A stretch of DNA of 64,000 nt from Paeniglutamicibacter terrestris (GTDB lineage: Bacteria; Actinomycetota; Actinomycetes; Actinomycetales; Micrococcaceae), in the NCBI RefSeq assembly GCF_012271785.1, contig NZ_JAAWVT010000005.1, forward strand, positions 186,001 to 250,000. Direction: 5' to 3'. The position numbers and the translations under genes are program-made. The notes under the pieces are model-generated. The model saw nothing but the letters and a program-made list of their open reading frames with translations. It had not been told where the DNA came from and searched no databases. Shown one piece after another: positions 1-64,000 of this stretch; within the stretch, counting starts at the first letter, position 1, and each line of letters begins with the position of its first letter.

Positions 1-376
1 GAGGCGTGTCGGTGATCAGCCCTATGGTCGGGGCAAGACACCACAGGGTGATGCCGACCATGCTCGAAAGTGCAGCCACTGGAATTGCTGACCAGCGCAG
101 TAACTTCCACAGGGAAGAATGCTCCTCAATCGCCAACGCGGCAGAAACTGAGCGGACCAGGGCTGTGTCACTACCAAAAACGCAGGCAACGGTCATGACC
201 GCGAAGAGGGCCACGACCTGAAAAAACAGGCCCGACACCGTTGCACCGGCGATATTGCTGACCAGCAACGTGGTGCCGAATGCGAGGATGGCTCCACCGA
301 TGACACAGGCGAAGCTGTACACGCTTGTCGAAGCGACAGTGGATTTTTGATTGGTGGTTATCGAGGAACGAGCCAT
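1..376 (-). CDS. Polysaccharide flippase (Wzx/MATE-like), N-terminal part
   Basis: This is the first 125 codons of a membrane protein that continues beyond the left edge of the window. The ATG at 376-374 overlaps the TGA of the upstream O-antigen ligase gene by one base (TGATG), which suggests translational coupling. The product starts MARSSITTNQKSTVASTSVY, followed by hydrophobic segments separated by short polar loops at about residues 20-42 and 45-65 and a further one near 95-120. This resembles the N-terminus of lipid-linked oligosaccharide flippases of the MVF/MATE group. The position at the end of a glycosyltransferase/ligase operon supports a role in moving lipid-linked glycan units across the membrane. 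The family call is inference from topology and neighbours; only the N-terminus is visible. Confidence 0.6.
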   Translation of the reverse strand, partial: MARSSITTNQKSTVASTSVYSFACVIGGAILAFGTTLLVSNIAGATVSGLFFQVVALFAVMTVACVFGSDTALVRSVSAALAIEEHSSLWKLLRWSAIPVAALSSMVGITLWCLAPTIGLITDTP

Positions 377-1683
377 CACGAATCCGAGCTTTCAACATAA
401 CGCTCTCGAAGTAGCAGGGCGATGATGATGACCACGCAGCTGAGTTGAATCGTCGCGTAACTATAGAAGGGGATCGTGCACATGACGGCGAGCGGCACAG
501 AATGTAACCAGTGCGTATCGGTACCTGTATGCCTCATAGTTCTCAGCCACGACGAAACCAGAAAAAGGCAAAAAAGGCCAAGGCCCACAAGCCCATAACA
601 GAACGCCAGCATCCACACATACCCTTGGGTGCCGAGAGAAACCCCGATAGTTTCCTCCAGCCGGGGACTGCCGAATCCGAGAAAAGGGGACTTAGCGACT
701 TCCTTTAACGTTGCTTCGTACAGGGCAAGTCTGCCTCCGGTGCTGTCACTGTATTCCTGACGCCCGAGGATTTCAGAAATCGCTCCACTCGCCAGCAGGA
801 CGAACGCACCGCTGAGGACAACACCCAAGATTCCCGCGACTTGAAGGACTTTTCTGCGAAGTAGAAGCCGAAGCGTGACGTAGCCGATGGATATCGCAAG
901 ACCGATAAACATTCCCCTGTTGCTGGTAGCGAGAGCAGGGATCAGAGACGCCGCGAAACCCATAAAGAGTCCCACTTTTATCCACCAGCGACGATCGGAA
1001 ACGATTCGCGAGAAGACCACTGGCGATAGAACGATGAAGGCCACACCCCAACTATTGGCGTAGGGGAAAGGCGCTGATGGTCGAACATAGGGCTCGGGCG
1101 CACCCCACGGCTGTTGTACCTCAGCCAGCGGAGGGTTTACCAGATCCGAAACCAGCTCGTTAGAAGTTAAAGAACCGGGCAGTATGGCACCGATGGGCGT
1201 GTGAAGCCTGAATTCGGGAAACATCATTCCTGCAAAACCCAAAATAACGACGGTTGCCCACACGATCAATAACCCGGAAACCAGCTTGCGGCGGGGCAAG
1301 AATTTTCTGGCATTCACCACATAGAGCATGAAAATTCCGACGGCCACAAGTTCCCCGACGCGTTGGGAGTAGGCCATGATGGCCCCCGAACCTCGGATCG
1401 AAATTCCTGCCCCGAATATCCATATGAGGAAGGCGGCCCACGGAAGAATACCCGGTACAAGAATCGTATGGCGTTTCCAGAACAAGATGAGGGCCATGAG
1501 CGCGGCAAGCATGATGGGCATAAAGGGTGTTGCTCCCAGCGCCCACCAGACAGGAAAACCCGCCAACAGGATCAATACGGGGTAAGCCGGAAGATTCCCT
1601 ACCTCTCCCTCGAACATTCTGTGGGCTGGCCCCGTCATCCGAGAGTACGGTGGAATCCGCGCCTTGGTACTGAAAATTGTCAT
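376..1683 (-). CDS. O-antigen ligase / polysaccharide polymerase family protein
   Basis: The 435-residue product is an integral membrane protein with about ten to twelve hydrophobic segments. It has a large extracytoplasmic loop near residues 170-225 and the motif LATSNRGMFIGL near residue 260, typical of the Wzy_C/O-antigen ligase family, in which the Arg of this loop is usually conserved. Such proteins join or polymerise lipid-linked oligosaccharides on the outer face of the membrane. The ATG at 1683-1681 overlaps the stop of the glycosyltransferase gene (ATGA), and the stop touches the flippase start, so all three are probably translated together. Whether it polymerises or ligates cannot be told from sequence. 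Confidence 0.8.
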   Translation of the reverse strand: MTIFSTKARIPPYSRMTGPAHRMFEGEVGNLPAYPVLILLAGFPVWWALGATPFMPIMLAALMALILFWKRHTILVPGILPWAAFLIWIFGAGISIRGSGAIMAYSQRVGELVAVGIFMLYVVNARKFLPRRKLVSGLLIVWATVVILGFAGMMFPEFRLHTPIGAILPGSLTSNELVSDLVNPPLAEVQQPWGAPEPYVRPSAPFPYANSWGVAFIVLSPVVFSRIVSDRRWWIKVGLFMGFAASLIPALATSNRGMFIGLAISIGYVTLRLLLRRKVLQVAGILGVVLSGAFVLLASGAISEILGRQEYSDSTGGRLALYEATLKEVAKSPFLGFGSPRLEETIGVSLGTQGYVWMLAFCYGLVGLGLFCLFLVSSWLRTMRHTGTDTHWLHSVPLAVMCTIPFYSYATIQLSCVVIIIALLLRERYVESSDS

Positions 1684-2633
1684 AACCCACGGCCCATTCG
1701 CTGCACCATCTCAAGGAGAGTGTCGGCCTTAATGAGTCCGAGGGCGACAACAATGGCACTCCACGCACGCGGCTGGAACGGATCGCGAGCCAGGGTGCTT
1801 CGAACCCAATGTAGGCAATCCGTTCGATTTCCCAACGCGGCATGGGCGAAAGCGACCTGGCCAGCTATCCTGGCAAGTCCCCGTGGGTCTTGTTCAAACT
1901 CGGGGAACTTTTGAAGTACGTATGTCAGGCCAGCGATAATATTCATCCAACGGCCGCTGAAGAACGAGGGCCGATCCCAGCGAACGGTCACCAAGGCTTC
2001 GTTAACCGCATGAATGGGGCCATGCTGAGTGGCTCGCAAGAGCAGGTCGTAGTCCTCACCGTAGGCAGCGGGAAGTAATTCGTCGACCAATCCGTAGATT
2101 TGGGTGAAGCCGCTACGAAGAAAAATCATCGTTGATGGGTGAATGGCGGTGATTCGGGAACGAAGGAAGTCATCGAAATTGGAAACAGCCGGAGCCAAAC
2201 GGTCCACTTCGGTTTTCATGGTTCGAAGACGAATGCCCGAACTAATGGCGATCGCGGAGCGGTGCTCGTTCCATAGCTCAAGTTGCCGCGTGATCTTGTC
2301 GGGCAACCAGAAGTCATCGTCATCGCAGAACCCGATGATCTCTCCAGAAGCTGCCAAAATTCCGGTGTTTCTTCCCCCGGCGAGACCAGTGGTGCGCGAG
2401 TTTTTCACGGTCCGCAGAGTTCTGCCCTTAACGACCTCGATGTCGTGGAGAGGATCAACGGAAATTTTGTCGTAGACGACGACGACCTCGATGCTGCCGG
2501 GGTAGTCCTGGGCGAGGATAGATCGGACCGCATCTCTGAGCATTTCCGGTCGCCCACACGTGGTGATGACGGCGCTGACGGATGGTGTCCATGGGCTCAG
2601 ACCGGAGTTTGGCTGTTCATCGAGAAAGGGCAA
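1680..2633 (-). CDS. Family 2 glycosyltransferase
   Basis: The product is a GT-A fold glycosyltransferase: SVSAVITTCGRPEMLRDAVR opens the nucleotide-sugar binding Rossmann half, and FCDDDDFWLPDKI supplies the DxD metal/nucleotide-binding motif. It would transfer a sugar from a nucleotide donor to a lipid-linked acceptor at the inner membrane face. The start is uncertain. The frame stays open to 2798, but that would overlap the upstream CDP-alcohol transferase by about 180 nt. A TTG at 2633, overlapping the upstream gene by 17 nt, leaves a normal GT2 N-terminus (317 residues); an ATG at 2711 behind a G-rich stretch is the alternative. The stop overlaps the O-antigen ligase start by 4 nt. Confidence 0.85.
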   Translation of the reverse strand: MPFLDEQPNSGLSPWTPSVSAVITTCGRPEMLRDAVRSILAQDYPGSIEVVVVYDKISVDPLHDIEVVKGRTLRTVKNSRTTGLAGGRNTGILAASGEIIGFCDDDDFWLPDKITRQLELWNEHRSAIAISSGIRLRTMKTEVDRLAPAVSNFDDFLRSRITAIHPSTMIFLRSGFTQIYGLVDELLPAAYGEDYDLLLRATQHGPIHAVNEALVTVRWDRPSFFSGRWMNIIAGLTYVLQKFPEFEQDPRGLARIAGQVAFAHAALGNRTDCLHWVRSTLARDPFQPRAWSAIVVALGLIKADTLLEMVQRMGRGL

Positions 2634-3390
2634 GGTATTTTCGGCGCATTGATAGCGCAGCCACGAACGAGTTAATGATGCAAAGTGCAACGTAGCTAAC
2701 GGCGAAAACATGTGGAAACCCCCAGAGGATGAAGATCCAGCACAAGGTGCCCGAATCCGTTGGTAGAAGTACCACGGAGCGCAGGACGTCCTTGGCACCC
2801 TTTTCCGCCGCGGCTGCCTTAGTCTGCTGGACAGAATTTACGGCGCTCTTGCGTAATTGCTCGGCCAGAATTTGACTCATGAACTGTGCCGCGGAAAGAA
2901 CCACGAACCCGAGCGCAACGTAGGGGACCCAAGCCGGAACCAACGCGGCGGAACTCAGTGCGAGGTAGACCGCAAGGTGAATGGCAGGAGTTCGAGCGGC
3001 ATCAATGACGTGGTCCAGCCATTCGCCGGCAGGGCTCCCCGTGCCAGTGACTCTGGCGACCTGACCATCTGCCGAGTCCAAGCAGTAGCCGACGGCAAGG
3101 AGCCCAGCCACAAGCAATCCGGTCACGACGGAAACCGGGGAAAGGAGCAGAACCACAATCGCCACGATGGAGAATGCCGCGGAAATCGCCGACACGGTGT
3201 TGGGGGAGAGCCCCATCCGCACTGCAACGGCAGCAGCTAACCGTGCCGCACGCCGATTGAGCCACCGCGTGTAGGCCGGTACACCGGTCCCGGGCTTTTG
3301 CGCTGATCGTAGTTCGATCAAGACACCACCAATGGTGGGTCTCCTCGAGGGGGACCCACCGGTGATGATCGGTGAAGCGTCACCGATCAT
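2617..3390 (-). CDS. CDP-alcohol phosphatidyltransferase family protein
   Basis: The 257-residue product has the complete CDP-alcohol phosphotransferase signature D-x2-DG-x2-AR-x8-G-x3-D-x3-D, beginning at DSADGQVAR (about residues 104-112) and running to GEWLDHVID. About six membrane segments are visible. Enzymes of this family displace CMP from a CDP-linked alcohol and pass the phospho-alcohol to a second alcohol, for example in phospholipid or phosphodiester-linked glycan synthesis. The ATG overlaps the stop of the large secreted protein gene (ATGA at 3387-3390). Inside a glycan operon it may add a phospho-alcohol to the polymer or its lipid carrier rather than make a membrane lipid; that is inference. 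Confidence 0.85.
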   Translation of the reverse strand: MIGDASPIITGGSPSRRPTIGGVLIELRSAQKPGTGVPAYTRWLNRRAARLAAAVAVRMGLSPNTVSAISAAFSIVAIVVLLLSPVSVVTGLLVAGLLAVGYCLDSADGQVARVTGTGSPAGEWLDHVIDAARTPAIHLAVYLALSSAALVPAWVPYVALGFVVLSAAQFMSQILAEQLRKSAVNSVQQTKAAAAEKGAKDVLRSVVLLPTDSGTLCWIFILWGFPHVFAVSYVALCIINSFVAALSMRRKYLALSR

Positions 3391-6300
3391 TTGGTGTCTT
3401 CTTTCGGTGGTGCACTGGATGCCGGAGTCTCAGCCGTTGGTACCGGGATTTTCAGCTCGGTCCCTGGACGAGGCAACACCGACTGCGAAGGAACTTCTTC
3501 CGATCGCTTTGCACTGGTGGACTCAGAAGGCGAACTCTTGGCTACCGAGGGGCTCGGCAGCACCGACGGCTTCCTTGATGGTTCGGGTGCGCTCTTCGTG
3601 GATGGTGCAGCGGATGTGACACTCGGCTTGGTCGGCGCCGGGGCGACACTTGGTTTAGTTGCTTCCGCTGTGGTGGACTCCTGCTTCTGTAGCTCCGGGG
3701 CCTTCTTCAGTAGGTTGGCCTGGGCGCCGTCGACCAGCGTGGCCTGAGCCTCGAGTTCGAAGGAATGGCTAGGCGTTGTCCGGTAGTTGGAATGGACCTC
3801 GGCCGCAATCACGTTCTGGCCCGTGACGAAGGCGCTCGCCGGGAGTTCGAACACGACTGGATTGGCGTTGACGACGGCGACCGATGGGGCAGCCGTCGCG
3901 TACGTGGTGCTCGTGATTGTCCCCGCGGGCATGTTCACTCGTTTCGCTTCGGTGCCGTTGACGTAGATGACAATCCCGTCATCGGCCCGCGTGGTGATCT
4001 GGACGGTATTAATGTCCGAGACATTAGCGAGCGTAAAGCTCTTGCGGTATTGCGAAGCGATGGGCCGAGTTGCAACGGTGGGGAAGGTGGTACCAAGTCC
4101 GGTCCAGCCCACACCCAACGGGGCAGCTCCGATGTCCCACGTGGAATCGTCGAAGGAGGTTTGCTTCCAGCCGGAAGCCGGTTCACTGTTCTCGTAACGG
4201 TAAGACCAGTTGCTACCCGCCGTGATGAGTTGCTGTGTCTGCGGCGGGATGACAGCCCCGGCGACGACTACGACCGCAGTGCTGGCCGAAATATTTCCGG
4301 CGGTGTCGATCGCGCGAACCGCGTAGCGGCCCTGAGCCAGTGCCGGAACCTGAACGGTCCGAGCGGTGGTGGTGGTCGCAATGACCCTGTCACCACGCAA
4401 GACCTGATAGCCGGCCGGGGTGCCACTCGATGCCCCCCACGAGATCGTGTCGGTGGTTCCGTCGGAGGTTGCCGTCAGCGATCCGGGGGTGCCCGGCGCC
4501 GTGTGATCGTTCATTGCGAATCGAGCAAAGCCGCCGCTCCATTGCCCCGCCCCATTAGTTCGAACGGATGAAACGAGATCCCCGCCGGTCCAGAGTGTGC
4601 CGGTACTGTCTACAAAGCTGCCCCACACCCCGTAGCCCACTCGACCCTTGATGATGGGGTTGAAGTCCGGTACGTATGCGCCGGTGGCTGCATCCCAGAT
4701 GCCGACCAGGTTAATCTTGTCGGCGATGGTCCAGTCGTTTCCGAGGCTGGGCCAGAGCGTGGCTCCGGAGTAATTCCAATGGCCACAGTGGCATCCGGCA
4801 TACACGAGCCCGTTGGCGGAGCTCACATCTTGGAAGTCGCCGCCCTGACGAGTGATGTTGGCAGAGAGCCGATTAAAGTTGGCTGGGTTGTAGCTGAAAA
4901 GATTGTGTTCGGAGCCGCCGAGCCAGATTCTTCCACCCTGTTCCGCCAGACCGAACTGGAAATGGGTTGTAGCGCTCGGTGTCCAGTCCCAGGGGATGAC
5001 CGCCGCTCCCGCCGCGGTGGAGATGGCAGCGGCCGTATTAGTGGTGGTTGTATTCGAGGCCATGAAGTATCCCGATGCGTAAAGCCGGGTTCCATCATCG
5101 GAGCCTTCAACATCGGTGACAGTGCCGGCGAACGCGGGGTTCCAGCTAGCGTCGGGAGTTCCATTGGAAATCTGGACGCGTGCTGCGGCACGTGAGTAGA
5201 CCGAATTGGTTGTCGTTCCGCCGGTGAGGTGAGTGAATGCCCCGCCAATGTACAGCCACGATCCCTCCACACTCAGGCTCCTGACCTGAACCGCACCGCC
5301 GGAAATCCGGTTTTCCAACTGGACATCCCATGTTGAGACGGTGTCGCCGGTGACCGGGTTCAACGCGACGATTCCATTAGCCGCTTTTCCGTTGGCAACG
5401 GTGAATTCCCCGCCGGCGATGACGGTGCCATTGGGCAGCACCGTGACTTCTTTGACCTCGTTGTTAAAGGTCGGTCTGAAGGTAGTCACGAATTCGCCGG
5501 TGGTGACGTTGAAACCTGCAAGATACGGCTGGGTGACCCGACCGGTCCCCGCAGAATCACGTTGTACCTGCAGGAAATTTCCTGCAGCGTAGACAGTTTG
5601 CCCTGATTGCGCGAACGACTGGATTTCGGTATTCAGCTCACCAGTTCCGTTGGCCAGACCGTTAACACCCCATACGGTGGGCTGGGCACCGGTACTCTGC
5701 ACTGCCTTGTTCTCCATCTTGGGAAGACCGGCATTGGGGATCGGAGCGAAGGCCAAATTGCTTTGCAACAGGCGGGGACGGATGAACATCTGGGTGAACG
5801 GCAGCGGTTGTCCCGTAGTGGCCGAAGCGCTCCAAATGTAGCTGGTAGCGGAGTTGACACCGCGGGCCTGCGAGCCGAAGGCCCACCCTTGGTACCAGCT
5901 TTGGTTCTGGTTTTCGGAGGTGATGACACGGCGGAGCGTGTTGTCCAGCCCGAAGCTTGCGCTAGTTCCACCCGTACCGTTCTGGTTCCCATTGAAGGTA
6001 AATGAAGTGACCGGCGTTGCGGACGAGAAAGCCCACGACCAGCGATTCTTTTTGGAGACCTTGAAAGTCGATTCTTGCCAGGTCGTCCCGTCAGTTGATG
6101 CCGCTCTGCGCAGCCGGATCCCGTCGGTTAGTGCCGCGGGTGATGTGTCGTTGAGTAATCCATCAATGGTGCGCGAGTGCAGCTGGCGCGGCGTAAAAGC
6201 ACCTGTGCCGGTGACGACGGAGTTCACTTGCGCAGTTGTGCCCAACCCTTCGTAGTTCTCTTTCCATCCTTGTCTTCCTCGGCCGATCAACACCCAACCG

Positions 6301-6572
6301 CCGCCATTGGTTACTTGGTCACAATAGAACTGCTCCGGAGCCGACATCGCGGGGGTATATAGCCAGTTGAGCCCACTGTCGGCTTGAGGATCGAGCTGCT
6401 TGGCTTCCCAACAGGAAGCGGCAGCATTTAACTGTGTAGAGCCGTCATGGATAACTTCGGCTGCTTGTGCGGGTACGGGACCCAACAGGAATCCTGCGAC
6501 CAGAGCAATAACGCCGAAAACGGCGCATGCGGATTTCGGAGCTAGACGTGATTTTCTAATGCGCGAGTACAT
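3387..6572 (-). CDS. Large secreted protein: fibrinogen-like, beta-propeller, FN3 and jelly-roll modules
   Basis: The ATG at 6572 is preceded by GAGGAA at good spacing; an upstream in-frame TTG at 6599 lacks this. The 1061-residue product has a signal peptide ending near AQA (about residue 38). A fibrinogen-like segment follows, with the YCD...GGGW pattern (YCDQVTNGGGWVLIGRGR, about residue 80). Residues about 300-680 hold repeats of the type NGTVIAGGEF, suggesting a beta-propeller. A fibronectin type III module lies near 690-775 and a jelly-roll-like module near 785-935. The last ~110 residues are Pro/Ser/Lys/Thr-rich, without LPXTG or a C-terminal membrane segment. It probably binds the polysaccharide made by its operon or anchors it to the wall; that is inference. 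Confidence 0.8.
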   Translation of the reverse strand: MYSRIRKSRLAPKSACAVFGVIALVAGFLLGPVPAQAAEVIHDGSTQLNAAASCWEAKQLDPQADSGLNWLYTPAMSAPEQFYCDQVTNGGGWVLIGRGRQGWKENYEGLGTTAQVNSVVTGTGAFTPRQLHSRTIDGLLNDTSPAALTDGIRLRRAASTDGTTWQESTFKVSKKNRWSWAFSSATPVTSFTFNGNQNGTGGTSASFGLDNTLRRVITSENQNQSWYQGWAFGSQARGVNSATSYIWSASATTGQPLPFTQMFIRPRLLQSNLAFAPIPNAGLPKMENKAVQSTGAQPTVWGVNGLANGTGELNTEIQSFAQSGQTVYAAGNFLQVQRDSAGTGRVTQPYLAGFNVTTGEFVTTFRPTFNNEVKEVTVLPNGTVIAGGEFTVANGKAANGIVALNPVTGDTVSTWDVQLENRISGGAVQVRSLSVEGSWLYIGGAFTHLTGGTTTNSVYSRAAARVQISNGTPDASWNPAFAGTVTDVEGSDDGTRLYASGYFMASNTTTTNTAAAISTAAGAAVIPWDWTPSATTHFQFGLAEQGGRIWLGGSEHNLFSYNPANFNRLSANITRQGGDFQDVSSANGLVYAGCHCGHWNYSGATLWPSLGNDWTIADKINLVGIWDAATGAYVPDFNPIIKGRVGYGVWGSFVDSTGTLWTGGDLVSSVRTNGAGQWSGGFARFAMNDHTAPGTPGSLTATSDGTTDTISWGASSGTPAGYQVLRGDRVIATTTTARTVQVPALAQGRYAVRAIDTAGNISASTAVVVVAGAVIPPQTQQLITAGSNWSYRYENSEPASGWKQTSFDDSTWDIGAAPLGVGWTGLGTTFPTVATRPIASQYRKSFTLANVSDINTVQITTRADDGIVIYVNGTEAKRVNMPAGTITSTTYATAAPSVAVVNANPVVFELPASAFVTGQNVIAAEVHSNYRTTPSHSFELEAQATLVDGAQANLLKKAPELQKQESTTAEATKPSVAPAPTKPSVTSAAPSTKSAPEPSRKPSVLPSPSVAKSSPSESTSAKRSEEVPSQSVLPRPGTELKIPVPTAETPASSAPPKEDTK

Positions 6573-6592
6573 GAGTGGTTCCTCGTTCTTCC

Positions 6593-7447
6593 TCAGCAAG
6601 ACGAATCATTGGGAAATTGGTGATTGACGACTACCCAAGATTGAGCCTTGAATGAGAGGTCATAGATGTTCACCGCGGTGCGTGTACCCGGTGGAGTCGC
6701 ATCGGTCACAATGTGCCCGTCGGGTTCCGTGACTTTGATTGCGCTGGAGTCGAGACAGACGAAAACTCGTATTGATTTGGCGCCCTTGACGTTGAGGTCT
6801 TGAACTCGGGGCTCACCAACCACCTGAACTTTTCCTGTCTGAGACCACCCATTGGATGCATATTCAGCGAACTGGGATTGCAATTCCAATTCGGCGATGC
6901 CGGAGGCGACTTTCGAATAGTCCGGTACCTTGATGGCCTTTTCCGGAACTTGGCGACCGGGTGAAATTCCTTGTGCCCCGGTGATGAACTTCTGCACGGG
7001 CTCCGATTCGGAAGCTTGGGCAGAACGCGCATTTGATGTTTTGGGCCAGCTCTTGGGCACGGGCGGGAACGACGGTAATGGTTCCGCTTTCAGTGTCGTT
7101 GTGGGTGCTGGTTTTACCACGGGAGCAATTGGCTTCGCTGCCGGTGCACGGCTGGTTTTTGGTTCCGTCGAAGCTTGGCTCGAACTGGCCTCAGCCGCTG
7201 GGGCCGTCTGGCGAGCTGCTGAGCTGGATGGCAGGGCGCTGCTCGCTATTTGGCTGTTGCCCTCGGGTATCTCTGGATCGCCTCGTGATGCTGCCTGAGC
7301 TGTGCTCACTGCAATGAACGCTGCAATGGACAAGCCGCCAACCCATATCCCCCATTGACGCCAGGTGGAACGGGATTGCCCGTGTGTTCGTTTTGCACCG
7401 TCGCCGAGCTCCCCAAAGCCCCGGGACGAAGGTCCCTTTTCCTGCAC
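6593..7447 (-). CDS. Membrane-anchored protein of unknown function, Ser/Pro/Ala-rich
   Basis: The frame is open from 7549, but the GTG at 7447 follows GAGGAG with ideal spacing, giving 284 residues. A cytoplasmic basic stretch (AKRTHGQSRSTWRQ) precedes one membrane segment (WGIWVGGLSIAAFIAVSTAQA). Then comes a long low-complexity Ser/Ala/Pro/Thr/Lys region (about residues 55-170) and a folded C-terminal domain of about 110 residues ending NHQFPNDSSC. The C-terminal domain looks like the small alpha+beta accessory domains found outside the membrane in Actinobacteria, but I do not recognise the family. It lies 20 nt upstream of the large secreted protein and is the first gene of the minus-strand operon, so its promoter should lie between 7448 and about 7800. 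Confidence 0.7.
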   Translation of the reverse strand: MQEKGPSSRGFGELGDGAKRTHGQSRSTWRQWGIWVGGLSIAAFIAVSTAQAASRGDPEIPEGNSQIASSALPSSSAARQTAPAAEASSSQASTEPKTSRAPAAKPIAPVVKPAPTTTLKAEPLPSFPPVPKSWPKTSNARSAQASESEPVQKFITGAQGISPGRQVPEKAIKVPDYSKVASGIAELELQSQFAEYASNGWSQTGKVQVVGEPRVQDLNVKGAKSIRVFVCLDSSAIKVTEPDGHIVTDATPPGTRTAVNIYDLSFKAQSWVVVNHQFPNDSSC

Positions 7448-8450
7448 TTTAACTCCTCGTTGGTCTACGTGCGGATAAGTTCCCACGCTTATTCGCAACC
7501 GATGCTGTGGTGAGCCCCCAACCACGTGCCCTTGCACTGTAGGGCGCATGCAGAGGGTACTTCAAGGTCGGTTGAGGGTTCTTAGGACTGCATGAATGGG
7601 TGATCAAGAAAGTCGAGTGAGCGGAGCCCCTGATCCAAGTGCTTAACGAGTATCTGTCCTCCTTTGGACAGGTCCCGGACAAGAGTTTCTGCCGTATTTT
7701 CGAGATAGGAATACTCGTGGCTCAACGCCCGAGGAGCAATAGCGTTAGAGGTGTCGATTTCCGCTTCGACGGCCAGAAATTAGAGGTAGTTAATTTTTGG
7801 CACGTAAGGGGCTAGCGGGTTAAGACCCGGCTCTCACTCCTTGCGCTCAGGACGGGCCGGCGGCGTGCAATCGAAATCGTGAGACATTTCGATTTGCCCC
7901 CCAGACGTCGCCGACCCCCTCCAGCGGGAATACACATGACAAGTAGCTCGGACTCGTGACACGGCAGAGGTGTGGCTTCGCCCCCCGAAATCTTAAAACC
8001 ACGGCTTCGTCCCAGGACGTAGCAAGTACAGAAGAGAAGTTGGCTGTTCGCCCTATTCGTTGAATCGGTATTTAGCGCGACATCTGGCATGTTGATTTGC
8101 CTGTCTGGCAGGGCTTTGAATCTGTCGCTCATCGGGAAAGCGCCCAACAGACCGCACCAGAGCCGGGGTTCTCGGATAAACGGGACATGGATGCCGGCGG
8201 GCTTGCACAACGGACGCCGTGTCCGAGGGGGGATATCCAGATATTGAAGACAGGAAATAGCGCGGTGAATCGCGGTAGGACACCACCTGATTGACCTGAG
8301 CGACGAGCAGCATCCAGATGCTCCGCCGAATGCAACTAATCCGAACATGACAAAGGACCGCCCACAATCGACTCACGAAGGGTGAGTGGACGGTGGTCGG
8401 CCCTCTTTTGTGGCTCGCGGTCATTCGCGGCCACCATGGAACTGTGTTGT
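7448..8450. other. About 1 kb without a recognisable gene
   Basis: The stretch lies between the first gene of the exopolysaccharide operon and the stop of the GH16 gene. Open frames on both strands (for example 7812-8348 and 8053-8469 minus) are rich in Arg, Pro, Ser and Cys and match nothing I know. Positions 7740-7800 are locally A/T-richer and may hold the operon promoter. A hairpin at 8355-8403 probably ends the GH16 transcript. The rest shows no tRNA, IS end or CRISPR-like repeat. Confidence 0.6.
8355..8403. terminator. Hairpin terminator after the GH16 gene
   Basis: An inner stem ACTCAC/GTGAGT (8371-8376 and 8382-8387) is stacked under an outer stem of 11 positions (8355-8365 and 8393-8403) with one mismatch and one G-U pair. 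On the minus strand it is followed by CCTTTGT; on the plus strand by CTTTT. It lies about 50-95 nt past the GH16 stop. Confidence 0.6.
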
Positions 8451-10082
8451 TTAGCCCTTGTACGACCACGCCTTGACGTAGTCAACCTGGAAATCGGAGT
8501 GGTCCTTGGTCACTGAAGAATTGGTGACGTCTGGCATACCCCAATACGGGGATCCATACTGAGTGTTCAGTCGCATATGGAATTTCGCATTGGTTTCGAA
8601 GGCTGCCTCGTAGGCTGCATTGCCAGCGCGGTCCACCGACTTGAATTCCTTGCCATCAAACAGCCATTTCATCCCTTGGGGGGTCCACTCGAAGGTCCAC
8701 GTATGGAATTCGCTGGATAAGGTGGAAGTGACTGGAATCCAGGAATTCGTCTTGCTCTTCCCCGTTTGGTCGTAGTGGAGCGTGCCTTCTGCCCGATTCT
8801 GAGGGTCAAACGACACCGACGTCGGGGTCCCATAGGCCTCCATGATGTCGATTTCTCCGCCCGTAGCACCGCCATCGGGGCGCAGCCAGAATGCCGGCCA
8901 GATGCCCTTCGAATTGTTGGCTGTGAGCGGGAGCTTGGCACGCATTTCCCAGCGTCCGTACTTTTGTGAGAACTTGCCAATCGTGTCGATGTAGGCGGTA
9001 GAGAACCAGCGTTCGCCGCTCTTAACAACAGGAGTAGCGAGCTTCTTGCCCTCTAAGTGGAGGAGCCCGTTGGAAGTGCTGGCGTTGTCTTTTGAGATTA
9101 CCGCGCGATCATACGAAAGGACGCCGTGCGTCGAATCGTCACGGACGATCCACTTATTGAGGCTAGTTGTCCCAAAATCGTCGGAGAAGACCGGGGTGCC
9201 CCACTGCGAGCCGGCGTTTGACGTATCGGTATCGGTATCAGGGAGGGGTGCCGGAGTCGGGGCAGGAGTTGGAGTCGGCGTTGGCGCCGGAACCGGATCG
9301 CTGACTTGGGTTAGAGGCAGAATCTTCAGATCGTCGAAGGCAAGTGTCATGGCCTGGCTGCCGCTGCCTCGATATCCGCTGATCGAGGTCATGCCCTTGG
9401 TCGTGATGGCACTCGCAGAGGAATCAGTGAACGAGGCCGACCATTCGGTTGGCTCGGTCTGTCCTACCGCCCAGACCTTGGACTCGACAACGACTTTAGG
9501 CTTTCCGGTAACACGTAGCTTGAGGTTGAACTGCTGGCCAGCCTTTACCGTCAACGGCAGTGAAACTGATTTAAGTTGGGTGGTTCCACCACCGGAGTTC
9601 CAACGCGAGATCTCAATTACGGTTTTTCCTGTGGGCAAGATGCGCAGAGTTGAACGGTAGTTTCCAGTACCGCTATCGCGACCAAAGAGCGAGGTGTACA
9701 CACCGGCTGACCCTGTGGGTAGCGCAGGTACCTTGACCTTGACCGAAGATTCGGAATCCATCAGGTCGTACCTGGTCCGGACGGTGGTGGTGCTGCTGGC
9801 GGACGACAGGGGCATCAACGCCGTGCCGGCTGAAACCGAGAGGTTGTTGGCAGTGCTGTAGTAATTGACACCACTTGGCGATTTGCCCCACGAGCCGGTG
9901 ACAGTGCGAGTCATCGAATCGTCGACAATCGGATCTCCAGCCTTCATGGTGGCAGCATTTGCTGGGGATACTGGGCCGGTGAAGCCCGCGGTAGTCAACA
10001 TCGCGGCCATGAGGATGGCAGCGGGCACCTTGAAGCTGAACTGGCGAAGGGTGGGGGATGAATCTTGGCTTGAGTTAGACAT
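8451..10082 (-). CDS. Secreted GH16 glycoside hydrolase (beta-glucanase-like)
   Basis: The 543-residue product (ATG at 10082, GGAGA about 13 nt upstream; an in-frame TTG at 10130 is less likely) has a signal peptide ending SPANA near residue 43. Residues about 45-255 form a beta-rich LamG-like module, followed by a Pro/Thr linker (PAPTPTPTPAPTPAP). The C-terminal ~240 residues are a GH16 domain with the catalytic motif GGEIDIMEAYG, where the two Glu are nucleophile and acid/base and the Asp assists. Such enzymes cut beta-1,3/1,4-glucans or related polymers outside the cell. Between the exopolysaccharide operon and the priming transferase it may trim or release the polymer made here; the substrate is not deducible. 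Confidence 0.9.
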   Translation of the reverse strand: MSNSSQDSSPTLRQFSFKVPAAILMAAMLTTAGFTGPVSPANAATMKAGDPIVDDSMTRTVTGSWGKSPSGVNYYSTANNLSVSAGTALMPLSSASSTTTVRTRYDLMDSESSVKVKVPALPTGSAGVYTSLFGRDSGTGNYRSTLRILPTGKTVIEISRWNSGGGTTQLKSVSLPLTVKAGQQFNLKLRVTGKPKVVVESKVWAVGQTEPTEWSASFTDSSASAITTKGMTSISGYRGSGSQAMTLAFDDLKILPLTQVSDPVPAPTPTPTPAPTPAPLPDTDTDTSNAGSQWGTPVFSDDFGTTSLNKWIVRDDSTHGVLSYDRAVISKDNASTSNGLLHLEGKKLATPVVKSGERWFSTAYIDTIGKFSQKYGRWEMRAKLPLTANNSKGIWPAFWLRPDGGATGGEIDIMEAYGTPTSVSFDPQNRAEGTLHYDQTGKSKTNSWIPVTSTLSSEFHTWTFEWTPQGMKWLFDGKEFKSVDRAGNAAYEAAFETNAKFHMRLNTQYGSPYWGMPDVTNSSVTKDHSDFQVDYVKAWSYKG

Positions 10083-10745
10083 TGGGGATGGGGGTCTCCA
10101 AATATGCGCTTGACCACCCAGACGGGCCAATTAGGATGCGGGGAACGGGTACGGGAACGAATATCGTTGTGAGACGCATTGAGCTTTTCATGCACCAACT
10201 TCGTTAGCAAATCGTGACATTGAGGTCGCGAAACCTTCGAATCGCGCCTTTGAAGTGTGCTTACGCCCCGTCTTTCGAGCGTTTCGCTTCGGAGGGCAGT
10301 GGCAAAAGTCACTTTCCTTCGTGGAGTGAATCAAGCTTGGGAATTGCCGTTCTCGCATGCTGTTTCCACGATTTTCGCACGTAATCGTGAAGTTGGATCC
10401 TCGATTGTGGGTCCACTTATTTCTGCGTCGGGGTGCAGTCCGACGTCGCGTATGGTTCGCGTCTTGTGCAAGTGGTTTCGGGTCTCGACTGAGAAGCACG
10501 AGCGGCCGGACACCGTAGGGATCAGCGTACTGTTTACCCGTGTTTCAGCTTGGTGTGTTGCATAGCGTAGAAAAATAGCCATGCAAATTGGCGAACTTGG
10601 GGGCTCTCGCTTTGGGTGTTGGGGCCGCATAGATTCAGGCAAGGATGGAGAATTTTGCGTACCGAAATCAAAGGTGCATTCCGCAGCGGCGCCAGTGGGG
10701 GAGCAAGGGGAGTTTTGCCGTCGTTGTTGAGGGAAGTTTGCGCTG
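10083..10745. other. Divergent promoter region, no gene seen
   Basis: This 660-nt stretch separates the divergently transcribed GH16 and glycosylphosphotransferase genes and must carry both promoters. It is A/T-richer than its surroundings (for example TAGAAAAATAG near 10567-10577). Frames such as 10331-10924 minus have composition unlike neighbouring proteins and overlap the next gene. No clear -35/-10 pair stands out, and no repeat or RNA gene was recognised. Confidence 0.5.
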
Positions 10746-12239
10746 ATGTCCGCTGAACTGGGTGACGGGGTTCTTGAATCAGTGCTCGGTATAGCTCCTC
10801 CATGGCGAGGCGCCCGACGTGCACTCGATAGCAACGCTGCAGCGTCATTGCCCGCTAGAGCGCGACGTCGACGGTGGGTGAAGCTCCTGACAATCGTCGA
10901 TGCTTTGGTCATTTCCTCAGTCATGCTCTTCGCGTGGAATACCGTCGTGGGTGTCGAACGTGGAGGACTTTTCCCCTACCTTCCGATTATGGCTTTTTCG
11001 TGGTTCGTGATCTTGGGTGTCGGGGGAGCACGGCGAGCGGAAGTTCTGGGTCGCGGGGTGGATGAATATCGAAGGGTTATCGGGGCCAGCCTGCTCGCGG
11101 TGGGCCTCATGGCATTCACCGGCATGGAATTGAGACTTGAGGGCACCCGGCAGGTCGCATTTTCCGCACTTCTTGCGGGCCCCCCGGCATTGTTGTTGGC
11201 ACGGTGGCTGCTGCGGAGATTGCTGCGCCATCGGGCGAAAAGCGGGGCCACGCTATCAAAAGTGGTTGTCATTGGATGTGCCAGCGATATCGAGTACGTG
11301 GTCAGCCGAGTGTCCAAGGCATCATCTGCGGGCTACCAAATCGTGGCACTCATTGAAGACACCGGAACATCAATGGAGCTGGAACCACTGGTTCCGGTGA
11401 CGCACAACCCGGAAGACCTAGAACACATGATCAGCACTCATGGTGCAGATGCGGTCATCGTTGCGGGCCAGCTGAACGCCGGCAAGGATGCAGTGAGAAA
11501 CCTGGGGTGGGAACTGGAAAGACTAGGAGCCGAAATGATCTTGGCTTCGAACCTGACAAATGTTGCCAGTTCTCGGATTCACATCAGAGAAGTGGATGGA
11601 CTACCACTGATGCATGTTGAACGCCCTGCATTGTCTGGCATGAAGATGCGTATCAAGCGTGCGGTGGATATTTGCCTGACGACGATTGCCTTGACGATCC
11701 TGCTTCCAGTGTTCTTGATGATTGCTATTGCCATCAGGATGGATTCGAAGGGACCTGTAATCTTCGCGCAGCGCCGTATCGGCAAACGGGGTCAAGAATT
11801 CACCATGCTGAAATTCCGCACGATGTGCGTTGACGCGGAATCACGGCTGGATGGACTCAAAGATCAAAATGAAGGTGCCGGACCGCTGTTCAAAATGAAG
11901 GGAGATCCTAGAGTGACGAAGATCGGCAAGCTGCTCCGTAAGACCTCTCTAGATGAGCTCCCACAGCTGATCAACGTCATCAAGGGGGACATGTCTCTCG
12001 TGGGGCCACGACCGCCGCTGCCATGCGAAGTTGAGACTTATGAACGTCACACCTTTCGGCGTCTGCTGATTCGCCCAGGGCTAACGGGTCTTTGGCAGAT
12101 TAGTGGAAGGAGCAACCTGAGCTGGGAAGACAGCGTCAGACTCGATCTCTATTACGTCGAAAACTGGTCACTGGTGGATGATCTGGTAATCATGTGCCAC
12201 ACAGCCAAGGCGATGATTCGTCCGAGCGGTGCGTATTAG
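10746..12239 (+). CDS. Exopolysaccharide polyprenyl glycosylphosphotransferase
   Basis: The 497-residue product has the family architecture: four to five N-terminal membrane segments, a central Rossmann-like CoA-binding-type domain (VVVIGCASDIEYV, about residues 170-290), a membrane hairpin near 305-330, and the C-terminal bacterial sugar transferase domain. The last shows FAQRRIGKRGQEFTMLKFRTM, LRKTSLDELPQLINVIKGDM, LVGPRPPLP and RPGLTGLWQISGR. It transfers a sugar-1-phosphate from a nucleotide sugar to undecaprenyl phosphate, the first membrane step of exopolysaccharide or capsule synthesis. AGGGAAG lies upstream of the ATG. It points away from the main glycan operon but should feed it. The sugar is unknown. 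Confidence 0.93.
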   Translation: MSAELGDGVLESVLGIAPPWRGARRALDSNAAASLPARARRRRWVKLLTIVDALVISSVMLFAWNTVVGVERGGLFPYLPIMAFSWFVILGVGGARRAEVLGRGVDEYRRVIGASLLAVGLMAFTGMELRLEGTRQVAFSALLAGPPALLLARWLLRRLLRHRAKSGATLSKVVVIGCASDIEYVVSRVSKASSAGYQIVALIEDTGTSMELEPLVPVTHNPEDLEHMISTHGADAVIVAGQLNAGKDAVRNLGWELERLGAEMILASNLTNVASSRIHIREVDGLPLMHVERPALSGMKMRIKRAVDICLTTIALTILLPVFLMIAIAIRMDSKGPVIFAQRRIGKRGQEFTMLKFRTMCVDAESRLDGLKDQNEGAGPLFKMKGDPRVTKIGKLLRKTSLDELPQLINVIKGDMSLVGPRPPLPCEVETYERHTFRRLLIRPGLTGLWQISGRSNLSWEDSVRLDLYYVENWSLVDDLVIMCHTAKAMIRPSGAY

Positions 12240-12305
12240 GCATCGCGCCTTGTGACTCGATTGCTCAGGCCCATGGTCAGGGCGAGTTAGCGGACGCCGA
12301 AGATC

Positions 12306-12932
12306 TCAAGAATCGCGGAGCCCTGGTTCCTTTCGAAGCCCTGTAAGCCCGTACCAGGCGAGATTCACCACGTGAGCGGCAACCGTTCGCTTGTCCGGTA
12401 CTCGTGCATCCAGCCACCACTGTGCAGTCATCGCCACCATACCCACGAGCATTTGAGCGTAGATGGAGCTGTCCTCGGAGCTAAATCCACGCTGCGCAAA
12501 TTCGTCAGCAAGGATCTCCTCGACCTGTTCGGTGACCTTGGAGAGCAGCGTGGCGTATGTCCCGCCCGGCTCGGACGGTGGGGCATCTCGGACCAGGATC
12601 CGGAACCCCGCGGTGTTGTCTTCGATATAGGTCAGGATGGCGAGCGCGGCCTTTTCCAACAAAACGCGCGAAGTATCTTCGCCCGAGAGTGACTCGGTGA
12701 TTCGGGCCAATAACTCCCGGTATTCGTTGGTCACCACTTCCATGTAGAGCGCTTCCTTGGAACCAAAGTGCTCATAAACGATGGGCTTTGAGACACCCGC
12801 CGATCGCGCGATTTCCTCGATAGTTGTCCCATCTACGCCACGCGAAGAAAACAACTGACGAGAAATATCCATCAGCTGCAGCCGACGTTGGACTCCGGTC
12901 ATGCGCGTGCGAGGTCGTGCGGTGGGGCTCAT
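12306..12932 (-). CDS. TetR/AcrR family transcriptional regulator
   Basis: The 208-residue product (start taken at the ATG at 12932, MSPTARPRTRM; the frame extends to 12968) has an N-terminal TetR helix-turn-helix: GTTIEEIARSAGVSKPIVYEHFGSKEALYMEV. The rest is an all-helical ligand-binding/dimerisation region. It is divergent from the tRNA-glmU-prs block. A TetR gene divergent from glmU is also found in mycobacteria (Rv1019 beside glmU), so this is probably a conserved pairing. Its target and ligand are unknown. Confidence 0.88.
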   Translation of the reverse strand: MSPTARPRTRMTGVQRRLQLMDISRQLFSSRGVDGTTIEEIARSAGVSKPIVYEHFGSKEALYMEVVTNEYRELLARITESLSGEDTSRVLLEKAALAILTYIEDNTAGFRILVRDAPPSEPGGTYATLLSKVTEQVEEILADEFAQRGFSSEDSSIYAQMLVGMVAMTAQWWLDARVPDKRTVAAHVVNLAWYGLTGLRKEPGLRDS

Positions 12933-13085
12933 AGCCAACATACTAAGCACAAATGTGGGGTTAACCATGCTCTGTCACAGCCGTATGAACGCAGAATGAA
13001 CAGGTTGCCGCCCGTCAAGTCGCATCGATGCCCCGAGTCGTGGCAGAATAGTTCACTGTGCCGCTGAGGCGAGCTCAACGCACAT

Positions 13086-13157
13086 TCCGCCCTGGTGTAA
13101 TGGCAGCACCCCAGCCTTTGGAGCTGTGGAGTATAGGTTCGAATCCTATGGGCGGAA
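13086..13157 (+). tRNA. tRNA-Gln (anticodon TTG)
   Basis: A 72-nt cloverleaf: acceptor stem TCCGCCC/GGGCGGA (13086-13092 and 13150-13156) with discriminator A13157, a D arm with GGTGTAATGGCAGCA, anticodon stem-loop CCAGC-CTTTGGA-GCTGT giving anticodon TTG, and a T arm AGGTTCGAATCCT. CCA is not encoded. The outermost anticodon-stem pair is C-T, a mismatch to note. A tRNA-Gln directly upstream of glmU fits my recollection of Arthrobacter-type genomes. Confidence 0.93.
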
Positions 13158-13174
13158 CGCAACACTCATCGATG

Positions 13175-13194
13175 TCCCGGAATTTTTGCCGGGA
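13175..13194. terminator. Small hairpin after tRNA-Gln
   Basis: TCCCGG (13175-13180) and CCGGGA (13189-13194) form a 6-bp stem with an AATTTTTG loop, 18 nt past the tRNA. It could end the tRNA transcript or serve as a processing signal. There is no T-run after it. Confidence 0.35.
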
Positions 13195-13254
13195 TAGAAT
13201 GATGAGGCCTGGCCCGGCCGGTCCGGCTAGCCAAATGTACAGGGAGTACCAATC

Positions 13255-14727
13255 TTGAGCGTTCAAGCCAACGCACCAGCCGCTGTCATCGTTCTCGCCG
13301 CAGGTGCGGGAACCCGGATGAAATCGGCGAAACCCAAGATCTTGCACGAACTCGGCGGTCGTTCGATGGTCGGCCACGCGCTGGCCGCGGCCGAGGGACT
13401 AGCCCCGCAAACTCTTGTAGCAGTGGTCCGCTTCGAACGTGAACGCGTCGTTGAGCACCTCCTCCAGATCAAGCCGGATCTTGTCATCGCCGACCAGGAT
13501 GAAGTTCCCGGTACCGGACGGGCCGTTCAGCAGGGTCTGGACCAGCTGGACCCCGCTCTTGAGGGAACCATCGTGGTGACCTACGGTGATGTGCCGCTGT
13601 TGACCACCGAGTTGCTCAACGAACTGGTTGCCACTCATGACCGCGAAGGCAATGCCGTCACGGTTCTCACCGCACTTCTTCAGGACGCCACCGGCTATGG
13701 TCGAATTCTGCGCGCCGAGGACGGAACCGTCACCGGAATCCGTGAGCACAAGGATGCGACCGACGAAGAGCGTGCCATCCGCGAAGTGAACTCAGGAATC
13801 TACGCGTTTGACGCTCAGGTATTACGCTCGGCACTGGCCGAGGTCACTACCGACAACGCGCAGGGCGAAATGTACCTCACCGACGTTCTGGGCATTGCCC
13901 GGTCTACCGGGGGACGCGTCGCCGCCGTTGTCACCGAGGACGCGTGGCAGGTCGAAGGTGCAAACGACCGTGTCCAGCTTGCCGCACTTGGCAAGGAAAT
14001 GAACCGCCGCATTCTGGAAAAGTGGATGCGCTCCGGAGTGAGCATCATTGATCCGGACAGCACCTGGATTGACGTTCAGGTGGCACTGTCCAACGACGTC
14101 ACCATCAAGCCGGGAACACAGCTTCACGGAACCACCGCCGTCGGCACCGACGCTGTGATCGGTCCAGATACCACTCTGACCAACACTCAGGTGGGTCGCG
14201 GTGCCAAGGTAGTCCGTTCGGACGTCACCGATTCAAGCATCGCCGAGGGTTCCTCCGTGGGCCCCTTTGCCTACCTTCGCCCGAAGACCATTCTTGGTCC
14301 GGACGCCAAGATTGGCGCCTTCTACGAGACCAAGAACATTGTTGTTGGCCGTGGTTCTAAGCTTTCACACCTCGGCTACGCCGGTGACGCTGAGATTGGC
14401 GAATTCACCAATATCGGCTGTGGCAACATCACCGCCAACTATGACGGCGTCAACAAACATCGCACCGTAATCGGCTCGCATGTTCGCACCGCCTCCAACA
14501 CCGTATTTGTTGCCCCAGTTAGCGTGGGAGACGGCGCGTATACAGGTGCTGGTGCGATCGTACGCAAAAACGTTCCGGCAGGGGCACTCGCCCTTACCGT
14601 GGCCCCGCAGCGCAATACGGAGGGCTGGACGATCACTAAGCGTCCGGGTTCCCCGGCTGCCGACGCTGCTTTCAAGTCCGCACTTGATTCTGGCCTAGCC
14701 GCCGGATCAGCGGATCAGGCAAAGTAA
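13255..14727 (+). CDS. glmU: Bifunctional GlmU, UDP-GlcNAc synthesis
   Basis: The 490-residue enzyme acetylates glucosamine-1-phosphate and then uridylylates it to UDP-GlcNAc, the precursor of peptidoglycan and other wall glycans. The N-terminal uridyltransferase half starts VIVLAAGAGTRMKSAKPK (nucleotide-binding loop) and contains VTYGDVPLL. The C-terminal half from about residue 260 is a left-handed beta-helix with hexapeptide repeats, including YAGDAEIGEFTNIGCGNITANYDG with the acetyltransferase active-site residues. The start is a TTG with AGGGAG 8 nt upstream. prs follows after 47 nt, as in many Actinobacteria. About 20 residues at the C-terminus are Ala/Ser-rich and probably disordered. 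Confidence 0.97.
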   Translation: MSVQANAPAAVIVLAAGAGTRMKSAKPKILHELGGRSMVGHALAAAEGLAPQTLVAVVRFERERVVEHLLQIKPDLVIADQDEVPGTGRAVQQGLDQLDPALEGTIVVTYGDVPLLTTELLNELVATHDREGNAVTVLTALLQDATGYGRILRAEDGTVTGIREHKDATDEERAIREVNSGIYAFDAQVLRSALAEVTTDNAQGEMYLTDVLGIARSTGGRVAAVVTEDAWQVEGANDRVQLAALGKEMNRRILEKWMRSGVSIIDPDSTWIDVQVALSNDVTIKPGTQLHGTTAVGTDAVIGPDTTLTNTQVGRGAKVVRSDVTDSSIAEGSSVGPFAYLRPKTILGPDAKIGAFYETKNIVVGRGSKLSHLGYAGDAEIGEFTNIGCGNITANYDGVNKHRTVIGSHVRTASNTVFVAPVSVGDGAYTGAGAIVRKNVPAGALALTVAPQRNTEGWTITKRPGSPAADAAFKSALDSGLAAGSADQAK

Positions 14728-14774
14728 CCTACTACTTTATTTTCGATCCCCAGTCTGAGTGAGAAAGCGATCCC

Positions 14775-15755
14775 ATGAGCGAACTGACCTATACCGTCGA
14801 TAAGAAGTTGGTACTGGCTTCCGGGCGTGCGCACCCCGAGCTGGCCGAGGAAGTAGCAGCGGCCCTTGGGACCGAGCTGCTTCCGATGAGTGCCTATGAT
14901 TTCGCCAACGGTGAGATCTACGTGCGTTCCGGCGAATCGGTGCGAGGCAAGGATGTATTTGTCATCCAGGCTCACCCCGCGCCGTTGAACAACTGGCTGA
15001 TGGAACAGTTGATCATGGTTGATTCCATGAAGCGCGCCTCGGCTCACCGCATTACGGTAGTGGCCCCGTTCTACCCCTATGCACGTCAGGACAAGAAGGG
15101 CCGTGGCCGCGAGCCGATCTCGGCTCGTTTGGTCGCCGACATGTTCAAGGCTGCCGGCGCCGATCGCATCATGAGCGTTGACCTGCACACCGCGCAGATT
15201 CAGGGCTTCTTCGACGGCCCCGTCGATCACCTCTTTGCCATCCCGTTGCTGGCTGACTACATCCGTGAAATCGTCGGCGACGACGCCGTCACCGTTGTTT
15301 CTCCGGATACCGGACGCGTTCGTGTTGCAGAGCAGTGGGCAGAACGCCTTGGCGGTGCGCCGCTGGCGTTTGTGCACAAGTCTCGTGACCTCACTGTTCC
15401 GAACCAGGCTGTCTCCAAGACGGTCGTCGGCCAGGTCGAGGGCCGTACCTGCGTATTGATCGATGACATGATCGACACTGGTGGAACCATCGCCGGCGCT
15501 GTGAAGGTGCTGAAGGACGCAGGCGCCAAGGACGTCATCATTGCCGCGACGCACGCTGTGTTCTCGGACCCAGCAGCGCAGCGCCTGGCCGAATGTGGTG
15601 CCCGCGAGGTCGTGGTGACCAACACGTTGCCGATCCCGGAGTCCAAGCGCTTCGATTCCTTGACGGTTCTCTCCATCGCGCCATTGTTGGCCCGCGCCAT
15701 CACCGAAGTCTTTGAAGACGGTTCTGTGACCAGCCTCTTTGACGGCGACGCCTAA
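14775..15755 (+). CDS. prs: Ribose-phosphate pyrophosphokinase (PRPP synthetase)
   Basis: The 326-residue enzyme makes PRPP from ribose-5-phosphate and ATP for purine, pyrimidine, His, Trp and NAD synthesis. Diagnostic segments are FANGEIYVRSGESVRGKDVF, the catalytic flexible-loop/metal region SVDLHTAQIQGFFD, and the PRPP-binding loop CVLIDDMIDTGGTI. Length and order match class I synthetases. It lies 47 nt after glmU, probably in one transcript, and is followed by a strong hairpin, so the block glmU-prs seems to be a unit. Confidence 0.97.
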   Translation: MSELTYTVDKKLVLASGRAHPELAEEVAAALGTELLPMSAYDFANGEIYVRSGESVRGKDVFVIQAHPAPLNNWLMEQLIMVDSMKRASAHRITVVAPFYPYARQDKKGRGREPISARLVADMFKAAGADRIMSVDLHTAQIQGFFDGPVDHLFAIPLLADYIREIVGDDAVTVVSPDTGRVRVAEQWAERLGGAPLAFVHKSRDLTVPNQAVSKTVVGQVEGRTCVLIDDMIDTGGTIAGAVKVLKDAGAKDVIIAATHAVFSDPAAQRLAECGAREVVVTNTLPIPESKRFDSLTVLSIAPLLARAITEVFEDGSVTSLFDGDA

Positions 15756-15779
15756 AGAGCGCTCTGGCAACACCCCTGA

Positions 15780-15824
15780 GCGAGGGCCCTGCTGTTTCCA
15801 CTTTGGAAGCGGTGGGGCCCTCGC
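15780..15824. terminator. Terminator hairpin after prs
   Basis: GCGAGGGCCC (15780-15789) pairs with GGGCCCTCGC (15815-15824). The loop itself contains TTTCCA/TGGAA-type pairing. There is no long T-run, only CGTTAAT. It sits 25 nt after the prs stop. Confidence 0.65.
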
Positions 15825-15880
15825 CGTTAATCGGTACGAATCTTGAGCGCAGCATCCAGAATTTCTCTCCTGTGCCCTCA

Positions 15881-16056
15881 TACTGCTAAAATATTTACTT
15901 GTGCCCAGGCGAGGGAACCTCACAAAAATGAGGTTCCGTTATCGACGAGGCTAGAAACGCACTACGCGTCCTTCTCCTGAGAGGGAATCGGATGATGTTG
16001 CTTCTAGGCCCGAGCGGGGCAGGAACCAATTAATCATCTTCCTCAAGGAGAACACC
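15881..16056 (+). promoter_or_regulatory. rplY promoter and long structured leader
   Basis: An extended -10 (TGCTAAAAT, 15884-15892) implies transcription from about 15899, leaving a leader of about 155 nt before rplY. The leader starts with a perfect 9-bp hairpin GGAACCTCA/TGAGGTTCC (15914-15922 and 15929-15937) with a CAAAAA loop. A second stem brings CGAGGCTAGAA (15946-15956) against TTCTAGGCCCG (16002-16012), 9 of 11 paired. AAGGAG precedes the ATG. Such a leader could sense L25 or stress, but regulation is inferred only from structure. Confidence 0.45.
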
Positions 16057-16632
16057 ATGAGCAACATCATCACGCTTGACGGCGAACTGCGCACCGACTT
16101 CGGCAAGGGCGCTGCCCGCCAGGCTCGCCGCGCCGGCAAAATCCCTGCAGTAATCTACGGTCACGGTACCGATCCGGTCCGCGTTCTGTTGCCGTTGGCA
16201 GCAACCACCCTTGCTGTTCGTGGTGCTAACGCACTGTTGAACATCTCGGTTGATGGCGAAGACACCATCACCTTGGTGAAGGACATCCAGCGCCACGCAC
16301 TGCGCCAGACCGTTGATCACCTTGACCTCTTGATCGTCAAGAAGGGCGAGAAGGTTATCGTTGAGGTTTCCATCGTCGTCGAAGGTGCGCTGCCTGCCGG
16401 TGCCGTTCTGTCCATGGATCACCCGTCGGTTTCCGTCGAGGCTGAAGCTGTGGCACTGCCGGAGCGCGTTATCGTCAACATTGATGGCCTCACCCCGGGT
16501 ACTCACATCCTCGCTTCAGATCTGATCCTGCCGGAGGGCACCGCCCTGGCCGTTGAAGCCAACACCGTTGTCGCCATGATCGAAGCCGTTGCAACCGAGA
16601 CCGAAGAAGAATCGGCAGCTTCCGCCGAGTAG
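16057..16632 (+). CDS. rplY: 50S ribosomal protein L25 / general stress protein Ctc
   Basis: The 191-residue protein is the long, two-domain (CTC-type) form of L25, which binds 5S rRNA. The N-terminal domain has GELRTDFGKGAARQARRAGKIPAVIYGHG. The C-terminal TL5-type domain begins near residue 95 (VIVEVSIVVEGALPAGAVL) and includes VNIDGLTPGTHILASDLILP. The acidic tail (TETEEESAASAE) is common in Actinobacteria. The order prs-rplY-pth is conserved in the phylum. It is preceded by its own promoter and a structured leader and followed 21 nt later by pth. Confidence 0.96.
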   Translation: MSNIITLDGELRTDFGKGAARQARRAGKIPAVIYGHGTDPVRVLLPLAATTLAVRGANALLNISVDGEDTITLVKDIQRHALRQTVDHLDLLIVKKGEKVIVEVSIVVEGALPAGAVLSMDHPSVSVEAEAVALPERVIVNIDGLTPGTHILASDLILPEGTALAVEANTVVAMIEAVATETEEESAASAE

Positions 16633-16653
16633 TCATTTGAATTTGGTTGTCGC

Positions 16654-17235
16654 ATGAGTAGCGATACCTGGCTTGTAGCCGGGCTCGGGAATCCCGGGCC
16701 CGGCTACGCGCATAACAGGCATAATGTCGGCCAAATGGTCTTGGATGAATTGTCTTCACGCGTGGGGGGAAAATTCAAAACGCATAGTTCCCGCGCTCAG
16801 ATCCTTGAAGGCCGCATGGGGATCGGCGGGCCCCGGCTTGTTCTAGCCAAGCCGATGACCTACATGAACCTCTCGGGTGGCCCGGTGGCCAACCTCGCGA
16901 AGTTTTTTGGCATCGATCCCGCACATATCATTGCTGTGCACGACGAAATCGACATTGACTTTGACACCATCAAGCTCAAACTTGGTGGTGGCGAAGGCGG
17001 GCACAATGGCCTGCGCGATATCTCTAAGGCGCTAGGCACCAAAGACTATCTCAGGGTCCGCGTTGGCGTTGGGCGGCCACCTGGCCGCATGGACACCGCG
17101 GATTATGTCCTCAAGGATTTCTCCAAAGACGAAAAGAAAGATCTTCCGTTCTTGATCGACACAGCGGCGGACGCCGTTGAAGTGATCATGAGCCTGGGAC
17201 TCGACGCTGCGCAGCGCAAATTTCATATCGCCTGA
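16654..17235 (+). CDS. pth: Peptidyl-tRNA hydrolase
   Basis: The 193-residue enzyme releases peptides from tRNAs that drop off the ribosome. It shows the family signature WLVAGLGNPGPGYAHNRHNV with the catalytic His in HNVGQ, KPMTYMNLSG, VHDEIDIDFDTIKLK with the catalytic Asp, and GGGEGGHNGLRDI. Length is typical. It follows rplY by 21 nt and is probably co-transcribed. A terminator-like element lies 140-200 nt downstream. Confidence 0.96.
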   Translation: MSSDTWLVAGLGNPGPGYAHNRHNVGQMVLDELSSRVGGKFKTHSSRAQILEGRMGIGGPRLVLAKPMTYMNLSGGPVANLAKFFGIDPAHIIAVHDEIDIDFDTIKLKLGGGEGGHNGLRDISKALGTKDYLRVRVGVGRPPGRMDTADYVLKDFSKDEKKDLPFLIDTAADAVEVIMSLGLDAAQRKFHIA

Positions 17236-17341
17236 GCAAAAAAGCGTAAAAACCCGTTCACCTTTTACCGCACACTAGTGGATCACGGGCTTAGGCCGAG
17301 GAATCGACGAGTGAATTTGTTGAAGACTTGAGCGGGTTCTA

Positions 17342-17437
17342 GAATGATCTAGTGCCTTTTTGGCCCCGAACTAGGGGCTGGTAGTGGGCGGCCTCCGAGA
17401 CTGGGCCACCCCCATCCCACTACCAGCCTCTTTTTTT
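17342..17437 (+). terminator. Strong terminator with alternative upstream hairpin (possible small RNA or attenuator)
   Basis: GGCTGGTAGTGGG (17376-17388) pairs perfectly with CCCACTACCAGCC (17416-17428), followed by TCTTTTTTT (17429-17437), a textbook Rho-independent terminator. The 5' arm also lies in a competing hairpin, GGCCCC-GAACTA-GGGGCT (about 17362-17379). A weak promoter-like pair (TTTGTT ... TAGAAT, the latter at 17340-17345) lies just upstream, so a short transcript of about 80 nt is possible. At minimum it terminates the pth transcript. Confidence 0.75.
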
Positions 17438-17623
17438 ATGCCTTCGTTCAGTGGTAGCCCAAATTGGTAAGGGTCGACTTATGTGCCCTGAACGCTCGAA
17501 CGTGGGAGAATTAGCGAAGTAAATGATGCCGTAATCGTTTTGCGCTCCGGAAGCTGCAGTTCATGAATCCTCTGCAGCCCAAGCGGCGCAGCCGGCAAAG
17601 AACATCCTTTGGAGGAGCCCAAC

Positions 17624-18940
17624 GTGTCCAGTGCAACGACCACGATGCAAGACACCCTTCCCAACCCTCTGAACGACGTGGAGGTTGCGCGGCTGCGGGC
17701 AGACTTCCCAATCCTGGGGCGCAGCATCAACGGTGCGCCGCTAACCTATCTGGATTCAGGCGCCACTTCACAGAAGCCCAGCTGCGTCTACGAGGCAGAA
17801 CAGCACTTCTACGAAAACTTCAATGCAGCCGTACACCGCGGAGCCCATTCACTGGCCGTTGAGGCGACAGATATTTTCGAACAGGCGCGCACCACCGTAG
17901 CCGAATTTATCGGTGCCAAGGACAACGAAGTCGTGTGGACCTCGAACGCCACCGAAGCACTAAACCTCGTCACCTACTCCTTCGGAAATGCGAGTGCAGG
18001 CCTCGGGGGAGACGCCGCCAAGCGCTTCGCGCTAGGTGTTGGCGACGAAATCGTCGTCACAGAACTTGAGCACCACGCCAATCTAATCCCTTGGCAGCAG
18101 CTGGCCCAACGTACAGGCGCCACCCTGAAGTACATTCCGGTGGACGAATCAGGTGCACTGCGTATGGATCTGGCTGGCGATATCATCACCCCGGCCACGC
18201 GGATCCTCGCCTTCACTCACGTTTCGAACGTCCTGGGCACCGTGAACGATGTTGCTGCGCTGGTGGCGCTGGCCCGCAACGTTGGAGCGTTGACGGTATT
18301 GGACGGCTGCCAGTCGGTGCCGCACCTTCCGGTTGATGTTAAATCCCTCGACGTGGACTTCATGGCGTTTTCCGGACACAAGATGCTTGGCCCCACGGGG
18401 ATTGGCGGACTCTACGGTCGTGCCGAACTTCTCGACGCGATGCCGCCGTTCCTCACCGGGGGATCCATGATTACCTCCGTGAGCATGGAGAGCGCACAGT
18501 TCCTTCCCTCGCCGATGCGTTTTGAGGCCGGGACGCAGCGCATCTCGCAGGTCCACGGGCTGGCCACGGCCGTTTCCTACCTACGTGAAGTGGGCATGGA
18601 GCGGATCGCAGGCTGGGAGGAATACCTGGGCGAGCGCATGCTCACGGGGCTCTCGTCCATCGATGGTGTCCGCGTTCTTGGCCCCGGCCTTGGCGCCGCA
18701 CGGATCGGAACCGCACCCTTCATCATCGAAGGTGTGCACCCCCACGATGTGGGCCAGTTCCTCGACTCGCGCGGTGTAGCCGTTCGCGTGGGGCATCACT
18801 GCGCTCAACCACTACACCGGGCACTGGGAGTGGTTTCCAGCACCCGAGCTAGCACCTACTTATACAACACCACCAGCGACATCGATGCTCTGCTGAATGC
18901 AGTAGCTGACGTGCGCGGATACTTCGGAGTCGGCAAGTGA
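17624..18940 (+). CDS. sufS: Cysteine desulfurase SufS
   Basis: The 438-residue class V aminotransferase-fold enzyme removes sulfur from cysteine as a persulfide for iron-sulfur cluster assembly. FSGHKMLGPTGIGGLYG holds the PLP-binding Lys and RVGHHCAQPLHRALG the active-site Cys in its type II (SufS) context. LDSGATSQKP is the expected N-terminal substrate region. GTG at 17624 is chosen because GGAGGA ends 7 nt upstream; an in-frame TTG at 17609 would include that ribosome-binding site. The stop overlaps the sufU start (GTGA), so the pair is translationally coupled. Confidence 0.95.
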   Translation: MSSATTTMQDTLPNPLNDVEVARLRADFPILGRSINGAPLTYLDSGATSQKPSCVYEAEQHFYENFNAAVHRGAHSLAVEATDIFEQARTTVAEFIGAKDNEVVWTSNATEALNLVTYSFGNASAGLGGDAAKRFALGVGDEIVVTELEHHANLIPWQQLAQRTGATLKYIPVDESGALRMDLAGDIITPATRILAFTHVSNVLGTVNDVAALVALARNVGALTVLDGCQSVPHLPVDVKSLDVDFMAFSGHKMLGPTGIGGLYGRAELLDAMPPFLTGGSMITSVSMESAQFLPSPMRFEAGTQRISQVHGLATAVSYLREVGMERIAGWEEYLGERMLTGLSSIDGVRVLGPGLGAARIGTAPFIIEGVHPHDVGQFLDSRGVAVRVGHHCAQPLHRALGVVSSTRASTYLYNTTSDIDALLNAVADVRGYFGVGK

Positions 18941-19386
18941 GCGATCTGGACCAGCTGTACCAACAAATCATCTTGGACCATGCCAAGGCCCGGCACGGCG
19001 CCGGACTGCTCGAGGCACCCGAGGGCATTGCCCACGGCGAATCGTTGCAGCACAACCCCGTCTGTGGTGACCACATCCAATTGCGTCTCCAGCTTGATGG
19101 AGACGTCGTTAAGAACGTCTCCTGGGAGGGCGACGGCTGCTCGATCTCCATGGCTTCGGCCTCGGTGCTCAGCGAAATGGCAGAAGGCCTCGATCGCGAA
19201 GAATTCATGAGCATTCTGAACGAGTTCCGTGAACTAATGCGTTCGCGTGGAACCCGGGCCGGAGACGAAGAGGTCCTCGGGGACGGGGCAGCCTTCGCCG
19301 GTGTATCCAAATTCCCGGCTCGAGTGAAGTGCGCGATGCTTTCCTGGGTTGCCGCGGAGGCAGCCCTGCTACAGGCCAGCGCCTAG
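18937..19386 (+). CDS. sufU: SufU iron-sulfur assembly protein / sulfur acceptor
   Basis: The 149-residue protein has the three conserved Cys of the family: NPVCGD, EGDGCSISMAS and RVKCAMLSW, with the Asp of the first motif. In Gram-positive bacteria SufU binds zinc and takes persulfide from SufS. The extra loop near residues 88-117 (MRSRGTRAGDEEVLGDGAAFAG) distinguishes SufU from IscU. The GTG start overlaps the sufS stop by 4 nt. The other suf genes (B, C, D) are not in the window, so sufS-sufU stand apart from a main suf cluster. Confidence 0.94.
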   Translation: MSDLDQLYQQIILDHAKARHGAGLLEAPEGIAHGESLQHNPVCGDHIQLRLQLDGDVVKNVSWEGDGCSISMASASVLSEMAEGLDREEFMSILNEFRELMRSRGTRAGDEEVLGDGAAFAGVSKFPARVKCAMLSWVAAEAALLQASA

Positions 19387-19410
19387 GCGCGTTACACCGC
19401 GGAAGTTCAA

Positions 19411-19457
19411 GAGCCGGGTTGTTTCACCCCTGAAGGGTGAAGCAACCCGGCTCTTTT
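19411..19457. terminator. Bidirectional terminator between sufU and nhaA
   Basis: GAGCCGGGTTGTTTCACCC (19411-19429) pairs with GGGTGAAGCAACCCGGCTC (19435-19453), with one T-G wobble, followed by TTTT on the plus strand. On the minus strand the upstream context is TTCAAGAG. It separates the convergent sufU and nhaA genes. Confidence 0.88.
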
Positions 19458-19478
19458 GTGCCGTTATTCGCTGGAGGT

Positions 19479-20831
19479 TTAGGCGTTGTTCTCCGGGCGC
19501 TGGAAGATATCGGGGATATTGTCCCCGTTGTCATCTCGGGCAGCTTTCTCATTGATCAATCGGTAACGACGGTCTCGGGGTCGCAACCAAATCGTGCCGA
19601 GAATCGCAGCAATCAGGGAGCCCAGCAGAATGGCCACCTTGGCATGGTCGTAATGTGGTGAGGCCAATCCGAACGACAGCTCGGAGACCAGTAGTGAGAC
19701 GGTGAAGCCGATCCCGGCCAAGAAGGTCACACCGAGCAGGTCACCCCATTTGGTGTCCGGATCTAGATTGGCCTTAGACGACCGAGTCACCAACCAGGTG
19801 GCTCCGAGAATGCCGATGGGCTTGCCAAACACGAGCCCGATAACGACGCCCCAGAGCACCGGGTCGCCCAACGCCGAGGCGAAGCCTTCGGCGCCACCCA
19901 CGGCCACGCCAGCGGAGAAGAACGCAAAAATCGGTACGCAGAAACCGCTGGAGAGCGGACGGAAACGGTGTTCGAACTGTTCGGCCAGGCCGGGCTTGTC
20001 GATCTCATCCTTGTTCTTTCGCAGCACTGGGACGCAGAAACCCAACACGACGCCCGCGATGGTTGAGTGGATACCAGAGCCGAAGACTAGCGCCCAAGCG
20101 ACGATCCCCAGGGGCAAAAGGATCAGCCAAGGGGCCCACAACTTGGCAGCAAAGAACTTGGGCCATTTGTGGGTGACGAAGGCAAAAAGGGCGATGGGAA
20201 TCATTGCCAACAGCAGGTATGGTGGCCGCAGATCATCGGTGAAGACGAAGGCGATGATGACAATGGCAATGAGGTCATCCACGACCGCGAGTGTCAGCAG
20301 GAAGATCCGCAGCGGGGAGGGAAGATTCGAACCGATGACCGCTAGGACTGCAACGGCGAAAGCAATGTCCGTGGCGGTGGGGATAGCCCAGCCGCGCAAG
20401 GTTTCCCCTCCGGTCGAGGCATTGAGGGCAACAAATATCAGCGCTGGGACCAGCACGCCGCCGAAGGCCGCCGTCACCGGGACGATCGCACGCTTCATGT
20501 CGCGCAAATCGCCGGCGACAAACTCTTTTTTGAGCTCTAGGCCAACCAAGAAGAAGAACACCGCGAGTAACCCGTCGGCTGCCCAGTGACCTAGCGAGAG
20601 ATTAAGATCGATGCCAAAAATGGCGAATCCGATATGGAAGTCACGCAGTGCAAAGTAGCTGTCAGCCGCGGGGGAGTTGGCCCAAATTAGTGCAATAACT
20701 GCGCCAATGATGAGGACAAGACCGCCGACGGTTTCTTTGCGCAGAATTTCGCCGATGCGGAGCGACTCGGCATAACTGCCGGGGCCAAAAGCCGTCTTGG
20801 GCTTTGGTGTAGGTGTGGGAGCTTGGCTCAT
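19479..20831 (-). CDS. nhaA: Na+/H+ antiporter NhaA
   Basis: The 450-residue membrane protein exchanges Na+ (or Li+) for protons to control cytoplasmic pH and salt. Twelve hydrophobic segments can be drawn. The ion-binding pair is in [17 protein letters not shown], and [17 protein letters not shown] is the unwound-helix region typical of the family. The N-terminal ~35 residues ([20 protein letters not shown]) and C-terminal ~25 residues are polar extensions. It is convergent with sufU and separated by a strong hairpin. No promoter motif was identified. Confidence 0.94.
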
Positions 20832-21018
20832 GGGGAATCTTCAATTCTTTTGGGGACGCTAAAGTTATCGCCGACCAGACTTCCCGGCACACCTGATTTC
20901 TACCCTAACGCCTTAACACGTTCGGGCGCACATCCATTCGCGCAGATGACCTCATCGACTCCGATAGCTATCGAGCCATCAAGGTGTGCCGAGTGCTGGA
21001 AAGAGTTCCCCTTCTAGC

Positions 21019-21279
21019 TCAGGCGATCCCATCTCCGTCGAAGACTAGATTCGAGTCAAGCTCGTCAACGGCGCTGGACACGGCCGCATCGCTGGTGGCG
21101 ACGGCCTTCGGGAGGATGATTGCTTGGGCGCAGATGACGTTGGTGCCGTCGAAGGTCACGGCAGGCCCACCATGGAGCACGTATCCCTCGGTTAGGGCGG
21201 TAGAGATGCGCTCACAGAAGCTGCTGTCATCGGGGCCGGTAATCAACCGGTAGGCCAGCAAGGTTTTTTCTTCGGACAT
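21019..21279 (-). CDS. DUF1737 domain small protein
   Basis: The 86-residue product starts at an ATG (21279) with AAGGAGA 7 nt upstream, although the open frame continues to 21624. LLAYRLITGPDDSSFCERIS and ALTEGYVLHGGPAVTFDGTNVICAQAI match the DUF1737 fold: tyrosine, then TGPDDxxFC, then GYxLHGxPA. The C-terminal half (KAVATSDAAVSSAVDELDSN) is a variable extension. No function is known. It is likely monocistronic. Confidence 0.8.
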   Translation of the reverse strand: MSEEKTLLAYRLITGPDDSSFCERISTALTEGYVLHGGPAVTFDGTNVICAQAIILPKAVATSDAAVSSAVDELDSNLVFDGDGIA

Positions 21280-21687
21280 GGTGTCTCCTTTTTGATGGCA
21301 CGGGGCTGGTCGGTACAAGTCCAGGGGCGCTCGTCTTGGCTGGGCTGCTAGGTAGTACGTCCAGGCCGAACGCCGGTACATAGGACTTATTGTGAAACTA
21401 ACACAACGTCCCGAACCGAACTGCACCAAAATCGGTGCCACTAAATAAACTCTGGAGAAACATTGCCTCCGTGTATCCGCCGGGGCCAACGTGAATGGAG
21501 GATGGAGGGTATCTCGGTGCTGTGGACGTCTTGGCGCCACTGCTTCCTTCGATGCGTCCATCGGATACATAAAAACGTGGGCACCATCGTCGCTGGCGAA
21601 ATCGCCGAGGACGATGGTGCCCACGTTTGTGTCATGGAGACCTGTTAGCTGCCCGACACGGGCACCGTCACCAAAGCCGGAAGGCTA
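21280..21687. other. Intergenic region with a 17-bp perfect inverted repeat
   Basis: The 408 nt between the DUF1737 and DUF2505 genes must contain the DUF1737 promoter. The part nearest the DUF2505 stop holds the hairpin at 21575-21626. No further gene or repeat was recognised; open frames here are arginine- and tryptophan-rich shadows. Confidence 0.5.
21575..21626. terminator. Terminator hairpin after the DUF2505 gene
   Basis: ACGTGGGCACCATCGTC (21575-21591) and GACGATGGTGCCCACGT (21610-21626) are perfectly complementary over 17 bp, with an 18-nt loop containing a further GGCGA/TCGCC pairing. On the minus strand it is followed by TTTT. It lies about 60 nt past the DUF2505 stop. Confidence 0.8.
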
Positions 21688-22185
21688 TTAGCCTCGTTCA
21701 ATCCACGAGGTAACCTTGGCGCCCTGAAGCTTCAGGGCCTTGGAGATGAAGGGTTCCGCGGCCGAGGCGATTTTTCCGCCCACAAACGGGATGGAGGAGG
21801 ACACCGTGGCTTCGATGCCGAGCGTTGCGCCAGCTGCGGTGGGACGCAGGGACTCGGTACCGGCAACTGAGACAGGCAACGAACCGACGGTGAGCTTCAA
21901 GGTGGCATCGCGCGAACCGTCGGCTGCCGGAGCGCTCCATGACTCAACCTGAGTGACCTCAACCGACTGACCCACAAACTTCCGGGCGATTTCCGGAGCG
22001 CGGTCGGTGGGCAGCGTACGGACGGTGGTCAGCGTGAATGCGGCTGCGGTGTCTCCGGCGACCTCAAAGCTCTTGAGCTCTCCGCCGACCAATGATGTCA
22101 GGTGTTCGGCAAAGTCGCGGTCGGCAAGGGTGGCAACAATGGCCTCGGGGGCGTGCGCAATGTCTGTGGTGGCGTTAAGAGCCAT
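21688..22185 (-). CDS. DUF2505 domain-containing protein (SRPBCC-like)
   Basis: The 165-residue product begins MALNATTDIAHAPEAIVATL with the strand-helix start common to START/SRPBCC-type folds and matches DUF2505 in its overall plan: FTLTTVRTLPTDRAPEIARKFVG, then VTQVESW, then PVSVAGTESLRPTAAGATL and a C-terminal helix FISKALKLQGAKVTSWI. Proteins of this fold bind hydrophobic ligands, but no role is known here. It is divergent from mfd, with about 170 nt between the starts. Confidence 0.8.
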   Translation of the reverse strand: MALNATTDIAHAPEAIVATLADRDFAEHLTSLVGGELKSFEVAGDTAAAFTLTTVRTLPTDRAPEIARKFVGQSVEVTQVESWSAPAADGSRDATLKLTVGSLPVSVAGTESLRPTAAGATLGIEATVSSSIPFVGGKIASAAEPFISKALKLQGAKVTSWIERG

Positions 22186-22287
22186 AGGGACGAACTCCGT
22201 AAATTAGATTGGCCGAGCCAATATTGATGCAACCACACCAGCGTACCGGGCATGAGCGCGCGCGGCGGTACGCTAGAAGTGCGCACC

Positions 22288-22310
22288 CCGGGATTCATAC
22301 TGAATCTCGG
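22288..22310 (+). other. Hairpin in the mfd upstream region
   Basis: CCGGGATTCA (22288-22297) pairs with TGAATCTCGG (22301-22310) over 10 positions including one G-U pair, with a TAC loop. It lies 48 nt upstream of the mfd start, in the DUF2505/mfd divergent region. No T-run follows. It could be part of the mfd leader. Confidence 0.4.
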
Positions 22311-22357
22311 GTACTTGTGTTGTGCGCTTCTCGGTCTTCGGAAAGGACCCCCAGTCG

Positions 22358-25300
22358 ATGGCATTACACGGCCTGCGCACCGCCTTGCGAAACGACACCT
22401 CTTTTTCCCGGGTCAGCTCCAACGCCGCAACCTCATACGCTGCGCGTGCTAATGAGCTGGAGATCGCTGCCCCCACCGGCATGCGCGCAGTCCTTACCGC
22501 CGAGACGGCAGAGGCGCTTCGTGGCAAGGTCGAGGGCGGAATCGTGTTGGCGGTGACGGCCACCGGCCGTGAAGCCGAGGAGTTGGTGGCTGCCCTTCAC
22601 AGCTTCCTGCCAGAAGCTGCTGTGGCGGAGTTCCCTTCATGGGAAACGCTTCCGCACGAGCGGCTATCTCCGCGCTCCGACACCGTGGGGCGCCGTTTAC
22701 ACGTGCTGCGCCGGTTGGAAACTCAGGACCCGATGCTGCAGGTCGTGGTCGCTCCGATCCGCGCGGTCATTCAGCCGCTGGTGGCCGGGCTGGGAAAGTT
22801 GAAACCCGTCGAACTGGCGGTGGGGGATGAATACGAGTTCTCCGCTGTAGTTCGGGCGCTGGCCGATGCCGCCTATGCACGCGTCGACATGGTCACCCAC
22901 CGCGGTGAGTTCGCCGTGCGTGGTGGCATTCTGGATGTTTTCCCGCCCACGTTGAACCACCCGGTACGTATCGACTTCTTCGGCGATGAGATTGAAGCGA
23001 TGCGCTACTTCTCCATCGCCGACCAGCGCTCGCTGGAGCAGGAACCGCCCACCCGTATCCAGGCCCCACCATGCCGCGAATTACTGATCACCCCCTCGGT
23101 GATGTCCCGGGCCGCCAAGCTTCAAGCCGAAATGCCCGCTGCGCGTGACATGCTGGCAAAAATTGCCGGTGGTGTAGCCGTGGAGGGCATGGAAGCACTG
23201 GCCCCCTTGCTTGTTGACGCGATGGTGCCGTTACTCTCGCAACTGCCCGCCGAATCCATCGCCGTGGTCATGGAGCCCGAACGAGTCCGAACCCGCGCAC
23301 ACGATCTTGAAGCCACCAACGCGGAGTTCTTGGCCGCAGCATGGGCCACCGCCTCCGACGGTGGAGCCGCACCGCTAGATATCTCTCAAGCCCAGGCGCA
23401 GGCCGCAGCGGCCGAGCTTGAAGCGGGGAACTTCACCTCGCTGGCTCAAACACGAGCCGATGCCATCAGCGCGTCCGTCTCCTGGTGGTCGCTGACCTCC
23501 CTGGGGGCCGACGCCGAGCTCTTGCCCGAGGCCGACTCCATCCGCCTGAACGCCCGCGAGCCGCGCGGCTATCAGGGAGATGTGAGCGAAATGCTGGAGT
23601 TTATCTCCGGGCGGATCAAGGACAACTGGTCGATCGTGGTGGCCACCGACGGGCCCGGCCCCGCGCAGCGGCTGGCCGAACTCTTCCATGACGCCAACAT
23701 TCCCACCCACCGTATTAACTCACTGGATGAGTTGCCCACCCCGGGGCTCATCGAAATCACCACGGCACAGGCCGGGCGCGGGTTCGCGATGGATGAGCTG
23801 AAGCTCGGCTTCCTCACCGAGGCTGATCTCTTGGGCCGTTCCAGCGCCTATGCACCGCGCGGGGCCAAGCGTCTTGCCTCCAAGAGGCGTAACGCCGTTG
23901 ACCCGATGACCCTGACCGAGGGTGACTATGTGGTCCACGAACAGCACGGCATCGCCAAATTTGTGGAGCTGATCGCCCGCAAGGTTGCCGGGGGAGCCGA
24001 GGCCAAGCGCGAATACCTGGTGCTTGAATATGCGCCGTCCAAGCGTGGAGCGCCGGGGGATAAGCTCTTTGTCCCCACCGACCAGCTGGACCAAGTCACT
24101 CGCTACGTCGGCGGGGAAGCGCCGAGCCTCTCCAAGATGGGTGGCTCGGACTGGTCAAGCACCAAGTCAAAGGCGCGCAAGGCCGTTAAGGAGATTGCCG
24201 GGGACCTCATCCGGCTGTATTCGGCCCGCATGGCAACCCGTGGGCACTCCTTCGCCAAGGACACCCCTTGGCAGTCGGAGCTTGAGGAGGCCTTTGCCTA
24301 TGTTGAGACCCCGGACCAGCTGACCACCATCAACGAGGTCAAGGCCGACATGGAGCGTGAGATCCCGATGGACCGACTCATCTCCGGCGACGTGGGCTTC
24401 GGCAAAACCGAAATTGCAGTCCGTGCCGCATTTAAGGCAGTCCAAGACTCCAAGCAGGTCGCCGTGCTGGTTCCCACCACGCTGCTGGCCTCCCAACACC
24501 AACAGACCTTTACCGAACGCTACTCCGGATTCCCGGTACGAGTGAAGACGCTCTCGCGCTTCCAAAGTGCCAAGGAGTCCAAGGAGATCATTGAGGGGCT
24601 GAACAATGGCACCGTCGACGTGGTCATCGGCACCCACCGGCTGCTCTCGGACACGGTGCAGTTCCGTGACCTGGGGTTGGTGATTGTTGATGAGGAGCAG
24701 CGCTTCGGAGTTGAACACAAGGAACAGCTCAAGAAGATGCGCACCAACGTGGACGTGCTCTCCATGTCCGCGACCCCGATCCCGCGCACCCTGGAGATGT
24801 CCCTGACCGGGATCCGGGAGACCTCCACGCTGGCCACCCCGCCGGAGGAACGCCACCCGGTGCTCACCTATGTGGGTCCGCGCACCGATAAGCAGATCTC
24901 CGCTGCCATCCGCCGCGAGCTGATGCGCGATGGTCAGGTGTTCTTTGTGCACAACCGCGTCTCCTCGATCGATAAGGTCGCCTCCGAGCTGCGCGAGCTG
25001 GTCCCCGAGGCCCGCATCGAGGTGGCCCACGGCAAGATGAGTGAATCGCGGCTGGAGAAGATCATCCAGGACTTCTGGGAGAAGAAGTTCGACGTGTTGG
25101 TCTCCACCACCATCATCGAAACCGGCCTGGATATCTCCAATGCGAACACGCTGATCGTGGACCGGGCCGATAACTACGGGCTGTCGCAGTTGCACCAGCT
25201 GCGTGGTCGTGTGGGTCGCGGACGTGAGCGCGCCTACGCCTACTTCCTGTGGAATGCGGAGAAGCCGCTGGGCGAGGTGGCCCTGGAACGACTCAAGGCG

Positions 25301-25972
25301 GTCGCCGCGCACAACGAGCTCGGCTCGGGCTATCAGCTGGCCATGAAGGACCTGGAGATCCGTGGGGCCGGCAACCTGCTGGGAGGCGAGCAGTCCGGGC
25401 ACATCGCCGGGGTCGGCTTCGACCTCTACCTGCGCCTGGTGGGCGAGGCCGTGGCCGACTTCAAGGGCGAGGCGGATGAGAAAACGACCGAGATGAAAAT
25501 CGAGCTGCCGGTCAACGCCCACCTGCCGCATGACTATGTGCCAGGCGAGCGGCTGCGTTTGGAGGCCTACCGGAAGATCGCCGCCGCCACCGACTTCGTT
25601 GCGCTCGAGGATGTGCTGGCCGAGCTGGTGGATCGGTACGGTCAGCCTCCCGCCCCGGTGCTGAACCTGTTGGAGGTGGCACGGATCCGTATTCGGGCTC
25701 GGGCCTTGGGCCTGAGCGATGTGGCGATGATGGGCAATATGATCAAGTTCGCTCCGGCGGCCATCGCGAACCTCCCCGATTCTCGGCAGCTGCGCCTGGC
25801 CCGGATGTATAAGGGAGCGGCGGATAAGCCGGCCCTTGACGCCATCGTGATTCCCAAGCCCGTGACATCCCCGATCGGCGGGCGGGATGTGGTGGATGAG
25901 AAGTTGCTGGAATGGGTGTCCGCCGTGCTCAGCAACATCTTTGAGGTCGAAGCGGTCCGCAGCAAGGCCTAA
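22358..25972 (+). CDS. mfd: Transcription-repair coupling factor
   Basis: The 1204-residue protein removes RNA polymerase stalled at DNA damage and recruits UvrA. N-terminal UvrB-like modules (RGGILDVFPPTLNHPVRIDFF) are followed by the RNA polymerase interaction domain (LTEGDYVVHEQHGIAKF) and superfamily 2 translocase motifs: ISGDVGFGKTEIAVRAAF (Walker A), VIVDEEQRFG (DEEQ box), SMSATPIPRTLEMS, TTIIETGLDISNANTLI and QLRGRVGRG. The C-terminal TRCF domain ends near residue 1204. The ATG at 22358 follows AAAGGA at 10 nt; an upstream in-frame GTG at 22322 is less likely. It is convergent with the universal stress protein gene. Confidence 0.97.
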   Translation: MALHGLRTALRNDTSFSRVSSNAATSYAARANELEIAAPTGMRAVLTAETAEALRGKVEGGIVLAVTATGREAEELVAALHSFLPEAAVAEFPSWETLPHERLSPRSDTVGRRLHVLRRLETQDPMLQVVVAPIRAVIQPLVAGLGKLKPVELAVGDEYEFSAVVRALADAAYARVDMVTHRGEFAVRGGILDVFPPTLNHPVRIDFFGDEIEAMRYFSIADQRSLEQEPPTRIQAPPCRELLITPSVMSRAAKLQAEMPAARDMLAKIAGGVAVEGMEALAPLLVDAMVPLLSQLPAESIAVVMEPERVRTRAHDLEATNAEFLAAAWATASDGGAAPLDISQAQAQAAAAELEAGNFTSLAQTRADAISASVSWWSLTSLGADAELLPEADSIRLNAREPRGYQGDVSEMLEFISGRIKDNWSIVVATDGPGPAQRLAELFHDANIPTHRINSLDELPTPGLIEITTAQAGRGFAMDELKLGFLTEADLLGRSSAYAPRGAKRLASKRRNAVDPMTLTEGDYVVHEQHGIAKFVELIARKVAGGAEAKREYLVLEYAPSKRGAPGDKLFVPTDQLDQVTRYVGGEAPSLSKMGGSDWSSTKSKARKAVKEIAGDLIRLYSARMATRGHSFAKDTPWQSELEEAFAYVETPDQLTTINEVKADMEREIPMDRLISGDVGFGKTEIAVRAAFKAVQDSKQVAVLVPTTLLASQHQQTFTERYSGFPVRVKTLSRFQSAKESKEIIEGLNNGTVDVVIGTHRLLSDTVQFRDLGLVIVDEEQRFGVEHKEQLKKMRTNVDVLSMSATPIPRTLEMSLTGIRETSTLATPPEERHPVLTYVGPRTDKQISAAIRRELMRDGQVFFVHNRVSSIDKVASELRELVPEARIEVAHGKMSESRLEKIIQDFWEKKFDVLVSTTIIETGLDISNANTLIVDRADNYGLSQLHQLRGRVGRGRERAYAYFLWNAEKPLGEVALERLKAVAAHNELGSGYQLAMKDLEIRGAGNLLGGEQSGHIAGVGFDLYLRLVGEAVADFKGEADEKTTEMKIELPVNAHLPHDYVPGERLRLEAYRKIAAATDFVALEDVLAELVDRYGQPPAPVLNLLEVARIRIRARALGLSDVAMMGNMIKFAPAAIANLPDSRQLRLARMYKGAADKPALDAIVIPKPVTSPIGGRDVVDEKLLEWVSAVLSNIFEVEAVRSKA

Positions 25973-25997
25973 CGGCAACGGGTCTAACCCGTTGCCG
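25973..25997. terminator. Short hairpin directly after mfd
   Basis: CGGCAACGGGT (25973-25983) and ACCCGTTGCCG (25987-25997) form an 11-bp perfect stem with a CTA loop, starting at the base after the mfd stop. There is no T-run, so termination may also need the next hairpin. Confidence 0.6.
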
Positions 25998-26022
25998 GGG
26001 GCGCGGTGGTTAACCACAAAGC

Positions 26023-26071
26023 CCCGGGTTCCCACCGGCAGTGCGGTCAGCGCAGGCGGTGGGAACCCGGG
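26023..26071. terminator. Bidirectional terminator between mfd and the usp gene
   Basis: CCCGGGTTCCCACCG (26023-26037) pairs perfectly with CGGTGGGAACCCGGG (26057-26071). It lies between convergent genes, 23 nt before the stop of the usp gene, and likely ends both transcripts. Confidence 0.7.
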
Positions 26072-26093
26072 ACCCAAGAAGTCCGGTAAGTGC

Positions 26094-26531
26094 TTAGACG
26101 GTGGAATCTTCGCCGTGGTGGATCAGCACCGGGCATTTGGCATGTGCGGCCAGCGAGCTGGATACCGAGCCCATGACCAGGCCCTTAAATCCGCCGCGGC
26201 CTCGAGTGCCGAGTACCAGCAGTGCTGCGCTCTTGGAGGCTTCGATGAGGTTTGGTGCTGCGGGTCCCATGATCACTTGGCGCCCCAGCTGCGCCGGGAC
26301 ATGCTCGCCGAAGGCCTCCGTGATGGTGGCTTCTAGGGCATCGCGGGCGTCTTGTTCCGGTGCCCACTCGGGGGTGTAATCCTCCAGTGCGATGCGGGGC
26401 AGCCACGAGGTGAAGGCCACGAGGTCGTGATCTAGCTTCGCCGACAGCTGTGCGGCGTAGCGCAGGGCGCTGACCGACTGCGGGGATCCGTCGACGCCGA
26501 CAATAACGGTGTTGCGGGCAGTGTTCTCCAT
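26094..26531 (-). CDS. Universal stress protein (UspA family, ATP-binding type)
   Basis: The 145-residue protein has the single-domain Usp fold: VIVGVDGSPQSVSALRYAAQ at the N-terminus, and GTRGRGGFKGLVMGSVSSSL, the G-x2-G-x9-G-S/T nucleotide-binding motif of ATP-binding members, followed by CPVLIHHG. Such proteins help survival in starvation or hypoxia by unknown means. The gene is alone on the minus strand, convergent with mfd. Confidence 0.92.
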   Translation of the reverse strand: MENTARNTVIVGVDGSPQSVSALRYAAQLSAKLDHDLVAFTSWLPRIALEDYTPEWAPEQDARDALEATITEAFGEHVPAQLGRQVIMGPAAPNLIEASKSAALLVLGTRGRGGFKGLVMGSVSSSLAAHAKCPVLIHHGEDSTV

Positions 26532-26671
26532 GATGAAGCGCTCATTTCGTCAAGCTGTTCCGGATGGTTCAACGACTCCTCTGTGGGAGCGTTGGCTTCA
26601 TCATACCCCGCGCCCTCCAAACTTTTCTACGGCTTGTAGAAAAGTGTCGTGAGGGTGCCGGAGACACCAAA

Positions 26672-26760
26672 AGGGGAGGCGGGCCACCGGCTTCAGACTA
26701 GCTTGCCCACCGGCGTGATGCCGGTTTAGAGCTAGGCTGTGCGGTGCGCCCGCCTCCCCT
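26672..26760. terminator. Branched terminator-like inverted repeat
   Basis: AGGGGAGGCGGGC (26672-26684) pairs perfectly over 13 bp with GCCCGCCTCCCCT (26748-26760). The 63-nt loop contains a further stem (CACCGG.../CCGGTG-like elements). On the minus strand it is followed by TTTTGG, so it probably ends the transcript of the small membrane protein at 26784-27029. Confidence 0.65.
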
Positions 26761-26783
26761 GATGGGAAAGCTGCTGCGCGGAA

Positions 26784-27029
26784 TTAGTCCTGGTGCGCGG
26801 TCTTGGTCGGGTTGCGGTCCGACATGCCCAGGATGTGCTGCGGGATACCGAAGGACAAAATGAGCAGCACGAAGCAGGAGATACCCGGGAGCCAGGCGTT
26901 CTCCAGCGTCCAGTAGCTCAGTGAGTAGATGGCCCCGATGAACAACACCATGAACACCACCAAAGCAACGATGTTCCCGGTCAGGTGGCCCTGGCCCGAG
27001 TGGGCTACGTTCTTGCCGTTCGAGTACAC
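26784..27029 (-). CDS. Small two-helix membrane protein, unknown function
   Basis: The GTG at 27029 follows GAGGAG with 7 nt spacing and gives 81 residues; the frame upstream to 27059 would bury that site. Two hydrophobic segments are visible, NIVALVVFMVLFIGAIYSL and NAWLPGISCFVLLILSFGI, with a short polar turn between them and a charged tail (MSDRNPTKTAHQD). I do not recognise the family. It lies 51 nt downstream of deoC on the opposite side of its stop, and may be the last gene of the PNP-mutase-deoC direction or have its own promoter. Confidence 0.7.
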   Translation of the reverse strand: MYSNGKNVAHSGQGHLTGNIVALVVFMVLFIGAIYSLSYWTLENAWLPGISCFVLLILSFGIPQHILGMSDRNPTKTAHQD

Positions 27030-27080
27030 AGCGATTCTCCTCAAGTGATCTGGTTTCAATGCGCGTGCGGAAACCGTTTT

Positions 27081-27758
27081 TTAGTAACCCGCTGCGCCTT
27101 GTTCACCCTCAACAATAGCAACTCCGGAGCTTGAACCAAGACGTGTTGCGCCGGCATCGATCATGGCCTGCGCGGTTTCCAGCGAACGGACCCCTCCGGA
27201 GGCCTTTACGCCCATGTCCGGACCGACCGTGGAACGCATCAGTGCCACATCCGCCAGCGTGGCTCCGCCGCCGGCAAAACCGGTGGACGTCTTCACAAAA
27301 TCGGCGCCAGCTTCTACCGAGGCGAGGCAGGCAAGTACCTTCTGCTCATCGGTGAGCAGCGCGGTTTCGATGATGACCTTCAGGATCGCACCACCGGCGT
27401 GCACCGCTTGGGCCACCTCGGTGATGTCGGCCACCAGGGCCTCCTTGTCCCCGGCCTTAGCCGCGGCAATGTTGATGACCATGTCCACCTCGTTGGCACC
27501 GTCGTTCACCACGGTGGTGGCCTCAAAGACCTTCGACGCGGTGGGGGTGGCGCCGAACGGGAAACCGATGACCGAGCACGTCAACACGTCCGAGCCGCTC
27601 AGCGCCGCGGAAACGGTGGAAACCCAGATCGGGTTCACGCAGACGGACTTGAAGGAGTACTTCACGGCCTCGGCACAGATGCGTTGAACATCGGCGGAGC
27701 CGGCATCGGGATTCAGGATGGTGTGGTCAATAAAAGAGGCGATGTTCTGGATGCTCAT
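27081..27758 (-). CDS. deoC: Deoxyribose-phosphate aldolase
   Basis: The 225-residue TIM-barrel class I aldolase splits 2-deoxyribose-5-phosphate into glyceraldehyde-3-phosphate and acetaldehyde. [11 protein letters not shown] at the N-terminus, [10 protein letters not shown], the Schiff-base Lys segment [10 protein letters not shown], and [10 protein letters not shown] near the end identify it. It is third in the minus-strand order PNP, phosphosugar mutase, deoC, which together would convert purine deoxynucleosides to central intermediates. Confidence 0.95.
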
Positions 27759-27848
27759 GGTCGGTGGATCAAACTCCTGGTCGAAGGCGGGGATATGCGG
27801 TGTATAGCGGGAAGGGGGGCTGAAGCCCCGGGGAGGTCCTGTGCGCGG

Positions 27849-29603
27849 CTAACCGCGCAGTAGGGCGGCAAGTTCGTTCTTGATGCGCTCCAGTTGCGCG
27901 GCGGCGGTGGCACGGGCGGCCGGCACATCGCTCGCGGTGGCCACCGGCGCGATGACCTCGAGGTAGCACTTGAGCTTCGGTTCGGTGCCCGAGGGGCGCA
28001 CAATTACTCGGGTGTTATTAACCGTGCCAAAAAGCAGTCCGTCGGTCGGTGGCAGCGTGGCACCCAATGAAAGGTCCTCAAACTCGGTCACGGCTTCGCC
28101 GCCCAGGGCGCTCGGGGGAGCGGTGCGCAGTGATTGCATCATGGTGGACAACAGGCCCAGATCAGCCACGCGGACCGAAAGCTGGTCGGTGGCGTGCAGT
28201 CCGTGTTTCAGCGCCAGCTCATCAAGCACCTCGGGGAGTGAGGAACCGGTGGCCTTCAGCTCGGCGGCGTAGTCGGCCAGCAGCAGCCCGGCGGACATGC
28301 CGTCCTTGTCGCGTACCAGTGCCGGGGCCACGCAGTAGCCCAGTGCTTCCTCGTAGCCGAAGCTGAGCGAGGGCACCCGCGAGATCCATTTAAAGCCGGT
28401 CAGGGTGTTGTGGTGCTCCAGGGAATGAGAGCTGGCGATGGCCGCGAGCATGCGCGAGGAGACGATGGAGTTGGCCAACACAGCGCCCGGCGCGGCACGT
28501 GCCGCCATTCGCTCGCCCAGCAGCCAGCCGACCTCATCCCCGCGCAGCATCCGCCAGCCGGTGAGCGGGAACTTCACTGCCGCCGCACAACGATCGGCAT
28601 CGGGATCATTGGCGATGACCAGATCGGCGTCGGTTTGTTGCGCCAGCGCCAACGCCAGATCCAGGGCGCCGGGTTCCTCCGGGTTCGGGAAGGCCACGGT
28701 GGGGAAATCGGGATCCGGATCTTGCTGTTCGGGAACCAAACGCACCCGCGAGAAGCCCGCGCGGCCCAGCGCCTGGGCCATGGTGTGTCCGCCAACTCCG
28801 TGCAGCGGAGTCAGCACGATGCGCAGCGATTCACGCGCCGCAATGAGCGCTTCACTCTGCGCATCGGCGCGCACACCGGGTTCGGGCACCACCGCGGCGA
28901 TGGCGTCGAGGTAGCGTTCCTCGATCGAATCCGGCGCAGCGGCACCGGGCAGGACCTCCCAGCCGTCCGCGGCCAGAACGATGTCACGAATCGGCTCATC
29001 GTGGTTGATCTGCGCGGCGATGGCGGCGTCCACCGGGCTCACGATCTGGGCGCCCCGCCCCCAACCAGTTTCGGCGCGGGCTCCGGTGTACACCTTGTAA
29101 CCGTTATCGGCGGCCGGATTGTGGCTGGCGGTAACCATGATCCCGGCCTCCGCTTCCAGGGCGCGGACCGCCCAAGCCAGTACCGGCGTGGGCAGCGGAG
29201 CGGGCAACAGCTGTACCTCGATGCCGGCAGCGGTGAGAACCGCGGCGGACTCGTGGGCAAAACGCTCCGAGTTATGCCGGGCATCAAAACCGATGACCGC
29301 CCGCGGCCGATAGGCACCGGCGGCGGTGTTCAACAAAAAGCGGCCGATGCCCGCCGCCGTGCGGCGCACCACCATGGAGTTCATCCGGTTGGGGCCAGGA
29401 CCCAACTCGGCGCGCAACCCCGCGGTGCCAAAGGCCAGATTCGTGGCAAAACGGTCGGCCAGTTCCGCCGTAGCGCCCGGCTCGCCACTCCGCACCCGAT
29501 CACACAATTGCACCAGTTGCGCAGCGGTGTGCCGGTCCGGGTCCTGTGCTGCCCAGGCAGCTGCACGATCCAGCAGGGCTGGGTCTAACGGGTGTGTACT
29601 CAT
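27849..29603 (-). CDS. Phospho-sugar mutase (phosphopentomutase/phosphoglucomutase/PMM-like)
   Basis: The 584-residue protein is an alpha-D-phosphohexomutase superfamily member. The phosphoserine loop is VTASHNPAADNGYKVY, the metal loop is VIANDPDADRCAAAV, and GDEVGWLLGERM is the sugar-binding region; FGTAGLRAELGPGPNRMN is the N-terminal substrate loop. VNNTRVIVRPSGTEPKLKCYLEV is the phosphate-binding C-terminal domain. In mycobacteria the homologue (pmmB) is also next to the purine nucleoside phosphorylase gene. Placed between PNP and deoC it would best fit ribose/deoxyribose-1-phosphate to 5-phosphate conversion, but hexose specificity is possible. Confidence 0.92.
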   Translation of the reverse strand: MSTHPLDPALLDRAAAWAAQDPDRHTAAQLVQLCDRVRSGEPGATAELADRFATNLAFGTAGLRAELGPGPNRMNSMVVRRTAAGIGRFLLNTAAGAYRPRAVIGFDARHNSERFAHESAAVLTAAGIEVQLLPAPLPTPVLAWAVRALEAEAGIMVTASHNPAADNGYKVYTGARAETGWGRGAQIVSPVDAAIAAQINHDEPIRDIVLAADGWEVLPGAAAPDSIEERYLDAIAAVVPEPGVRADAQSEALIAARESLRIVLTPLHGVGGHTMAQALGRAGFSRVRLVPEQQDPDPDFPTVAFPNPEEPGALDLALALAQQTDADLVIANDPDADRCAAAVKFPLTGWRMLRGDEVGWLLGERMAARAAPGAVLANSIVSSRMLAAIASSHSLEHHNTLTGFKWISRVPSLSFGYEEALGYCVAPALVRDKDGMSAGLLLADYAAELKATGSSLPEVLDELALKHGLHATDQLSVRVADLGLLSTMMQSLRTAPPSALGGEAVTEFEDLSLGATLPPTDGLLFGTVNNTRVIVRPSGTEPKLKCYLEVIAPVATASDVPAARATAAAQLERIKNELAALLRG

Positions 29604-29650
29604 GAACGAGGGATCCTTTGGGCCGAAAGAACGTGTGTTGCGGGTGCGTC

Positions 29651-29673
29651 GGCGGCGGCTTGGCGCCGCCGCC
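29651..29673. other. GC-rich hairpin between PNP and mutase genes
   Basis: GGCGGCG (29651-29657) can pair with CGCCGCC (29667-29673), with possible extension in the loop. It lies in the 114-nt gap between the two genes and could partly attenuate or stabilise the transcript. No T-run is present. Confidence 0.35.
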
Positions 29674-29717
29674 TGCGCTCTGCTGCTGAGCTGCGGTGCT
29701 AGTACAGGGTGGCGATG

Positions 29718-30527
29718 TTAGAGCTTGGCAACGATGTCGGCCAGCAGCGCGGAAATGCGCGGACCCGCCGCTGCGCCGGCTTCGATGACCTCTTCGTGGC
29801 TCAGTGCGGTGGCGGAGATGCCAGCGGCCAGGTTGGTGACCAGTGAGATACCGAAGACCTCCATGCCAGCGTGACGCGCGGCAATGGCTTCAAGCGCGGT
29901 GGACATGCCGACCAGATCTGCACCAATCACCTTGGCGTACTTCACCTCTGCGGGGGTCTCGTAATGCGGACCGGTGAACTGTGCGTACACGCCCTCATCA
30001 AGACTCGGGTCAACCTCGCGGGCCAGAGCACGGATGCGGGTGGAGTACAGATCGGTGAGATCCACAAACGTCGCCCCCTCCAGCGGGGAGGTGGCGGTGA
30101 GGTTGATGTGGTCGGCAATCAGCACCGGGGTGCCGGGGGTCCACGCGGGGTTCAGTCCGCCGCAGCCGTTGGTCAGCACCAGGGTCTTGGCCCCGGCGGC
30201 GGCGGCGGTGCGCACCCCGTGGACCACTGCGCGCACGCCCTTGCCCTCGTAGAAGTGGGTGCGGGCGCCGAGTACCAGCACGCGTTTTCCGGTGGCGGTG
30301 AGCACCGAGGAAATGGTGCCCACGTGTCCCGGGACGGCCGCGGCGTGGAAGCCGGGCAGCGTCGTGGCATCAATGCTGTGGGTGGTTTCACCAATGAGGT
30401 TTGCTGCCTCGCCCCAGCCGGAGCCGAGGACCAGCGCGATGTCGTGGTGTGGCACGCCCGTTACGTCGGCGATTTGTGCGGCGGCGGCCGAAGCCAGGTC
30501 AAAGGGGGCAGATGCGTTATCGATCAC
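29718..30527 (-). CDS. Purine-nucleoside phosphorylase
   Basis: The 269-residue trimeric-type enzyme cleaves purine (deoxy)nucleosides with phosphate to base and (deoxy)ribose-1-phosphate. DIALVLGSGWGEAAN, the phosphate loop, VLVLTNGCGGLNPAWTPGTP, FTGPHYETPAEVK and DLVGMSTALEAIAARHAGME mark the family, the last two contacting phosphate and sugar/base. The GTG at 30527 (VIDNASAP) gives the normal length; the frame runs on to 30728 over unlike sequence. It heads the salvage genes and is divergent from lpdA. Confidence 0.93.
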   Translation of the reverse strand: MIDNASAPFDLASAAAAQIADVTGVPHHDIALVLGSGWGEAANLIGETTHSIDATTLPGFHAAAVPGHVGTISSVLTATGKRVLVLGARTHFYEGKGVRAVVHGVRTAAAAGAKTLVLTNGCGGLNPAWTPGTPVLIADHINLTATSPLEGATFVDLTDLYSTRIRALAREVDPSLDEGVYAQFTGPHYETPAEVKYAKVIGADLVGMSTALEAIAARHAGMEVFGISLVTNLAAGISATALSHEEVIEAGAAAGPRISALLADIVAKL

Positions 30528-30753
30528 GGGGTTAAACTTACCGGCGGAACCTCGCCTTGTCAGGTGGAGTGCCTCCGAAGCCCGGTCAGCTGCACCGCGG
30601 CAGAGAATATTCCGCGCCAATTCGCGGATTCTAGGTTGATTGGGCCCGCCCCTAAAACCGCGCGGTACACCAGCGGATCCGCCGTCACGGGCACTGCGGC
30701 TCGCGTGGGCGAAAAATGCGGTGTGCACTTGGTGGCGAGGTAAGGAAGAATGG

Positions 30754-32166
30754 GTGATCGTGAGTGCACAACGCGATATCTCTTCCCCCAGACTTGTAAT
30801 TCTCGGCGGTGGCCCCGGTGGCTACGAAGCCGCGATGGTTGGTGCCCAGCTGGGCGCCCAGGTCACCATCGTCGAACGAGCGGGCATGGGAGGTTCTGCG
30901 GTTCTGACCGACGTTGTCCCGTCCAAGACGCTCGTCGCCACCGCCGACGCCATGCGCCGAGTCACCGGCGCCCGCGAATTTGGTGTTCAGGTGGGTGATC
31001 CCAGCACTCTTGCCGTTGCAGATCTCTCGGTCATGAACGCCCGACTCATGGAGCTGGCGCGTGAGCAGTCCTCCGACATCCACATGGGCCTGGAGCGCGT
31101 GGGTGTACGGGTGGTCATCGGCGAGGGAAAATTGCTCGACGCGAGCACCGTTGAGGTGACCCGTGCCGATGGCAGCGTTGAGACCATCGATGCCGATGCT
31201 CTACTGATCGCCACCGGTGCGCACCCGCGCGAATTGCCGACCGCCCTTCCCGATGGCGAGCGCATCTTCAACTGGACCCAGATCTACAACCTCAAGGAAG
31301 CCCCCGAGCACCTGATCGTCATCGGTTCCGGTGTCACGGGTGCCGAGTTCGCTTCCGCCTACAACCTGCTGGGCACCAAGGTCACCCTGGTGTCCTCACG
31401 TGACCGCGTGCTGCCGGGCGAAGATGCCGACGCCGCTGAGGTCCTCGAGCAGGCGTTTAAGAACAACGGCGTCAACGTCGTGGCCAAGTCCCGCGCCGAG
31501 GCCGTTGAACGCGTGGGAGACATCGTTAAGGTGACCCTGAGCGATGGACGGGTCATCGAGGGTAGCCACTGCCTGGTGGCGGTTGGCTCCATCCCTAACA
31601 CCGCCGGTATCGGCCTGGAAGAAGCGGGCATCAAGCTCTCGGAATCCGGCCACATCCAGGTTGATGGCGTCTCGCGCACCACCGCCAGCAACGTCTACGC
31701 CGCGGGGGATTGCACCGGCGTCTTCGCGCTGGCATCCGTATCCGCGATGCAGGGGCGCATCGCCATGGCTCACCTGTTGGGCGACTCGGTGAAGCCGCTG
31801 AAGCTCACCGAGGTCTCCTCGAACATCTTCACCTCCCCGGAGATCGCCACCGTGGGTGTCACCGAGAACATGGTCGCCGAGGGAAAGTACCAGGCGGACA
31901 TCATCAAGCTGGATCTGGCCACCAACGCGCGCGCCAAGATGATGAATGTTAACCAGGGCTTCGTGAAGATCATTTCGCGCCGCGGATCCGGAACCATCAT
32001 CGGTGGCGTGGTGGTTGCCCCGCGCGCCTCCGAGCTGATCTTCCCGATCGCGCTGGCGGTACACAACAAGCTGCACGTTGATGATGTGGCCGAGACGTTC
32101 TCGGTCTACCCATCGCTCTCGGGCTCCATTTCCGAGGCCGCGCGCCGACTGCACGTCCACCTCTAG
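30754..32166 (+). CDS. lpdA: LpdA-type NAD(P)H-quinone dehydrogenase, lacks redox disulfide
   Basis: The 470-residue flavoprotein has two Rossmann motifs: LVILGGGPGGYEAAMVGAQL (FAD) and LIVIGSGVTGAEFASAYNLL (NAD(P)H), plus SNVYAAGDCTGVFALASVSA and a C-terminal dimerisation domain. Where lipoamide dehydrogenases have GG-x-C-x4-C, this protein has GGSAVLTDV, so neither Cys is present. That matches mycobacterial LpdA (Rv3303c), which reduces quinones instead of lipoamide. The GTG at 30754 has AGGAAG 5 nt upstream; another GTG at 30760 is possible. It is divergent from the PNP gene, also as in mycobacteria. Confidence 0.9.
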   Translation: MIVSAQRDISSPRLVILGGGPGGYEAAMVGAQLGAQVTIVERAGMGGSAVLTDVVPSKTLVATADAMRRVTGAREFGVQVGDPSTLAVADLSVMNARLMELAREQSSDIHMGLERVGVRVVIGEGKLLDASTVEVTRADGSVETIDADALLIATGAHPRELPTALPDGERIFNWTQIYNLKEAPEHLIVIGSGVTGAEFASAYNLLGTKVTLVSSRDRVLPGEDADAAEVLEQAFKNNGVNVVAKSRAEAVERVGDIVKVTLSDGRVIEGSHCLVAVGSIPNTAGIGLEEAGIKLSESGHIQVDGVSRTTASNVYAAGDCTGVFALASVSAMQGRIAMAHLLGDSVKPLKLTEVSSNIFTSPEIATVGVTENMVAEGKYQADIIKLDLATNARAKMMNVNQGFVKIISRRGSGTIIGGVVVAPRASELIFPIALAVHNKLHVDDVAETFSVYPSLSGSISEAARRLHVHL

Positions 32167-32175
32167 GACAACGCT

Positions 32176-32195
32176 GCGGGCAGCTGACTGCCCGC
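32176..32195. terminator. Hairpin after lpdA
   Basis: GCGGGCAG (32176-32183) and CTGCCCGC (32188-32195) form an 8-bp perfect stem with a CTGA tetraloop, 9 nt past the lpdA stop. No T-run follows. Confidence 0.55.
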
Positions 32196-32325
32196 CATTG
32201 ACTCTAGGCCTAGGCCGTCATTCCCGATCATGGGGGTGGCGGCCTATTCTCTGCCCGCGAGTGGTTGGTCCCCCGGACAGGGAGCGCACTCGGCGGCAAG
32301 TTCCCAACACACACCGGGAAATTCG

Positions 32326-32390
32326 TTGACCACGATCGTGCCCTGTGACAAGATGTGTCCAAATAGTGGAACAAGTGTCCAATAGATGGA
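32326..32390. promoter_or_regulatory. Twin TCCA-N5-TGGA operators and promoter-like elements upstream of the MFS gene
   Basis: Two tandem palindromes, TCCA-AATAG-TGGA (32358-32370) and TCCA-ATAGA-TGGA (32378-32390), are spaced exactly 20 bp apart, about two helical turns, each preceded by GTG. Upstream, TTGACC (32326-32331) resembles a -35 hexamer and abuts a perfect 10-bp palindrome CACGATCGTG (32331-32340). The arrangement fits cooperative binding of two dimers of a regulator that is not encoded next door. Confidence 0.6.
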
Positions 32391-32450
32391 CGCGAGTTCT
32401 AAACTAATGAGTAAGTAACTGGCAGGTATCCACCTAGAGAATCACGAGTC

Positions 32451-33848
32451 ATGTCCAACAAGACCACGGTCGCTGCACCGAAAGAAAACACACGCGGTCG
32501 CGTGCTGTTTGCCAGCCTCATCGGCACCACCATCGAGTTCTTCGATTTCTACGCGTACGCCACGGCGTCGGTGCTGGTATTCCCGACACTGTTCTTCCCG
32601 AACGCCTCGAACGTGAACGCGATCCTCTCCTCCTTCGCGATTTTCGGCGTCGCGTTTGTCGCGCGCCCCGTTGGCTCGGTGCTCTTCGGGCACTTCGGTG
32701 ACAAGATCGGGCGCAAGGGCACCCTGGTGGCCTCGCTGCTGCTGATGGGTATCGCCACCTTCCTGATCGGCTTCTTGCCCCCGGCCCAAGGTAACTTCGT
32801 GGTGCTGGCACCGCTGATGCTGGTGCTGCTGCGCTTCGCTCAGGGCCTGGCCCTGGGTGGGGAATGGTCCGGTGCAGCATTGCTGGCCACCGAGAATGCT
32901 CCGGCCAACAAGCGCGCCATCTATGGCACCTTCCCGCAGCTGGGTGCACCGGTTGGCTTTATCATCGCCAACCTGATGTTCGTCATTCTGCAGCTCACCC
33001 TGACCACCGAGCAATTTATGGCTTGGGGCTGGCGCATCCCCTTCATCCTCTCCGCAGTGATGGTCGCCATCGGCCTCTGGGTTCGCCTGAAGCTGGTCGA
33101 ATCCGTCTCCTTCACTAAGGTGGTAGAGCAGAAGAAGGTTGCCAAGTCGCCCTTCAAGACCACGATGAAGTACCACTGGCGCCCGGTGTTGGCAGGTACC
33201 TTCATCATGCTGGCCACCTACGTGCTCTTCTACCTGATGACGGCCTTCACGCTGACCTACGGCACGGCACCGGCCACGGTTGAGGCAGCACGCGCCGCCG
33301 CCGAGGCCAAGGGCAAGGTCTTCGACGCCGCCGCCGAGGCGGCCTTCGCCCCGGGTCTGGGCATCGCCCGCCCCGAATTCCTGACGATGCTCATCATCGG
33401 TGTGGTCTTCTTCGGTATCTTCACCATGGTCTCCGGGCCGCTGGCGGAGAAGTACGGCCGCCGCAAGTTCCTGATTGTTGTCACCAGCGGCATCTTCGTC
33501 TTCGGTGCCACCTGGACGCTGATGTTTGGTCCCGGCAAGGCTGCGGCCATGGTCGGCCTGATCCTCGGCTTCACGCTGATGGGTCTGACCTTTGGCCCGA
33601 TGGCCTCATACCTGCCCGAGCTCTTCCCCTCGAACGTGCGCTACACCGGTTCGGCGATTGCCTACAACCTCTCCTCGGTCATCGGTGCGGCTCCGGCCTC
33701 GTTTGTGGCCATTGCGTTGTGGCAGTTCGGCGGCGGAAACACCATGTGGGTGGGCCTCTACCTGGCCCTCGGTGCGGTGCTGACTCTGGTCGCACTGTTC
33801 CTGACCAAGGACACCAAGGACGTTGACTACGAGAACAACGTCGCCTAA
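32451..33848 (+). CDS. MFS transporter, metabolite:H+ symporter (MHS) family
   Basis: The 465-residue membrane protein has twelve hydrophobic segments and the MHS hallmarks: ASLIGTTIEFFDFYAYATAS in TM1, VARPVGSVLFGHFGDKIGRKGTL (the A-motif between TM2 and TM3) and RFAQGLALGGEWSGAALLATENAP in TM4. The family takes up organic acids, betaines or aromatic acids with protons. A polar loop near residues 275-300 (ARAAAEAKGKVFDAAAEAA) is Ala-rich and longer than usual. It is a single gene with an elaborate upstream region; the substrate cannot be deduced. Confidence 0.9.
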   Translation: MSNKTTVAAPKENTRGRVLFASLIGTTIEFFDFYAYATASVLVFPTLFFPNASNVNAILSSFAIFGVAFVARPVGSVLFGHFGDKIGRKGTLVASLLLMGIATFLIGFLPPAQGNFVVLAPLMLVLLRFAQGLALGGEWSGAALLATENAPANKRAIYGTFPQLGAPVGFIIANLMFVILQLTLTTEQFMAWGWRIPFILSAVMVAIGLWVRLKLVESVSFTKVVEQKKVAKSPFKTTMKYHWRPVLAGTFIMLATYVLFYLMTAFTLTYGTAPATVEAARAAAEAKGKVFDAAAEAAFAPGLGIARPEFLTMLIIGVVFFGIFTMVSGPLAEKYGRRKFLIVVTSGIFVFGATWTLMFGPGKAAAMVGLILGFTLMGLTFGPMASYLPELFPSNVRYTGSAIAYNLSSVIGAAPASFVAIALWQFGGGNTMWVGLYLALGAVLTLVALFLTKDTKDVDYENNVA

Positions 33849-33890
33849 TTTCTCACCCGACTTCCGCGCCCCGCGCTGAAGCCCTGCCTC

Positions 33891-33928
33891 GCGGCGTCCG
33901 CCACCTGATGACAGGTGGCGGACGCCGC
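33891..33928. terminator. Perfect 17-bp hairpin between convergent MFS and DinB-like genes
   Basis: GCGGCGTCCGCCACCTG (33891-33907) pairs with CAGGTGGCGGACGCCGC (33912-33928) around an ATGA tetraloop. It lies 43 nt past the MFS stop and 60 nt past the stop of the minus-strand gene, a likely bidirectional terminator. Confidence 0.75.
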
Positions 33929-33987
33929 GTGCGTTTAAGCCTTGTTCTTGATCCTCGGCAGCCCCGAAAGCTCCGGCAGCTTCGGCG

Positions 33988-34527
33988 TTATTCGCCCACC
34001 TGACCATCGATGCACTCACGCAAGAGATCGGCATGGCCATTGTGTCGCGCGTACTCTTCGATCAGATGGGTCAGGATCCAGCGCACGGAAAGCACGCCGT
34101 GTCTCCCGGCTGAGACGGCGTCATCAAGCTCCGCGCGGCTCAGCACCGCATCCGAATACGCCATTTCCGCCTTCCAAGCGTCCATGGACTCTGTCACCAA
34201 GAGGGCCTCGGCATCGTTTAGTGCCGGGCCGCGAGGGAAAACAAAGTCGATGTCCGGCGAATCATCAAACCAGTACAGCGGCGCGTCCTTGCTCCCGGAG
34301 AGCGAACTACGAATCCAGAAGCGCTCGACGTCGCTCAGATGCCGCACCAAGCCGATGAGGGAGAGTTCTGACGGCGGGACCGAACGGCTCATCAGGGCGC
34401 TGTGACTCAATCCGGAGCACTTGAGTGCCAGCGTCTGGCGCTGGTATGTGAGAAAGCCAAGCAGCGTTGCGCGTTCGCTGCCACGCGGCGGGGGATCGGT
34501 GCGCGGATCGGCACGTGCCTCGGTCAT
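33988..34527 (-). CDS. DinB/DUF664 family protein
   Basis: The 179-residue product is a four-helix DinB-type protein: LLGFLTYQRQTLALKCSGLS, LSLIGLVRHLSDVERFWI (first metal-ligand His in RHL), and SVRWILTHLIEEYARHNGHADLLRE with two His in the last helix. These three His usually bind a metal ion and some members act as thiol S-transferases (mycothiol or bacillithiol users). DUF664 members are frequent in mycothiol-producing Actinobacteria, so a mycothiol-linked reaction is plausible but unproven. Confidence 0.85.
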   Translation of the reverse strand: MTEARADPRTDPPPRGSERATLLGFLTYQRQTLALKCSGLSHSALMSRSVPPSELSLIGLVRHLSDVERFWIRSSLSGSKDAPLYWFDDSPDIDFVFPRGPALNDAEALLVTESMDAWKAEMAYSDAVLSRAELDDAVSAGRHGVLSVRWILTHLIEEYARHNGHADLLRECIDGQVGE

Positions 34528-34671
34528 TGCTTGCTCAACGGTTCGTTTTCCCCAGCGCTGGGCCCGCCATCGGCTGCGCTTTGTTCAGTGGTCATGCTCA
34601 CCACACTAGGAGCCGGCGGTGCACCGTGGGTGATGACGCACCGGAGCGGACCCGGCGGACACAACCCAGAA

Positions 34672-34726
34672 CAAAAAAGGACGGTGTCGTCCCTCTATAC
34701 GCAAGCGCAGAGGGACGACACCGTCC
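34672..34726 (-). terminator. Rho-independent terminator of the accA transcript
   Basis: GGACGGTGTCGTCCCTCT (34679-34696) and AGAGGGACGACACCGTCC (34709-34726) are perfectly complementary over 18 bp. Read on the minus strand, the hairpin is followed at once by a run of T (complement of AAAAAA at 34673-34678). It lies 30 nt past the accA stop. Confidence 0.92.
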
Positions 34727-34755
34727 TGAGAGCAGGTGGTGCGGGGTGTGACTGG

Positions 34756-36525
34756 TTACTCGCCGATGGAGGCCAGTACGGCCCCGGCGGAAACCGTGTC
34801 ACCCGGAACGGCACTGAGTCCGGACACCACGCCGGCGCAGTGAGCCGTCAACGGCTGCTCCATCTTCATGGCCTCCAAAACCACAATCAGATCACCCTCG
34901 GCCACGATGTCACCCTCGGCGACGGCCACCTTGACGATGGTTCCCTGCATGGGGGAAATCAGATCTGCGCCAGAGGTCGCGGCGGCGGCGGTGCTGCGTG
35001 AGGTCGAACGCTTCTTCTTGCGCGTCTTGCCGTTGCCGCTGGCCGAAACGGTGCCCATGGATGCCGGAAGCACCACCTCAAGGCGCTTGCCTCCGACCTC
35101 AACGGTGATGGCCTGACGCTCGGTGTCCTCGCCCGGAGTACCAGCCGTGGCGGGATCCCATGCCGGGATCTGATTATCGAACTCGGTCTCGATCCAGCGC
35201 GTGTGAACGGTGAAGGCTCCGGCAGCCGGAACAAATGCTGGATCCGCCATCACGGCGCGGTGGAAGGGCAGAACCGTGGGCATGCCTTCGATCTGGAATT
35301 CGGCCAATGCGCGGCGTGCCCGGGCTGCTGCCTGATCGCGCGTGGCACCGGTGACGATGAGCTTGGCGATCATCGAGTCGAAGTTCCCCGAGACGGTTTC
35401 ACCGGCCTCAACACCCGAGTCGATGCGGACTCCCGGACCGGTGGGCAGTGCCATGGTGGTGATGGTGCCCGGTGCCGGCATGAAGCCGCGGCCAGCGTCC
35501 TCGCCATTGATGCGGAACTCGAAGGAGTGTCCGCGGATCTCCGGGTCCTCATAACCCAGGGCCTCGCCACGCGCCAGTCGGAACTGTTCGCGGACCAGGT
35601 CGATGCCGGAGACCTCTTCAGAAACGGTGTGCTCAACCTGCAGGCGGGTGTTGACCTCGAGGAAGGAAATGACGCCATCCTGGGCCACGAGGAACTCGCA
35701 GGTGCCGGCTCCCACGTAGTTTGCCTCGCGCAGGATCGCCTTGGACGCGTTGTAGAGGCGCTCGGTCTGCTCTTGGGTGAGGAATGGCGCGGGGGCCTCC
35801 TCCACAAGCTTCTGGTTGCGGCGCTGGAGCGAGCAGTCGCGGGTGGAAATCACCACGACGTTCCCGTGCGCGTCGGCCAGGCACTGGGTTTCTACGTGGC
35901 GTGGGGCGTCGAGGAAGCGTTCGACGAAGCACTCGCCGCGGCCGAAGGCGGCAATGGCCTCGCGGACGGCGGATTCGTACAATTCGGGGATTTCTTCGCG
36001 GTTGCGCACCACCTTAATGCCGCGCCCACCTCCGCCATAGGCGGCCTTGATGGCCAGCGGCAGTCCGTGGGTATCGGCGAAGGCCAGCACCTCTTCGGTG
36101 GATTCAACGGGGTTCTTGGTGCCCGGAACCAGCGGTGCGCCGACCTTTTCGGCTAAGTGACGGGCCTGAACCTTGTCGCCGAGCTGGTCGATGGCCGCCG
36201 GTGAGGGGCCGATCCAGGTCATTCCGGCGTCGATGACCGCCTGGGCGAACCCGGCATTCTCGGCCAGGAAGCCGTAGCCCGGGTGCACCGCGTCGGCGCC
36301 GGAGCGCTTGGCCACGTCGATGATCTTGTCGATGTCGAGGTACGACTCGGCGGCGGTGGAACCACCCAGTGCGTAGGCCTCGTCGGCCAGACGGGAATGC
36401 AAGGCATCGCGGTCCGGGTCGGCGTAGACCGCAACCGATCCAATGCCCTCATCACGGGCGGCGCGGATGATGCGTACGGCGATTTCTCCGCGATTGGCGA
36501 TGAGAACCTTCGTCAACTGACTCAT
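34756..36525 (-). CDS. accA: Acyl-CoA carboxylase alpha chain (biotin carboxylase + biotin carrier)
   Basis: The 589-residue protein joins a biotin carboxylase (residues 1-450: [22 protein letters not shown]-grasp loop [33 protein letters not shown]) to a C-terminal biotin carrier domain with the biotinyl Lys in [13 protein letters not shown] basic linker near residue 500 ([19 protein letters not shown]) is unusual in its length and charge. Such subunits serve acetyl- and propionyl-CoA carboxylases in Actinobacteria. The ATG at 36525 is preceded by AAGGAG at 12 nt. maf is also near accA3 in mycobacteria, but here other genes lie between them. It could be called accA3/accC-like. Confidence 0.94.
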
Positions 36526-36572
36526 GGCAGGTGCTGTCTCCTTCAAATAAGCTCTTTTGGAGCCTACCTGCG

Positions 36573-36595
36573 TTTGTGGGAACTACACCCACAAA
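36573..36595. promoter_or_regulatory. Inverted repeat upstream of accA
   Basis: TTTGTGGG (36573-36580) and CCCACAAA (36588-36595) form a perfect 8-bp inverted repeat with a 7-nt spacer, 47-70 nt upstream of the accA start. It may be an operator or a leader hairpin. Confidence 0.45.
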
Positions 36596-36627
36596 ACGCC
36601 CGGTGTCGGGAGGAAGTCGCGATTTCT

Positions 36628-36644
36628 TTGTAGGAGTCCTACAA
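36628..36644. promoter_or_regulatory. 17-nt palindrome upstream of accA
   Basis: TTGTAGGA-G-TCCTACAA is perfectly symmetrical around G36636. It lies about 105 nt upstream of the accA ATG and 43 nt beyond the stop of the minus-strand regulator gene, so it most likely belongs to the accA promoter. The site does not match an operator I can name. Confidence 0.5.
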
Positions 36645-36686
36645 GTTTCTGCCACTGGAACCCGATGATGGATCCCCGGACTCGGG

Positions 36687-37001
36687 CTACTGCTTCGCCG
36701 TCGTATTGGCGATGGCGGCGAGCGCCGCAAGGTGCTGCTCCCAGGTCCCGCGGCCCGCAACCGTCAGCGACAGCCAGGTGCGTGGGCGCTTGCCCACGAA
36801 GCCCTTGCGGATCTTGACGATGCCAGCCGCCTCGAGGTGCGAGGCTTGGCGGCTGAGGACCGAATCGGAGACCTGGAGGTGGTCCCGGACTATCGCAAAT
36901 TCGCTCTCGTCGGTCCCGGCGATGGCTGCAACCAACGAGAACCGGACCGGATGCCCCAATTCATCGCTCAATTGGTGACGCGGGTGGTTGAGCTCGGTCA
37001 T
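36687..37001 (-). CDS. Winged-helix transcriptional regulator (MarR/ArsR-like)
   Basis: The 104-residue product starts at an ATG overlapping the upstream stop (ATGA). GHPVRFSLVAAIAGTDESEFAIVRDHLQVSDSVLSRQASHLEAAGIVKIRKGFVGKRPRTWLSLTVAGR is laid out as helix-turn-helix (residues about 32-60) followed by a basic wing. Such small regulators without a sensor domain usually repress their own operon. It is the last of three genes with two membrane proteins, whose promoter contains repeated GGAAAGTACTT elements that are good candidates for its binding site. Confidence 0.85.
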   Translation of the reverse strand: MTELNHPRHQLSDELGHPVRFSLVAAIAGTDESEFAIVRDHLQVSDSVLSRQASHLEAAGIVKIRKGFVGKRPRTWLSLTVAGRGTWEQHLAALAAIANTTAKQ

Positions 37002-37441
37002 TTTTGTGCTTCCAGCCAGGCACCGATCACCGAGTTGAGGGTGATGGCACCGGCAATACAGAGCGTAAACCAGAGCTGGTTCACCGCCACGGTGGTGCCC
37101 AGAGCAACTCCGATAACCCAAAGTATTGCCCAGATGCTCATGAAGCTGAGCCAGCGCTTGCTGAATCCGCGCTTCGTGGAGCGCCCAAAGACCAGCATCA
37201 TCACCATAAAGATGCCCAGCCAGGCCAGCATCGCGAGCAGCGGGACAACGATGAGGGACTGATCAAAGCGGCCGACGAGCCAGAAGGAAATCAGTGACAG
37301 CGAGCTGATGGCACCAAGTCCCAGCAGCATGCAAATGTGCGGCCAGCTGGCCCCGGTGCGCGCTGCGGCCCCAAGTCGTCCGGCCTCCTGCAGCATGGCA
37401 GCAGCCGCCTGCGCGGAGGGCTGGGTCGATTCGGTGCTCAT
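36998..37441 (-). CDS. Four-helix membrane protein, unknown function
   Basis: The 147-residue protein (ATG at 37441, overlapping the upstream stop by 4 nt) has an Ala/Gln-rich cytoplasmic N-terminus (about 30 residues) and four hydrophobic segments: ICMLLGLGAISSLSLISFWL, LIVVPLLAMLAWLGIFMVMML, WAILWVIGVALG and LWFTLCIAGAITLNSVIGAW. A basic loop RSTKRGFSKRW lies between TM2 and TM3. I cannot name the family. Its link with a small regulator and another membrane protein suggests an envelope or stress-response role. Confidence 0.75.
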   Translation of the reverse strand: MSTESTQPSAQAAAAMLQEAGRLGAAARTGASWPHICMLLGLGAISSLSLISFWLVGRFDQSLIVVPLLAMLAWLGIFMVMMLVFGRSTKRGFSKRWLSFMSIWAILWVIGVALGTTVAVNQLWFTLCIAGAITLNSVIGAWLEAQK

Positions 37442-37641
37442 TTTTGCGCCCTCTTCCTGGCAGCAACGGAGGTGGAAACCCAGAGCGCGCCGAGCATGGC
37501 CGCCACCGATGAGCTCATCACCAGCAGTCCGGCGGTGGAGCTGATCAATCCGTAGATGAACAGTCCGACCATGCAGGCGATGCCCATGGCAAAGCCGATC
37601 CAAGCGAACTGTGCTCCGTTGACGCGCTGCGTGTTGTTCAT
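37438..37641 (-). CDS. Small two-helix membrane protein, first gene of a regulator micro-operon
   Basis: The 67-residue product (ATG with GGGAGG 6 nt upstream) has two hydrophobic segments, WIGFAMGIACMVGLFIYGLI and GLLVMSSSVAAMLGALWV, and a basic tail (ARKRAQK). It is the first gene after the promoter at 37671-37708 and overlaps the next gene by 4 nt. No homologue is recognised. Confidence 0.75.
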   Translation of the reverse strand: MNNTQRVNGAQFAWIGFAMGIACMVGLFIYGLISSTAGLLVMSSSVAAMLGALWVSTSVAARKRAQK

Positions 37642-37670
37642 GATTGCCTCCCTGGTGGTGGTGTGACTCC

Positions 37671-37708
37671 AGCTTAGAAAGTACTTTCCAAATTGACAAG
37701 TACTTTCC
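37671..37708 (-). promoter_or_regulatory. Promoter with operator in the spacer
   Basis: On the minus strand, TTGTCA (37699-37694) is a near-consensus -35 and TAAGCT (37676-37671) a -10, separated by exactly 17 bp. The spacer carries the perfect palindrome GAAAGTACTTTC (37677-37688). The sequence GGAAAGTACTT occurs twice, 19 bp apart (37679-37689 and 37698-37708), the second overlapping the -35. This is the layout expected for repression by blocking RNA polymerase, probably by the regulator encoded as third gene. Confidence 0.75.
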
Positions 37709-37821
37709 GAAAAGTTTTCACACGGCCATCCTCGACAGCAACCATTAGCAACCCGCAGCCCACCGCAACACCACGCGGCCCTGTTGGTACCGCGGAAATT
37801 AACTCGGACGTTAACGCAGAA

Positions 37822-37861
37822 GGGGCCAGCACCGGATGCGATTGATCCAGATGCTGGCCCC
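37822..37861. terminator. Terminator hairpin after maf
   Basis: GGGGCCAGCA (37822-37831) pairs perfectly with TGCTGGCCCC (37852-37861), 20 nt past the maf stop. On the minus strand it is followed by TTCTGCG, a poor T-run. Confidence 0.65.
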
Positions 37862-37881
37862 GAGGAGCTAGGCGAGGGTGC

Positions 37882-38616
37882 TTAGACCCACACGTCGGAA
37901 ACGGACAGGCCGGTTTCTGCCAAAAGTTCGCGCAACGTGGAGACGTTGAGTCCGATCACGTTCTGCGCATTGCCCTCGATGCTTCGGATGAAGGCTGCCC
38001 CGCGACCATCGATGGTGAAGCCACCGGCGCACGGCAGCGGTTCTCCGGTGGCCACATAGGCGGCGATCTCATCGGGAGTGACGGACTCAAAATTCACGAT
38101 GGTGGAGGAGAGCGCGCCGATGGTGGCACCTGTGCCACCGTCCCCGTCTTCCTCACTGCGGTTATCAATGAGCCAGTGCCCGGTGTGCAGGATGCCCGAT
38201 TTTCCGCTCATGACTTCCCAGCGTGCGGTGGCCGCCTCGGCGGTGTACGGCTTGCCATAGGCGACACCATCAAATTCGAAGACGGAATCACAACCCAGTA
38301 CCACCGCGCCGTCGGCGTCCTCCGCTGCCGCGACATCCTCGGCCTTGGATTTGGCCAGCAACAGCGCGGTGTCCGCCGGGTTCAACTCCCCAAAGCGCTC
38401 CACCGCCTGGGCCAGGACCGCGTCCTCATCAACGGAAGAGACCTGCACCGCGAAGTCGATGCCGGCATCACGCAGGACCTTGGCCCGCCCCGGGGATGCC
38501 GAGGCGAGGACCAACAGGGGCAGTTCATCGGGATTCTCGATCTCCCCGCGCGGATCAGGTGCCTCGGAGTCGGAGAGCGGGGCTGCGGGGACGGTCTGCT
38601 TCAGATTCTGGCTCAT
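37882..38616 (-). CDS. maf: Maf family nucleotide pyrophosphatase
   Basis: The 244-residue product contains the Maf motifs: LVLASASPGRAKVLRDAGI (phosphate loop), SSVDEDAV, VVLGCDSVFEFDGVAYGKP (with the catalytic Asp) and GAAFIRSIEGNAQNVIGLN. Maf proteins hydrolyse modified or non-canonical nucleotides to monophosphates. The N-terminus carries about 30 extra residues, and a loop near 155-165 (RSEEDGDGGTGA) is longer than usual. The ATG overlaps the MMPL stop by 4 nt, so it is translated with the MMPL exporter, an odd partner. Confidence 0.92.
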   Translation of the reverse strand: MSQNLKQTVPAAPLSDSEAPDPRGEIENPDELPLLVLASASPGRAKVLRDAGIDFAVQVSSVDEDAVLAQAVERFGELNPADTALLLAKSKAEDVAAAEDADGAVVLGCDSVFEFDGVAYGKPYTAEAATARWEVMSGKSGILHTGHWLIDNRSEEDGDGGTGATIGALSSTIVNFESVTPDEIAAYVATGEPLPCAGGFTIDGRGAAFIRSIEGNAQNVIGLNVSTLRELLAETGLSVSDVWV

Positions 38617-41600
38617 GCATCAACCGTATCTCGCGCGGACGGGCCCTGAGTCCCGGACTCGGTGGTGGGTTGGTGCTGCTGCTCAACCAGCGCATTGATC
38701 TTCGTGCCCTCCACATCCACGTCCGGCAGGATTTTATCCAGCCAGCGCGGGATGTACCAGGCCCGGTGACCCAAAAGGTGCATGATCGCTGGGGTGAGCG
38801 TCATGCGCACGATGAACGCATCAAAGAGCACGCCGATGGCCAACGAAAAGCCGATGGCCCGGATCATCGTCAGGTGCGAGAAAACAAACCCGGCGAAGAC
38901 CGATGCCATGATCAGCGCCGCGGCGGTCACCACCGGGGCCGCGTGAGCGAAGCCCGAGCGCACCGCCGCCCGAGCCGGCTGCCCATGCGCAAATGACTCA
39001 CGCATACCGGCCACCAGGAACACCTGGTAATCCATGGCCAGCCCAAAGAGGATGCCGGTGAGCAGGATCGGCAGGAAGCTCATGATGGGCCCCGGTACAT
39101 GCACGTCAAACACGTTGCCCAGCCAGCCGAACTGGTACACGGCAACCGTCGCGCCAAAGGCCGCGGCCAGTGACAGCAGGAAGCCGACGGTGGCCAGCAG
39201 CGGGACCACGATGGAACGGAAGACCAGCAGCAGCAGGATCAGCGAGAGCCCCACCACGATGCCGATGTAGGGCGGCAACGCCTGAGTCAGCTTTTCCGAA
39301 ACGTCGACCTGGGCGGCAACCTGACCCGTGACCGCGATGTGCGCACCGGTGGCCAGTTCGATCTCACCCGCCGCGTCGCGCAACTGGTGGACCAATTGCT
39401 CGGTTTGCTCACTGGAAGGCCCGGCGGCGGGGATGATCTGGATGGCGCCGAGGTTGTGTGTCTCGGTCACCTGCACCGGAATCGCCGCCACGACCCCATC
39501 GATTCTGCGTAGTTCGTCGGCCACATCGAGGTTTGCCTCATCGGCGCCGCGGGCATCAAGCCCACCCGGCAGATCCGCCAATACCAGTAGGGGTCCGTTG
39601 TAGCCGGCACCAAAGGCGTCGCTCATCTGCTCAAACGCCTTGTAGGCGCCGGAGTCCACGGGCTCGGCACTGCCATCTGGAAGAGCTGTGCGCAGCTGTG
39701 TGGCGGGCAGCGCCACGATGACCAACAGGGCGATGCTGGCCAGAGCAGCAATCCATGGACGGCGGGTGACCAGTGCTCCCCAGCCGCGGTTGCCCGCGTC
39801 ATTGGTCGGCAGTTGCGCGCCATCTTCGGTGGATTCGTTGGCCGTGGTGGCCGCCGCGGCTCGGGCCCAGGCCCGCTTGGAGATCAGGCGCGTGCCGATG
39901 ATGCCCAGCATGGCCGGGGTCAGCGTGATGGCGATGAGTACCGCCATCATCACGGTGAACGCGGCGGAAAGCCCCAATACCGAGAGGAACGGGAGTCCCG
40001 GGACGGTGAGTGCGGCCAGCGCAATGACCACGGTGAGTCCGGCGAAGACCACCGCGTTGCCACTGGTGCCGGTGGCCCGGGCGATGGATTCGCCCAGCGG
40101 CACACCCTCGAGCAGCTGCCGGCGGTGCCGGTGCACAATAAACAGTGAGTAGTCGATGCCCACCGCGAGCCCCAGCATCAGTGCCAGCGCGGGGGTAATG
40201 GAGGCCATCTCGATGAGCGAGGAGAACGCGAGCGTTCCGCCCACCCCGGCTCCCACACCCAACACGGCCATCAGTAGCGGCAGACCGGCGGCCACGAGGG
40301 TGCCCAGCATGAGCAGCAGCACCGCTGCGGCAATGGCCAGCCCGATGATCTCCGCTGCGCCAAAGAGGGAGGAGAGGTCCTGGAGGATCTCCTTGGAGAA
40401 GAGCACCTCAACACCCGCTGCCTCAGCTCCGGCGGAAATGGACTGGATTGCGGTGCGATCGGCGGTGCTCAGCGAGTCAGCGGAGCCAACAAAGGTCACG
40501 TTAGCCACCGCGGTGGAGCCATCGGCCGAGACAAAACGCATTCCCGATGTCGCACCGGCCTGACGGGTGGCGAAGTCCAACTCGGCGCGGCCGGTTTCTA
40601 GATCCTTGGCGCCTTGTTCGAGCTTCGCTTCGGCGTCGGGCAGTGCCGCGGTCTTCTCATCAATCTCTTTTTGCCCGGCGACGAGCTTGGCCTGGTTCTC
40701 CTCGATGGTTTTTTCTCCGGCCGCCAGCTTGGCGGCGTTGGCATCAATCTCCGCCTGCCCGGCGGCCAATTGTGCTTTTCCGTCGGCGATGGTGGCGGCC
40801 GCATCCTGAACCTTGGCACGGCTCGCGCGCAGTTCCGCGGCGCCGGCATCCAGCTTCGCCTTGGCCGCGGGGAGCTTGGCGGCGGCACGTTCGAGCTCGG
40901 CGCGCTTCGCCGACAGGGTCTTCTCGCCTGCTGCAAGTTCCTTCGCCCCGGCATCAAGTTTCACCTTGGCCGCATCAAGAGTGCTGAGTCCGGCGGTGGC
41001 CTTGGTGATTTCGCTCAGCGCCGCGTTGGCCTTTTCCTGCGCGCCGACCAGGGTCAAACGCTGCTGGCTCAGGGTGGTGATGGTGGTTTTCTGCGTGGCG
41101 ATTTGGGTTGTCAGCGCGGAAATTTCGGCTGCGTCCTGTTGCTCGGCGGGCAGCTCGGTGGCTGCCTTGAGCTTGTCCTCTGCCGTTTTCTGCGCGGCCT
41201 CTGCCGCGCTGATCCCCGCATCAACCTGCTGCAGCCCGGCGGTGGCTTTGCTCAGTCCGCTGGTGGCTTCGGCCTTCCCCGCGCTGAGCTGCTTGTCTAG
41301 AGTGGAGCGGTCCTTGCCCTGCAAGATGGCGGCAAGGCCCTGCGTATATTGCTCTTCACCGCTCTTGAGTTCCTTGGCGCTGGCGTTGAGCTTGGCTTCG
41401 CCCGCCTTCAGCGCACTGCGCCCGGCCTCAACTTGGCTGCGACCACTTTGGTATTGGCTGTTGCCCGCATCCCAGGTTTTTTGCCCATCGGCCAGTTTCT
41501 TTTGCCCTTCGGCCAGTGTCGCGGCACCGGCGGCTAGTTTTGCCGCTGAGGCATCAAGCGTGTCTTGCCCGGTGGCCAGCGCACTCTTGCCCGCAGCGAG

Positions 41601-42116
41601 TTCGGTCTTGGCGGTGCCGAGCTGCACGCGGCCGGAATCCAGGTCGTCCTGAGCCTTCTTCAGCGCTACCTTGCCGTCGGCCAGGGCCTTGGTGCCATCG
41701 GCCAGCTCCTTGGCTCCAGTATCGAGCTTTTTCTGCCCATCCTTGAGCTTCGGGGTGGCCTCATCAAGCTGGGCCTGTAGCTCAAAGGGCTTGCGGACCT
41801 CGGCGATGGGGGACTGATCGGCAAGATCGTCCAACGAAGCCTCGATGGCCCGGTGCTGTTGCGTATTTAGCGCGCTGCCGTCGGTGGAGCGGAAGACGAT
41901 GGAACCGGTGCCGCCGGCCAGGTTGGGCATCTCGACCTTCATCCGATCCAGCGTCCGTTGCGTCTCGGTGCCCGGGATGGTGAACGTATTGGACAGTTTG
42001 CCCATGAAGGCACCGGCGCTCAGCCCGATCACCAGCAGCACAACACTCCAGGCGGCCACAACGGCCCAGCGCCTTCGGTAGGCCAGCGCGCCCAGACGGT
42101 AAAGGAAGGTAGCCAT
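38613..42116 (-). CDS. MMPL family transporter with long heptad-repeat extracellular domain
   Basis: The 1167-residue RND-type exporter begins at the ATG at 42116, 7 nt after the TetR stop. TM1 is near residues 18-38; five further segments cluster near 585-750 (ALALMLGLAVGIDYSLFIVHRHRRQ is the proton-relay motif), TM7 near 795 and the last five from about 985. The first extracellular loop is enormous: residues about 124-255 and 380-510 consist of heptads L-x-x-G-x-x-x, for example LADGTKA, LAAGKSA and LAEGQKK. This recalls the YhgE/Pip repeats and probably forms long helical hairpins outside the membrane. A TetR gene lies just upstream and maf just downstream, in one operon. Confidence 0.93.
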   Translation of the reverse strand: MATFLYRLGALAYRRRWAVVAAWSVVLLVIGLSAGAFMGKLSNTFTIPGTETQRTLDRMKVEMPNLAGGTGSIVFRSTDGSALNTQQHRAIEASLDDLADQSPIAEVRKPFELQAQLDEATPKLKDGQKKLDTGAKELADGTKALADGKVALKKAQDDLDSGRVQLGTAKTELAAGKSALATGQDTLDASAAKLAAGAATLAEGQKKLADGQKTWDAGNSQYQSGRSQVEAGRSALKAGEAKLNASAKELKSGEEQYTQGLAAILQGKDRSTLDKQLSAGKAEATSGLSKATAGLQQVDAGISAAEAAQKTAEDKLKAATELPAEQQDAAEISALTTQIATQKTTITTLSQQRLTLVGAQEKANAALSEITKATAGLSTLDAAKVKLDAGAKELAAGEKTLSAKRAELERAAAKLPAAKAKLDAGAAELRASRAKVQDAAATIADGKAQLAAGQAEIDANAAKLAAGEKTIEENQAKLVAGQKEIDEKTAALPDAEAKLEQGAKDLETGRAELDFATRQAGATSGMRFVSADGSTAVANVTFVGSADSLSTADRTAIQSISAGAEAAGVEVLFSKEILQDLSSLFGAAEIIGLAIAAAVLLLMLGTLVAAGLPLLMAVLGVGAGVGGTLAFSSLIEMASITPALALMLGLAVGIDYSLFIVHRHRRQLLEGVPLGESIARATGTSGNAVVFAGLTVVIALAALTVPGLPFLSVLGLSAAFTVMMAVLIAITLTPAMLGIIGTRLISKRAWARAAAATTANESTEDGAQLPTNDAGNRGWGALVTRRPWIAALASIALLVIVALPATQLRTALPDGSAEPVDSGAYKAFEQMSDAFGAGYNGPLLVLADLPGGLDARGADEANLDVADELRRIDGVVAAIPVQVTETHNLGAIQIIPAAGPSSEQTEQLVHQLRDAAGEIELATGAHIAVTGQVAAQVDVSEKLTQALPPYIGIVVGLSLILLLLVFRSIVVPLLATVGFLLSLAAAFGATVAVYQFGWLGNVFDVHVPGPIMSFLPILLTGILFGLAMDYQVFLVAGMRESFAHGQPARAAVRSGFAHAAPVVTAAALIMASVFAGFVFSHLTMIRAIGFSLAIGVLFDAFIVRMTLTPAIMHLLGHRAWYIPRWLDKILPDVDVEGTKINALVEQQHQPTTESGTQGPSARDTVDA

Positions 42117-42123
42117 GGTGCTC

Positions 42124-42783
42124 TTAGGCCTTTCGTAGGTGCGCGGCACGCTGTTGGAGGGAGGGGAAGCCGTCGCGCAATTGCGCGATGGCGTCTGCGA
42201 GGGTGGTGCGCAACATGTCGATGCGCAGGCCGTCGGTGGGATCTGGATTTTCTTCCAGCTCGCGAGCCCACGTTGTAAACGCTGCCTTGCCCGCGCCCAC
42301 GATGCAGTGGGCGAAAACTGACGCCGCCAGCTCCGTGCCCTGCGGTGCCCTGGCGATGATCAGCTCGGTGAGGGAATCGGTGCAGTTTTCCCACGCTTCG
42401 AGCTGCACCCTGGCCATCTGCGAGTGGGTGTTGATGTGCAGGCAGAGCTCCGCCATGGGCTCTAGCAGCTTGGGGTCAACCAGGGATTTGACCACTGTGA
42501 CGGCAGCGGAGAGCAGGTCGATATCGGTGTCCAGCTCATCCAACACGGCCACGGCGTTCTCTAACAGGCGCTTGGTGGGTTCGTTGAGCGCTGCCTCGAT
42601 GGACGCGAAGTAGTTGAAGAAGGTACGCCGCGAGACGTTCGCCGCTTCGGCCACGGATTCGGCCGTCAGTGACTCATATCCGTGGGTTTGAAGTTGGTGG
42701 AAGGCGGCGTCAACAATGGCGGCGCGCGTCGCGGTCTTATTTAGTTCGCGCCGTGTAGGCGCTGAAGTATCGGGAGAACTCAC
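42124..42783 (-). CDS. TetR family regulator of the MMPL operon
   Basis: The 219-residue product (GTG start) has the TetR DNA-binding domain RAAIVDAAFHQLQTHGYESLTAESVAEAANVSRRTFFNYFASIEAAL, then an all-helical C-terminal domain. It is 7 nt from the MMPL start and therefore probably controls its own operon in response to a substrate of that exporter. A palindrome TGCAA-AC-TTGCA lies 15 nt upstream of the start. Confidence 0.9.
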   Translation of the reverse strand: MSSPDTSAPTRRELNKTATRAAIVDAAFHQLQTHGYESLTAESVAEAANVSRRTFFNYFASIEAALNEPTKRLLENAVAVLDELDTDIDLLSAAVTVVKSLVDPKLLEPMAELCLHINTHSQMARVQLEAWENCTDSLTELIIARAPQGTELAASVFAHCIVGAGKAAFTTWARELEENPDPTDGLRIDMLRTTLADAIAQLRDGFPSLQQRAAHLRKA

Positions 42784-42797
42784 ATTTATACACTACG

Positions 42798-42809
42798 TGC
42801 AAACTTGCA
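42798..42809. promoter_or_regulatory. Candidate TetR operator
   Basis: TGCAA-AC-TTGCA is a perfect 5-2-5 palindrome just upstream of the TetR gene, in flanks that extend the symmetry imperfectly (ACG...GCCGT). Its place fits autorepression; no -35/-10 pair was assigned with confidence. Confidence 0.45.
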
Positions 42810-43010
42810 TGCCGTGCAATTTTCTAGGCGATTCGGTTCCAGACGATTTCCGGGGCTTCCTATATCCAGCCAGGAGCTGGCTCTCCCCGGCTGCCGCACG
42901 CAAACCGCCCAACTCCACCATCGGTTCATCCTTGGGGAGCATAAAACGCGTGCCGCACCGATGAATCACCAATCCAAGGCCAATAACCGTGCGGCTCTAG
43001 ATGCAGCAAA

Positions 43011-43070
43011 GGCCAGCTAGACCAGGATTGCCCCGCACCCGGCGGGGGAACAATCTTGGTGTAGCTGGCC
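43011..43070. terminator. Long imperfect hairpin
   Basis: GGCCAGCTA (43011-43019) pairs with TAGCTGGCC (43062-43070). Further pairings inside (ACCA/TGGT, GATTG/CAATC, CCGC/GCGG) make a nearly 25-bp rod. It lies between the TetR promoter region and the DAACS gene stop and may end that transcript from the minus strand. No other gene is seen in 42784-43135. Confidence 0.65.
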
Positions 43071-43099
43071 TGAGTGAAATTCTGAGCTAAGACTCAGTT

Positions 43100-43130
43100 C
43101 CGGTAGCGCCGCGATAGCTCGCGGCACCGG
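43100..43130. terminator. Hairpin after the DAACS gene
   Basis: GCCGCGA (43108-43114) pairs with TCGCGGC (43119-43125) and is extended by CCGGT/ACCGG (43100-43104 and 43126-43130). It starts 6 nt past the stop on the minus strand. No T-run is seen; it may act together with the rod at 43011-43070. Confidence 0.5.
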
Positions 43131-43135
43131 CGGAA

Positions 43136-44548
43136 CTAGGAGAGATGTGCGGGCTCCTTAGACGAGGTGAGATCGTCGGGGCCTGCCGGGGTATGGCCCT
43201 GCTTGAATTCGTCACTAAACGGATCGCCCTGACGAGGTGCGTTGTAAAGGGCCTCGTCGAGAATCCCTTCGCGCTTGGCCACAATGGTGGGTACCAATGC
43301 CTGACCTGCGACGTTCACCGCGGTGCGGCCCATGTCCAAGATCGGATCGACGGCCAGAAGCAGTCCAACACCTTCCAACGGCAGGCCGAGGGTGGACAGC
43401 GTCAAGGTCAGCATGACCACCGCACCGGTGGTTCCGGCGGTAGCCGCCGATCCCAGCACCGAAACCAGGGCGATCAACAAGTAGTCGGTCAGTCCCAAAT
43501 TGATGCCGAAGAACTGGGCCACGAAGATCGCGGAGATCGCGGGGTAGATGGCGGCGCAGCCATCCATCTTGGTGGTGGCGCCCAGCGGTACGGCGAAGGA
43601 GGCGTAGCCGGCCGGCACGCCAAGGTTGCGCTCGGTCACGCGCTGGGTCAGCGGCAACGTGCCGATGGAGGAACGGGAGACAAACGCCAGCTGCACCGCC
43701 GGCCAGACACCGGAGAAGTACGCCTTGATGCTCAGGCCATGGGAACGAACCAGTACCGGGTAGAGCACAAAGAGCACCAGAGCCAGACCGATGTAGATCG
43801 CCACGGTGAATTTGCCCAGGGCGCCGATGGTGTCCCAGCCGTAGGTGGCCACGGCGTTACCGATCAAACCCACGGTGCCCAGTGGGGCCAGACGAATGAT
43901 CCACCACAGGACCTTCTGGATGACCGCGAGAATGGCGGCGGAGAAGTCCAAGAACGGACGTGCCGCATCCCCGACCTTCAGTGCCGCGACTCCCACGGTG
44001 ATCGCGATGACCAAAACCTGGAGCACGTTGAAGCTCAGTGCGGTGCTGATGTCCCCGGTTTCGGAGACCTTGTTGGTAGCGCCCAGGCCCAAGAAGTTCG
44101 AGGGGATCAATCCGATGAGGAACGACCACCAGTCACCGGTGCGTCCCTCGTATGCGGGAGGGGCGCTTTGTCCGGTTCCGGCTCCCGGGCGCAGCACGGT
44201 GCCCAGCACCATGCCGATGACCACGGAGATGGCCGAGGTGATGGCGAACCACAGGATCGTCTGCCAGGCCAGGCGTGCCGCATTGGTGACCTTGGCGAGG
44301 TTCGCGATCGATGCGACAACAGCGAAGAAAATCAGCGGGATGACCGCGGCCTTGAGCAGCGAGATGTAGCTCGTGCCGAGGGTTTCCAGCGTGATGCCCA
44401 GACCGGTTTTGGTGTCCTCGGTGTGGCCGGTGTACTTGGCCAGCAGACCTAGTCCCAGTCCCAAGATCAGGGCGATGATGATTTGCGGGCCGAACGCGGT
44501 CGCCCAGCTGGGGATGCGCCGCGTGGGCGTCTTCTCGGTGGTAGTCAC
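43136..44548 (-). CDS. Dicarboxylate/amino acid:cation symporter (DAACS family)
   Basis: The 470-residue carrier takes up glutamate, aspartate or C4-dicarboxylates with Na+ or protons. It has eight membrane segments and two re-entrant hairpins: the first with the serine-rich signature SRSSIGTLPLT, and a second with MDGCAAIYPAISAIFVAQ; GSAATAGTTGAVVML and LLLAVDPILDMGRTAVNVAG (with the substrate-binding Asp-Arg-Asn) follow. The C-terminal ~40 residues are polar. The GTG start lacks a clear ribosome-binding site. Divergent from the LuxR-type regulator gene, with 220 nt between them. Confidence 0.94.
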   Translation of the reverse strand: MTTTEKTPTRRIPSWATAFGPQIIIALILGLGLGLLAKYTGHTEDTKTGLGITLETLGTSYISLLKAAVIPLIFFAVVASIANLAKVTNAARLAWQTILWFAITSAISVVIGMVLGTVLRPGAGTGQSAPPAYEGRTGDWWSFLIGLIPSNFLGLGATNKVSETGDISTALSFNVLQVLVIAITVGVAALKVGDAARPFLDFSAAILAVIQKVLWWIIRLAPLGTVGLIGNAVATYGWDTIGALGKFTVAIYIGLALVLFVLYPVLVRSHGLSIKAYFSGVWPAVQLAFVSRSSIGTLPLTQRVTERNLGVPAGYASFAVPLGATTKMDGCAAIYPAISAIFVAQFFGINLGLTDYLLIALVSVLGSAATAGTTGAVVMLTLTLSTLGLPLEGVGLLLAVDPILDMGRTAVNVAGQALVPTIVAKREGILDEALYNAPRQGDPFSDEFKQGHTPAGPDDLTSSKEPAHLS

Positions 44549-44768
44549 CTAAAGAAATTAGGCGGCGGTCCATACCAAAGGACAGTCAACATTGAGCAAT
44601 GTTACGCAGGAGCCGTCAAATCGACGCAAAAGGGCGGTTTCTGTGACGAGTTCCATAGCCAAGCCCGCCGGTGTTAAGCTGGGCCTTCAACCACTCTGTG
44701 AAGTTTATCAATCACCTAACTTCGTAGCTGGCAAGCAGCTGTCGGTGCAACGCGAAATGGGGTAGCGG

Positions 44769-47351
44769 ATGTCGTGGGGAATGAAGCGAGACACTCTGTC
44801 CCGGCCGCGGCTTGATGCCTTGCTTGACGATGCCGTCACCTCCTCGATCGTGATCGTTCGCGGCGCCCGCGGATCCGGTAAACGTGTTGCGGTGCGCGAC
44901 TGGTTATCCCGCCGCGATCCCGGAGCCACACTCTGGAGCTGGATTGAATGCGACACCGTGGAGCATTCAATCCCCGAGACCATCGAGCGTCTGTGCGCGG
45001 CCTCCTCGGATCCCGAATCACACCTCGTGGTGCTTTCGGGATTTAGCTCCCTGCATGAACATCAGCTCTCGGCCCAGATTCAGGATTTGCTCCGGGACAA
45101 TCCGTATCGTCGTGTGGTCCTACTGAGCTGTGAATATCTTCAACTGGAACGTCAGCGGACGATGCTTCCGATCAGCATTTCCGTCGTTCCACCGCATCAG
45201 ATCTCCTTCACCGAGGAAGAAACCGCCAGCTACCTTGCCGGCACGGCCTTGGAGCACCTGGCACCGCGGCTTTCCAAAGACCTCGCTGGCACCCCGCAGC
45301 TGTTGCGTATGGCCAAGCTTCGAGCAGAAACGATGCTTGCGCCGGCATCGGCGCCGGGGGGACTCAAATCAGCTAAACAAGCATCCCCCTTGCTGGGCGT
45401 CTCGGCGACCCTGCGGGAGCTGAGCACCGAGGAGACGGACTTCTTATTTGCGGTCCACGGGGCAGTTGATCGTGATCTAAAACAGCAGCTCGACCAGGAG
45501 GTTTTTGCCCCCGGGCAGCTCGAATTCTTGAGTCTGCTCGCGGTGCCCACCACGGTGCCATTGGCGTTGCTGCCCGCACTGGTTCAGGGGCACAATGCGG
45601 AACCATCGGCCTGGCTGGCCGATCTGGAAGCCCGTGGCATGATCTACCGCTCGTCGCGTAACCCGGAGGAGGAATATTGCCTGCACCCGGTGCTGCGCCG
45701 CGTCCTGATCGGTTCCTATCTGGCCAAAGATGCACCCCGATTGCGCGAGCTACATGAGATATGTGCGCGCTTCGAAATGCTTCACGGTTCAGCCTTCCGG
45801 GCCTTACGACATGCGTTGACAGCACCGAATCACCAGCTGGCCTCCGATGTGTTGCGCATGCATGCGGATGAGTATCTTGATGGGGAGCTTGGTACCCGCG
45901 GGGCGGCGCTCCTTGATGACTTGCCACGCACCGTGTTGGCCCGGTACCCGTTGCTGGCCATCTGCCTCGCCGTCGCCTACAGTTCCACGGGCAAGTTCAA
46001 GCTCAAGACGGTGGAATTGCTGGCCTTGGCCGCTGCCGGAGCGCGCACGGTGGCCCGCAAGGCGCCGCCGCCGGACCGACTGGTGCTGATCATGGTCGAA
46101 TCCGTTGCCATGCGCCTGAGCGGCGTGGGCGATGCATCGGTGCGCTGTGCCCGCAGTGGCATTGCCCTGTATCTGGAGATGACACCGGGGCAACGTGATG
46201 CCATCGGTCCCTTTGAGGGTGCTCTCTTGATTCAACTCGCGCTGGGGCTGTATTCCGGTGGTATTGACGAGGAAGCTGCCGTCGCCGCCGAATTGGGAGT
46301 TGCCGCCGATGTGCGCCAAAACCGTGCGGGTAATGATCATTTTGCCGCTTCGGTTCAGGCGTTCCTCTATGCCCTGAGCGGGGATATTCACCGGGCCACG
46401 GAGCTCTTAGCCGAGGCAGCACCGGAACATTGGGCCAGTACGTCGGCGAACCCGTACTTCGCCAGTCCGTTTAGGGCAGCCTCCTTCCTATGCGCCATGG
46501 AGTCACAGCATTTCGAGGATGCGGCCCGGTGGCTAGAGCTGTTGCGTATCGACCAGCACAACAACGAGTTCTGGCCCGTTATTCGCTGGGCCGAGACCAT
46601 GCTGGCCGTGGTGAATGGCGAAACCACTGACTCGCTGGTGCGCATGCAGGGCTATTTGGCGCGTGAACGTGAGCAGCCCGTCGCGCCGAAGTCGGGGCGT
46701 CAATTGCTCGCCGCTGCTTCGAGCCTATTAAGTTTGGCGGTGGGTGACCCCACCAACGCCTTTAAAGCCACCATAAAATCGACGTCGTCCCCGGCCCGGG
46801 GGCTCCTGCAAGGTAGGGTGCGACTGGCTCAGGGTGATGCCGCCGAGGTCCTGCGGCTATGCACCGCCGTGGGACTGCCCGTGCAGCCACGGGCACGCTT
46901 TGAGCAGGCCGTTCTGGTTCTCGCGGCGAGCCTGCAGCAAAACAACCGTTCTGCCATCGGTGGGGCCATGCGCATGGTCGCCGCACTGAGCAAGGAATAC
47001 GGCTTGGGCAGTGCGCTGAACCTTCTGCCCGCCCCGGATTTGGAGCGGATTCTTTCCGAAGCCAGAACGATGCGCGTTGAGCTGATCATTGACCCCAATA
47101 CAGTCGCTAATATTCCCGGTGGTTTAGGCAGGACGCAATTAACCGCGCGGGAGCTTGCAGTACTGGCCGAGCTGGTGGAGAGCGGAAGTACCGCTGAGAT
47201 CGCGGAGCGCCAGTTTGTGTCCGTCAATACGGTCAAAAGTCAGCTGCGCAGCATCTATCGCAAGCTCGGAGTCTCGGATCGGACGGCGGCGCTAGACGCG
47301 GCGCGGGTACAGGGCCTGGTGACCAGCAAAGACGTCGAAGGGCTGGATTAG
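44769..47351 (+). CDS. Large LuxR-type regulator (LAL/MalT-like) with degenerate Walker motifs
   Basis: The 860-residue protein has an N-terminal STAND-like ATPase region, a long helical-repeat middle (residues about 330-760) and a C-terminal LuxR helix-turn-helix (LTARELAVLAELVESGSTAEIAERQFVSVNTVKSQLRSIYRKLGVSDRTAALDAARVQG). The P-loop is GARGSGKR (residues 32-39): the usual Ser/Thr after the Lys is Arg. The Walker B strand is LVVLSGF, with Ser-Gly where acidic residues are expected. Nucleotide hydrolysis is therefore doubtful. It is divergent from the DAACS transporter gene, a possible target. No autoinducer-binding domain is present. Confidence 0.9.
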   Translation: MSWGMKRDTLSRPRLDALLDDAVTSSIVIVRGARGSGKRVAVRDWLSRRDPGATLWSWIECDTVEHSIPETIERLCAASSDPESHLVVLSGFSSLHEHQLSAQIQDLLRDNPYRRVVLLSCEYLQLERQRTMLPISISVVPPHQISFTEEETASYLAGTALEHLAPRLSKDLAGTPQLLRMAKLRAETMLAPASAPGGLKSAKQASPLLGVSATLRELSTEETDFLFAVHGAVDRDLKQQLDQEVFAPGQLEFLSLLAVPTTVPLALLPALVQGHNAEPSAWLADLEARGMIYRSSRNPEEEYCLHPVLRRVLIGSYLAKDAPRLRELHEICARFEMLHGSAFRALRHALTAPNHQLASDVLRMHADEYLDGELGTRGAALLDDLPRTVLARYPLLAICLAVAYSSTGKFKLKTVELLALAAAGARTVARKAPPPDRLVLIMVESVAMRLSGVGDASVRCARSGIALYLEMTPGQRDAIGPFEGALLIQLALGLYSGGIDEEAAVAAELGVAADVRQNRAGNDHFAASVQAFLYALSGDIHRATELLAEAAPEHWASTSANPYFASPFRAASFLCAMESQHFEDAARWLELLRIDQHNNEFWPVIRWAETMLAVVNGETTDSLVRMQGYLAREREQPVAPKSGRQLLAAASSLLSLAVGDPTNAFKATIKSTSSPARGLLQGRVRLAQGDAAEVLRLCTAVGLPVQPRARFEQAVLVLAASLQQNNRSAIGGAMRMVAALSKEYGLGSALNLLPAPDLERILSEARTMRVELIIDPNTVANIPGGLGRTQLTARELAVLAELVESGSTAEIAERQFVSVNTVKSQLRSIYRKLGVSDRTAALDAARVQGLVTSKDVEGLD

Positions 47352-47829
47352 TTCCGCCCGGACGTGGCTGTTCTCCGGAATAGATGAGATTCGGGCGGTC
47401 AGCACCGCTGGGCTGGGGATTGGATTTCCACCATGGTGCGACTCGGAATAATCCCCCCACGCATCGATGCAGCCCCCAAGCATTGCATCCATACCGTCAT
47501 CCGAACAGTCCGGCGTCTGGCGCCTTCGTACATGAAGTGGAGTTATCCGCTGAACTGGATCGTGGTCGCTTCAACGTAATTCGTGGTGACAATCCAAACT
47601 ATTGCATGTTTTTCGTTGTGGTAATCAGGGGATTAGGTGGATTCACCCTCGCGTTCACCCTCTGTGCGGGGCATCTGCAAAGCGTCCACTGTTCAGTATT
47701 AAAGCTGTTGAAGAAAATGCGTCAACATCGGGGGGAATGTTGCGCGACGAGCTGTGCTCCGTGGTGATCTGTGTACCGGGGGCTGGGTCCCGATTGGTTC
47801 GGGACCCAGCCTTCGATGTTAATGCGCGA
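47352..47829. other. Intergenic region with terminator, no gene seen
   Basis: This 478-nt space lies between the LuxR-type gene and the stop of the DUF885 gene. A perfect 12-bp hairpin, GGCTGGGTCCCG (47781-47792) and CGGGACCCAGCC (47800-47811), lies 19 nt before the DUF885 stop and probably ends both transcripts. Positions 47570-47640 are A/T-rich. The only open frame (47384-47767 plus) shows no credible protein. Confidence 0.6.
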
Positions 47830-49497
47830 TTAGCCCAGCAGTGCCCGCTTTAGGGTGTCAAGACCGACTGAACCGACGCCCAGTGCCTGGGTGTGGAAGG
47901 CCTTGAGATCGAAGTCGGCCCCTGCGCTCGCGGCACGTTCGTCGCGGATTTGCTCCCAGAGGCGCTGCCCGACTTTGTATGCGGGGGCTTGGCCCGGCCA
48001 ACCCAGGTAGCGCGTGAATTCAAACTCCAGTTGGCCGGCGGAGATGTCCAGATTTTTCGACAGGAAGTCGAAGCCGCTTTCGCTGTCCCAGGTCCCGGAG
48101 CCCCAGGCTGCGGGGATCTCCAATTCGAGGTGGACGCCGATGTCGAAGACCACCCGGGCGGCACGCATGCGCTGGGCATCAAGCATGCCCAGGTAGTCAC
48201 CCGGGTCTGAGAGGAAGCCCAGATCGCGCATGAGCCGTTCGGCATACAGCGCCCAGCCTTCGCCATGACCCGAAACCCAGCAGGCGCTCCGGCGCCAGTC
48301 ATTAAGCGTATCTCGGGCCATGACTGCGGTGGCCACCTGCAGGTGGTGGCCCGGAACACCCTCGTGATAAACGGTGGTGAGCTCGGCCCAAGTGGTGAAC
48401 TGTTCCTCACCCTCGGGAACCGACCACCACATGCGTCCCGGACGGCTAAAGTCCTCCGACGGGCCGGTGTAGTAAATGCCACCCTCCTGAGTCGGGGCTA
48501 TCATGCACTGGATCTTGTCCATGGGAGCGGGGATGTCGAAGTGTGTTCCGGCCAGTGCGGCCAATGCCTCATCGGACTTCTGTTGCATCCAGCGCTGCAG
48601 CGCATCGGTGCCGGCCAGCTGGCGGGCTGGATCCTGATTCAGGATGAGTTTGGCTTCTTCAATGCTGGCGCCCGATGAGATCTGGTCGGCGACGCGTTGC
48701 TGCTCCTTGATGATGGAGTCCAGTTCTTCCACGCCCCACGCGTAGGTCTCCTCCAGATCGACCGCTGCACCCAGGAAGCGACGGGACATCAGCGCGTAGT
48801 ATTCGCGTCCCACGGCATCCTTCGTGGGGGAGGCAGGGAGCAGTTCATCTTCCAACACCGAGGCCAACAGTCGATAGGCGGCGTTGCAGGCCTCGGCGCC
48901 GGAGGTTAAACGCTCGGCGAGCTCCGGGGCCACCGCGGCACCGGAAGTGGACAGCGTTTCAAAGAATCCGCCGGATTTGGCGTAGTCACGTGCTTGGGTG
49001 ATCACGATCTTTACCTGGCGGGCGGCCGAGTACTGACCCTTGGCTGCCGAATCGCGCAAAGCTGCGATGTAACCGGCCATGGCGGCGGGCAAGTTGTGCA
49101 TGCGCTCGGCGATGAAGCCGTAGTCGGTGGCGGTTTCCTGGGGCATCAAATCGAAGATGGCGCGCAGCGACTGGGCGGTGGAGGCGATGTTGTTCAGCTC
49201 GGTTCGCTGCGTAGCGGCAATCTCAAGGTCCAGACCCAGACGCTCCTTCATGGCGTCGAGGGTGATTTCGTCCACCGCGTCAACCGGCTGTAGTGGTGCC
49301 AGCGCGGCCAGTGCTTCACGGGCGGCCTGAGTTTGAGCTTCGATACCGGCTGGCGAATAGTCGGAATATTCGGCCTCACGACCCGGCAGGCCTAACTCGG
49401 TGGCAAATTCGGGGATGAGTTCAAGCAGGCGGGCGAAATACTCGTTGGCGACGGTGTCGATGGCGCTGGGCGTGCGCGGGGAAGTGATGTCAGTCAT
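47830..49497 (-). CDS. DUF885 family protein (putative metallopeptidase-like)
   Basis: The 555-residue protein matches DUF885: an N-terminal helical region beginning ANEYFARLLELIPEFATELG, and the signature VYHEGVPGHHLQVATA, in which the HExxxxHH arrangement resembles zinc-binding motifs of M32/M3-type peptidases, and a later Glu-containing helix (HGEGWALYAERLMRDLG). Activity on peptides is inferred. No signal peptide is seen, so it is probably cytoplasmic. GGAG precedes the ATG. Confidence 0.9.
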   Translation of the reverse strand: MTDITSPRTPSAIDTVANEYFARLLELIPEFATELGLPGREAEYSDYSPAGIEAQTQAAREALAALAPLQPVDAVDEITLDAMKERLGLDLEIAATQRTELNNIASTAQSLRAIFDLMPQETATDYGFIAERMHNLPAAMAGYIAALRDSAAKGQYSAARQVKIVITQARDYAKSGGFFETLSTSGAAVAPELAERLTSGAEACNAAYRLLASVLEDELLPASPTKDAVGREYYALMSRRFLGAAVDLEETYAWGVEELDSIIKEQQRVADQISSGASIEEAKLILNQDPARQLAGTDALQRWMQQKSDEALAALAGTHFDIPAPMDKIQCMIAPTQEGGIYYTGPSEDFSRPGRMWWSVPEGEEQFTTWAELTTVYHEGVPGHHLQVATAVMARDTLNDWRRSACWVSGHGEGWALYAERLMRDLGFLSDPGDYLGMLDAQRMRAARVVFDIGVHLELEIPAAWGSGTWDSESGFDFLSKNLDISAGQLEFEFTRYLGWPGQAPAYKVGQRLWEQIRDERAASAGADFDLKAFHTQALGVGSVGLDTLKRALLG

Positions 49498-49732
49498 AAC
49501 TCCAACCCTAGCCGACGTGAAATAGATGTTGAAGGAAATTTCGTGATGGATTCGATGCCCGACGTGGTGAGGAACCCTCGAGTGCGACCTCGAAACGGGG
49601 CATGGGGAGAACTCACCATGGCAGGAGTTTGACCATCCTTTGTAGACTGGTGGGGTTCGACCCTTCCGCGGTGGGGCATCGCAGCCTGCGAATCCGGCTG
49701 ATTCGTGAAATCACAGCAAGGAATGACCGCAC

Positions 49733-52700
49733 ATGGCAAAGACCAGTCGAGCCCGGTGGACAGCACCGTTGAAGGGCACCGCTTTTAAAGCGGTGGTCAT
49801 TCCGGTGGTCGCCGCACTCGCCGTGGCTGGTGCCATCATCCACCCGGGATTCGAAACCGCGGACGTGGAATTGAACGACGGCGGCGTCTGGGTCACCAAC
49901 CAGGCCGAGGGCAAGATCGGGCACATCAACTACCAGTCGCGCGTCATCGACGGCGGCGTGGTCACGCCGCTGCCGCGCTACGACCTGGCCCAGCATGCCG
50001 AACGGGTCTTTGTCCGCAACCTCGAACAGGCCTCACTGACCACCATCGACCCCGCCATGGTCCAATTCGCGGGTGACAATAACCTGCCCGCCAACTCATC
50101 CTTCTCCTTCGGCACCTCCGTCGTGGCGGTCACCGACGACGAGCACGGCACCGTGCAGGCCACCCGCGCGGAGAACATTTCGGAATTCTCCGGTGAGGGT
50201 GCCTTGCCGATCATCGAGTCCAACGGCGAGGTCGCCGCGGTGGTCGGGGCCGATGACACCGTATGGACCGTCGACTACCAATCAGGGGTGCTCGCCGCCC
50301 ACACCATCGACGCCGAGGGCACCGCGCAGCCGCTCAGCGAGATCACCATCGAGGAATTGACCTCGATGGACAAGCCGCAGCTCAGCGCCGTCGGGGCGAC
50401 CGGCGTGGTGTTTGATGCGGCTTCCGGCGACGTCTACACCTCCACCGGCGGGCATACCACTGTGGAGAACCCGACGAACGCCAAGATCCAGGCCCCCGGT
50501 CCTGGAGCACCGGGCGTGGCGATTGCCCTGGATAACGCGCTGGCCACGGTGTCGCTGGACGGGCGCGATGTGAACTACGAGCAGGTTGATACCGCCGGAA
50601 CCCCCATCGAACCGGTACGCGTGGGTACCTGCACCTATGCCGCCTGGCAGACCAGCGCCCAGTATCTGCGCCACTGCGCGGACCCCGCGCAGAACCAGAA
50701 CATGCCCATCCCCGAAATGCCTCAGGGATCCGAGCTGAAATTCCGGGTCAACCGTGACGTGGTGGTGCTCAACGACATCTCCACCGGACAGGTCTGGCTG
50801 ATGAACGAGGGCATGGAGATCGTCAGCAACTGGAGCGATCTGGAACCGCCCAAGGGTGAGGGTGAGGCGAAGGAGGAAGAGACCAAGGAGATCACCGACG
50901 CCATCGAGCTGCCCAACCGCACCGAGAAAAACGAAAAACCGATCGCCGAGGACGACACCTTCGCAGTACGCCCCGGTCGGGCCACGCTGCTGCCGGTGCT
51001 CTACAACGATGTGGACCCCGATGGGGATCTGCTGCTGGCCGAGCTGGAAGGCGGCGGACCATCTTTGGGTGAGCTGCAGTCGGTGCATGACGGGACCGGC
51101 TTCCAGATCGTAGTTCCCAAGGACGCCAGCGGCACCGCACGATTCAGTTACACCGCCGCCGATGGGCGCGGTGGTACCGACACCGCAACCGTCAACCTCA
51201 AGGTCGTGGACGAAGACAGCAACGAGGCCCCGGAGCAGCAGCGCACCACCGTCCTGCAGGTCCGCCAGGGCGAATCGGCCAGCCGCAACCTGCTAACCGA
51301 CTGGACCGATGCCGAGGGTGATGACCTGCGCCTGCTCGGCGGTACCAGCGAGGGCGACGACGTCATCCGGGTTCGCCCCGACGGCACCCTGACCTTCCAG
51401 GACGATGGCAAACGCATCGGGCAGAAGGAAGTCACGATCCAAGTTTCCGATGGTCGCGAAAGCACCAAGGGCCGCGTGCTTGTCGAGGTGCTGGCCGACA
51501 CCGCCATCAAGCCGGTCACCGCGACCGATCACGTTCTCGCCCGCGTGGATGAGGCAACCAGCTTCGAACCCTTGCTCAACGATGTTGACCCCTCCGGGGG
51601 AGGGCTGCGTCTGGCCGGGGTGGACGACGTGTCCGGGCTTGAACTGAAGACCAACACGGAGACCGGTGCCGTCACCGTCACCGGAGATCGCCCCGGGACC
51701 TTCTACGCCGAGTACCTGGCCACCAACGGACCGGCCAGCGCACCGGGCTTGGTGCGCATCGATATTAAGGCGCCCGAGCCGAGCGACGCAGCCCCGGTCG
51801 CGGTGCGCGACATGGCGCTGCTGCCCTCCGGACAGGACGTGTTAGTTGACGTGCTGGGCAACGACTCCGACCCGGCCGGCGGCGTGCTGGTGGTCACCGG
51901 CGTGGAAAATAACCAAGAGGCTCCGTTCTCCACCAGCGTCGAACGCAATGCCCTGGTGCGCATCACCGACGTGCGCGGGCTGACCGACCCGACCACCATC
52001 AGCTACACCATCTCCAACGGTGCGACGGAAGCCACCGGCGAGATCCGAGTCGTGCCGATCCCCGCCCCGCCGCGCCTCGACCCGCCGCAGGCCAACCCGG
52101 ATTCGGTGACGGTACGCGCAGGCGACGTCGCGACGGTGAAGGTGCTGGAGAATGACATCCACCCCAACGGCGGCAAGCTAGAGCTGGCCCCGGAACTTCA
52201 GGAGACCGAGGACCTCGGTGAGGGTTCACTGATCTCCGTCGCCGATTCCACGGTGCGCTTCCGCGCCGGGGACTTCGAGGGTAAACCGCGCCAGGTCTCC
52301 GCCGTATATACCGTCGCCGGGCCCGATGGCCAGGAGGCCAGCGCGAGTGTGACCTTCGATGTGCAGCCAGCGGCCGACGCGAACGACCTGGAGAAGAACA
52401 CCCCGCCGAACCCGTTGCCGGTTCAGGGCCGGGTCTTCGCCGGCAGCAGCACCAGCGTGCAGGTGCCGCTGGATGCCATCGACCCCGACGGCGACTCGGT
52501 GTCGCTGGTCCAGTTCGGATCTTCGCCCCGCTTCGGGACGGCAAAAATTCGTGGCTCGGCCATCGACTACACCGCCAACAAGGATGCCTCGGGCACCGAC
52601 GAATTCAGCTACATCGTGGAAGACCGGCTCGGCGCCCGTTCCACCGCCACCGTGAAGATTGGCATCGCTCCGCTCTCGGAGGCCAACAATCCGCCGGTGG

Positions 52701-55700
52701 CGGTGAACGACTTCATTACCGTGCGCCCCGAACGGCCCGTGGCCGTGGACGTGATGGACAACGACACCGATCCGGACGGCGACGCCCTGGCACTGCTCAG
52801 CGAGGTGGGCTCCGAGTCCTCGGTCAAGGCCGAGGTCATCGACGGGCGCGTGGTGCTCAGCTCCCCGCCGCAGAACGGCACCATCTCTGTTCGTTACCGC
52901 ATCAGCGATGGGCGCGGCGGCACCGCCAGCGCCACCCTCACGGTCAAATCGGATCCCGAGGCTCGTCTGCTGGCCCCGATCGCCCGCGATGATCGCGTCT
53001 CGCTCGAGGAAGTCATCGAGAACGACGAAGTCACCGTCGACATCCTGCGCAACGACGAAGACCCCGACGGCAGTAGCGCTGACCTTGAGGTCAGCCTGCC
53101 CGATGAGCCGGCGGGTGTGGACATGGGCGAAAAGGGCCTCACCGTGCGCGTCGGCGCCGAACCCCAGGTCATCGCCTACAGACTCACCGACCCGGACTCT
53201 CTCACGTCAAATGCCTTTGTGCACGTGCCGGGTACCGGCGGAGCTCGCCCGATCCTGCGCAGCGGTCTGGCCCTCGAGGTCGAGGCCGGCCAGCTGCTGC
53301 CGCTGAAACTGCAGGATCTGGTGCTGGTGCGTGAGGGGCACAAACCCAGGTTAACCACCGAGGACGCCGTGAGCTCGATGCCGGCGAACGATGGCAACCT
53401 GGTCGTCTCCGCCACCGAGCTCTCCTTCCGGGCACCGAAGGACTTCTCCGGACCGGCAGCCGTGACCTTCGAGGTCACCGACGGGTCCGGCCCCGATGAC
53501 TCCACGGGGCTGTCTTCCACGCTGAGTGTGCCGATCAACGTTAATCCGGCCCCGGGCAATGACCCGAACGAGCAGCGCGAGGGCCAGGGGCCCGAGGACG
53601 AACCCGAGGAAGAAGAGGTGGAGGAGGAAGAACAGCCGGATCCGGAAAACTTCCCGCCGACCCTCCAGGCCAATGCCCTAACTGTTGGCCAGGGTGGGGA
53701 ACCGGCCGAGCTGGACCTGCGCATGGCCGCCAATGATGCGAACGAGGAGGATTTGCCCAAGCTCGCCTTCGCCCTCGGCGCGGTCGATATCCAGGGTGTG
53801 AGTGCAGAAATCGTTGACGGGCATACGCTGCGCGTTAGCGCGGCGGCCGACACCCCCAAGGGCACCCGCGGCACCGTGGCGATCTCGGTGAACGACGGGG
53901 TTAACCCGCCGACCACAGCCGCCATGGGCATCACCGTCACTGGCTCCACCCGGGAGCTGCCGGTCGCCGTCGCTGACAACATCGCCGACGCGGCCCAGGG
54001 TCGCACCGAGTCCGTCGACGTGCTGACCAACGATCACAACCCGTACGCCGATCAGGGGCCGCTGCGGCTGATCAACGCGCGCCCGCTGGATCGCGCCCAG
54101 GGTACCGTAGCGCTGCGCGGGGATAAGGTGGACATCACTCCGAGTGAGAACTTCGTGGGCACCATGCGGGTGGAATACACCATCGGAGATGTCACCGATG
54201 ATGTCTCGCGCAATGTCATCGGCACCGTGACGCTGAACGTCAAGGGTGCCCCGAGTCCACCCTCGCTGCCCCGCGTGGAATCCACCGGCGATGAAAAAGC
54301 GGTGCTGACCTGGGGACCACCGGCGAATAACGGTTCGCCGATCACCCACTACACGGTCACCGGTGGCGGGCACGTGCAAAAGTGCGCAACAACCACCTGC
54401 ACCATCACGCCCCTGACCAACGACACCATCTACAACTTCACCGTGACCGCCACCAACGCGGTGGGCGAATCGCCGGCCTCCCCGGCCTCCGCCGACGTCC
54501 GCCCGGACGTGGAACCCGAACAGCCCGGTGCCCCCACCGGGAAGGACGGAGACCAACAGGCCACCTTCAGCTGGAAGGCACCGGTGAGCCGCGGTTCGGC
54601 GATCCAGGGCTACACCCTGGAAATCTCCCCGGCCCCGGCCAACGGCATCACCCAGGTCTCCGGGATCACCGGCACCTCCTACACCTGGGCGGGGCTGAAA
54701 AACGGCACCGCCTACCAAACGCGGGTGCGCGCGGTGAACAAGGCGGCCAAGCCTTCACAGTTCAGCGCCTACTCCGCCTCCGTCACCCCGGCCGGTAAGC
54801 CCTTCGCCCCGAACGCTCCCACCGCGGTGCGCCAGGAATCGGCGATCGACGGAGGCGTCGTGGACGTGTCCTGGCGTGCCCCGGGTGCCAACGGCGCAGC
54901 GTTGAGCGGTTACACCGTGCGGGTCTACGAAGCCGCGACGCTGGTCAAAACCGTCTCCGGTATCCCGGCCAGCCGGCAGCGGCAGGCCGTTACCGGGCTG
55001 GGAACCGGTAAGTCCTATCGCTTCACGGTGCAGGCCAGCAACCGCGTTGGTGCCTCCGATCAGAGTCAGCGTTCCACCGCTGTCACCCCGTACGGACGCC
55101 CGAAGGCCATCGGCGCGCTCACTGCGCAGGCCACCGGAACCGATCGCATGGTCAGGCTCGACTTCACGGCGCCCGGCGCGAACGGCGCGCCGGTCACCGG
55201 CTACCAGTACTCCACCGACGGCGGAGCCTGGACGCCCTTCGGCGGCCCCGGCGGCACCATCGACACCGGAGCCAACGGTCAGGCCCACACCTGGCAGGTG
55301 CGCGCGCTGAACGCGGCCGGCCCGGCATCCCCGAGCCCGGCCAGCAACCAGATGAGCGCCTACGGTCCGTTGCGCGATAACGCGCAGATCGCCGCCACGC
55401 ACGGGGACCACTGGATCAAATTCACTTGGAACGCCGCCGCCGGTGAGGCCAACGGGCGCACGCTCACCCACACTGTCACCGTCGATGGCAACAACACCGC
55501 CAACGACGGGGCCGAACGCCTGGAGAACCTGGGTTACTCCACCGCGCGAACGCTGAAGATCACCGCCAGCGACGCCGAGGGTCAATCCAAATCCTGGTCG
55601 AAGACCGAGCAGACCAACTCGAAGCCGGCGCGATCGGTGCAGCTGAGCCGTGGCCCGAACTACAACGGGTATCCCAACTCGACCTGCGCCCCAGACTGCT

Positions 55701-55921
55701 ACAAGTACCACGTGGAGCTCTACGACTTTGACCCTGGGACCCACACCTACGAGGCCACCTGTTACCACTCCGGCGGGAACTTCGCCTCCAACCCGGTGAC
55801 GATTGACGTTGGGCCCAAGGGCCGAGCCTCGGCGGACCTGCCCTGTGTGGTGGAACCCGGATACAAGTCGCCCTACTACGCCACGGTTGATGGCGTGGAA
55901 TCGAATACCACCGGATTCTGA
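49733..55921 (+). CDS. Giant membrane-anchored surface protein with Ig/cadherin-like and FN3 repeats
   Basis: The 2062-residue product has a basic N-terminus, one membrane anchor (residues about 18-38, VVIPVVAALAVAGAIIHPG) and no cleavage motif. Residues about 45-370 look like a beta-propeller (ADDTVWTVDYQSGVLAAHTI). From about 425 to 1435 come about ten repeats with the loop N-D-x-D-P-D-G-D (NDVDPDGD, NDTDPDGD, NDEDPDGS and variants), typical of Ca-binding Ig/cadherin-like domains; one acidic linker (EEEEVEEEEQPDPE) lies near 1300. Four to five fibronectin III domains follow (about 1505-1900) and a Cys-containing C-terminal domain (four Cys in about 1970-2050). It heads the MoxR operon, 49 nt upstream, and is probably its client. 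Confidence 0.9.
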   Translation: MAKTSRARWTAPLKGTAFKAVVIPVVAALAVAGAIIHPGFETADVELNDGGVWVTNQAEGKIGHINYQSRVIDGGVVTPLPRYDLAQHAERVFVRNLEQASLTTIDPAMVQFAGDNNLPANSSFSFGTSVVAVTDDEHGTVQATRAENISEFSGEGALPIIESNGEVAAVVGADDTVWTVDYQSGVLAAHTIDAEGTAQPLSEITIEELTSMDKPQLSAVGATGVVFDAASGDVYTSTGGHTTVENPTNAKIQAPGPGAPGVAIALDNALATVSLDGRDVNYEQVDTAGTPIEPVRVGTCTYAAWQTSAQYLRHCADPAQNQNMPIPEMPQGSELKFRVNRDVVVLNDISTGQVWLMNEGMEIVSNWSDLEPPKGEGEAKEEETKEITDAIELPNRTEKNEKPIAEDDTFAVRPGRATLLPVLYNDVDPDGDLLLAELEGGGPSLGELQSVHDGTGFQIVVPKDASGTARFSYTAADGRGGTDTATVNLKVVDEDSNEAPEQQRTTVLQVRQGESASRNLLTDWTDAEGDDLRLLGGTSEGDDVIRVRPDGTLTFQDDGKRIGQKEVTIQVSDGRESTKGRVLVEVLADTAIKPVTATDHVLARVDEATSFEPLLNDVDPSGGGLRLAGVDDVSGLELKTNTETGAVTVTGDRPGTFYAEYLATNGPASAPGLVRIDIKAPEPSDAAPVAVRDMALLPSGQDVLVDVLGNDSDPAGGVLVVTGVENNQEAPFSTSVERNALVRITDVRGLTDPTTISYTISNGATEATGEIRVVPIPAPPRLDPPQANPDSVTVRAGDVATVKVLENDIHPNGGKLELAPELQETEDLGEGSLISVADSTVRFRAGDFEGKPRQVSAVYTVAGPDGQEASASVTFDVQPAADANDLEKNTPPNPLPVQGRVFAGSSTSVQVPLDAIDPDGDSVSLVQFGSSPRFGTAKIRGSAIDYTANKDASGTDEFSYIVEDRLGARSTATVKIGIAPLSEANNPPVAVNDFITVRPERPVAVDVMDNDTDPDGDALALLSEVGSESSVKAEVIDGRVVLSSPPQNGTISVRYRISDGRGGTASATLTVKSDPEARLLAPIARDDRVSLEEVIENDEVTVDILRNDEDPDGSSADLEVSLPDEPAGVDMGEKGLTVRVGAEPQVIAYRLTDPDSLTSNAFVHVPGTGGARPILRSGLALEVEAGQLLPLKLQDLVLVREGHKPRLTTEDAVSSMPANDGNLVVSATELSFRAPKDFSGPAAVTFEVTDGSGPDDSTGLSSTLSVPINVNPAPGNDPNEQREGQGPEDEPEEEEVEEEEQPDPENFPPTLQANALTVGQGGEPAELDLRMAANDANEEDLPKLAFALGAVDIQGVSAEIVDGHTLRVSAAADTPKGTRGTVAISVNDGVNPPTTAAMGITVTGSTRELPVAVADNIADAAQGRTESVDVLTNDHNPYADQGPLRLINARPLDRAQGTVALRGDKVDITPSENFVGTMRVEYTIGDVTDDVSRNVIGTVTLNVKGAPSPPSLPRVESTGDEKAVLTWGPPANNGSPITHYTVTGGGHVQKCATTTCTITPLTNDTIYNFTVTATNAVGESPASPASADVRPDVEPEQPGAPTGKDGDQQATFSWKAPVSRGSAIQGYTLEISPAPANGITQVSGITGTSYTWAGLKNGTAYQTRVRAVNKAAKPSQFSAYSASVTPAGKPFAPNAPTAVRQESAIDGGVVDVSWRAPGANGAALSGYTVRVYEAATLVKTVSGIPASRQRQAVTGLGTGKSYRFTVQASNRVGASDQSQRSTAVTPYGRPKAIGALTAQATGTDRMVRLDFTAPGANGAPVTGYQYSTDGGAWTPFGGPGGTIDTGANGQAHTWQVRALNAAGPASPSPASNQMSAYGPLRDNAQIAATHGDHWIKFTWNAAAGEANGRTLTHTVTVDGNNTANDGAERLENLGYSTARTLKITASDAEGQSKSWSKTEQTNSKPARSVQLSRGPNYNGYPNSTCAPDCYKYHVELYDFDPGTHTYEATCYHSGGNFASNPVTIDVGPKGRASADLPCVVEPGYKSPYYATVDGVESNTTGF

Positions 55922-55970
55922 CGCCGTCATCGGTGCAAAAACTTACGACGAGAAACAGGAGTCACATTTA

Positions 55971-57272
55971 ATGACGATGACCAACGAGCAGGCCAGCTGG
56001 TTCGCCGACACCTTCGCCAAGTTGGTGGCCAACGTGGGCATCTCCGTGCTCGGCAAGGACGAGGTGGTGCGCATGGTGCTCACCGCACTGCTGGCCGAGG
56101 GCCACGTGTTGTTGGAGGACGCGCCCGGGACCGGCAAAACGATGCTGGCCCGCTCGCTCTCGGCCACCGTACAGGGGACCAACTCGCGCATTCAGTTCAC
56201 CCCCGATCTGCTGCCCTCGGACGTCACCGGTATCACCATCTACGACCAGAAGACCCAGGCGTTCGAGTTTCACCGCGGTCCGATCTTCGCCAACCTGGTG
56301 TTGGCCGATGAGATTAACCGCGCCTCCCCGAAGACCCAGTCGGCACTGCTGGAGGTCATGGAGGAGAGCCGGGTGACGGTCGATGGGACCACCTACGCGC
56401 AGGCGCGCCCGTTCATGGTCATTGCCACGCAGAACCCGATCGAGCAGGCCGGCACCTACCGGCTGCCAGAGGCGCAGCTGGACCGCTTCCTGATCAAGAC
56501 CTCCATCGGCTACCCGGACCGCGCCGCGACCGTCGAACTGCTCGCCGGCAGTTCGCAGCGTGACCGCTCGACCTCGGTGAGCGCCATCATCACCACCGAG
56601 GCCGTCGCCGACATGGCCGATCTGGCCGCCACCACCCACGTGGACCGGGGTGTGCTGGAGTACGTGGCGCAACTCTGCGAGGCCACCCGCGATGCGTCCG
56701 AGACCCGATTGGGTGTTTCGGTGCGTGGGGCGCTGGCGATGGTGCGCGCCGCGAAGATCTGGGCTGCCACCGAGGGTCGGAACTATGTGCTGCCCGATGA
56801 CATCAAGGCGCTGGCCGCTGCGGTGTGGACGCACCGCCTGGTGCTAGACCCGGAAGCTGAATTCACCGGGGCCAGTGCCGAAGCAGTGATCGCCGATGTG
56901 CTGCGCACCGTGCCGGCACCGACCGGTCACGGCGGCAACGGCTCGGGCAGCGGCGCCAGCGGCGCTAACGGCACCAACGTCGGCAGCGTCGACTCCAGCG
57001 GCAATGGTGCGAACGGCGCCACCGGTGCCAGCGACCCCGCCGGCCATGGCGCCAACGGCGCCAACAACAATGGCGCCAGCGCTACGCGCAGCGGCCTGCG
57101 TGGCTTCCGCGCCCGCCGCGACAACAGTGCCAATGGCACTAACGGCAACGGCAGCGGCAGCGGCACCGGCGGCAACGGCACCGCCGCCGGCACCGAGGCG
57201 CCGTCGGCCGACGTCGATGCGGCAGAGGCCGACGAATCCACGGTGCTGCGCCGGGACGTGGGCGGGGCATGA
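55971..57272 (+). CDS. MoxR-type AAA+ ATPase with long low-complexity tail
   Basis: The 433-residue product (ATG at 55971 with AGGAG 9 nt upstream; the open frame extends to 55803 over the previous gene) shows Walker A APGTGKT (residues 51-57), Walker B LVLADEINRA, sensor IATQNPIEQAGTYRLPEAQLDRF and the C-terminal AAA lid. The normal MoxR protein ends near residue 315. Here about 110 residues of Gly, Asn, Ser, Ala and Thr follow (GHGGNGSGSGASGANGTN, later with RGLRGFRARRD), ending in an acidic stretch. MoxR ATPases act as chaperones with DUF58/VWA partners. Translation is coupled to the next gene (ATGA). Confidence 0.93.
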   Translation: MTMTNEQASWFADTFAKLVANVGISVLGKDEVVRMVLTALLAEGHVLLEDAPGTGKTMLARSLSATVQGTNSRIQFTPDLLPSDVTGITIYDQKTQAFEFHRGPIFANLVLADEINRASPKTQSALLEVMEESRVTVDGTTYAQARPFMVIATQNPIEQAGTYRLPEAQLDRFLIKTSIGYPDRAATVELLAGSSQRDRSTSVSAIITTEAVADMADLAATTHVDRGVLEYVAQLCEATRDASETRLGVSVRGALAMVRAAKIWAATEGRNYVLPDDIKALAAAVWTHRLVLDPEAEFTGASAEAVIADVLRTVPAPTGHGGNGSGSGASGANGTNVGSVDSSGNGANGATGASDPAGHGANGANNNGASATRSGLRGFRARRDNSANGTNGNGSGSGTGGNGTAAGTEAPSADVDAAEADESTVLRRDVGGA

Positions 57273-58624
57273 GCAGACGGCCCACCGGCGCCGGAAGCCG
57301 CGCCTCCACCCGGGCAGCGGCGCGCAGCACCGCGCGAGCGCTGAAGGCCACCGCGGACAAATCGGCGGGTTTGCTCTCCGAGGCCACGGCGCTGCTCCGC
57401 GAGGCACTTGACCCGCTACTGGTGCGCTGCCGCACGCTGTTCGCGAAGTACCTGGCCCCGGCCGGACGCGTCGTCTCTCCGCTGGGCTTTGTCGTCGCCG
57501 GGACCGCCGCGCTGCTCTGGCTGCTCGGGGTCGTGTTCGGGTGGCAGGAAGCCCTGCTCGGGGCGTTTATGGCAACACTGCTGCTACTGGTGGCGGTGGG
57601 CTTCATCATCGGCCGGTCCGATTTCCGCATCACCCTGGAGCTTAATCGCACCCGGGTGGCGGTAGGGGACCGCGCGGTCGGTGCCATGGAGGTGCTTAAC
57701 CCCACGGCCCGCACCTCGTTGACGACGCTGATGGAACTGTCCGTGGGCGCCGCGGTGGCGACCTTCCGCGTGCCGCGGCTGGGCCCCGGGGAGCAGCATG
57801 AGGACCTGTTCACCATCCCCACCCGCCGCCGGGCCGTGCTGAGTGTTGGTCCGGTGCGTTCGGTGCGCCAAGACCCCTTTGGACTGCTGCGCCGCCAGGT
57901 CCGCTGGACCGAGCGCTACGAGTTGTTTGTCCACCCCAAGACCACCGCGCTGCACGGCTCCTCCGCCGGTTTCATCCGCGATCTGGAGGGCATGACCACC
58001 CGCGATCTGTCCAATTCCGATGTCTCCTTTCACGCGCTGCGTGGTTACGTCGCGGGAGATGACCGCCGGCACATCCACTGGAAGTCCTCCGCGCGCACCA
58101 GCGAGCTGATGGTGCGCCAGTTCGAGGAGACCCGGCGCTCCCACCTGGCCATCGCGCTCTCGGCGAACCTCGGCGAATACGGGGACCCGGCCACGGGGCC
58201 CGATGACTTTGAGTTGGCGCTCTCCGCCGCGGCCTCCATCGGCCTGCAGGCCGTCACCGACCAGCGCAAGCTCTCGGTGCTGGCGCAGACCGGGCCGGTG
58301 CGCACCGACACCGGACGGAACATGCTCGATTCGCTGACCCGGCTGCAGGCACGCACGCTGCCCCGCCACGACGTCGCGGACCTGGTCCGCACCACCATCG
58401 AGACGGTGCCCGGGGCCTCGGTGGTCTTCATCCTCACCGGTGCCACCACCACCGCCCGGCAATTGCGCGAGGCGTCGATGCACGTGCCCTTCGGGGTGCG
58501 CGCCATCGCCATCCGCGCCGGGCACGGGCTGCGCGCCACCCGCGCCGACATCGGCGAATTAACGGTTTTGAGTCTGGGCAGCCTCGACGAGCTCGCTCTG
58601 CTGCTGCGCAGGGCAGCAGCATGA
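57269..58624 (+). CDS. DUF58 domain protein, MoxR partner
   Basis: The 451-residue product has a basic Ala/Arg-rich N-terminus (about 30 residues), two closely spaced membrane segments near residues 70-115 (GFVVAGTAALLWLLGVVFG and GAFMATLLLLVAVGFIIG) and the DUF58 core: GYVAGDDRRHIHWKSSARTSELMVRQFEE, then a VWA-like fold with ELALSAAASIGLQAV. DUF58 proteins are standard neighbours of MoxR ATPases. The start overlaps the MoxR stop and the stop overlaps the transglutaminase-like gene start (ATGA on both sides). Confidence 0.94.
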   Translation: MSRRPTGAGSRASTRAAARSTARALKATADKSAGLLSEATALLREALDPLLVRCRTLFAKYLAPAGRVVSPLGFVVAGTAALLWLLGVVFGWQEALLGAFMATLLLLVAVGFIIGRSDFRITLELNRTRVAVGDRAVGAMEVLNPTARTSLTTLMELSVGAAVATFRVPRLGPGEQHEDLFTIPTRRRAVLSVGPVRSVRQDPFGLLRRQVRWTERYELFVHPKTTALHGSSAGFIRDLEGMTTRDLSNSDVSFHALRGYVAGDDRRHIHWKSSARTSELMVRQFEETRRSHLAIALSANLGEYGDPATGPDDFELALSAAASIGLQAVTDQRKLSVLAQTGPVRTDTGRNMLDSLTRLQARTLPRHDVADLVRTTIETVPGASVVFILTGATTTARQLREASMHVPFGVRAIAIRAGHGLRATRADIGELTVLSLGSLDELALLLRRAAA

Positions 58625-61101
58625 GCGCGCTCAGCGGTACGAGCACCCTGAAGTCCAAATTGCCGATGTGGCGCTACGGGCTGGACGCCGCTTGTCTGGG
58701 CCTGGCCCTCTTTCTGGGCGCGCTGGGCCTGGCCGACGCGTACGGCACCAGCGCCCACTTCCTGCTGGCCAGCCTCGGCGGCATCATCGCCGGACTGGCT
58801 CTGGCCTGGGCACACGTGTATTTCCGGCTGCAGGCCTTCAAAACGATGGCGCTGTTCGCCGGGCTCTACCTGCTGTTGGGCACCGTCCTGGCCACCCCGC
58901 GCGAGGCGCTCTTCGGGTTCATCCCGACCTTCGAATCGCTGCGGGTGCTGCTGGCCGGGGTGGTGTTCTCCTGGAAGGATATGCTCACCGTTGCGGCGCC
59001 CGTGGGCTCCTACGGCGGGGTGCTGATTGTCGCGTTCGCCTCCACCTTGCTCACCGGGCTGCTGGCCGGACTCACCGCGTGGCGGCTGCGCGCGCCGTAC
59101 TGGACACTGCTGCCGCTGCTGGCCATGTTTGTTGTCGGGATCGCCTTCGGCACCCGCGACGTGCCGCTGCCGGTGCTGCGCGGTGGAGCGTTTATGGCGG
59201 TGCTGGTCGGCTGGCTGGCCTGGCGCCGTTACATCGGCAGCCTGGTTGCCGACGGCTTCCGCTCGCTGAACCACGCCGAGGAGGATGTGCGCGGGGTGCG
59301 CGACGGGTTGATCCGGCGGGTGGCCGTTGGCGCCGTGGTGCTGCTGGCAGCCAGCGGCATCACAGCCGCCGCGGCCCCGCTCATTAGCCCGTCGACCCCG
59401 CGGCAGGTGCTCCGCGATGCCGTCGAGCCCCCGGTTGATCTCTATACCTACCCCAGTCCGCTGACCAACTTCCGCAAATACACCAAAACCATGGCCGAGC
59501 AGACCCTGCTCACCGTCACGGGCCTGCCCGAGGGCGAACGCGTGCGGTTGGCAGCGCTGGATTCCTACAACGGGATGGTGTTTAACGTTGACCCGAAGTC
59601 CGGGGGCAACTTCGCCCCGGTGGGTGACTCCGCGGACATTCGCGGCTCCGAATCGTCGGCAGCGCGCACCGCCGGGGAACTGGAGATCGGCATCGGCGAC
59701 TATGCCGGGGTGTGGCTGCCCGGTGGTGGCCGGCTCGCCGGAGTGCGCGTCGAGGATCAGGGCCGCGAGCAACTGGCTCGTTCACTGTTCTATTCCGATG
59801 AGGCGGAAACCGCGCTGAGCTCAATCGGGTTGCAACGCGGGGATAGCTACACCGCGGCGGTGCAATTCCCCGTGCGGGCGACCGATGCGGAACTGGAAAA
59901 AGCCGACTTTGCGCAGCTGCGCATGCCGGAGTTGGCCAACGTGCCGCCGGTGGCAGCGGCCAAGTCGGTCCAATACGTCGGCTCCGCGCGCACCGCGTTG
60001 GAGCGGGCGCGCAGTCTGGAATCCGCGCTGAAGACCAGCGGGTTCCTCTCCAGCGGCTCCGAGGGGCAGGTGCCATCCCTCTCCGGACACGGAGCCGGGC
60101 GCATCACCAGCCTGCTCGAGGCGGAGGACCCGATCGGCGACGACGAGCAGTACGCGGTCGCGATGGCGCTGATGGCCCGCGAACAGGGCATGCCCGCCCG
60201 CGTGGTCATGGGCTTCTACCCGGAAAAATACAACCCTGCCGCGGCCGTGGAGCTGAAGGGTACCGACGTGCACGCCTGGGTTGAGATCGCCTTCGAGTCG
60301 ATCGGGTGGGTGACCTTCGACCCGAGCCCGGACGACGACGAGCAGCCCACCCCGCCGGAGCAGGAACCCCGCGCGGTGCCGCAGCCGCAGGTGCTCCAGC
60401 CGCCACCGCCCGAGCAGCAGGACGCCGAGCTGCCGCCGGAGACCGCACCGGAGCCGCAGGAGGTCCAGCAGGAGGAACCGGGCTTCTGGGAAACCTGGGG
60501 CGCGCTGGTCATCGGCGTCGGCATCGGCCTCGGTTCTCTGTTGCTGCTTGCCTCTCCATTCCTGCTGATCCTGTGGCTCAAGCTCCGGCGTCGCCGGCGC
60601 CGTGCCACCGTGGGCAGCACCGGGGCGCGGATCAGCGCCGGCTGGCAGGAAGTACTTAGCCAGGGCACCGACTACGGGATCATCGCCCGCGGCGGGGTCA
60701 CCCGCCGGGAGCATGCCGGCACCCTGGCCGCCGGCTTCCCCACGCTCGGTACGCTCCCGCTGGAGCTGGCCGCGCGGGCAGATCAAGCCACGTTCTCCAC
60801 CGGCGTTATGGGCGAGGACGAGGCGGATCGCTACTGGCGCGACGTTGAAGCCCAGTCGGCGAAGATGGGTGCGGCGACGAGCTTCTGGCGTCGCCAACGG
60901 GCCAGATTCTCCGTCCGTTCGCTGCTGCATGACTGGTTGGGAGCGATCTCCGCGCGCGGGGCGGGAACCGGCGCCGGGCCGCTGGGCGTGCGACTGGGCG
61001 GGCGACTGGGCGGGCGACTGGGCGGGCCGCTGGTTCGGCGTCGTTCTGGTGCACGGCCGCGCACCCTCGGTAAGGTACACGCAATGGAAACGAAGGAGTA
61101 A
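58621..61101 (+). CDS. Transglutaminase-like (TgpA-type) membrane protein, catalytic Cys replaced by Asp
   Basis: The 826-residue protein has about six membrane segments up to residue ~250, a periplasmic transglutaminase-like domain (about 480-580), a Pro/Glu/Gln-rich linker (about 575-620), one further membrane segment (GIGLGSLLLLASPFLLILWL) and a cytoplasmic tail rich in Arg and Gly (RLGGRLGGRLGG) near the end. The His and Asp of the usual triad are present (H551 in DVHAWVEI; D567 in WVTFDPSP), but where the catalytic Cys is expected (CxQxxA context) the sequence is GDDEQYA, Asp at 508. It may be non-catalytic. It sits between DUF58 and RDD-FHA genes with ATGA overlap and a 3-nt gap. Confidence 0.9.
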   Translation: MSALSGTSTLKSKLPMWRYGLDAACLGLALFLGALGLADAYGTSAHFLLASLGGIIAGLALAWAHVYFRLQAFKTMALFAGLYLLLGTVLATPREALFGFIPTFESLRVLLAGVVFSWKDMLTVAAPVGSYGGVLIVAFASTLLTGLLAGLTAWRLRAPYWTLLPLLAMFVVGIAFGTRDVPLPVLRGGAFMAVLVGWLAWRRYIGSLVADGFRSLNHAEEDVRGVRDGLIRRVAVGAVVLLAASGITAAAAPLISPSTPRQVLRDAVEPPVDLYTYPSPLTNFRKYTKTMAEQTLLTVTGLPEGERVRLAALDSYNGMVFNVDPKSGGNFAPVGDSADIRGSESSAARTAGELEIGIGDYAGVWLPGGGRLAGVRVEDQGREQLARSLFYSDEAETALSSIGLQRGDSYTAAVQFPVRATDAELEKADFAQLRMPELANVPPVAAAKSVQYVGSARTALERARSLESALKTSGFLSSGSEGQVPSLSGHGAGRITSLLEAEDPIGDDEQYAVAMALMAREQGMPARVVMGFYPEKYNPAAAVELKGTDVHAWVEIAFESIGWVTFDPSPDDDEQPTPPEQEPRAVPQPQVLQPPPPEQQDAELPPETAPEPQEVQQEEPGFWETWGALVIGVGIGLGSLLLLASPFLLILWLKLRRRRRRATVGSTGARISAGWQEVLSQGTDYGIIARGGVTRREHAGTLAAGFPTLGTLPLELAARADQATFSTGVMGEDEADRYWRDVEAQSAKMGAATSFWRRQRARFSVRSLLHDWLGAISARGAGTGAGPLGVRLGGRLGGRLGGPLVRRRSGARPRTLGKVHAMETKE

Positions 61102-61104
61102 CCG

Positions 61105-62241
61105 GTGGCCGGAACCATGAATACGGTTGATGCCTCGGCAGGAAAACGACTCGGCGCGTGGTTGTTAGATACCGCCCCGCTCGCGATCCTGTCTGCCATT
61201 TTCCTTTCGGTGCTCGGACCGCAGCTGCTCCAGGAATCGATCACACCGGGGACCCCGATGCAGGTCGCGCTGAGCGGCGCGCTGTTTACCCTGCTGACTC
61301 TGGGATACACGGGGTTCCTCTGGTGGTGGGAGGCGAGCGCGGGCAAGACCCTCGGGAACGTTTTGCTGAAGTTGCGCACCACCGCCATGGACGGGACCGT
61401 GCCCGGTTGGACCCCGGTGATCCAGCGTCGGTTGCTCATCGTCTTGGCCGGGATCGTCCCCATTGCCGGCCCGGTGCTGGTGGTGGTCTCCAACCTGTTC
61501 GACCCGCAGGACAAGCGCCAGGGCTGGCATGACAAGGCCGCCGGCACGCTGGTGCTGGACATCGATGCCGGATATGACCCGCTGGGCACCGGCGGGCTCG
61601 CCGGCCAGCAGGCCTTTGCCCCCTCCGCGGATCCGGCCGCATCGGACACCGCATCCGGGGCACCAGCGCAGAGTTTTCCGCGCAGCAACGGGGTCATTAC
61701 CTCGGTGCCCGGCGCGTCGCATGCGCCGGGCACCGGAGCCGGAGCGACACCAGGGCACTCTCCGGAAGCCGCGCCGGAAGCCGCGCCGGAACCGATTTTC
61801 GATGCCGATGCCGCTCCCACCGCCGCTCCCACCGCCACTCCCGTGCCCGAGGCCCACCCGGACGATGCCTTCACCCACACCCGCCTGCGCGTGGAAACGC
61901 GCACCGTCACCCGCCTGATCTTCGACGACGGGCAGGTCCACGAGCTGGAACACAGCCTGTTGATCGGCAGGAACCCGTCCGCCGCCTCCGACGTGGATGA
62001 CACGGATGACACGGAACTCTTGCGGCTCGGCGACGGTGGCCGTTCGGTGTCCAAGACCCACCTACTGGTCCAACCCAGCAGCTCCGGCATCTGGGTCACC
62101 GATCGCAACTCCACCAACGGATCCCGGGTCATCGATGCCGCCGGCACCGAGCGCGACCTGCTGCCCGGCCAGCCGAGCCCCGCCGCGGCGGGGGACACGG
62201 TCTACCTGGGCGAACGCCACTTCACGGTGGAGCGCACATGA
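61105..62241 (+). CDS. RDD membrane protein fused to FHA domain
   Basis: The GTG at 61105 follows GAAGGAG. Residues 8-150 are an RDD domain (KRLGAWLLDTAPLAILSAIF; later WWEASAGKTLGNVLLKLRTT), with three membrane segments. An Ala/Pro/Thr/Asp-rich linker spans about 160-260. The C-terminal FHA domain (about 268-378) has LLIGRNP, VSKTHLLVQ and DRNSTNGSRV, the residues that read phosphothreonine. The product could thus link phosphorylation by a Ser/Thr kinase to the membrane complex. The stop overlaps the phosphatase start by 4 nt. Confidence 0.92.
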   Translation: MAGTMNTVDASAGKRLGAWLLDTAPLAILSAIFLSVLGPQLLQESITPGTPMQVALSGALFTLLTLGYTGFLWWWEASAGKTLGNVLLKLRTTAMDGTVPGWTPVIQRRLLIVLAGIVPIAGPVLVVVSNLFDPQDKRQGWHDKAAGTLVLDIDAGYDPLGTGGLAGQQAFAPSADPAASDTASGAPAQSFPRSNGVITSVPGASHAPGTGAGATPGHSPEAAPEAAPEPIFDADAAPTAAPTATPVPEAHPDDAFTHTRLRVETRTVTRLIFDDGQVHELEHSLLIGRNPSAASDVDDTDDTELLRLGDGGRSVSKTHLLVQPSSSGIWVTDRNSTNGSRVIDAAGTERDLLPGQPSPAAAGDTVYLGERHFTVERT

Positions 62242-63092
62242 ACCGGGAGACAGAAGGCATCGAGGTGAGCATCCGCCACGGTCAGGGTACGGACCGCGGG
62301 CTCAAACGCGAGATCAACGAGGATTCGTTATTCGTCTCCGATGGACTCTTCGCGGTTGCCGACGGAATGGGTGGTCACGCGGCCGGCGAGGTGGCCAGCC
62401 ACCTCTGCGTCGAGACACTGGCTACTGGCTACCGCAAGGCCGCCGGTCGGCTGGACGCCGAGGCGATCAACACACTGCTGCGCACCGCCGGCGAGGCCAT
62501 TGCCGCCAGTGCGCCCCGCGGGGCGGGCACCACCGTCAGCGGCGCAGCAGTCATCAAGCGGGACTCGTCCCTACACTGGCTGGTGTTTAACGTCGGAGAC
62601 TCGCGCACCTACCGGCTTTCCAACGGCCTGCTGGAGCAGGTCACCGTCGACCATTCCGAGGTGCAGCAATTGGTCGAACGCGGCGTCATCGGCACCGAGC
62701 AGATGGCCACCCATCCGCGCCGGCACGTCATTACCCGCGCGCTGAGCGCCGGCGGCGACAGCCGCGTGGACTTCTGGCTGCTGCCGATCCAGCCCGGTGA
62801 CCGCCTGCTGATCTGCTCCGACGGGCTGAGCACCGAGCTCGCGGATGAGTCGTTGCGCGATATCATCACCAGGTTTCCCGATCCGCAGCAGGCCGCCGAC
62901 GAGCTCATCGCCGCGGCTCTGAGTCGGGGTGGGCGCGATAACATCTCAGTGGTCATCGTCGATGCGGTGGGCCGGGACGTCGAGGAGATGATCGACACCG
63001 TGCCACGCTCGATCAGGCCGGCCAAAAACTCGAAAACTCAGTCGATCGCCGTTGTCAGCGGTGCAATGACTCCAATGGAGGAACAATCATGA
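62238..63092 (+). CDS. PP2C-type Ser/Thr protein phosphatase
   Basis: The 284-residue enzyme has the PP2C metal-binding motifs in order: RGLKREINEDSLFVSDGLFAVADGMGGHAAGEVAS, then VFNVGDSRTYRL, LLICSDGLST, and GGRDNISVVIVD with the last metal Asp. No membrane segment is present, so it is cytoplasmic. It follows an FHA protein and would reverse the phosphorylation that FHA reads. A kinase is expected nearby but is not in the window. ATGA overlaps occur at both ends. Confidence 0.95.
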   Translation: MNRETEGIEVSIRHGQGTDRGLKREINEDSLFVSDGLFAVADGMGGHAAGEVASHLCVETLATGYRKAAGRLDAEAINTLLRTAGEAIAASAPRGAGTTVSGAAVIKRDSSLHWLVFNVGDSRTYRLSNGLLEQVTVDHSEVQQLVERGVIGTEQMATHPRRHVITRALSAGGDSRVDFWLLPIQPGDRLLICSDGLSTELADESLRDIITRFPDPQQAADELIAAALSRGGRDNISVVIVDAVGRDVEEMIDTVPRSIRPAKNSKTQSIAVVSGAMTPMEEQS

Positions 63093-64000
63093 ACGCACTG
63101 CGCTACCTTCCCGGTGACTGGTTCGCCCTGGTCAGCCCCCAACACGTCATCTTGTTGCCCGGCACCACCGCCGTGACGGAGGTGTCCGCGCTCTGGGAAC
63201 GGCTTCACGACGCGGCCACCGTCGAGTCGCTGCTCACCGAGATCCTTACCGCAGCCCAGATGAAGATCAGCTCGATGCCGCCCTTCGCGATTGTGTCGCG
63301 CGATGCCGCACCGCACGTCGTGGTGCGCGGCGAGGTCAGCGTCGCCACCAACAACGGCTCTGAGCAGGCCCGTGGCCGCGACGTGGCCACCTGGCTGGAG
63401 CGCCGATTCGGCCCCGCCGATCAGTGGGACGTGAGCGTCGGAGCCGCGGACGAAGGCCACTGGTTGCCCATCGCCGAAGGCATCGTGCGGGTCTCCGGGC
63501 TGCGCCAAGGAGGTGACCCCGAAGGAATGACACCCCGGAGCGATGCATCAATCGTCGCCGAAGCCGATGCCGATGCCGATGCCGATGCCGATGCTCAAGC
63601 TGCGACCGACACGGCCACGGCAACCCCGGCCACGGTGGCTCCGCCATCCTCGGCAACCCCGACCACGGTGGCTCCGGCAACCCCGACCACGGCGTCAATC
63701 GAGGCCGACGTCGAAACCAGAACCGATGCTGAACCTGAGGCGGCCACGGAGCATCCGGCCACCGGTATGGAGCCCACAGCTGTAGGTGTGGAAACCGAAA
63801 CCAAGATCGACGCCGCACCGGAAAAGGTCGAACTCGCCACCGCTGCGGAAGCAGAAACTGCAGCGGAAGTGAAAACTGAACCGGCCACGGAAGCACGCGC
63901 AACCGCCGAGCCGGACACTCAGGAAACGGCGGGGCAGCTGCCGGAGGACAACACGGAAATCAAGCCTGATCACGGCGGAGATTCGCTGGACCGGTCACAA
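63089..64000 (+). CDS. Unknown protein, N-terminal domain plus Ala/Asp/Thr/Glu-rich region; cut by window end
   Basis: The ATG at 63089 overlaps the phosphatase stop (ATGA). The frame is open to the end of the window. Residues 1-150 are folded (MNALRYLPGDWFALVSPQHV, then TVESLLTEILTAAQMKISSM and GRDVATWLERRFGP), of no family I can name; in related genomes the protein after PP2C often ends in FHA or zinc-ribbon domains. From residue 155 composition is Ala, Thr, Glu, Asp and Pro, including a run of five Ala-Asp pairs. It is probably part of the same regulated system. Confidence 0.75.
   Translation, partial: MNALRYLPGDWFALVSPQHVILLPGTTAVTEVSALWERLHDAATVESLLTEILTAAQMKISSMPPFAIVSRDAAPHVVVRGEVSVATNNGSEQARGRDVATWLERRFGPADQWDVSVGAADEGHWLPIAEGIVRVSGLRQGGDPEGMTPRSDASIVAEADADADADADAQAATDTATATPATVAPPSSATPTTVAPATPTTASIEADVETRTDAEPEAATEHPATGMEPTAVGVETETKIDAAPEKVELATAAEAETAAEVKTEPATEARATAEPDTQETAGQLPEDNTEIKPDHGGDSLDRSQ
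63563..63592 (+). repeat. Hexanucleotide repeat (GCCGAT)x5 in the last gene
   Basis: Five perfect tandem copies of GCCGAT encode Ala-Asp repeats in the low-complexity region. Changes in number keep the frame, so strains may differ in length here. Confidence 0.9.

Follow-up and report, generated by a model that had tools for sequence, protein, structure and literature searches.

A PFNA-type operon with a predicted propeller-bearing giant protein and a cysteine-less transglutaminase-like protein in Paeniglutamicibacter terrestris and its relatives

The PFNA operon of Bifidobacterium, studied so far as a host-immunity-sensing device of these bacteria, has the gene order pkb2-fn3-aaa-atp-duf58-tgm, to which some species add prpC, fha and a hypothetical gene. 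In print this operon is called species-specific, and according to one article no orthologs of its genes could be found in any other organism (PMC6803598). Its FN3 protein is described as membrane-bound and about 2000 residues long, its Tgm as transglutaminase-like and presumably a cysteine protease, and the B. longum operon is reported to be co-transcribed. The B. longum kinase Pkb2 was reported to phosphorylate the operon's MoxR, for which a possible involvement in FN3 folding was proposed (PMC8430577), and a fragment of the B. longum FN3 protein was reported to bind TNF-alpha, with a further report on adhesion (PMC10688814, PMC12607495). We found no description in the literature of this gene set beyond gut bifidobacteria.

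The operon and its giant protein

The stretch of DNA analysed here (the window, 64,000 nucleotides from Paeniglutamicibacter terrestris, an actinobacterial relative of Kocuria and Arthrobacter) contains a single predicted plus-strand operon with the order giant surface protein, moxR, DUF58, tgm, RDD/FHA, PP2C, FHA and Ser/Thr kinase, the kinase lying past the window edge. It represents a variant form of the PFNA operon known from print, the two having in common the core order fn3-moxR-duf58-tgm on one strand as well as kinase, PP2C and FHA companions; however, the PFNA kinase gene stands first whereas that of the window's family stands last, and in this family the first FHA domain is carried by an RDD membrane protein and a second FHA protein is present. 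The original prediction of one operon with seven genes in the window agreed with our coordinates and Pfam matches, as did its count of five junctions out of six that are 4-nt overlaps or a 3-nt gap (giant-moxR +49 nt, then -4, -4, +3, -4 and -4). The gene it had left as another protein encodes a 646-aa FHA protein (63089..64000, running past the window edge to 65029 on the continued contig), and the Ser/Thr kinase that it proposed to seek beyond the right edge is there, a 533-aa protein at 65026-66627 in window numbering (L003:6027-7628; Pkinase 9e-38) whose gene overlaps the second FHA gene by 4 nt. The gap between the giant and moxR genes ranged from 41 to 263 nt (median 78) over 80 loci including the window. 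No Rfam families were found in 44000-64000, and a scan for Sigma-70 promoters was negative; neither this nor the terminator-like sites (9 in the operon where 7.3 were expected, 3 after the kinase where 0.8 were) served as evidence. Two ORFs past the kinase (L003:7640-8092 and 8108-8743) were judged spurious, having odd composition and no Pfam match.

The first gene (49733..55921) encodes the 2062-residue protein that had been described as a membrane-anchored Ig/FN3 giant, a description borne out by matches to Big_9 (7.8e-87), Cadherin_4/5 and fn3 (1.4e-34) and by one N-terminal hydrophobic helix in a hydropathy scan (residues 18-36, 49784..49840). The Big_9/cadherin-like repeats span approximately 50930..54172 (eight Big_9 stretches, the best at residues 985-1071) and the fibronectin type III repeats approximately 54245..55372 (three stretches, the best at 1508-1586), these limits being set by reading the sequence. 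A new point is that the protein is predicted to begin with the membrane helix followed by a beta-propeller (about residues 48-375, 49874..50857): an AlphaFold2 model of this module had a mean pLDDT of 82.6, and a Foldseek search with it gave mostly beta-propellers among the matches listed. The module is conserved across families (alignment A1); of 297 genomes from the host's order, 179 contained it, the host genome having a single match, that of the window. A profile of A1 also matched six giants of the family labelled f42 (3e-57 to 8e-65), which is only probably Bifidobacteriaceae.

Conservation of the operon in relatives

For gene order we used 80 named loci, the best 80 of 551 DUF58 stretches confirmed in a contig scan; judged by record titles, nearly all are from Micrococcaceae, largely Arthrobacter, Pseudarthrobacter, Paenarthrobacter and their kin, which are soil, plant or ice bacteria. 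The whole eight-gene order was kept in 72 of these 80, an arrangement that is thus more than chance; of the eight exceptions, six run into the end of the contig or locus. The check set beforehand as able to refute the original prediction was the absence of the giant next to moxR in relatives; in these loci, picked by DUF58, the two adjoin in 79 of 80, the remaining one being cut at its edge. The eight genes form one conserved unit, to which the kinase, the phosphatase and both FHA proteins belong.

Giant, DUF58 and Tgm occurred together in loci of 17 family labels. Where the giant was the sole criterion for choosing loci (L169-L197), the 26 giants of at least 1400 aa had Tgm just downstream in 26 cases, DUF58 in 26 and moxR in 25; for all 49 giants of the wider sample, part of which had been selected through DUF58, the figures were 48, 47 and 46. 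In L037 and L179 giant, DUF58 and Tgm are retained but about 19.5 kb of sequence contains no moxR, and in one locus (L034) the giant stands alone. In the six f42 loci (L169-L174), which probably belong to Bifidobacteriaceae, the genes run kinase-giant-moxR-duf58-tgm. Where a genome has more than one such operon, the paralogous operons diverge as units: across 14 operons in six genomes, distances between giants tracked those of Tgm (r 0.85), moxR (0.72) and DUF58 (0.63), correlations that were reached in 5, 3 and 3, respectively, of 2000 relabellings within genomes.

The transglutaminase-like protein and the acidic-T motif

The Tgm gene (58621..61101) encodes a TgpA-like membrane protein (TgpA_N and Transglut_core, the latter at 1.2e-16) that a public record annotates as a transglutaminase-domain protein, and that keeps the TgpA fold, its model (mean pLDDT 75.3, pTM 0.46) matching TgpA 6g4h in Foldseek at 2.7e-9. 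The catalytic cysteine, however, is absent: in a joint alignment of eight operon Tgm and twelve homologs of Tgm2, the host's other Tgm, Asp508 of the window protein (codon 60142..60144) falls in the column of the Tgm2 cysteine. This cysteine was found in none of 114 homologs and none of 28 further ones, in contrast to 30 of 30 homologs of Tgm2 (the loci returned out of 50 matching genomes), and the histidine is lost as well in the six f42 proteins, the A. oris form and several others. The operon protein, presented in the original prediction as transglutaminase-like, is thus very probably not an enzyme. As two loci with no giant in view (L062 and L068) also carry a cysteine-less Tgm, the presence of a giant is not a strict condition of the loss. 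In the nine genomes for which the places of both were listed (G000, G002, G230, G117, G094, G200, G213, G214 and G106) Tgm2 lies on another contig than, or at least 25 kb from, any listed giant. The missing cysteine is a sequence mark that separates the operon Tgm subfamily from the Tgm2 of ordinary MoxR triads.

A motif of the form acidic-T-R-V-R, or acidic-T-[RV]-[VLI]-R, recurs in the phosphorylation proteins; it was defined after the sequences were seen, and a first, wider pattern served for the MoxR counts before a second replaced it for kinases, FHA proteins and Tgm. All 75 operon kinases examined from the host's family had it, where shuffles (which ignore relatedness here and below) predicted 5.3, and so did one of 22 other kinases. 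The latter come from 40 listed kinase places, 30 of which came as loci; four were dropped, no ORF there matching the pattern used to recognise a kinase, and 26 were used (four operon kinases and 22 others). None of six f42 kinases has the motif, and it was not enriched in FHA proteins of other families (2/25, 1.6 expected). In Tgm of other families it was commoner than expected (15/56 against 7.1), and it is therefore not confined to signalling proteins. Thr259 (61879..61881) of a PDDxxxxTxxR motif lies immediately before the C-terminal FHA domain of the RDD protein (61105..62241; alignment A2, the window and three relatives). The PP2C-type phosphatase (62238..63092) has a Stp1/IreP-like NCBIfam match below its cut-off.

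The window MoxR, an AAA+ ATPase (55971..57272), ends in a low-complexity tail of 116 aa in which an acidic-T-V-L-R site (DESTVLRR, residues 421-428, 57231..57254) offers a candidate phospho-threonine, Thr424, near the C-terminus. PFNA-type f42 MoxRs instead have N-terminal tails with DATRL-type sites, and the tail carries the motif in four of six, the site of another (L174) sitting in the ATPase core. Tails with the motif thus occur in two lineages, at opposite ends of the protein; most MoxRs of these operons, judged by eye, have no tail. With the wider pattern four of the 80 named MoxRs had the motif, where shuffles gave 8.3 expected sites, and as a class MoxR is not enriched. The original prediction that FHA and PP2C signalling gates the chaperone is therefore upheld as to the signalling genes, which belong to the unit, but it meets the rarity of a motif-bearing MoxR tail. 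The motif names exact residues for studying a possible regulation of such a MoxR ATPase.

Proposed mechanism and likeness to known systems

We propose, at about even odds, that the proteins of this PFNA-type operon form an envelope complex, regulated by phosphorylation, for the display and control of the giant surface protein. One N-terminal helix would anchor the giant, with the propeller near the membrane and the long Ig/FN3 rod outside. Tgm would be a polytopic membrane pseudoenzyme, most likely serving the giant outside the cell as a docking or scaffold partner, and MoxR and the membrane-tethered DUF58 protein (57269..58624, two membrane helices) would engage the Tgm complex at its cytosolic face, so controlling its assembly or state. 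The kinase, with one membrane helix and a small outer tail by hydropathy, would have its catalytic domain in the cytosol and a small domain outside; its targets may be acidic-T-[RV]-[VLI]-R sites in its own sequence, in FHA proteins and, for some lineages, in the tails of MoxR, sites that FHA domains would read and PP2C would erase once phosphorylated. A bolder version, which we put forward tentatively and hold to be the less probable, is an envelope machine driven by the AAA+ ATPase and gated by phosphorylation, where an order-wide dead transglutaminase is the transmembrane coupler between MoxR/DUF58 inside and a giant held or released outside, with the recurrent phospho-motif linking kinase, FHA readers and MoxR at opposite ends in two lineages.

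Among the alternatives, the complex might work as an outside-in sensor, the giant or the outer domain of the kinase sensing a ligand or the state of the wall and MoxR, DUF58 and Tgm relaying this to the kinase-phosphatase pair. The layout of the kinase, the presence of kinase, phosphatase and FHA proteins in one operon and a propeller conserved across families would suit such a sensor; we nevertheless consider it unlikely, as it has no known ligand, no transcriptional regulator is found among the operon genes, and a multi-repeat rod fits adhesion or structure equally well. Somewhat more doubtful is the reading of the original prediction, that the giant is a direct folding client of a MoxR chaperone gated by phosphothreonine signalling, an idea already in print with Pkb2 and MoxR. 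It draws on that B. longum phosphorylation, on the giant-moxR adjacency in the named loci and on the sites in the window and f42 MoxR tails, but most operon MoxRs lack a tail and two loci keep the giant without moxR. Moreover, as MoxR has no membrane helix and is predicted to be cytosolic, while the giant past residue 36 should lie outside by hydropathy, direct folding is topologically unlikely and direct chaperoning would need an intermediary.

That the operon is a host-immunity device whose FN3 domains bind cytokines, as proposed for bifidobacterial PFNA on the B. longum TNF-alpha and adhesion reports, is very improbable for these loci, given the soil, plant and ice bacteria that make up most of the named set; in addition, one f42 giant (L170) has the published WSXPS motif and FN3 position, but its WSKPS corresponds by eye to ESPAS in the window giant. 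That Tgm is an active enzyme, cross-linking the giant as a transglutaminase or trimming it as a cysteine peptidase, might be suggested by the annotation, the printed presumption and the retained fold; with the cysteine and, in some forms, the histidine missing, this is very improbable and already contradicted by the sequences. An anti-phage defence role was also rejected, on PADLOC results in which the kinase matched many kinase models, PP2C and MoxR had one weak match each and the other five proteins had none.

Returning to the envelope complex, its conserved and wide spread suggests a cell-surface machine of long standing rather than a specialised device for gut immunity; as many genera of the order in which the cassette is widespread are environmental, the question moves to general envelope function. 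New relative to the bifidobacterial work are the predicted propeller of the giant, the cysteine-less Tgm, and the acidic-T-R-V-R mark of the host-family operon kinases and of MoxR tails in two lineages.

The MoxR Proper (MRP) triad of moxR, DUF58 and a TgpA transglutaminase comprises the same three families as the window operon. One such triad lies on the host's contig some 66 kb from the operon (L004) and differs in that its Tgm has the catalytic cysteine and it has no giant, since the only host match to the giant's module is that of the window and no ORF of the L004 locus is giant-sized. TgpA of Pseudomonas aeruginosa (PDB 6g49, 6g4h) has the same transglutaminase fold and the same layout of N-terminal helices and core domain, but, where the window Tgm has Asp, TgpA has the cysteine of a Cys-His-Asp triad reported to be intact, together with activity (PMC3507681). 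A propeller protein is also part of the MoxR-vWA-beta-propeller ternary systems (Kaur et al. 2020, PMC7159879), described as mostly from bacteroidetes, planctomycetes, verrucomicrobia and proteobacteria, and the window MoxR scored 49.7 bits against the bpMoxR model (cut-off 27). Neither the window genes nor the two genes that follow gave a Pfam vWA match at E 0.01, DUF58 being there instead, and here, in contrast to those systems, the propeller would form the base of a presumed extracellular rod.

Gene content and conservation of the operon

The original prediction had placed seven plus-strand genes in one operon, and all were found in the predicted order: those for an Ig/FN3 surface protein of 2062 residues (hereafter the giant; 49733-55921), MoxR (55971-57272), DUF58 (57269-58624), a TgpA-like transglutaminase-fold protein (Tgm; 58621-61101), RDD-FHA (61105-62241), PP2C (62238-63092) and, continuing past the window edge, a second FHA protein of 646 residues. 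The Ser/Thr kinase anticipated beyond the right edge is present in the contig extension, a 533-residue protein whose gene overlaps that of the 646-residue FHA protein by 4 nt; downstream of it are two short ORFs with no match in Pfam and next, on the opposite strand, a carboxyl transferase gene. As the upstream DUF885 gene (47830-49497) runs the other way, the giant is the first gene of the operon. Beyond this DUF885 gene lies an 860-residue protein with a C-terminal LuxR-type helix-turn-helix (44769-47351), and ~5-8 kb past the operon are a gene resembling adenylate cyclase and another ORF with weak similarity to PP2C (L003:13073-15580, in the extension).

Named genomes were searched for DUF58, which makes no selection for the giant; of 551 confirmed stretches the best 80 were used. 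Among these, the closest relatives of the window DUF58 were from Kocuria polaris (75% identity) and, at 72% each, Zhihengliuella salsuginis and Glutamicibacter sp. PS, so the host probably belongs to Micrococcaceae. A giant-type ORF, in some cases cut by the contig end, lies directly 5' of moxR in 79 of these 80 loci, which bears out the adjacency expected among relatives, and 41-263 nt (median 78) separate giant and moxR across 80 loci, the window's own among them. The remaining locus, L104, is a 4.4-kb contig starting at DUF58; its record is titled Vibrio cholerae 35D and its DUF58 and Tgm are typical of Micrococcaceae, so that it is probably a contaminant. The whole order from giant to kinase was found in 72 of the best 80 (three with split frames), the other eight being six loci that a contig or locus end truncates, L110, with RDD/FHA after the kinase, and L074, in which two overlapping frames swap listing order. 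At least 33 of the best 80 have another giant-like ORF immediately 5' of the first giant (upstream ends of L076-L149); most of these tandem paralogs are truncated at the locus edge.

In a wider sample of genomes hand-chosen to cover families and partly selected via DUF58 (L033-L069, L169-L197), giants of at least 1400 residues had nearly equally constant partners just downstream (tgm 48/49, duf58 47/49, moxR 46/49), and the 26 from loci selected by the giant alone (L169-L197) gave 26/26, 26/26 and 25/26, respectively. One miss was an orphan giant of 2030 residues with none of the three within 12 kb downstream (L034, G002:C11), and another, L035, was scored as lacking duf58 since the frame was too long for the distance limit, the gene nevertheless being present. 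Only MoxR was truly missing where the other two partners remain: in L037 (G138) and L179 (G211), DUF58 and then Tgm lie directly 3' of the giant, and tblastn for moxR found none in the 19.5-kb locus. For 11 shorter or cut propeller proteins, moxR was downstream in 5 and duf58 in 6. Propeller proteins of ~700-890 residues precede moxR-duf58-tgm in other families (L053, L054, L066, L067), which would fit either loss of the rod or a state before its acquisition.

The giant, DUF58 and Tgm occur together under 17 family labels, and a named, non-micrococcal record, an Actinomyces oris plasmid, carries an Ig-like giant, MoxR, DUF58, a 'transglutaminase' and RDD; genes for a kinase and FHA are close by on the opposite strand. 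Searches with the N-terminal module of the giant as a single query matched 20/197 genomes of the class, and a 27-row profile, whose weakest matches are shorter or different proteins, matched 179/297 genomes of the order and 23/296 of the phylum.

Because the species tree alone cannot pass a within-genome test, co-divergence was assessed in six genomes having two or three such operons (14 in all). Distances between giant N-terminal modules correlated with those of their own Tgm (r 0.851), MoxR (0.717) and DUF58 (0.630), and relabelling operons within genomes reached the observed r in 5, 3 and 3 of 2000 draws, respectively, which, with 576 labellings possible, is about the recurrence rate of the true labelling itself. 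Two genomes had three operons each, and between them the nearest relative of every gene lay in the corresponding operon; in the four with two operons, nearest relatives were consistent across genes only in part.

Cysteine loss in Tgm and predicted topology of the parts

The operon Tgm is very probably a catalytically dead transglutaminase. The active position of the window Tgm reads GDDEQYA (residues 506-512), and when 8 operon Tgm and 12 Tgm2 (the host's other Tgm and homologs) are aligned together, Asp508 lines up with the Tgm2 cysteine; the match to TgpA in the phmmer alignment starts one residue further on. Across 114 rows, including distant forms (the window and L033-L149), this column holds D 101, S 6, E 3, G 2, A 1, T 1 and C 0, and cysteine is likewise found in 0/28 further loci (L169-L197). 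The histidine is also gone in six loci of family f42, several others and A. oris. As controls, the host Tgm of a second triad ~66 kb away reads GYCVHFA, and both Cys and His occur in 30/30 Tgm2 homologs. This second MoxR-DUF58-Tgm triad, with its catalytic cysteine kept (L004:5087-9974, minus; C27:165086-169973), is divergent from TatD and from a transglycosylase/G5-domain gene that looks like Rpf; on contig C27 the window occupies bases 186001-250000. Since the Tgm of two moxR-duf58-tgm loci in which no giant is visible (L062, L068) also lacks the cysteine, its loss is a mark of the Tgm subfamily and not strictly of the giant.

The fold is kept, the top Foldseek matches being TgpA (6g4h, 6g49), for a model whose confidence is modest (mean pLDDT 75.3, pTM 0.46). 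TgpA itself is reported to have an intact triad and activity (PMC3507681), unlike the window Tgm with Asp508 in the cysteine column. Literature searches gave no earlier report of the cysteine loss among the matches listed, and a PFNA review describes Tgm as 'transglutaminase-like, presumably a cysteine protease' (PMC8430577).

By hydropathy, the giant has a single hydrophobic helix (residues 18-36), DUF58 has two membrane helices, Tgm eight plus one, RDD-FHA three and the kinase one, with none in MoxR, PP2C or the second FHA protein. An AlphaFold2 model of the giant N-terminus built on 38 sequences (383 residues overall, mean pLDDT 82.6, pTM 0.79) was mostly beta strands over residues 48-375, and its Foldseek matches in the PDB, among those listed, were mostly to proteins with beta-propellers: NirF, a YVTN surface-layer protein, cd1 nitrite reductase and BamB. 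In one f42 locus (L169, G333:C1, ORF 9313-15897, minus) giant and MoxR form a single 2194-residue frame with no intervening stop; as a GGAG-like sequence precedes an internal ATG, MoxR may be made there by internal initiation.

These helix counts would place MoxR inside, with the rod of the giant and the core domain of Tgm on the outside. The giant had been predicted to be a direct client of MoxR, which is possible but less likely given a rod outside and MoxR inside. For the same reason, the simplest mechanism would have MoxR and DUF58 working on Tgm, a membrane protein that would then hold or present the giant, while the kinase, PP2C and FHA proteins would set the state of the complex.

A candidate phospho-motif

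Reading the sequences suggested a motif, an acidic residue at most four places before T-[RV]-[VLI]-[RKS], for which the shuffled expectations ignore relatedness. In the named set (best 80 of 551) plus the window it was found in 75/75 operon kinases (shuffled mean 5.3, maximum 13), 21/77 FHA proteins (5.0, 11), 10/79 RDD-FHA (2.6, 7), 2/80 MoxR (4.6, 14), 8/81 DUF58 (7.0, 14), 10/81 Tgm (8.0, 16) and 1/77 PP2C (4.0, 9). The counts in other families were 16/45 for kinases (2.6 expected), 5/25 for RDD-FHA (1.2), 15/56 for Tgm (7.1) and 2/25 for FHA proteins (1.6), and f42 kinases had it in 0/6. A control set of kinases from outside the operon, taken from the host and five relatives, carried it in 1/22 (1.9 expected), and the operon kinases of the same comparison in 4/4.

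By eye, MoxR tails are absent in most families. An earlier pattern of the motif (4/80 MoxR vs 8.3 sites expected) was found in C-terminal tails of the window, Kocuria (L070), Zhihengliuella (L071) and Citricoccus (L080) proteins; f42 MoxRs have N-terminal tails, with the motif in 4/6 and near-misses in that of L174 (DDATRVG, EDSTRLG). In the RDD-FHA linker of the window and three close relatives, PDD....T..R is kept just before the FHA domain. By analogy with actinobacterial FHA switches, we infer that the motif may be phosphorylated by a kinase and then recognised by FHA domains.

Relation to the PFNA operon of Bifidobacterium

PFNA is described as the operon pkb2-fn3-aaa-atp-duf58-tgm of all Bifidobacterium species, some of which additionally have prpC, a hypothetical gene and fha (PMC6803598, PMC8430577). 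According to these sources, its genes are co-transcribed in B. longum GT15, its MoxR is phosphorylated by Pkb2, and folding of FN3 by MoxR has been suggested as a possibility. In the former source the authors state that PFNA orthologs were not found in other organisms, and a 2025 review draws a comparison between PFNA and the moxR locus of mycobacteria (PMC12067865). Among the matches listed, in a search with subscription journals mostly outside its scope, no paper extended PFNA to Micrococcaceae or Actinomycetaceae. The f42 loci (L169-L174) have the PFNA gene order, an fn3 match at 1505-1577 of a 2020-residue frame, compared with the published 1494-1581 of 1994 residues, and WSKPS compared with the published WSXPS, suggesting that they belong to Bifidobacteriaceae. 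The window operon is a PFNA-type variant.
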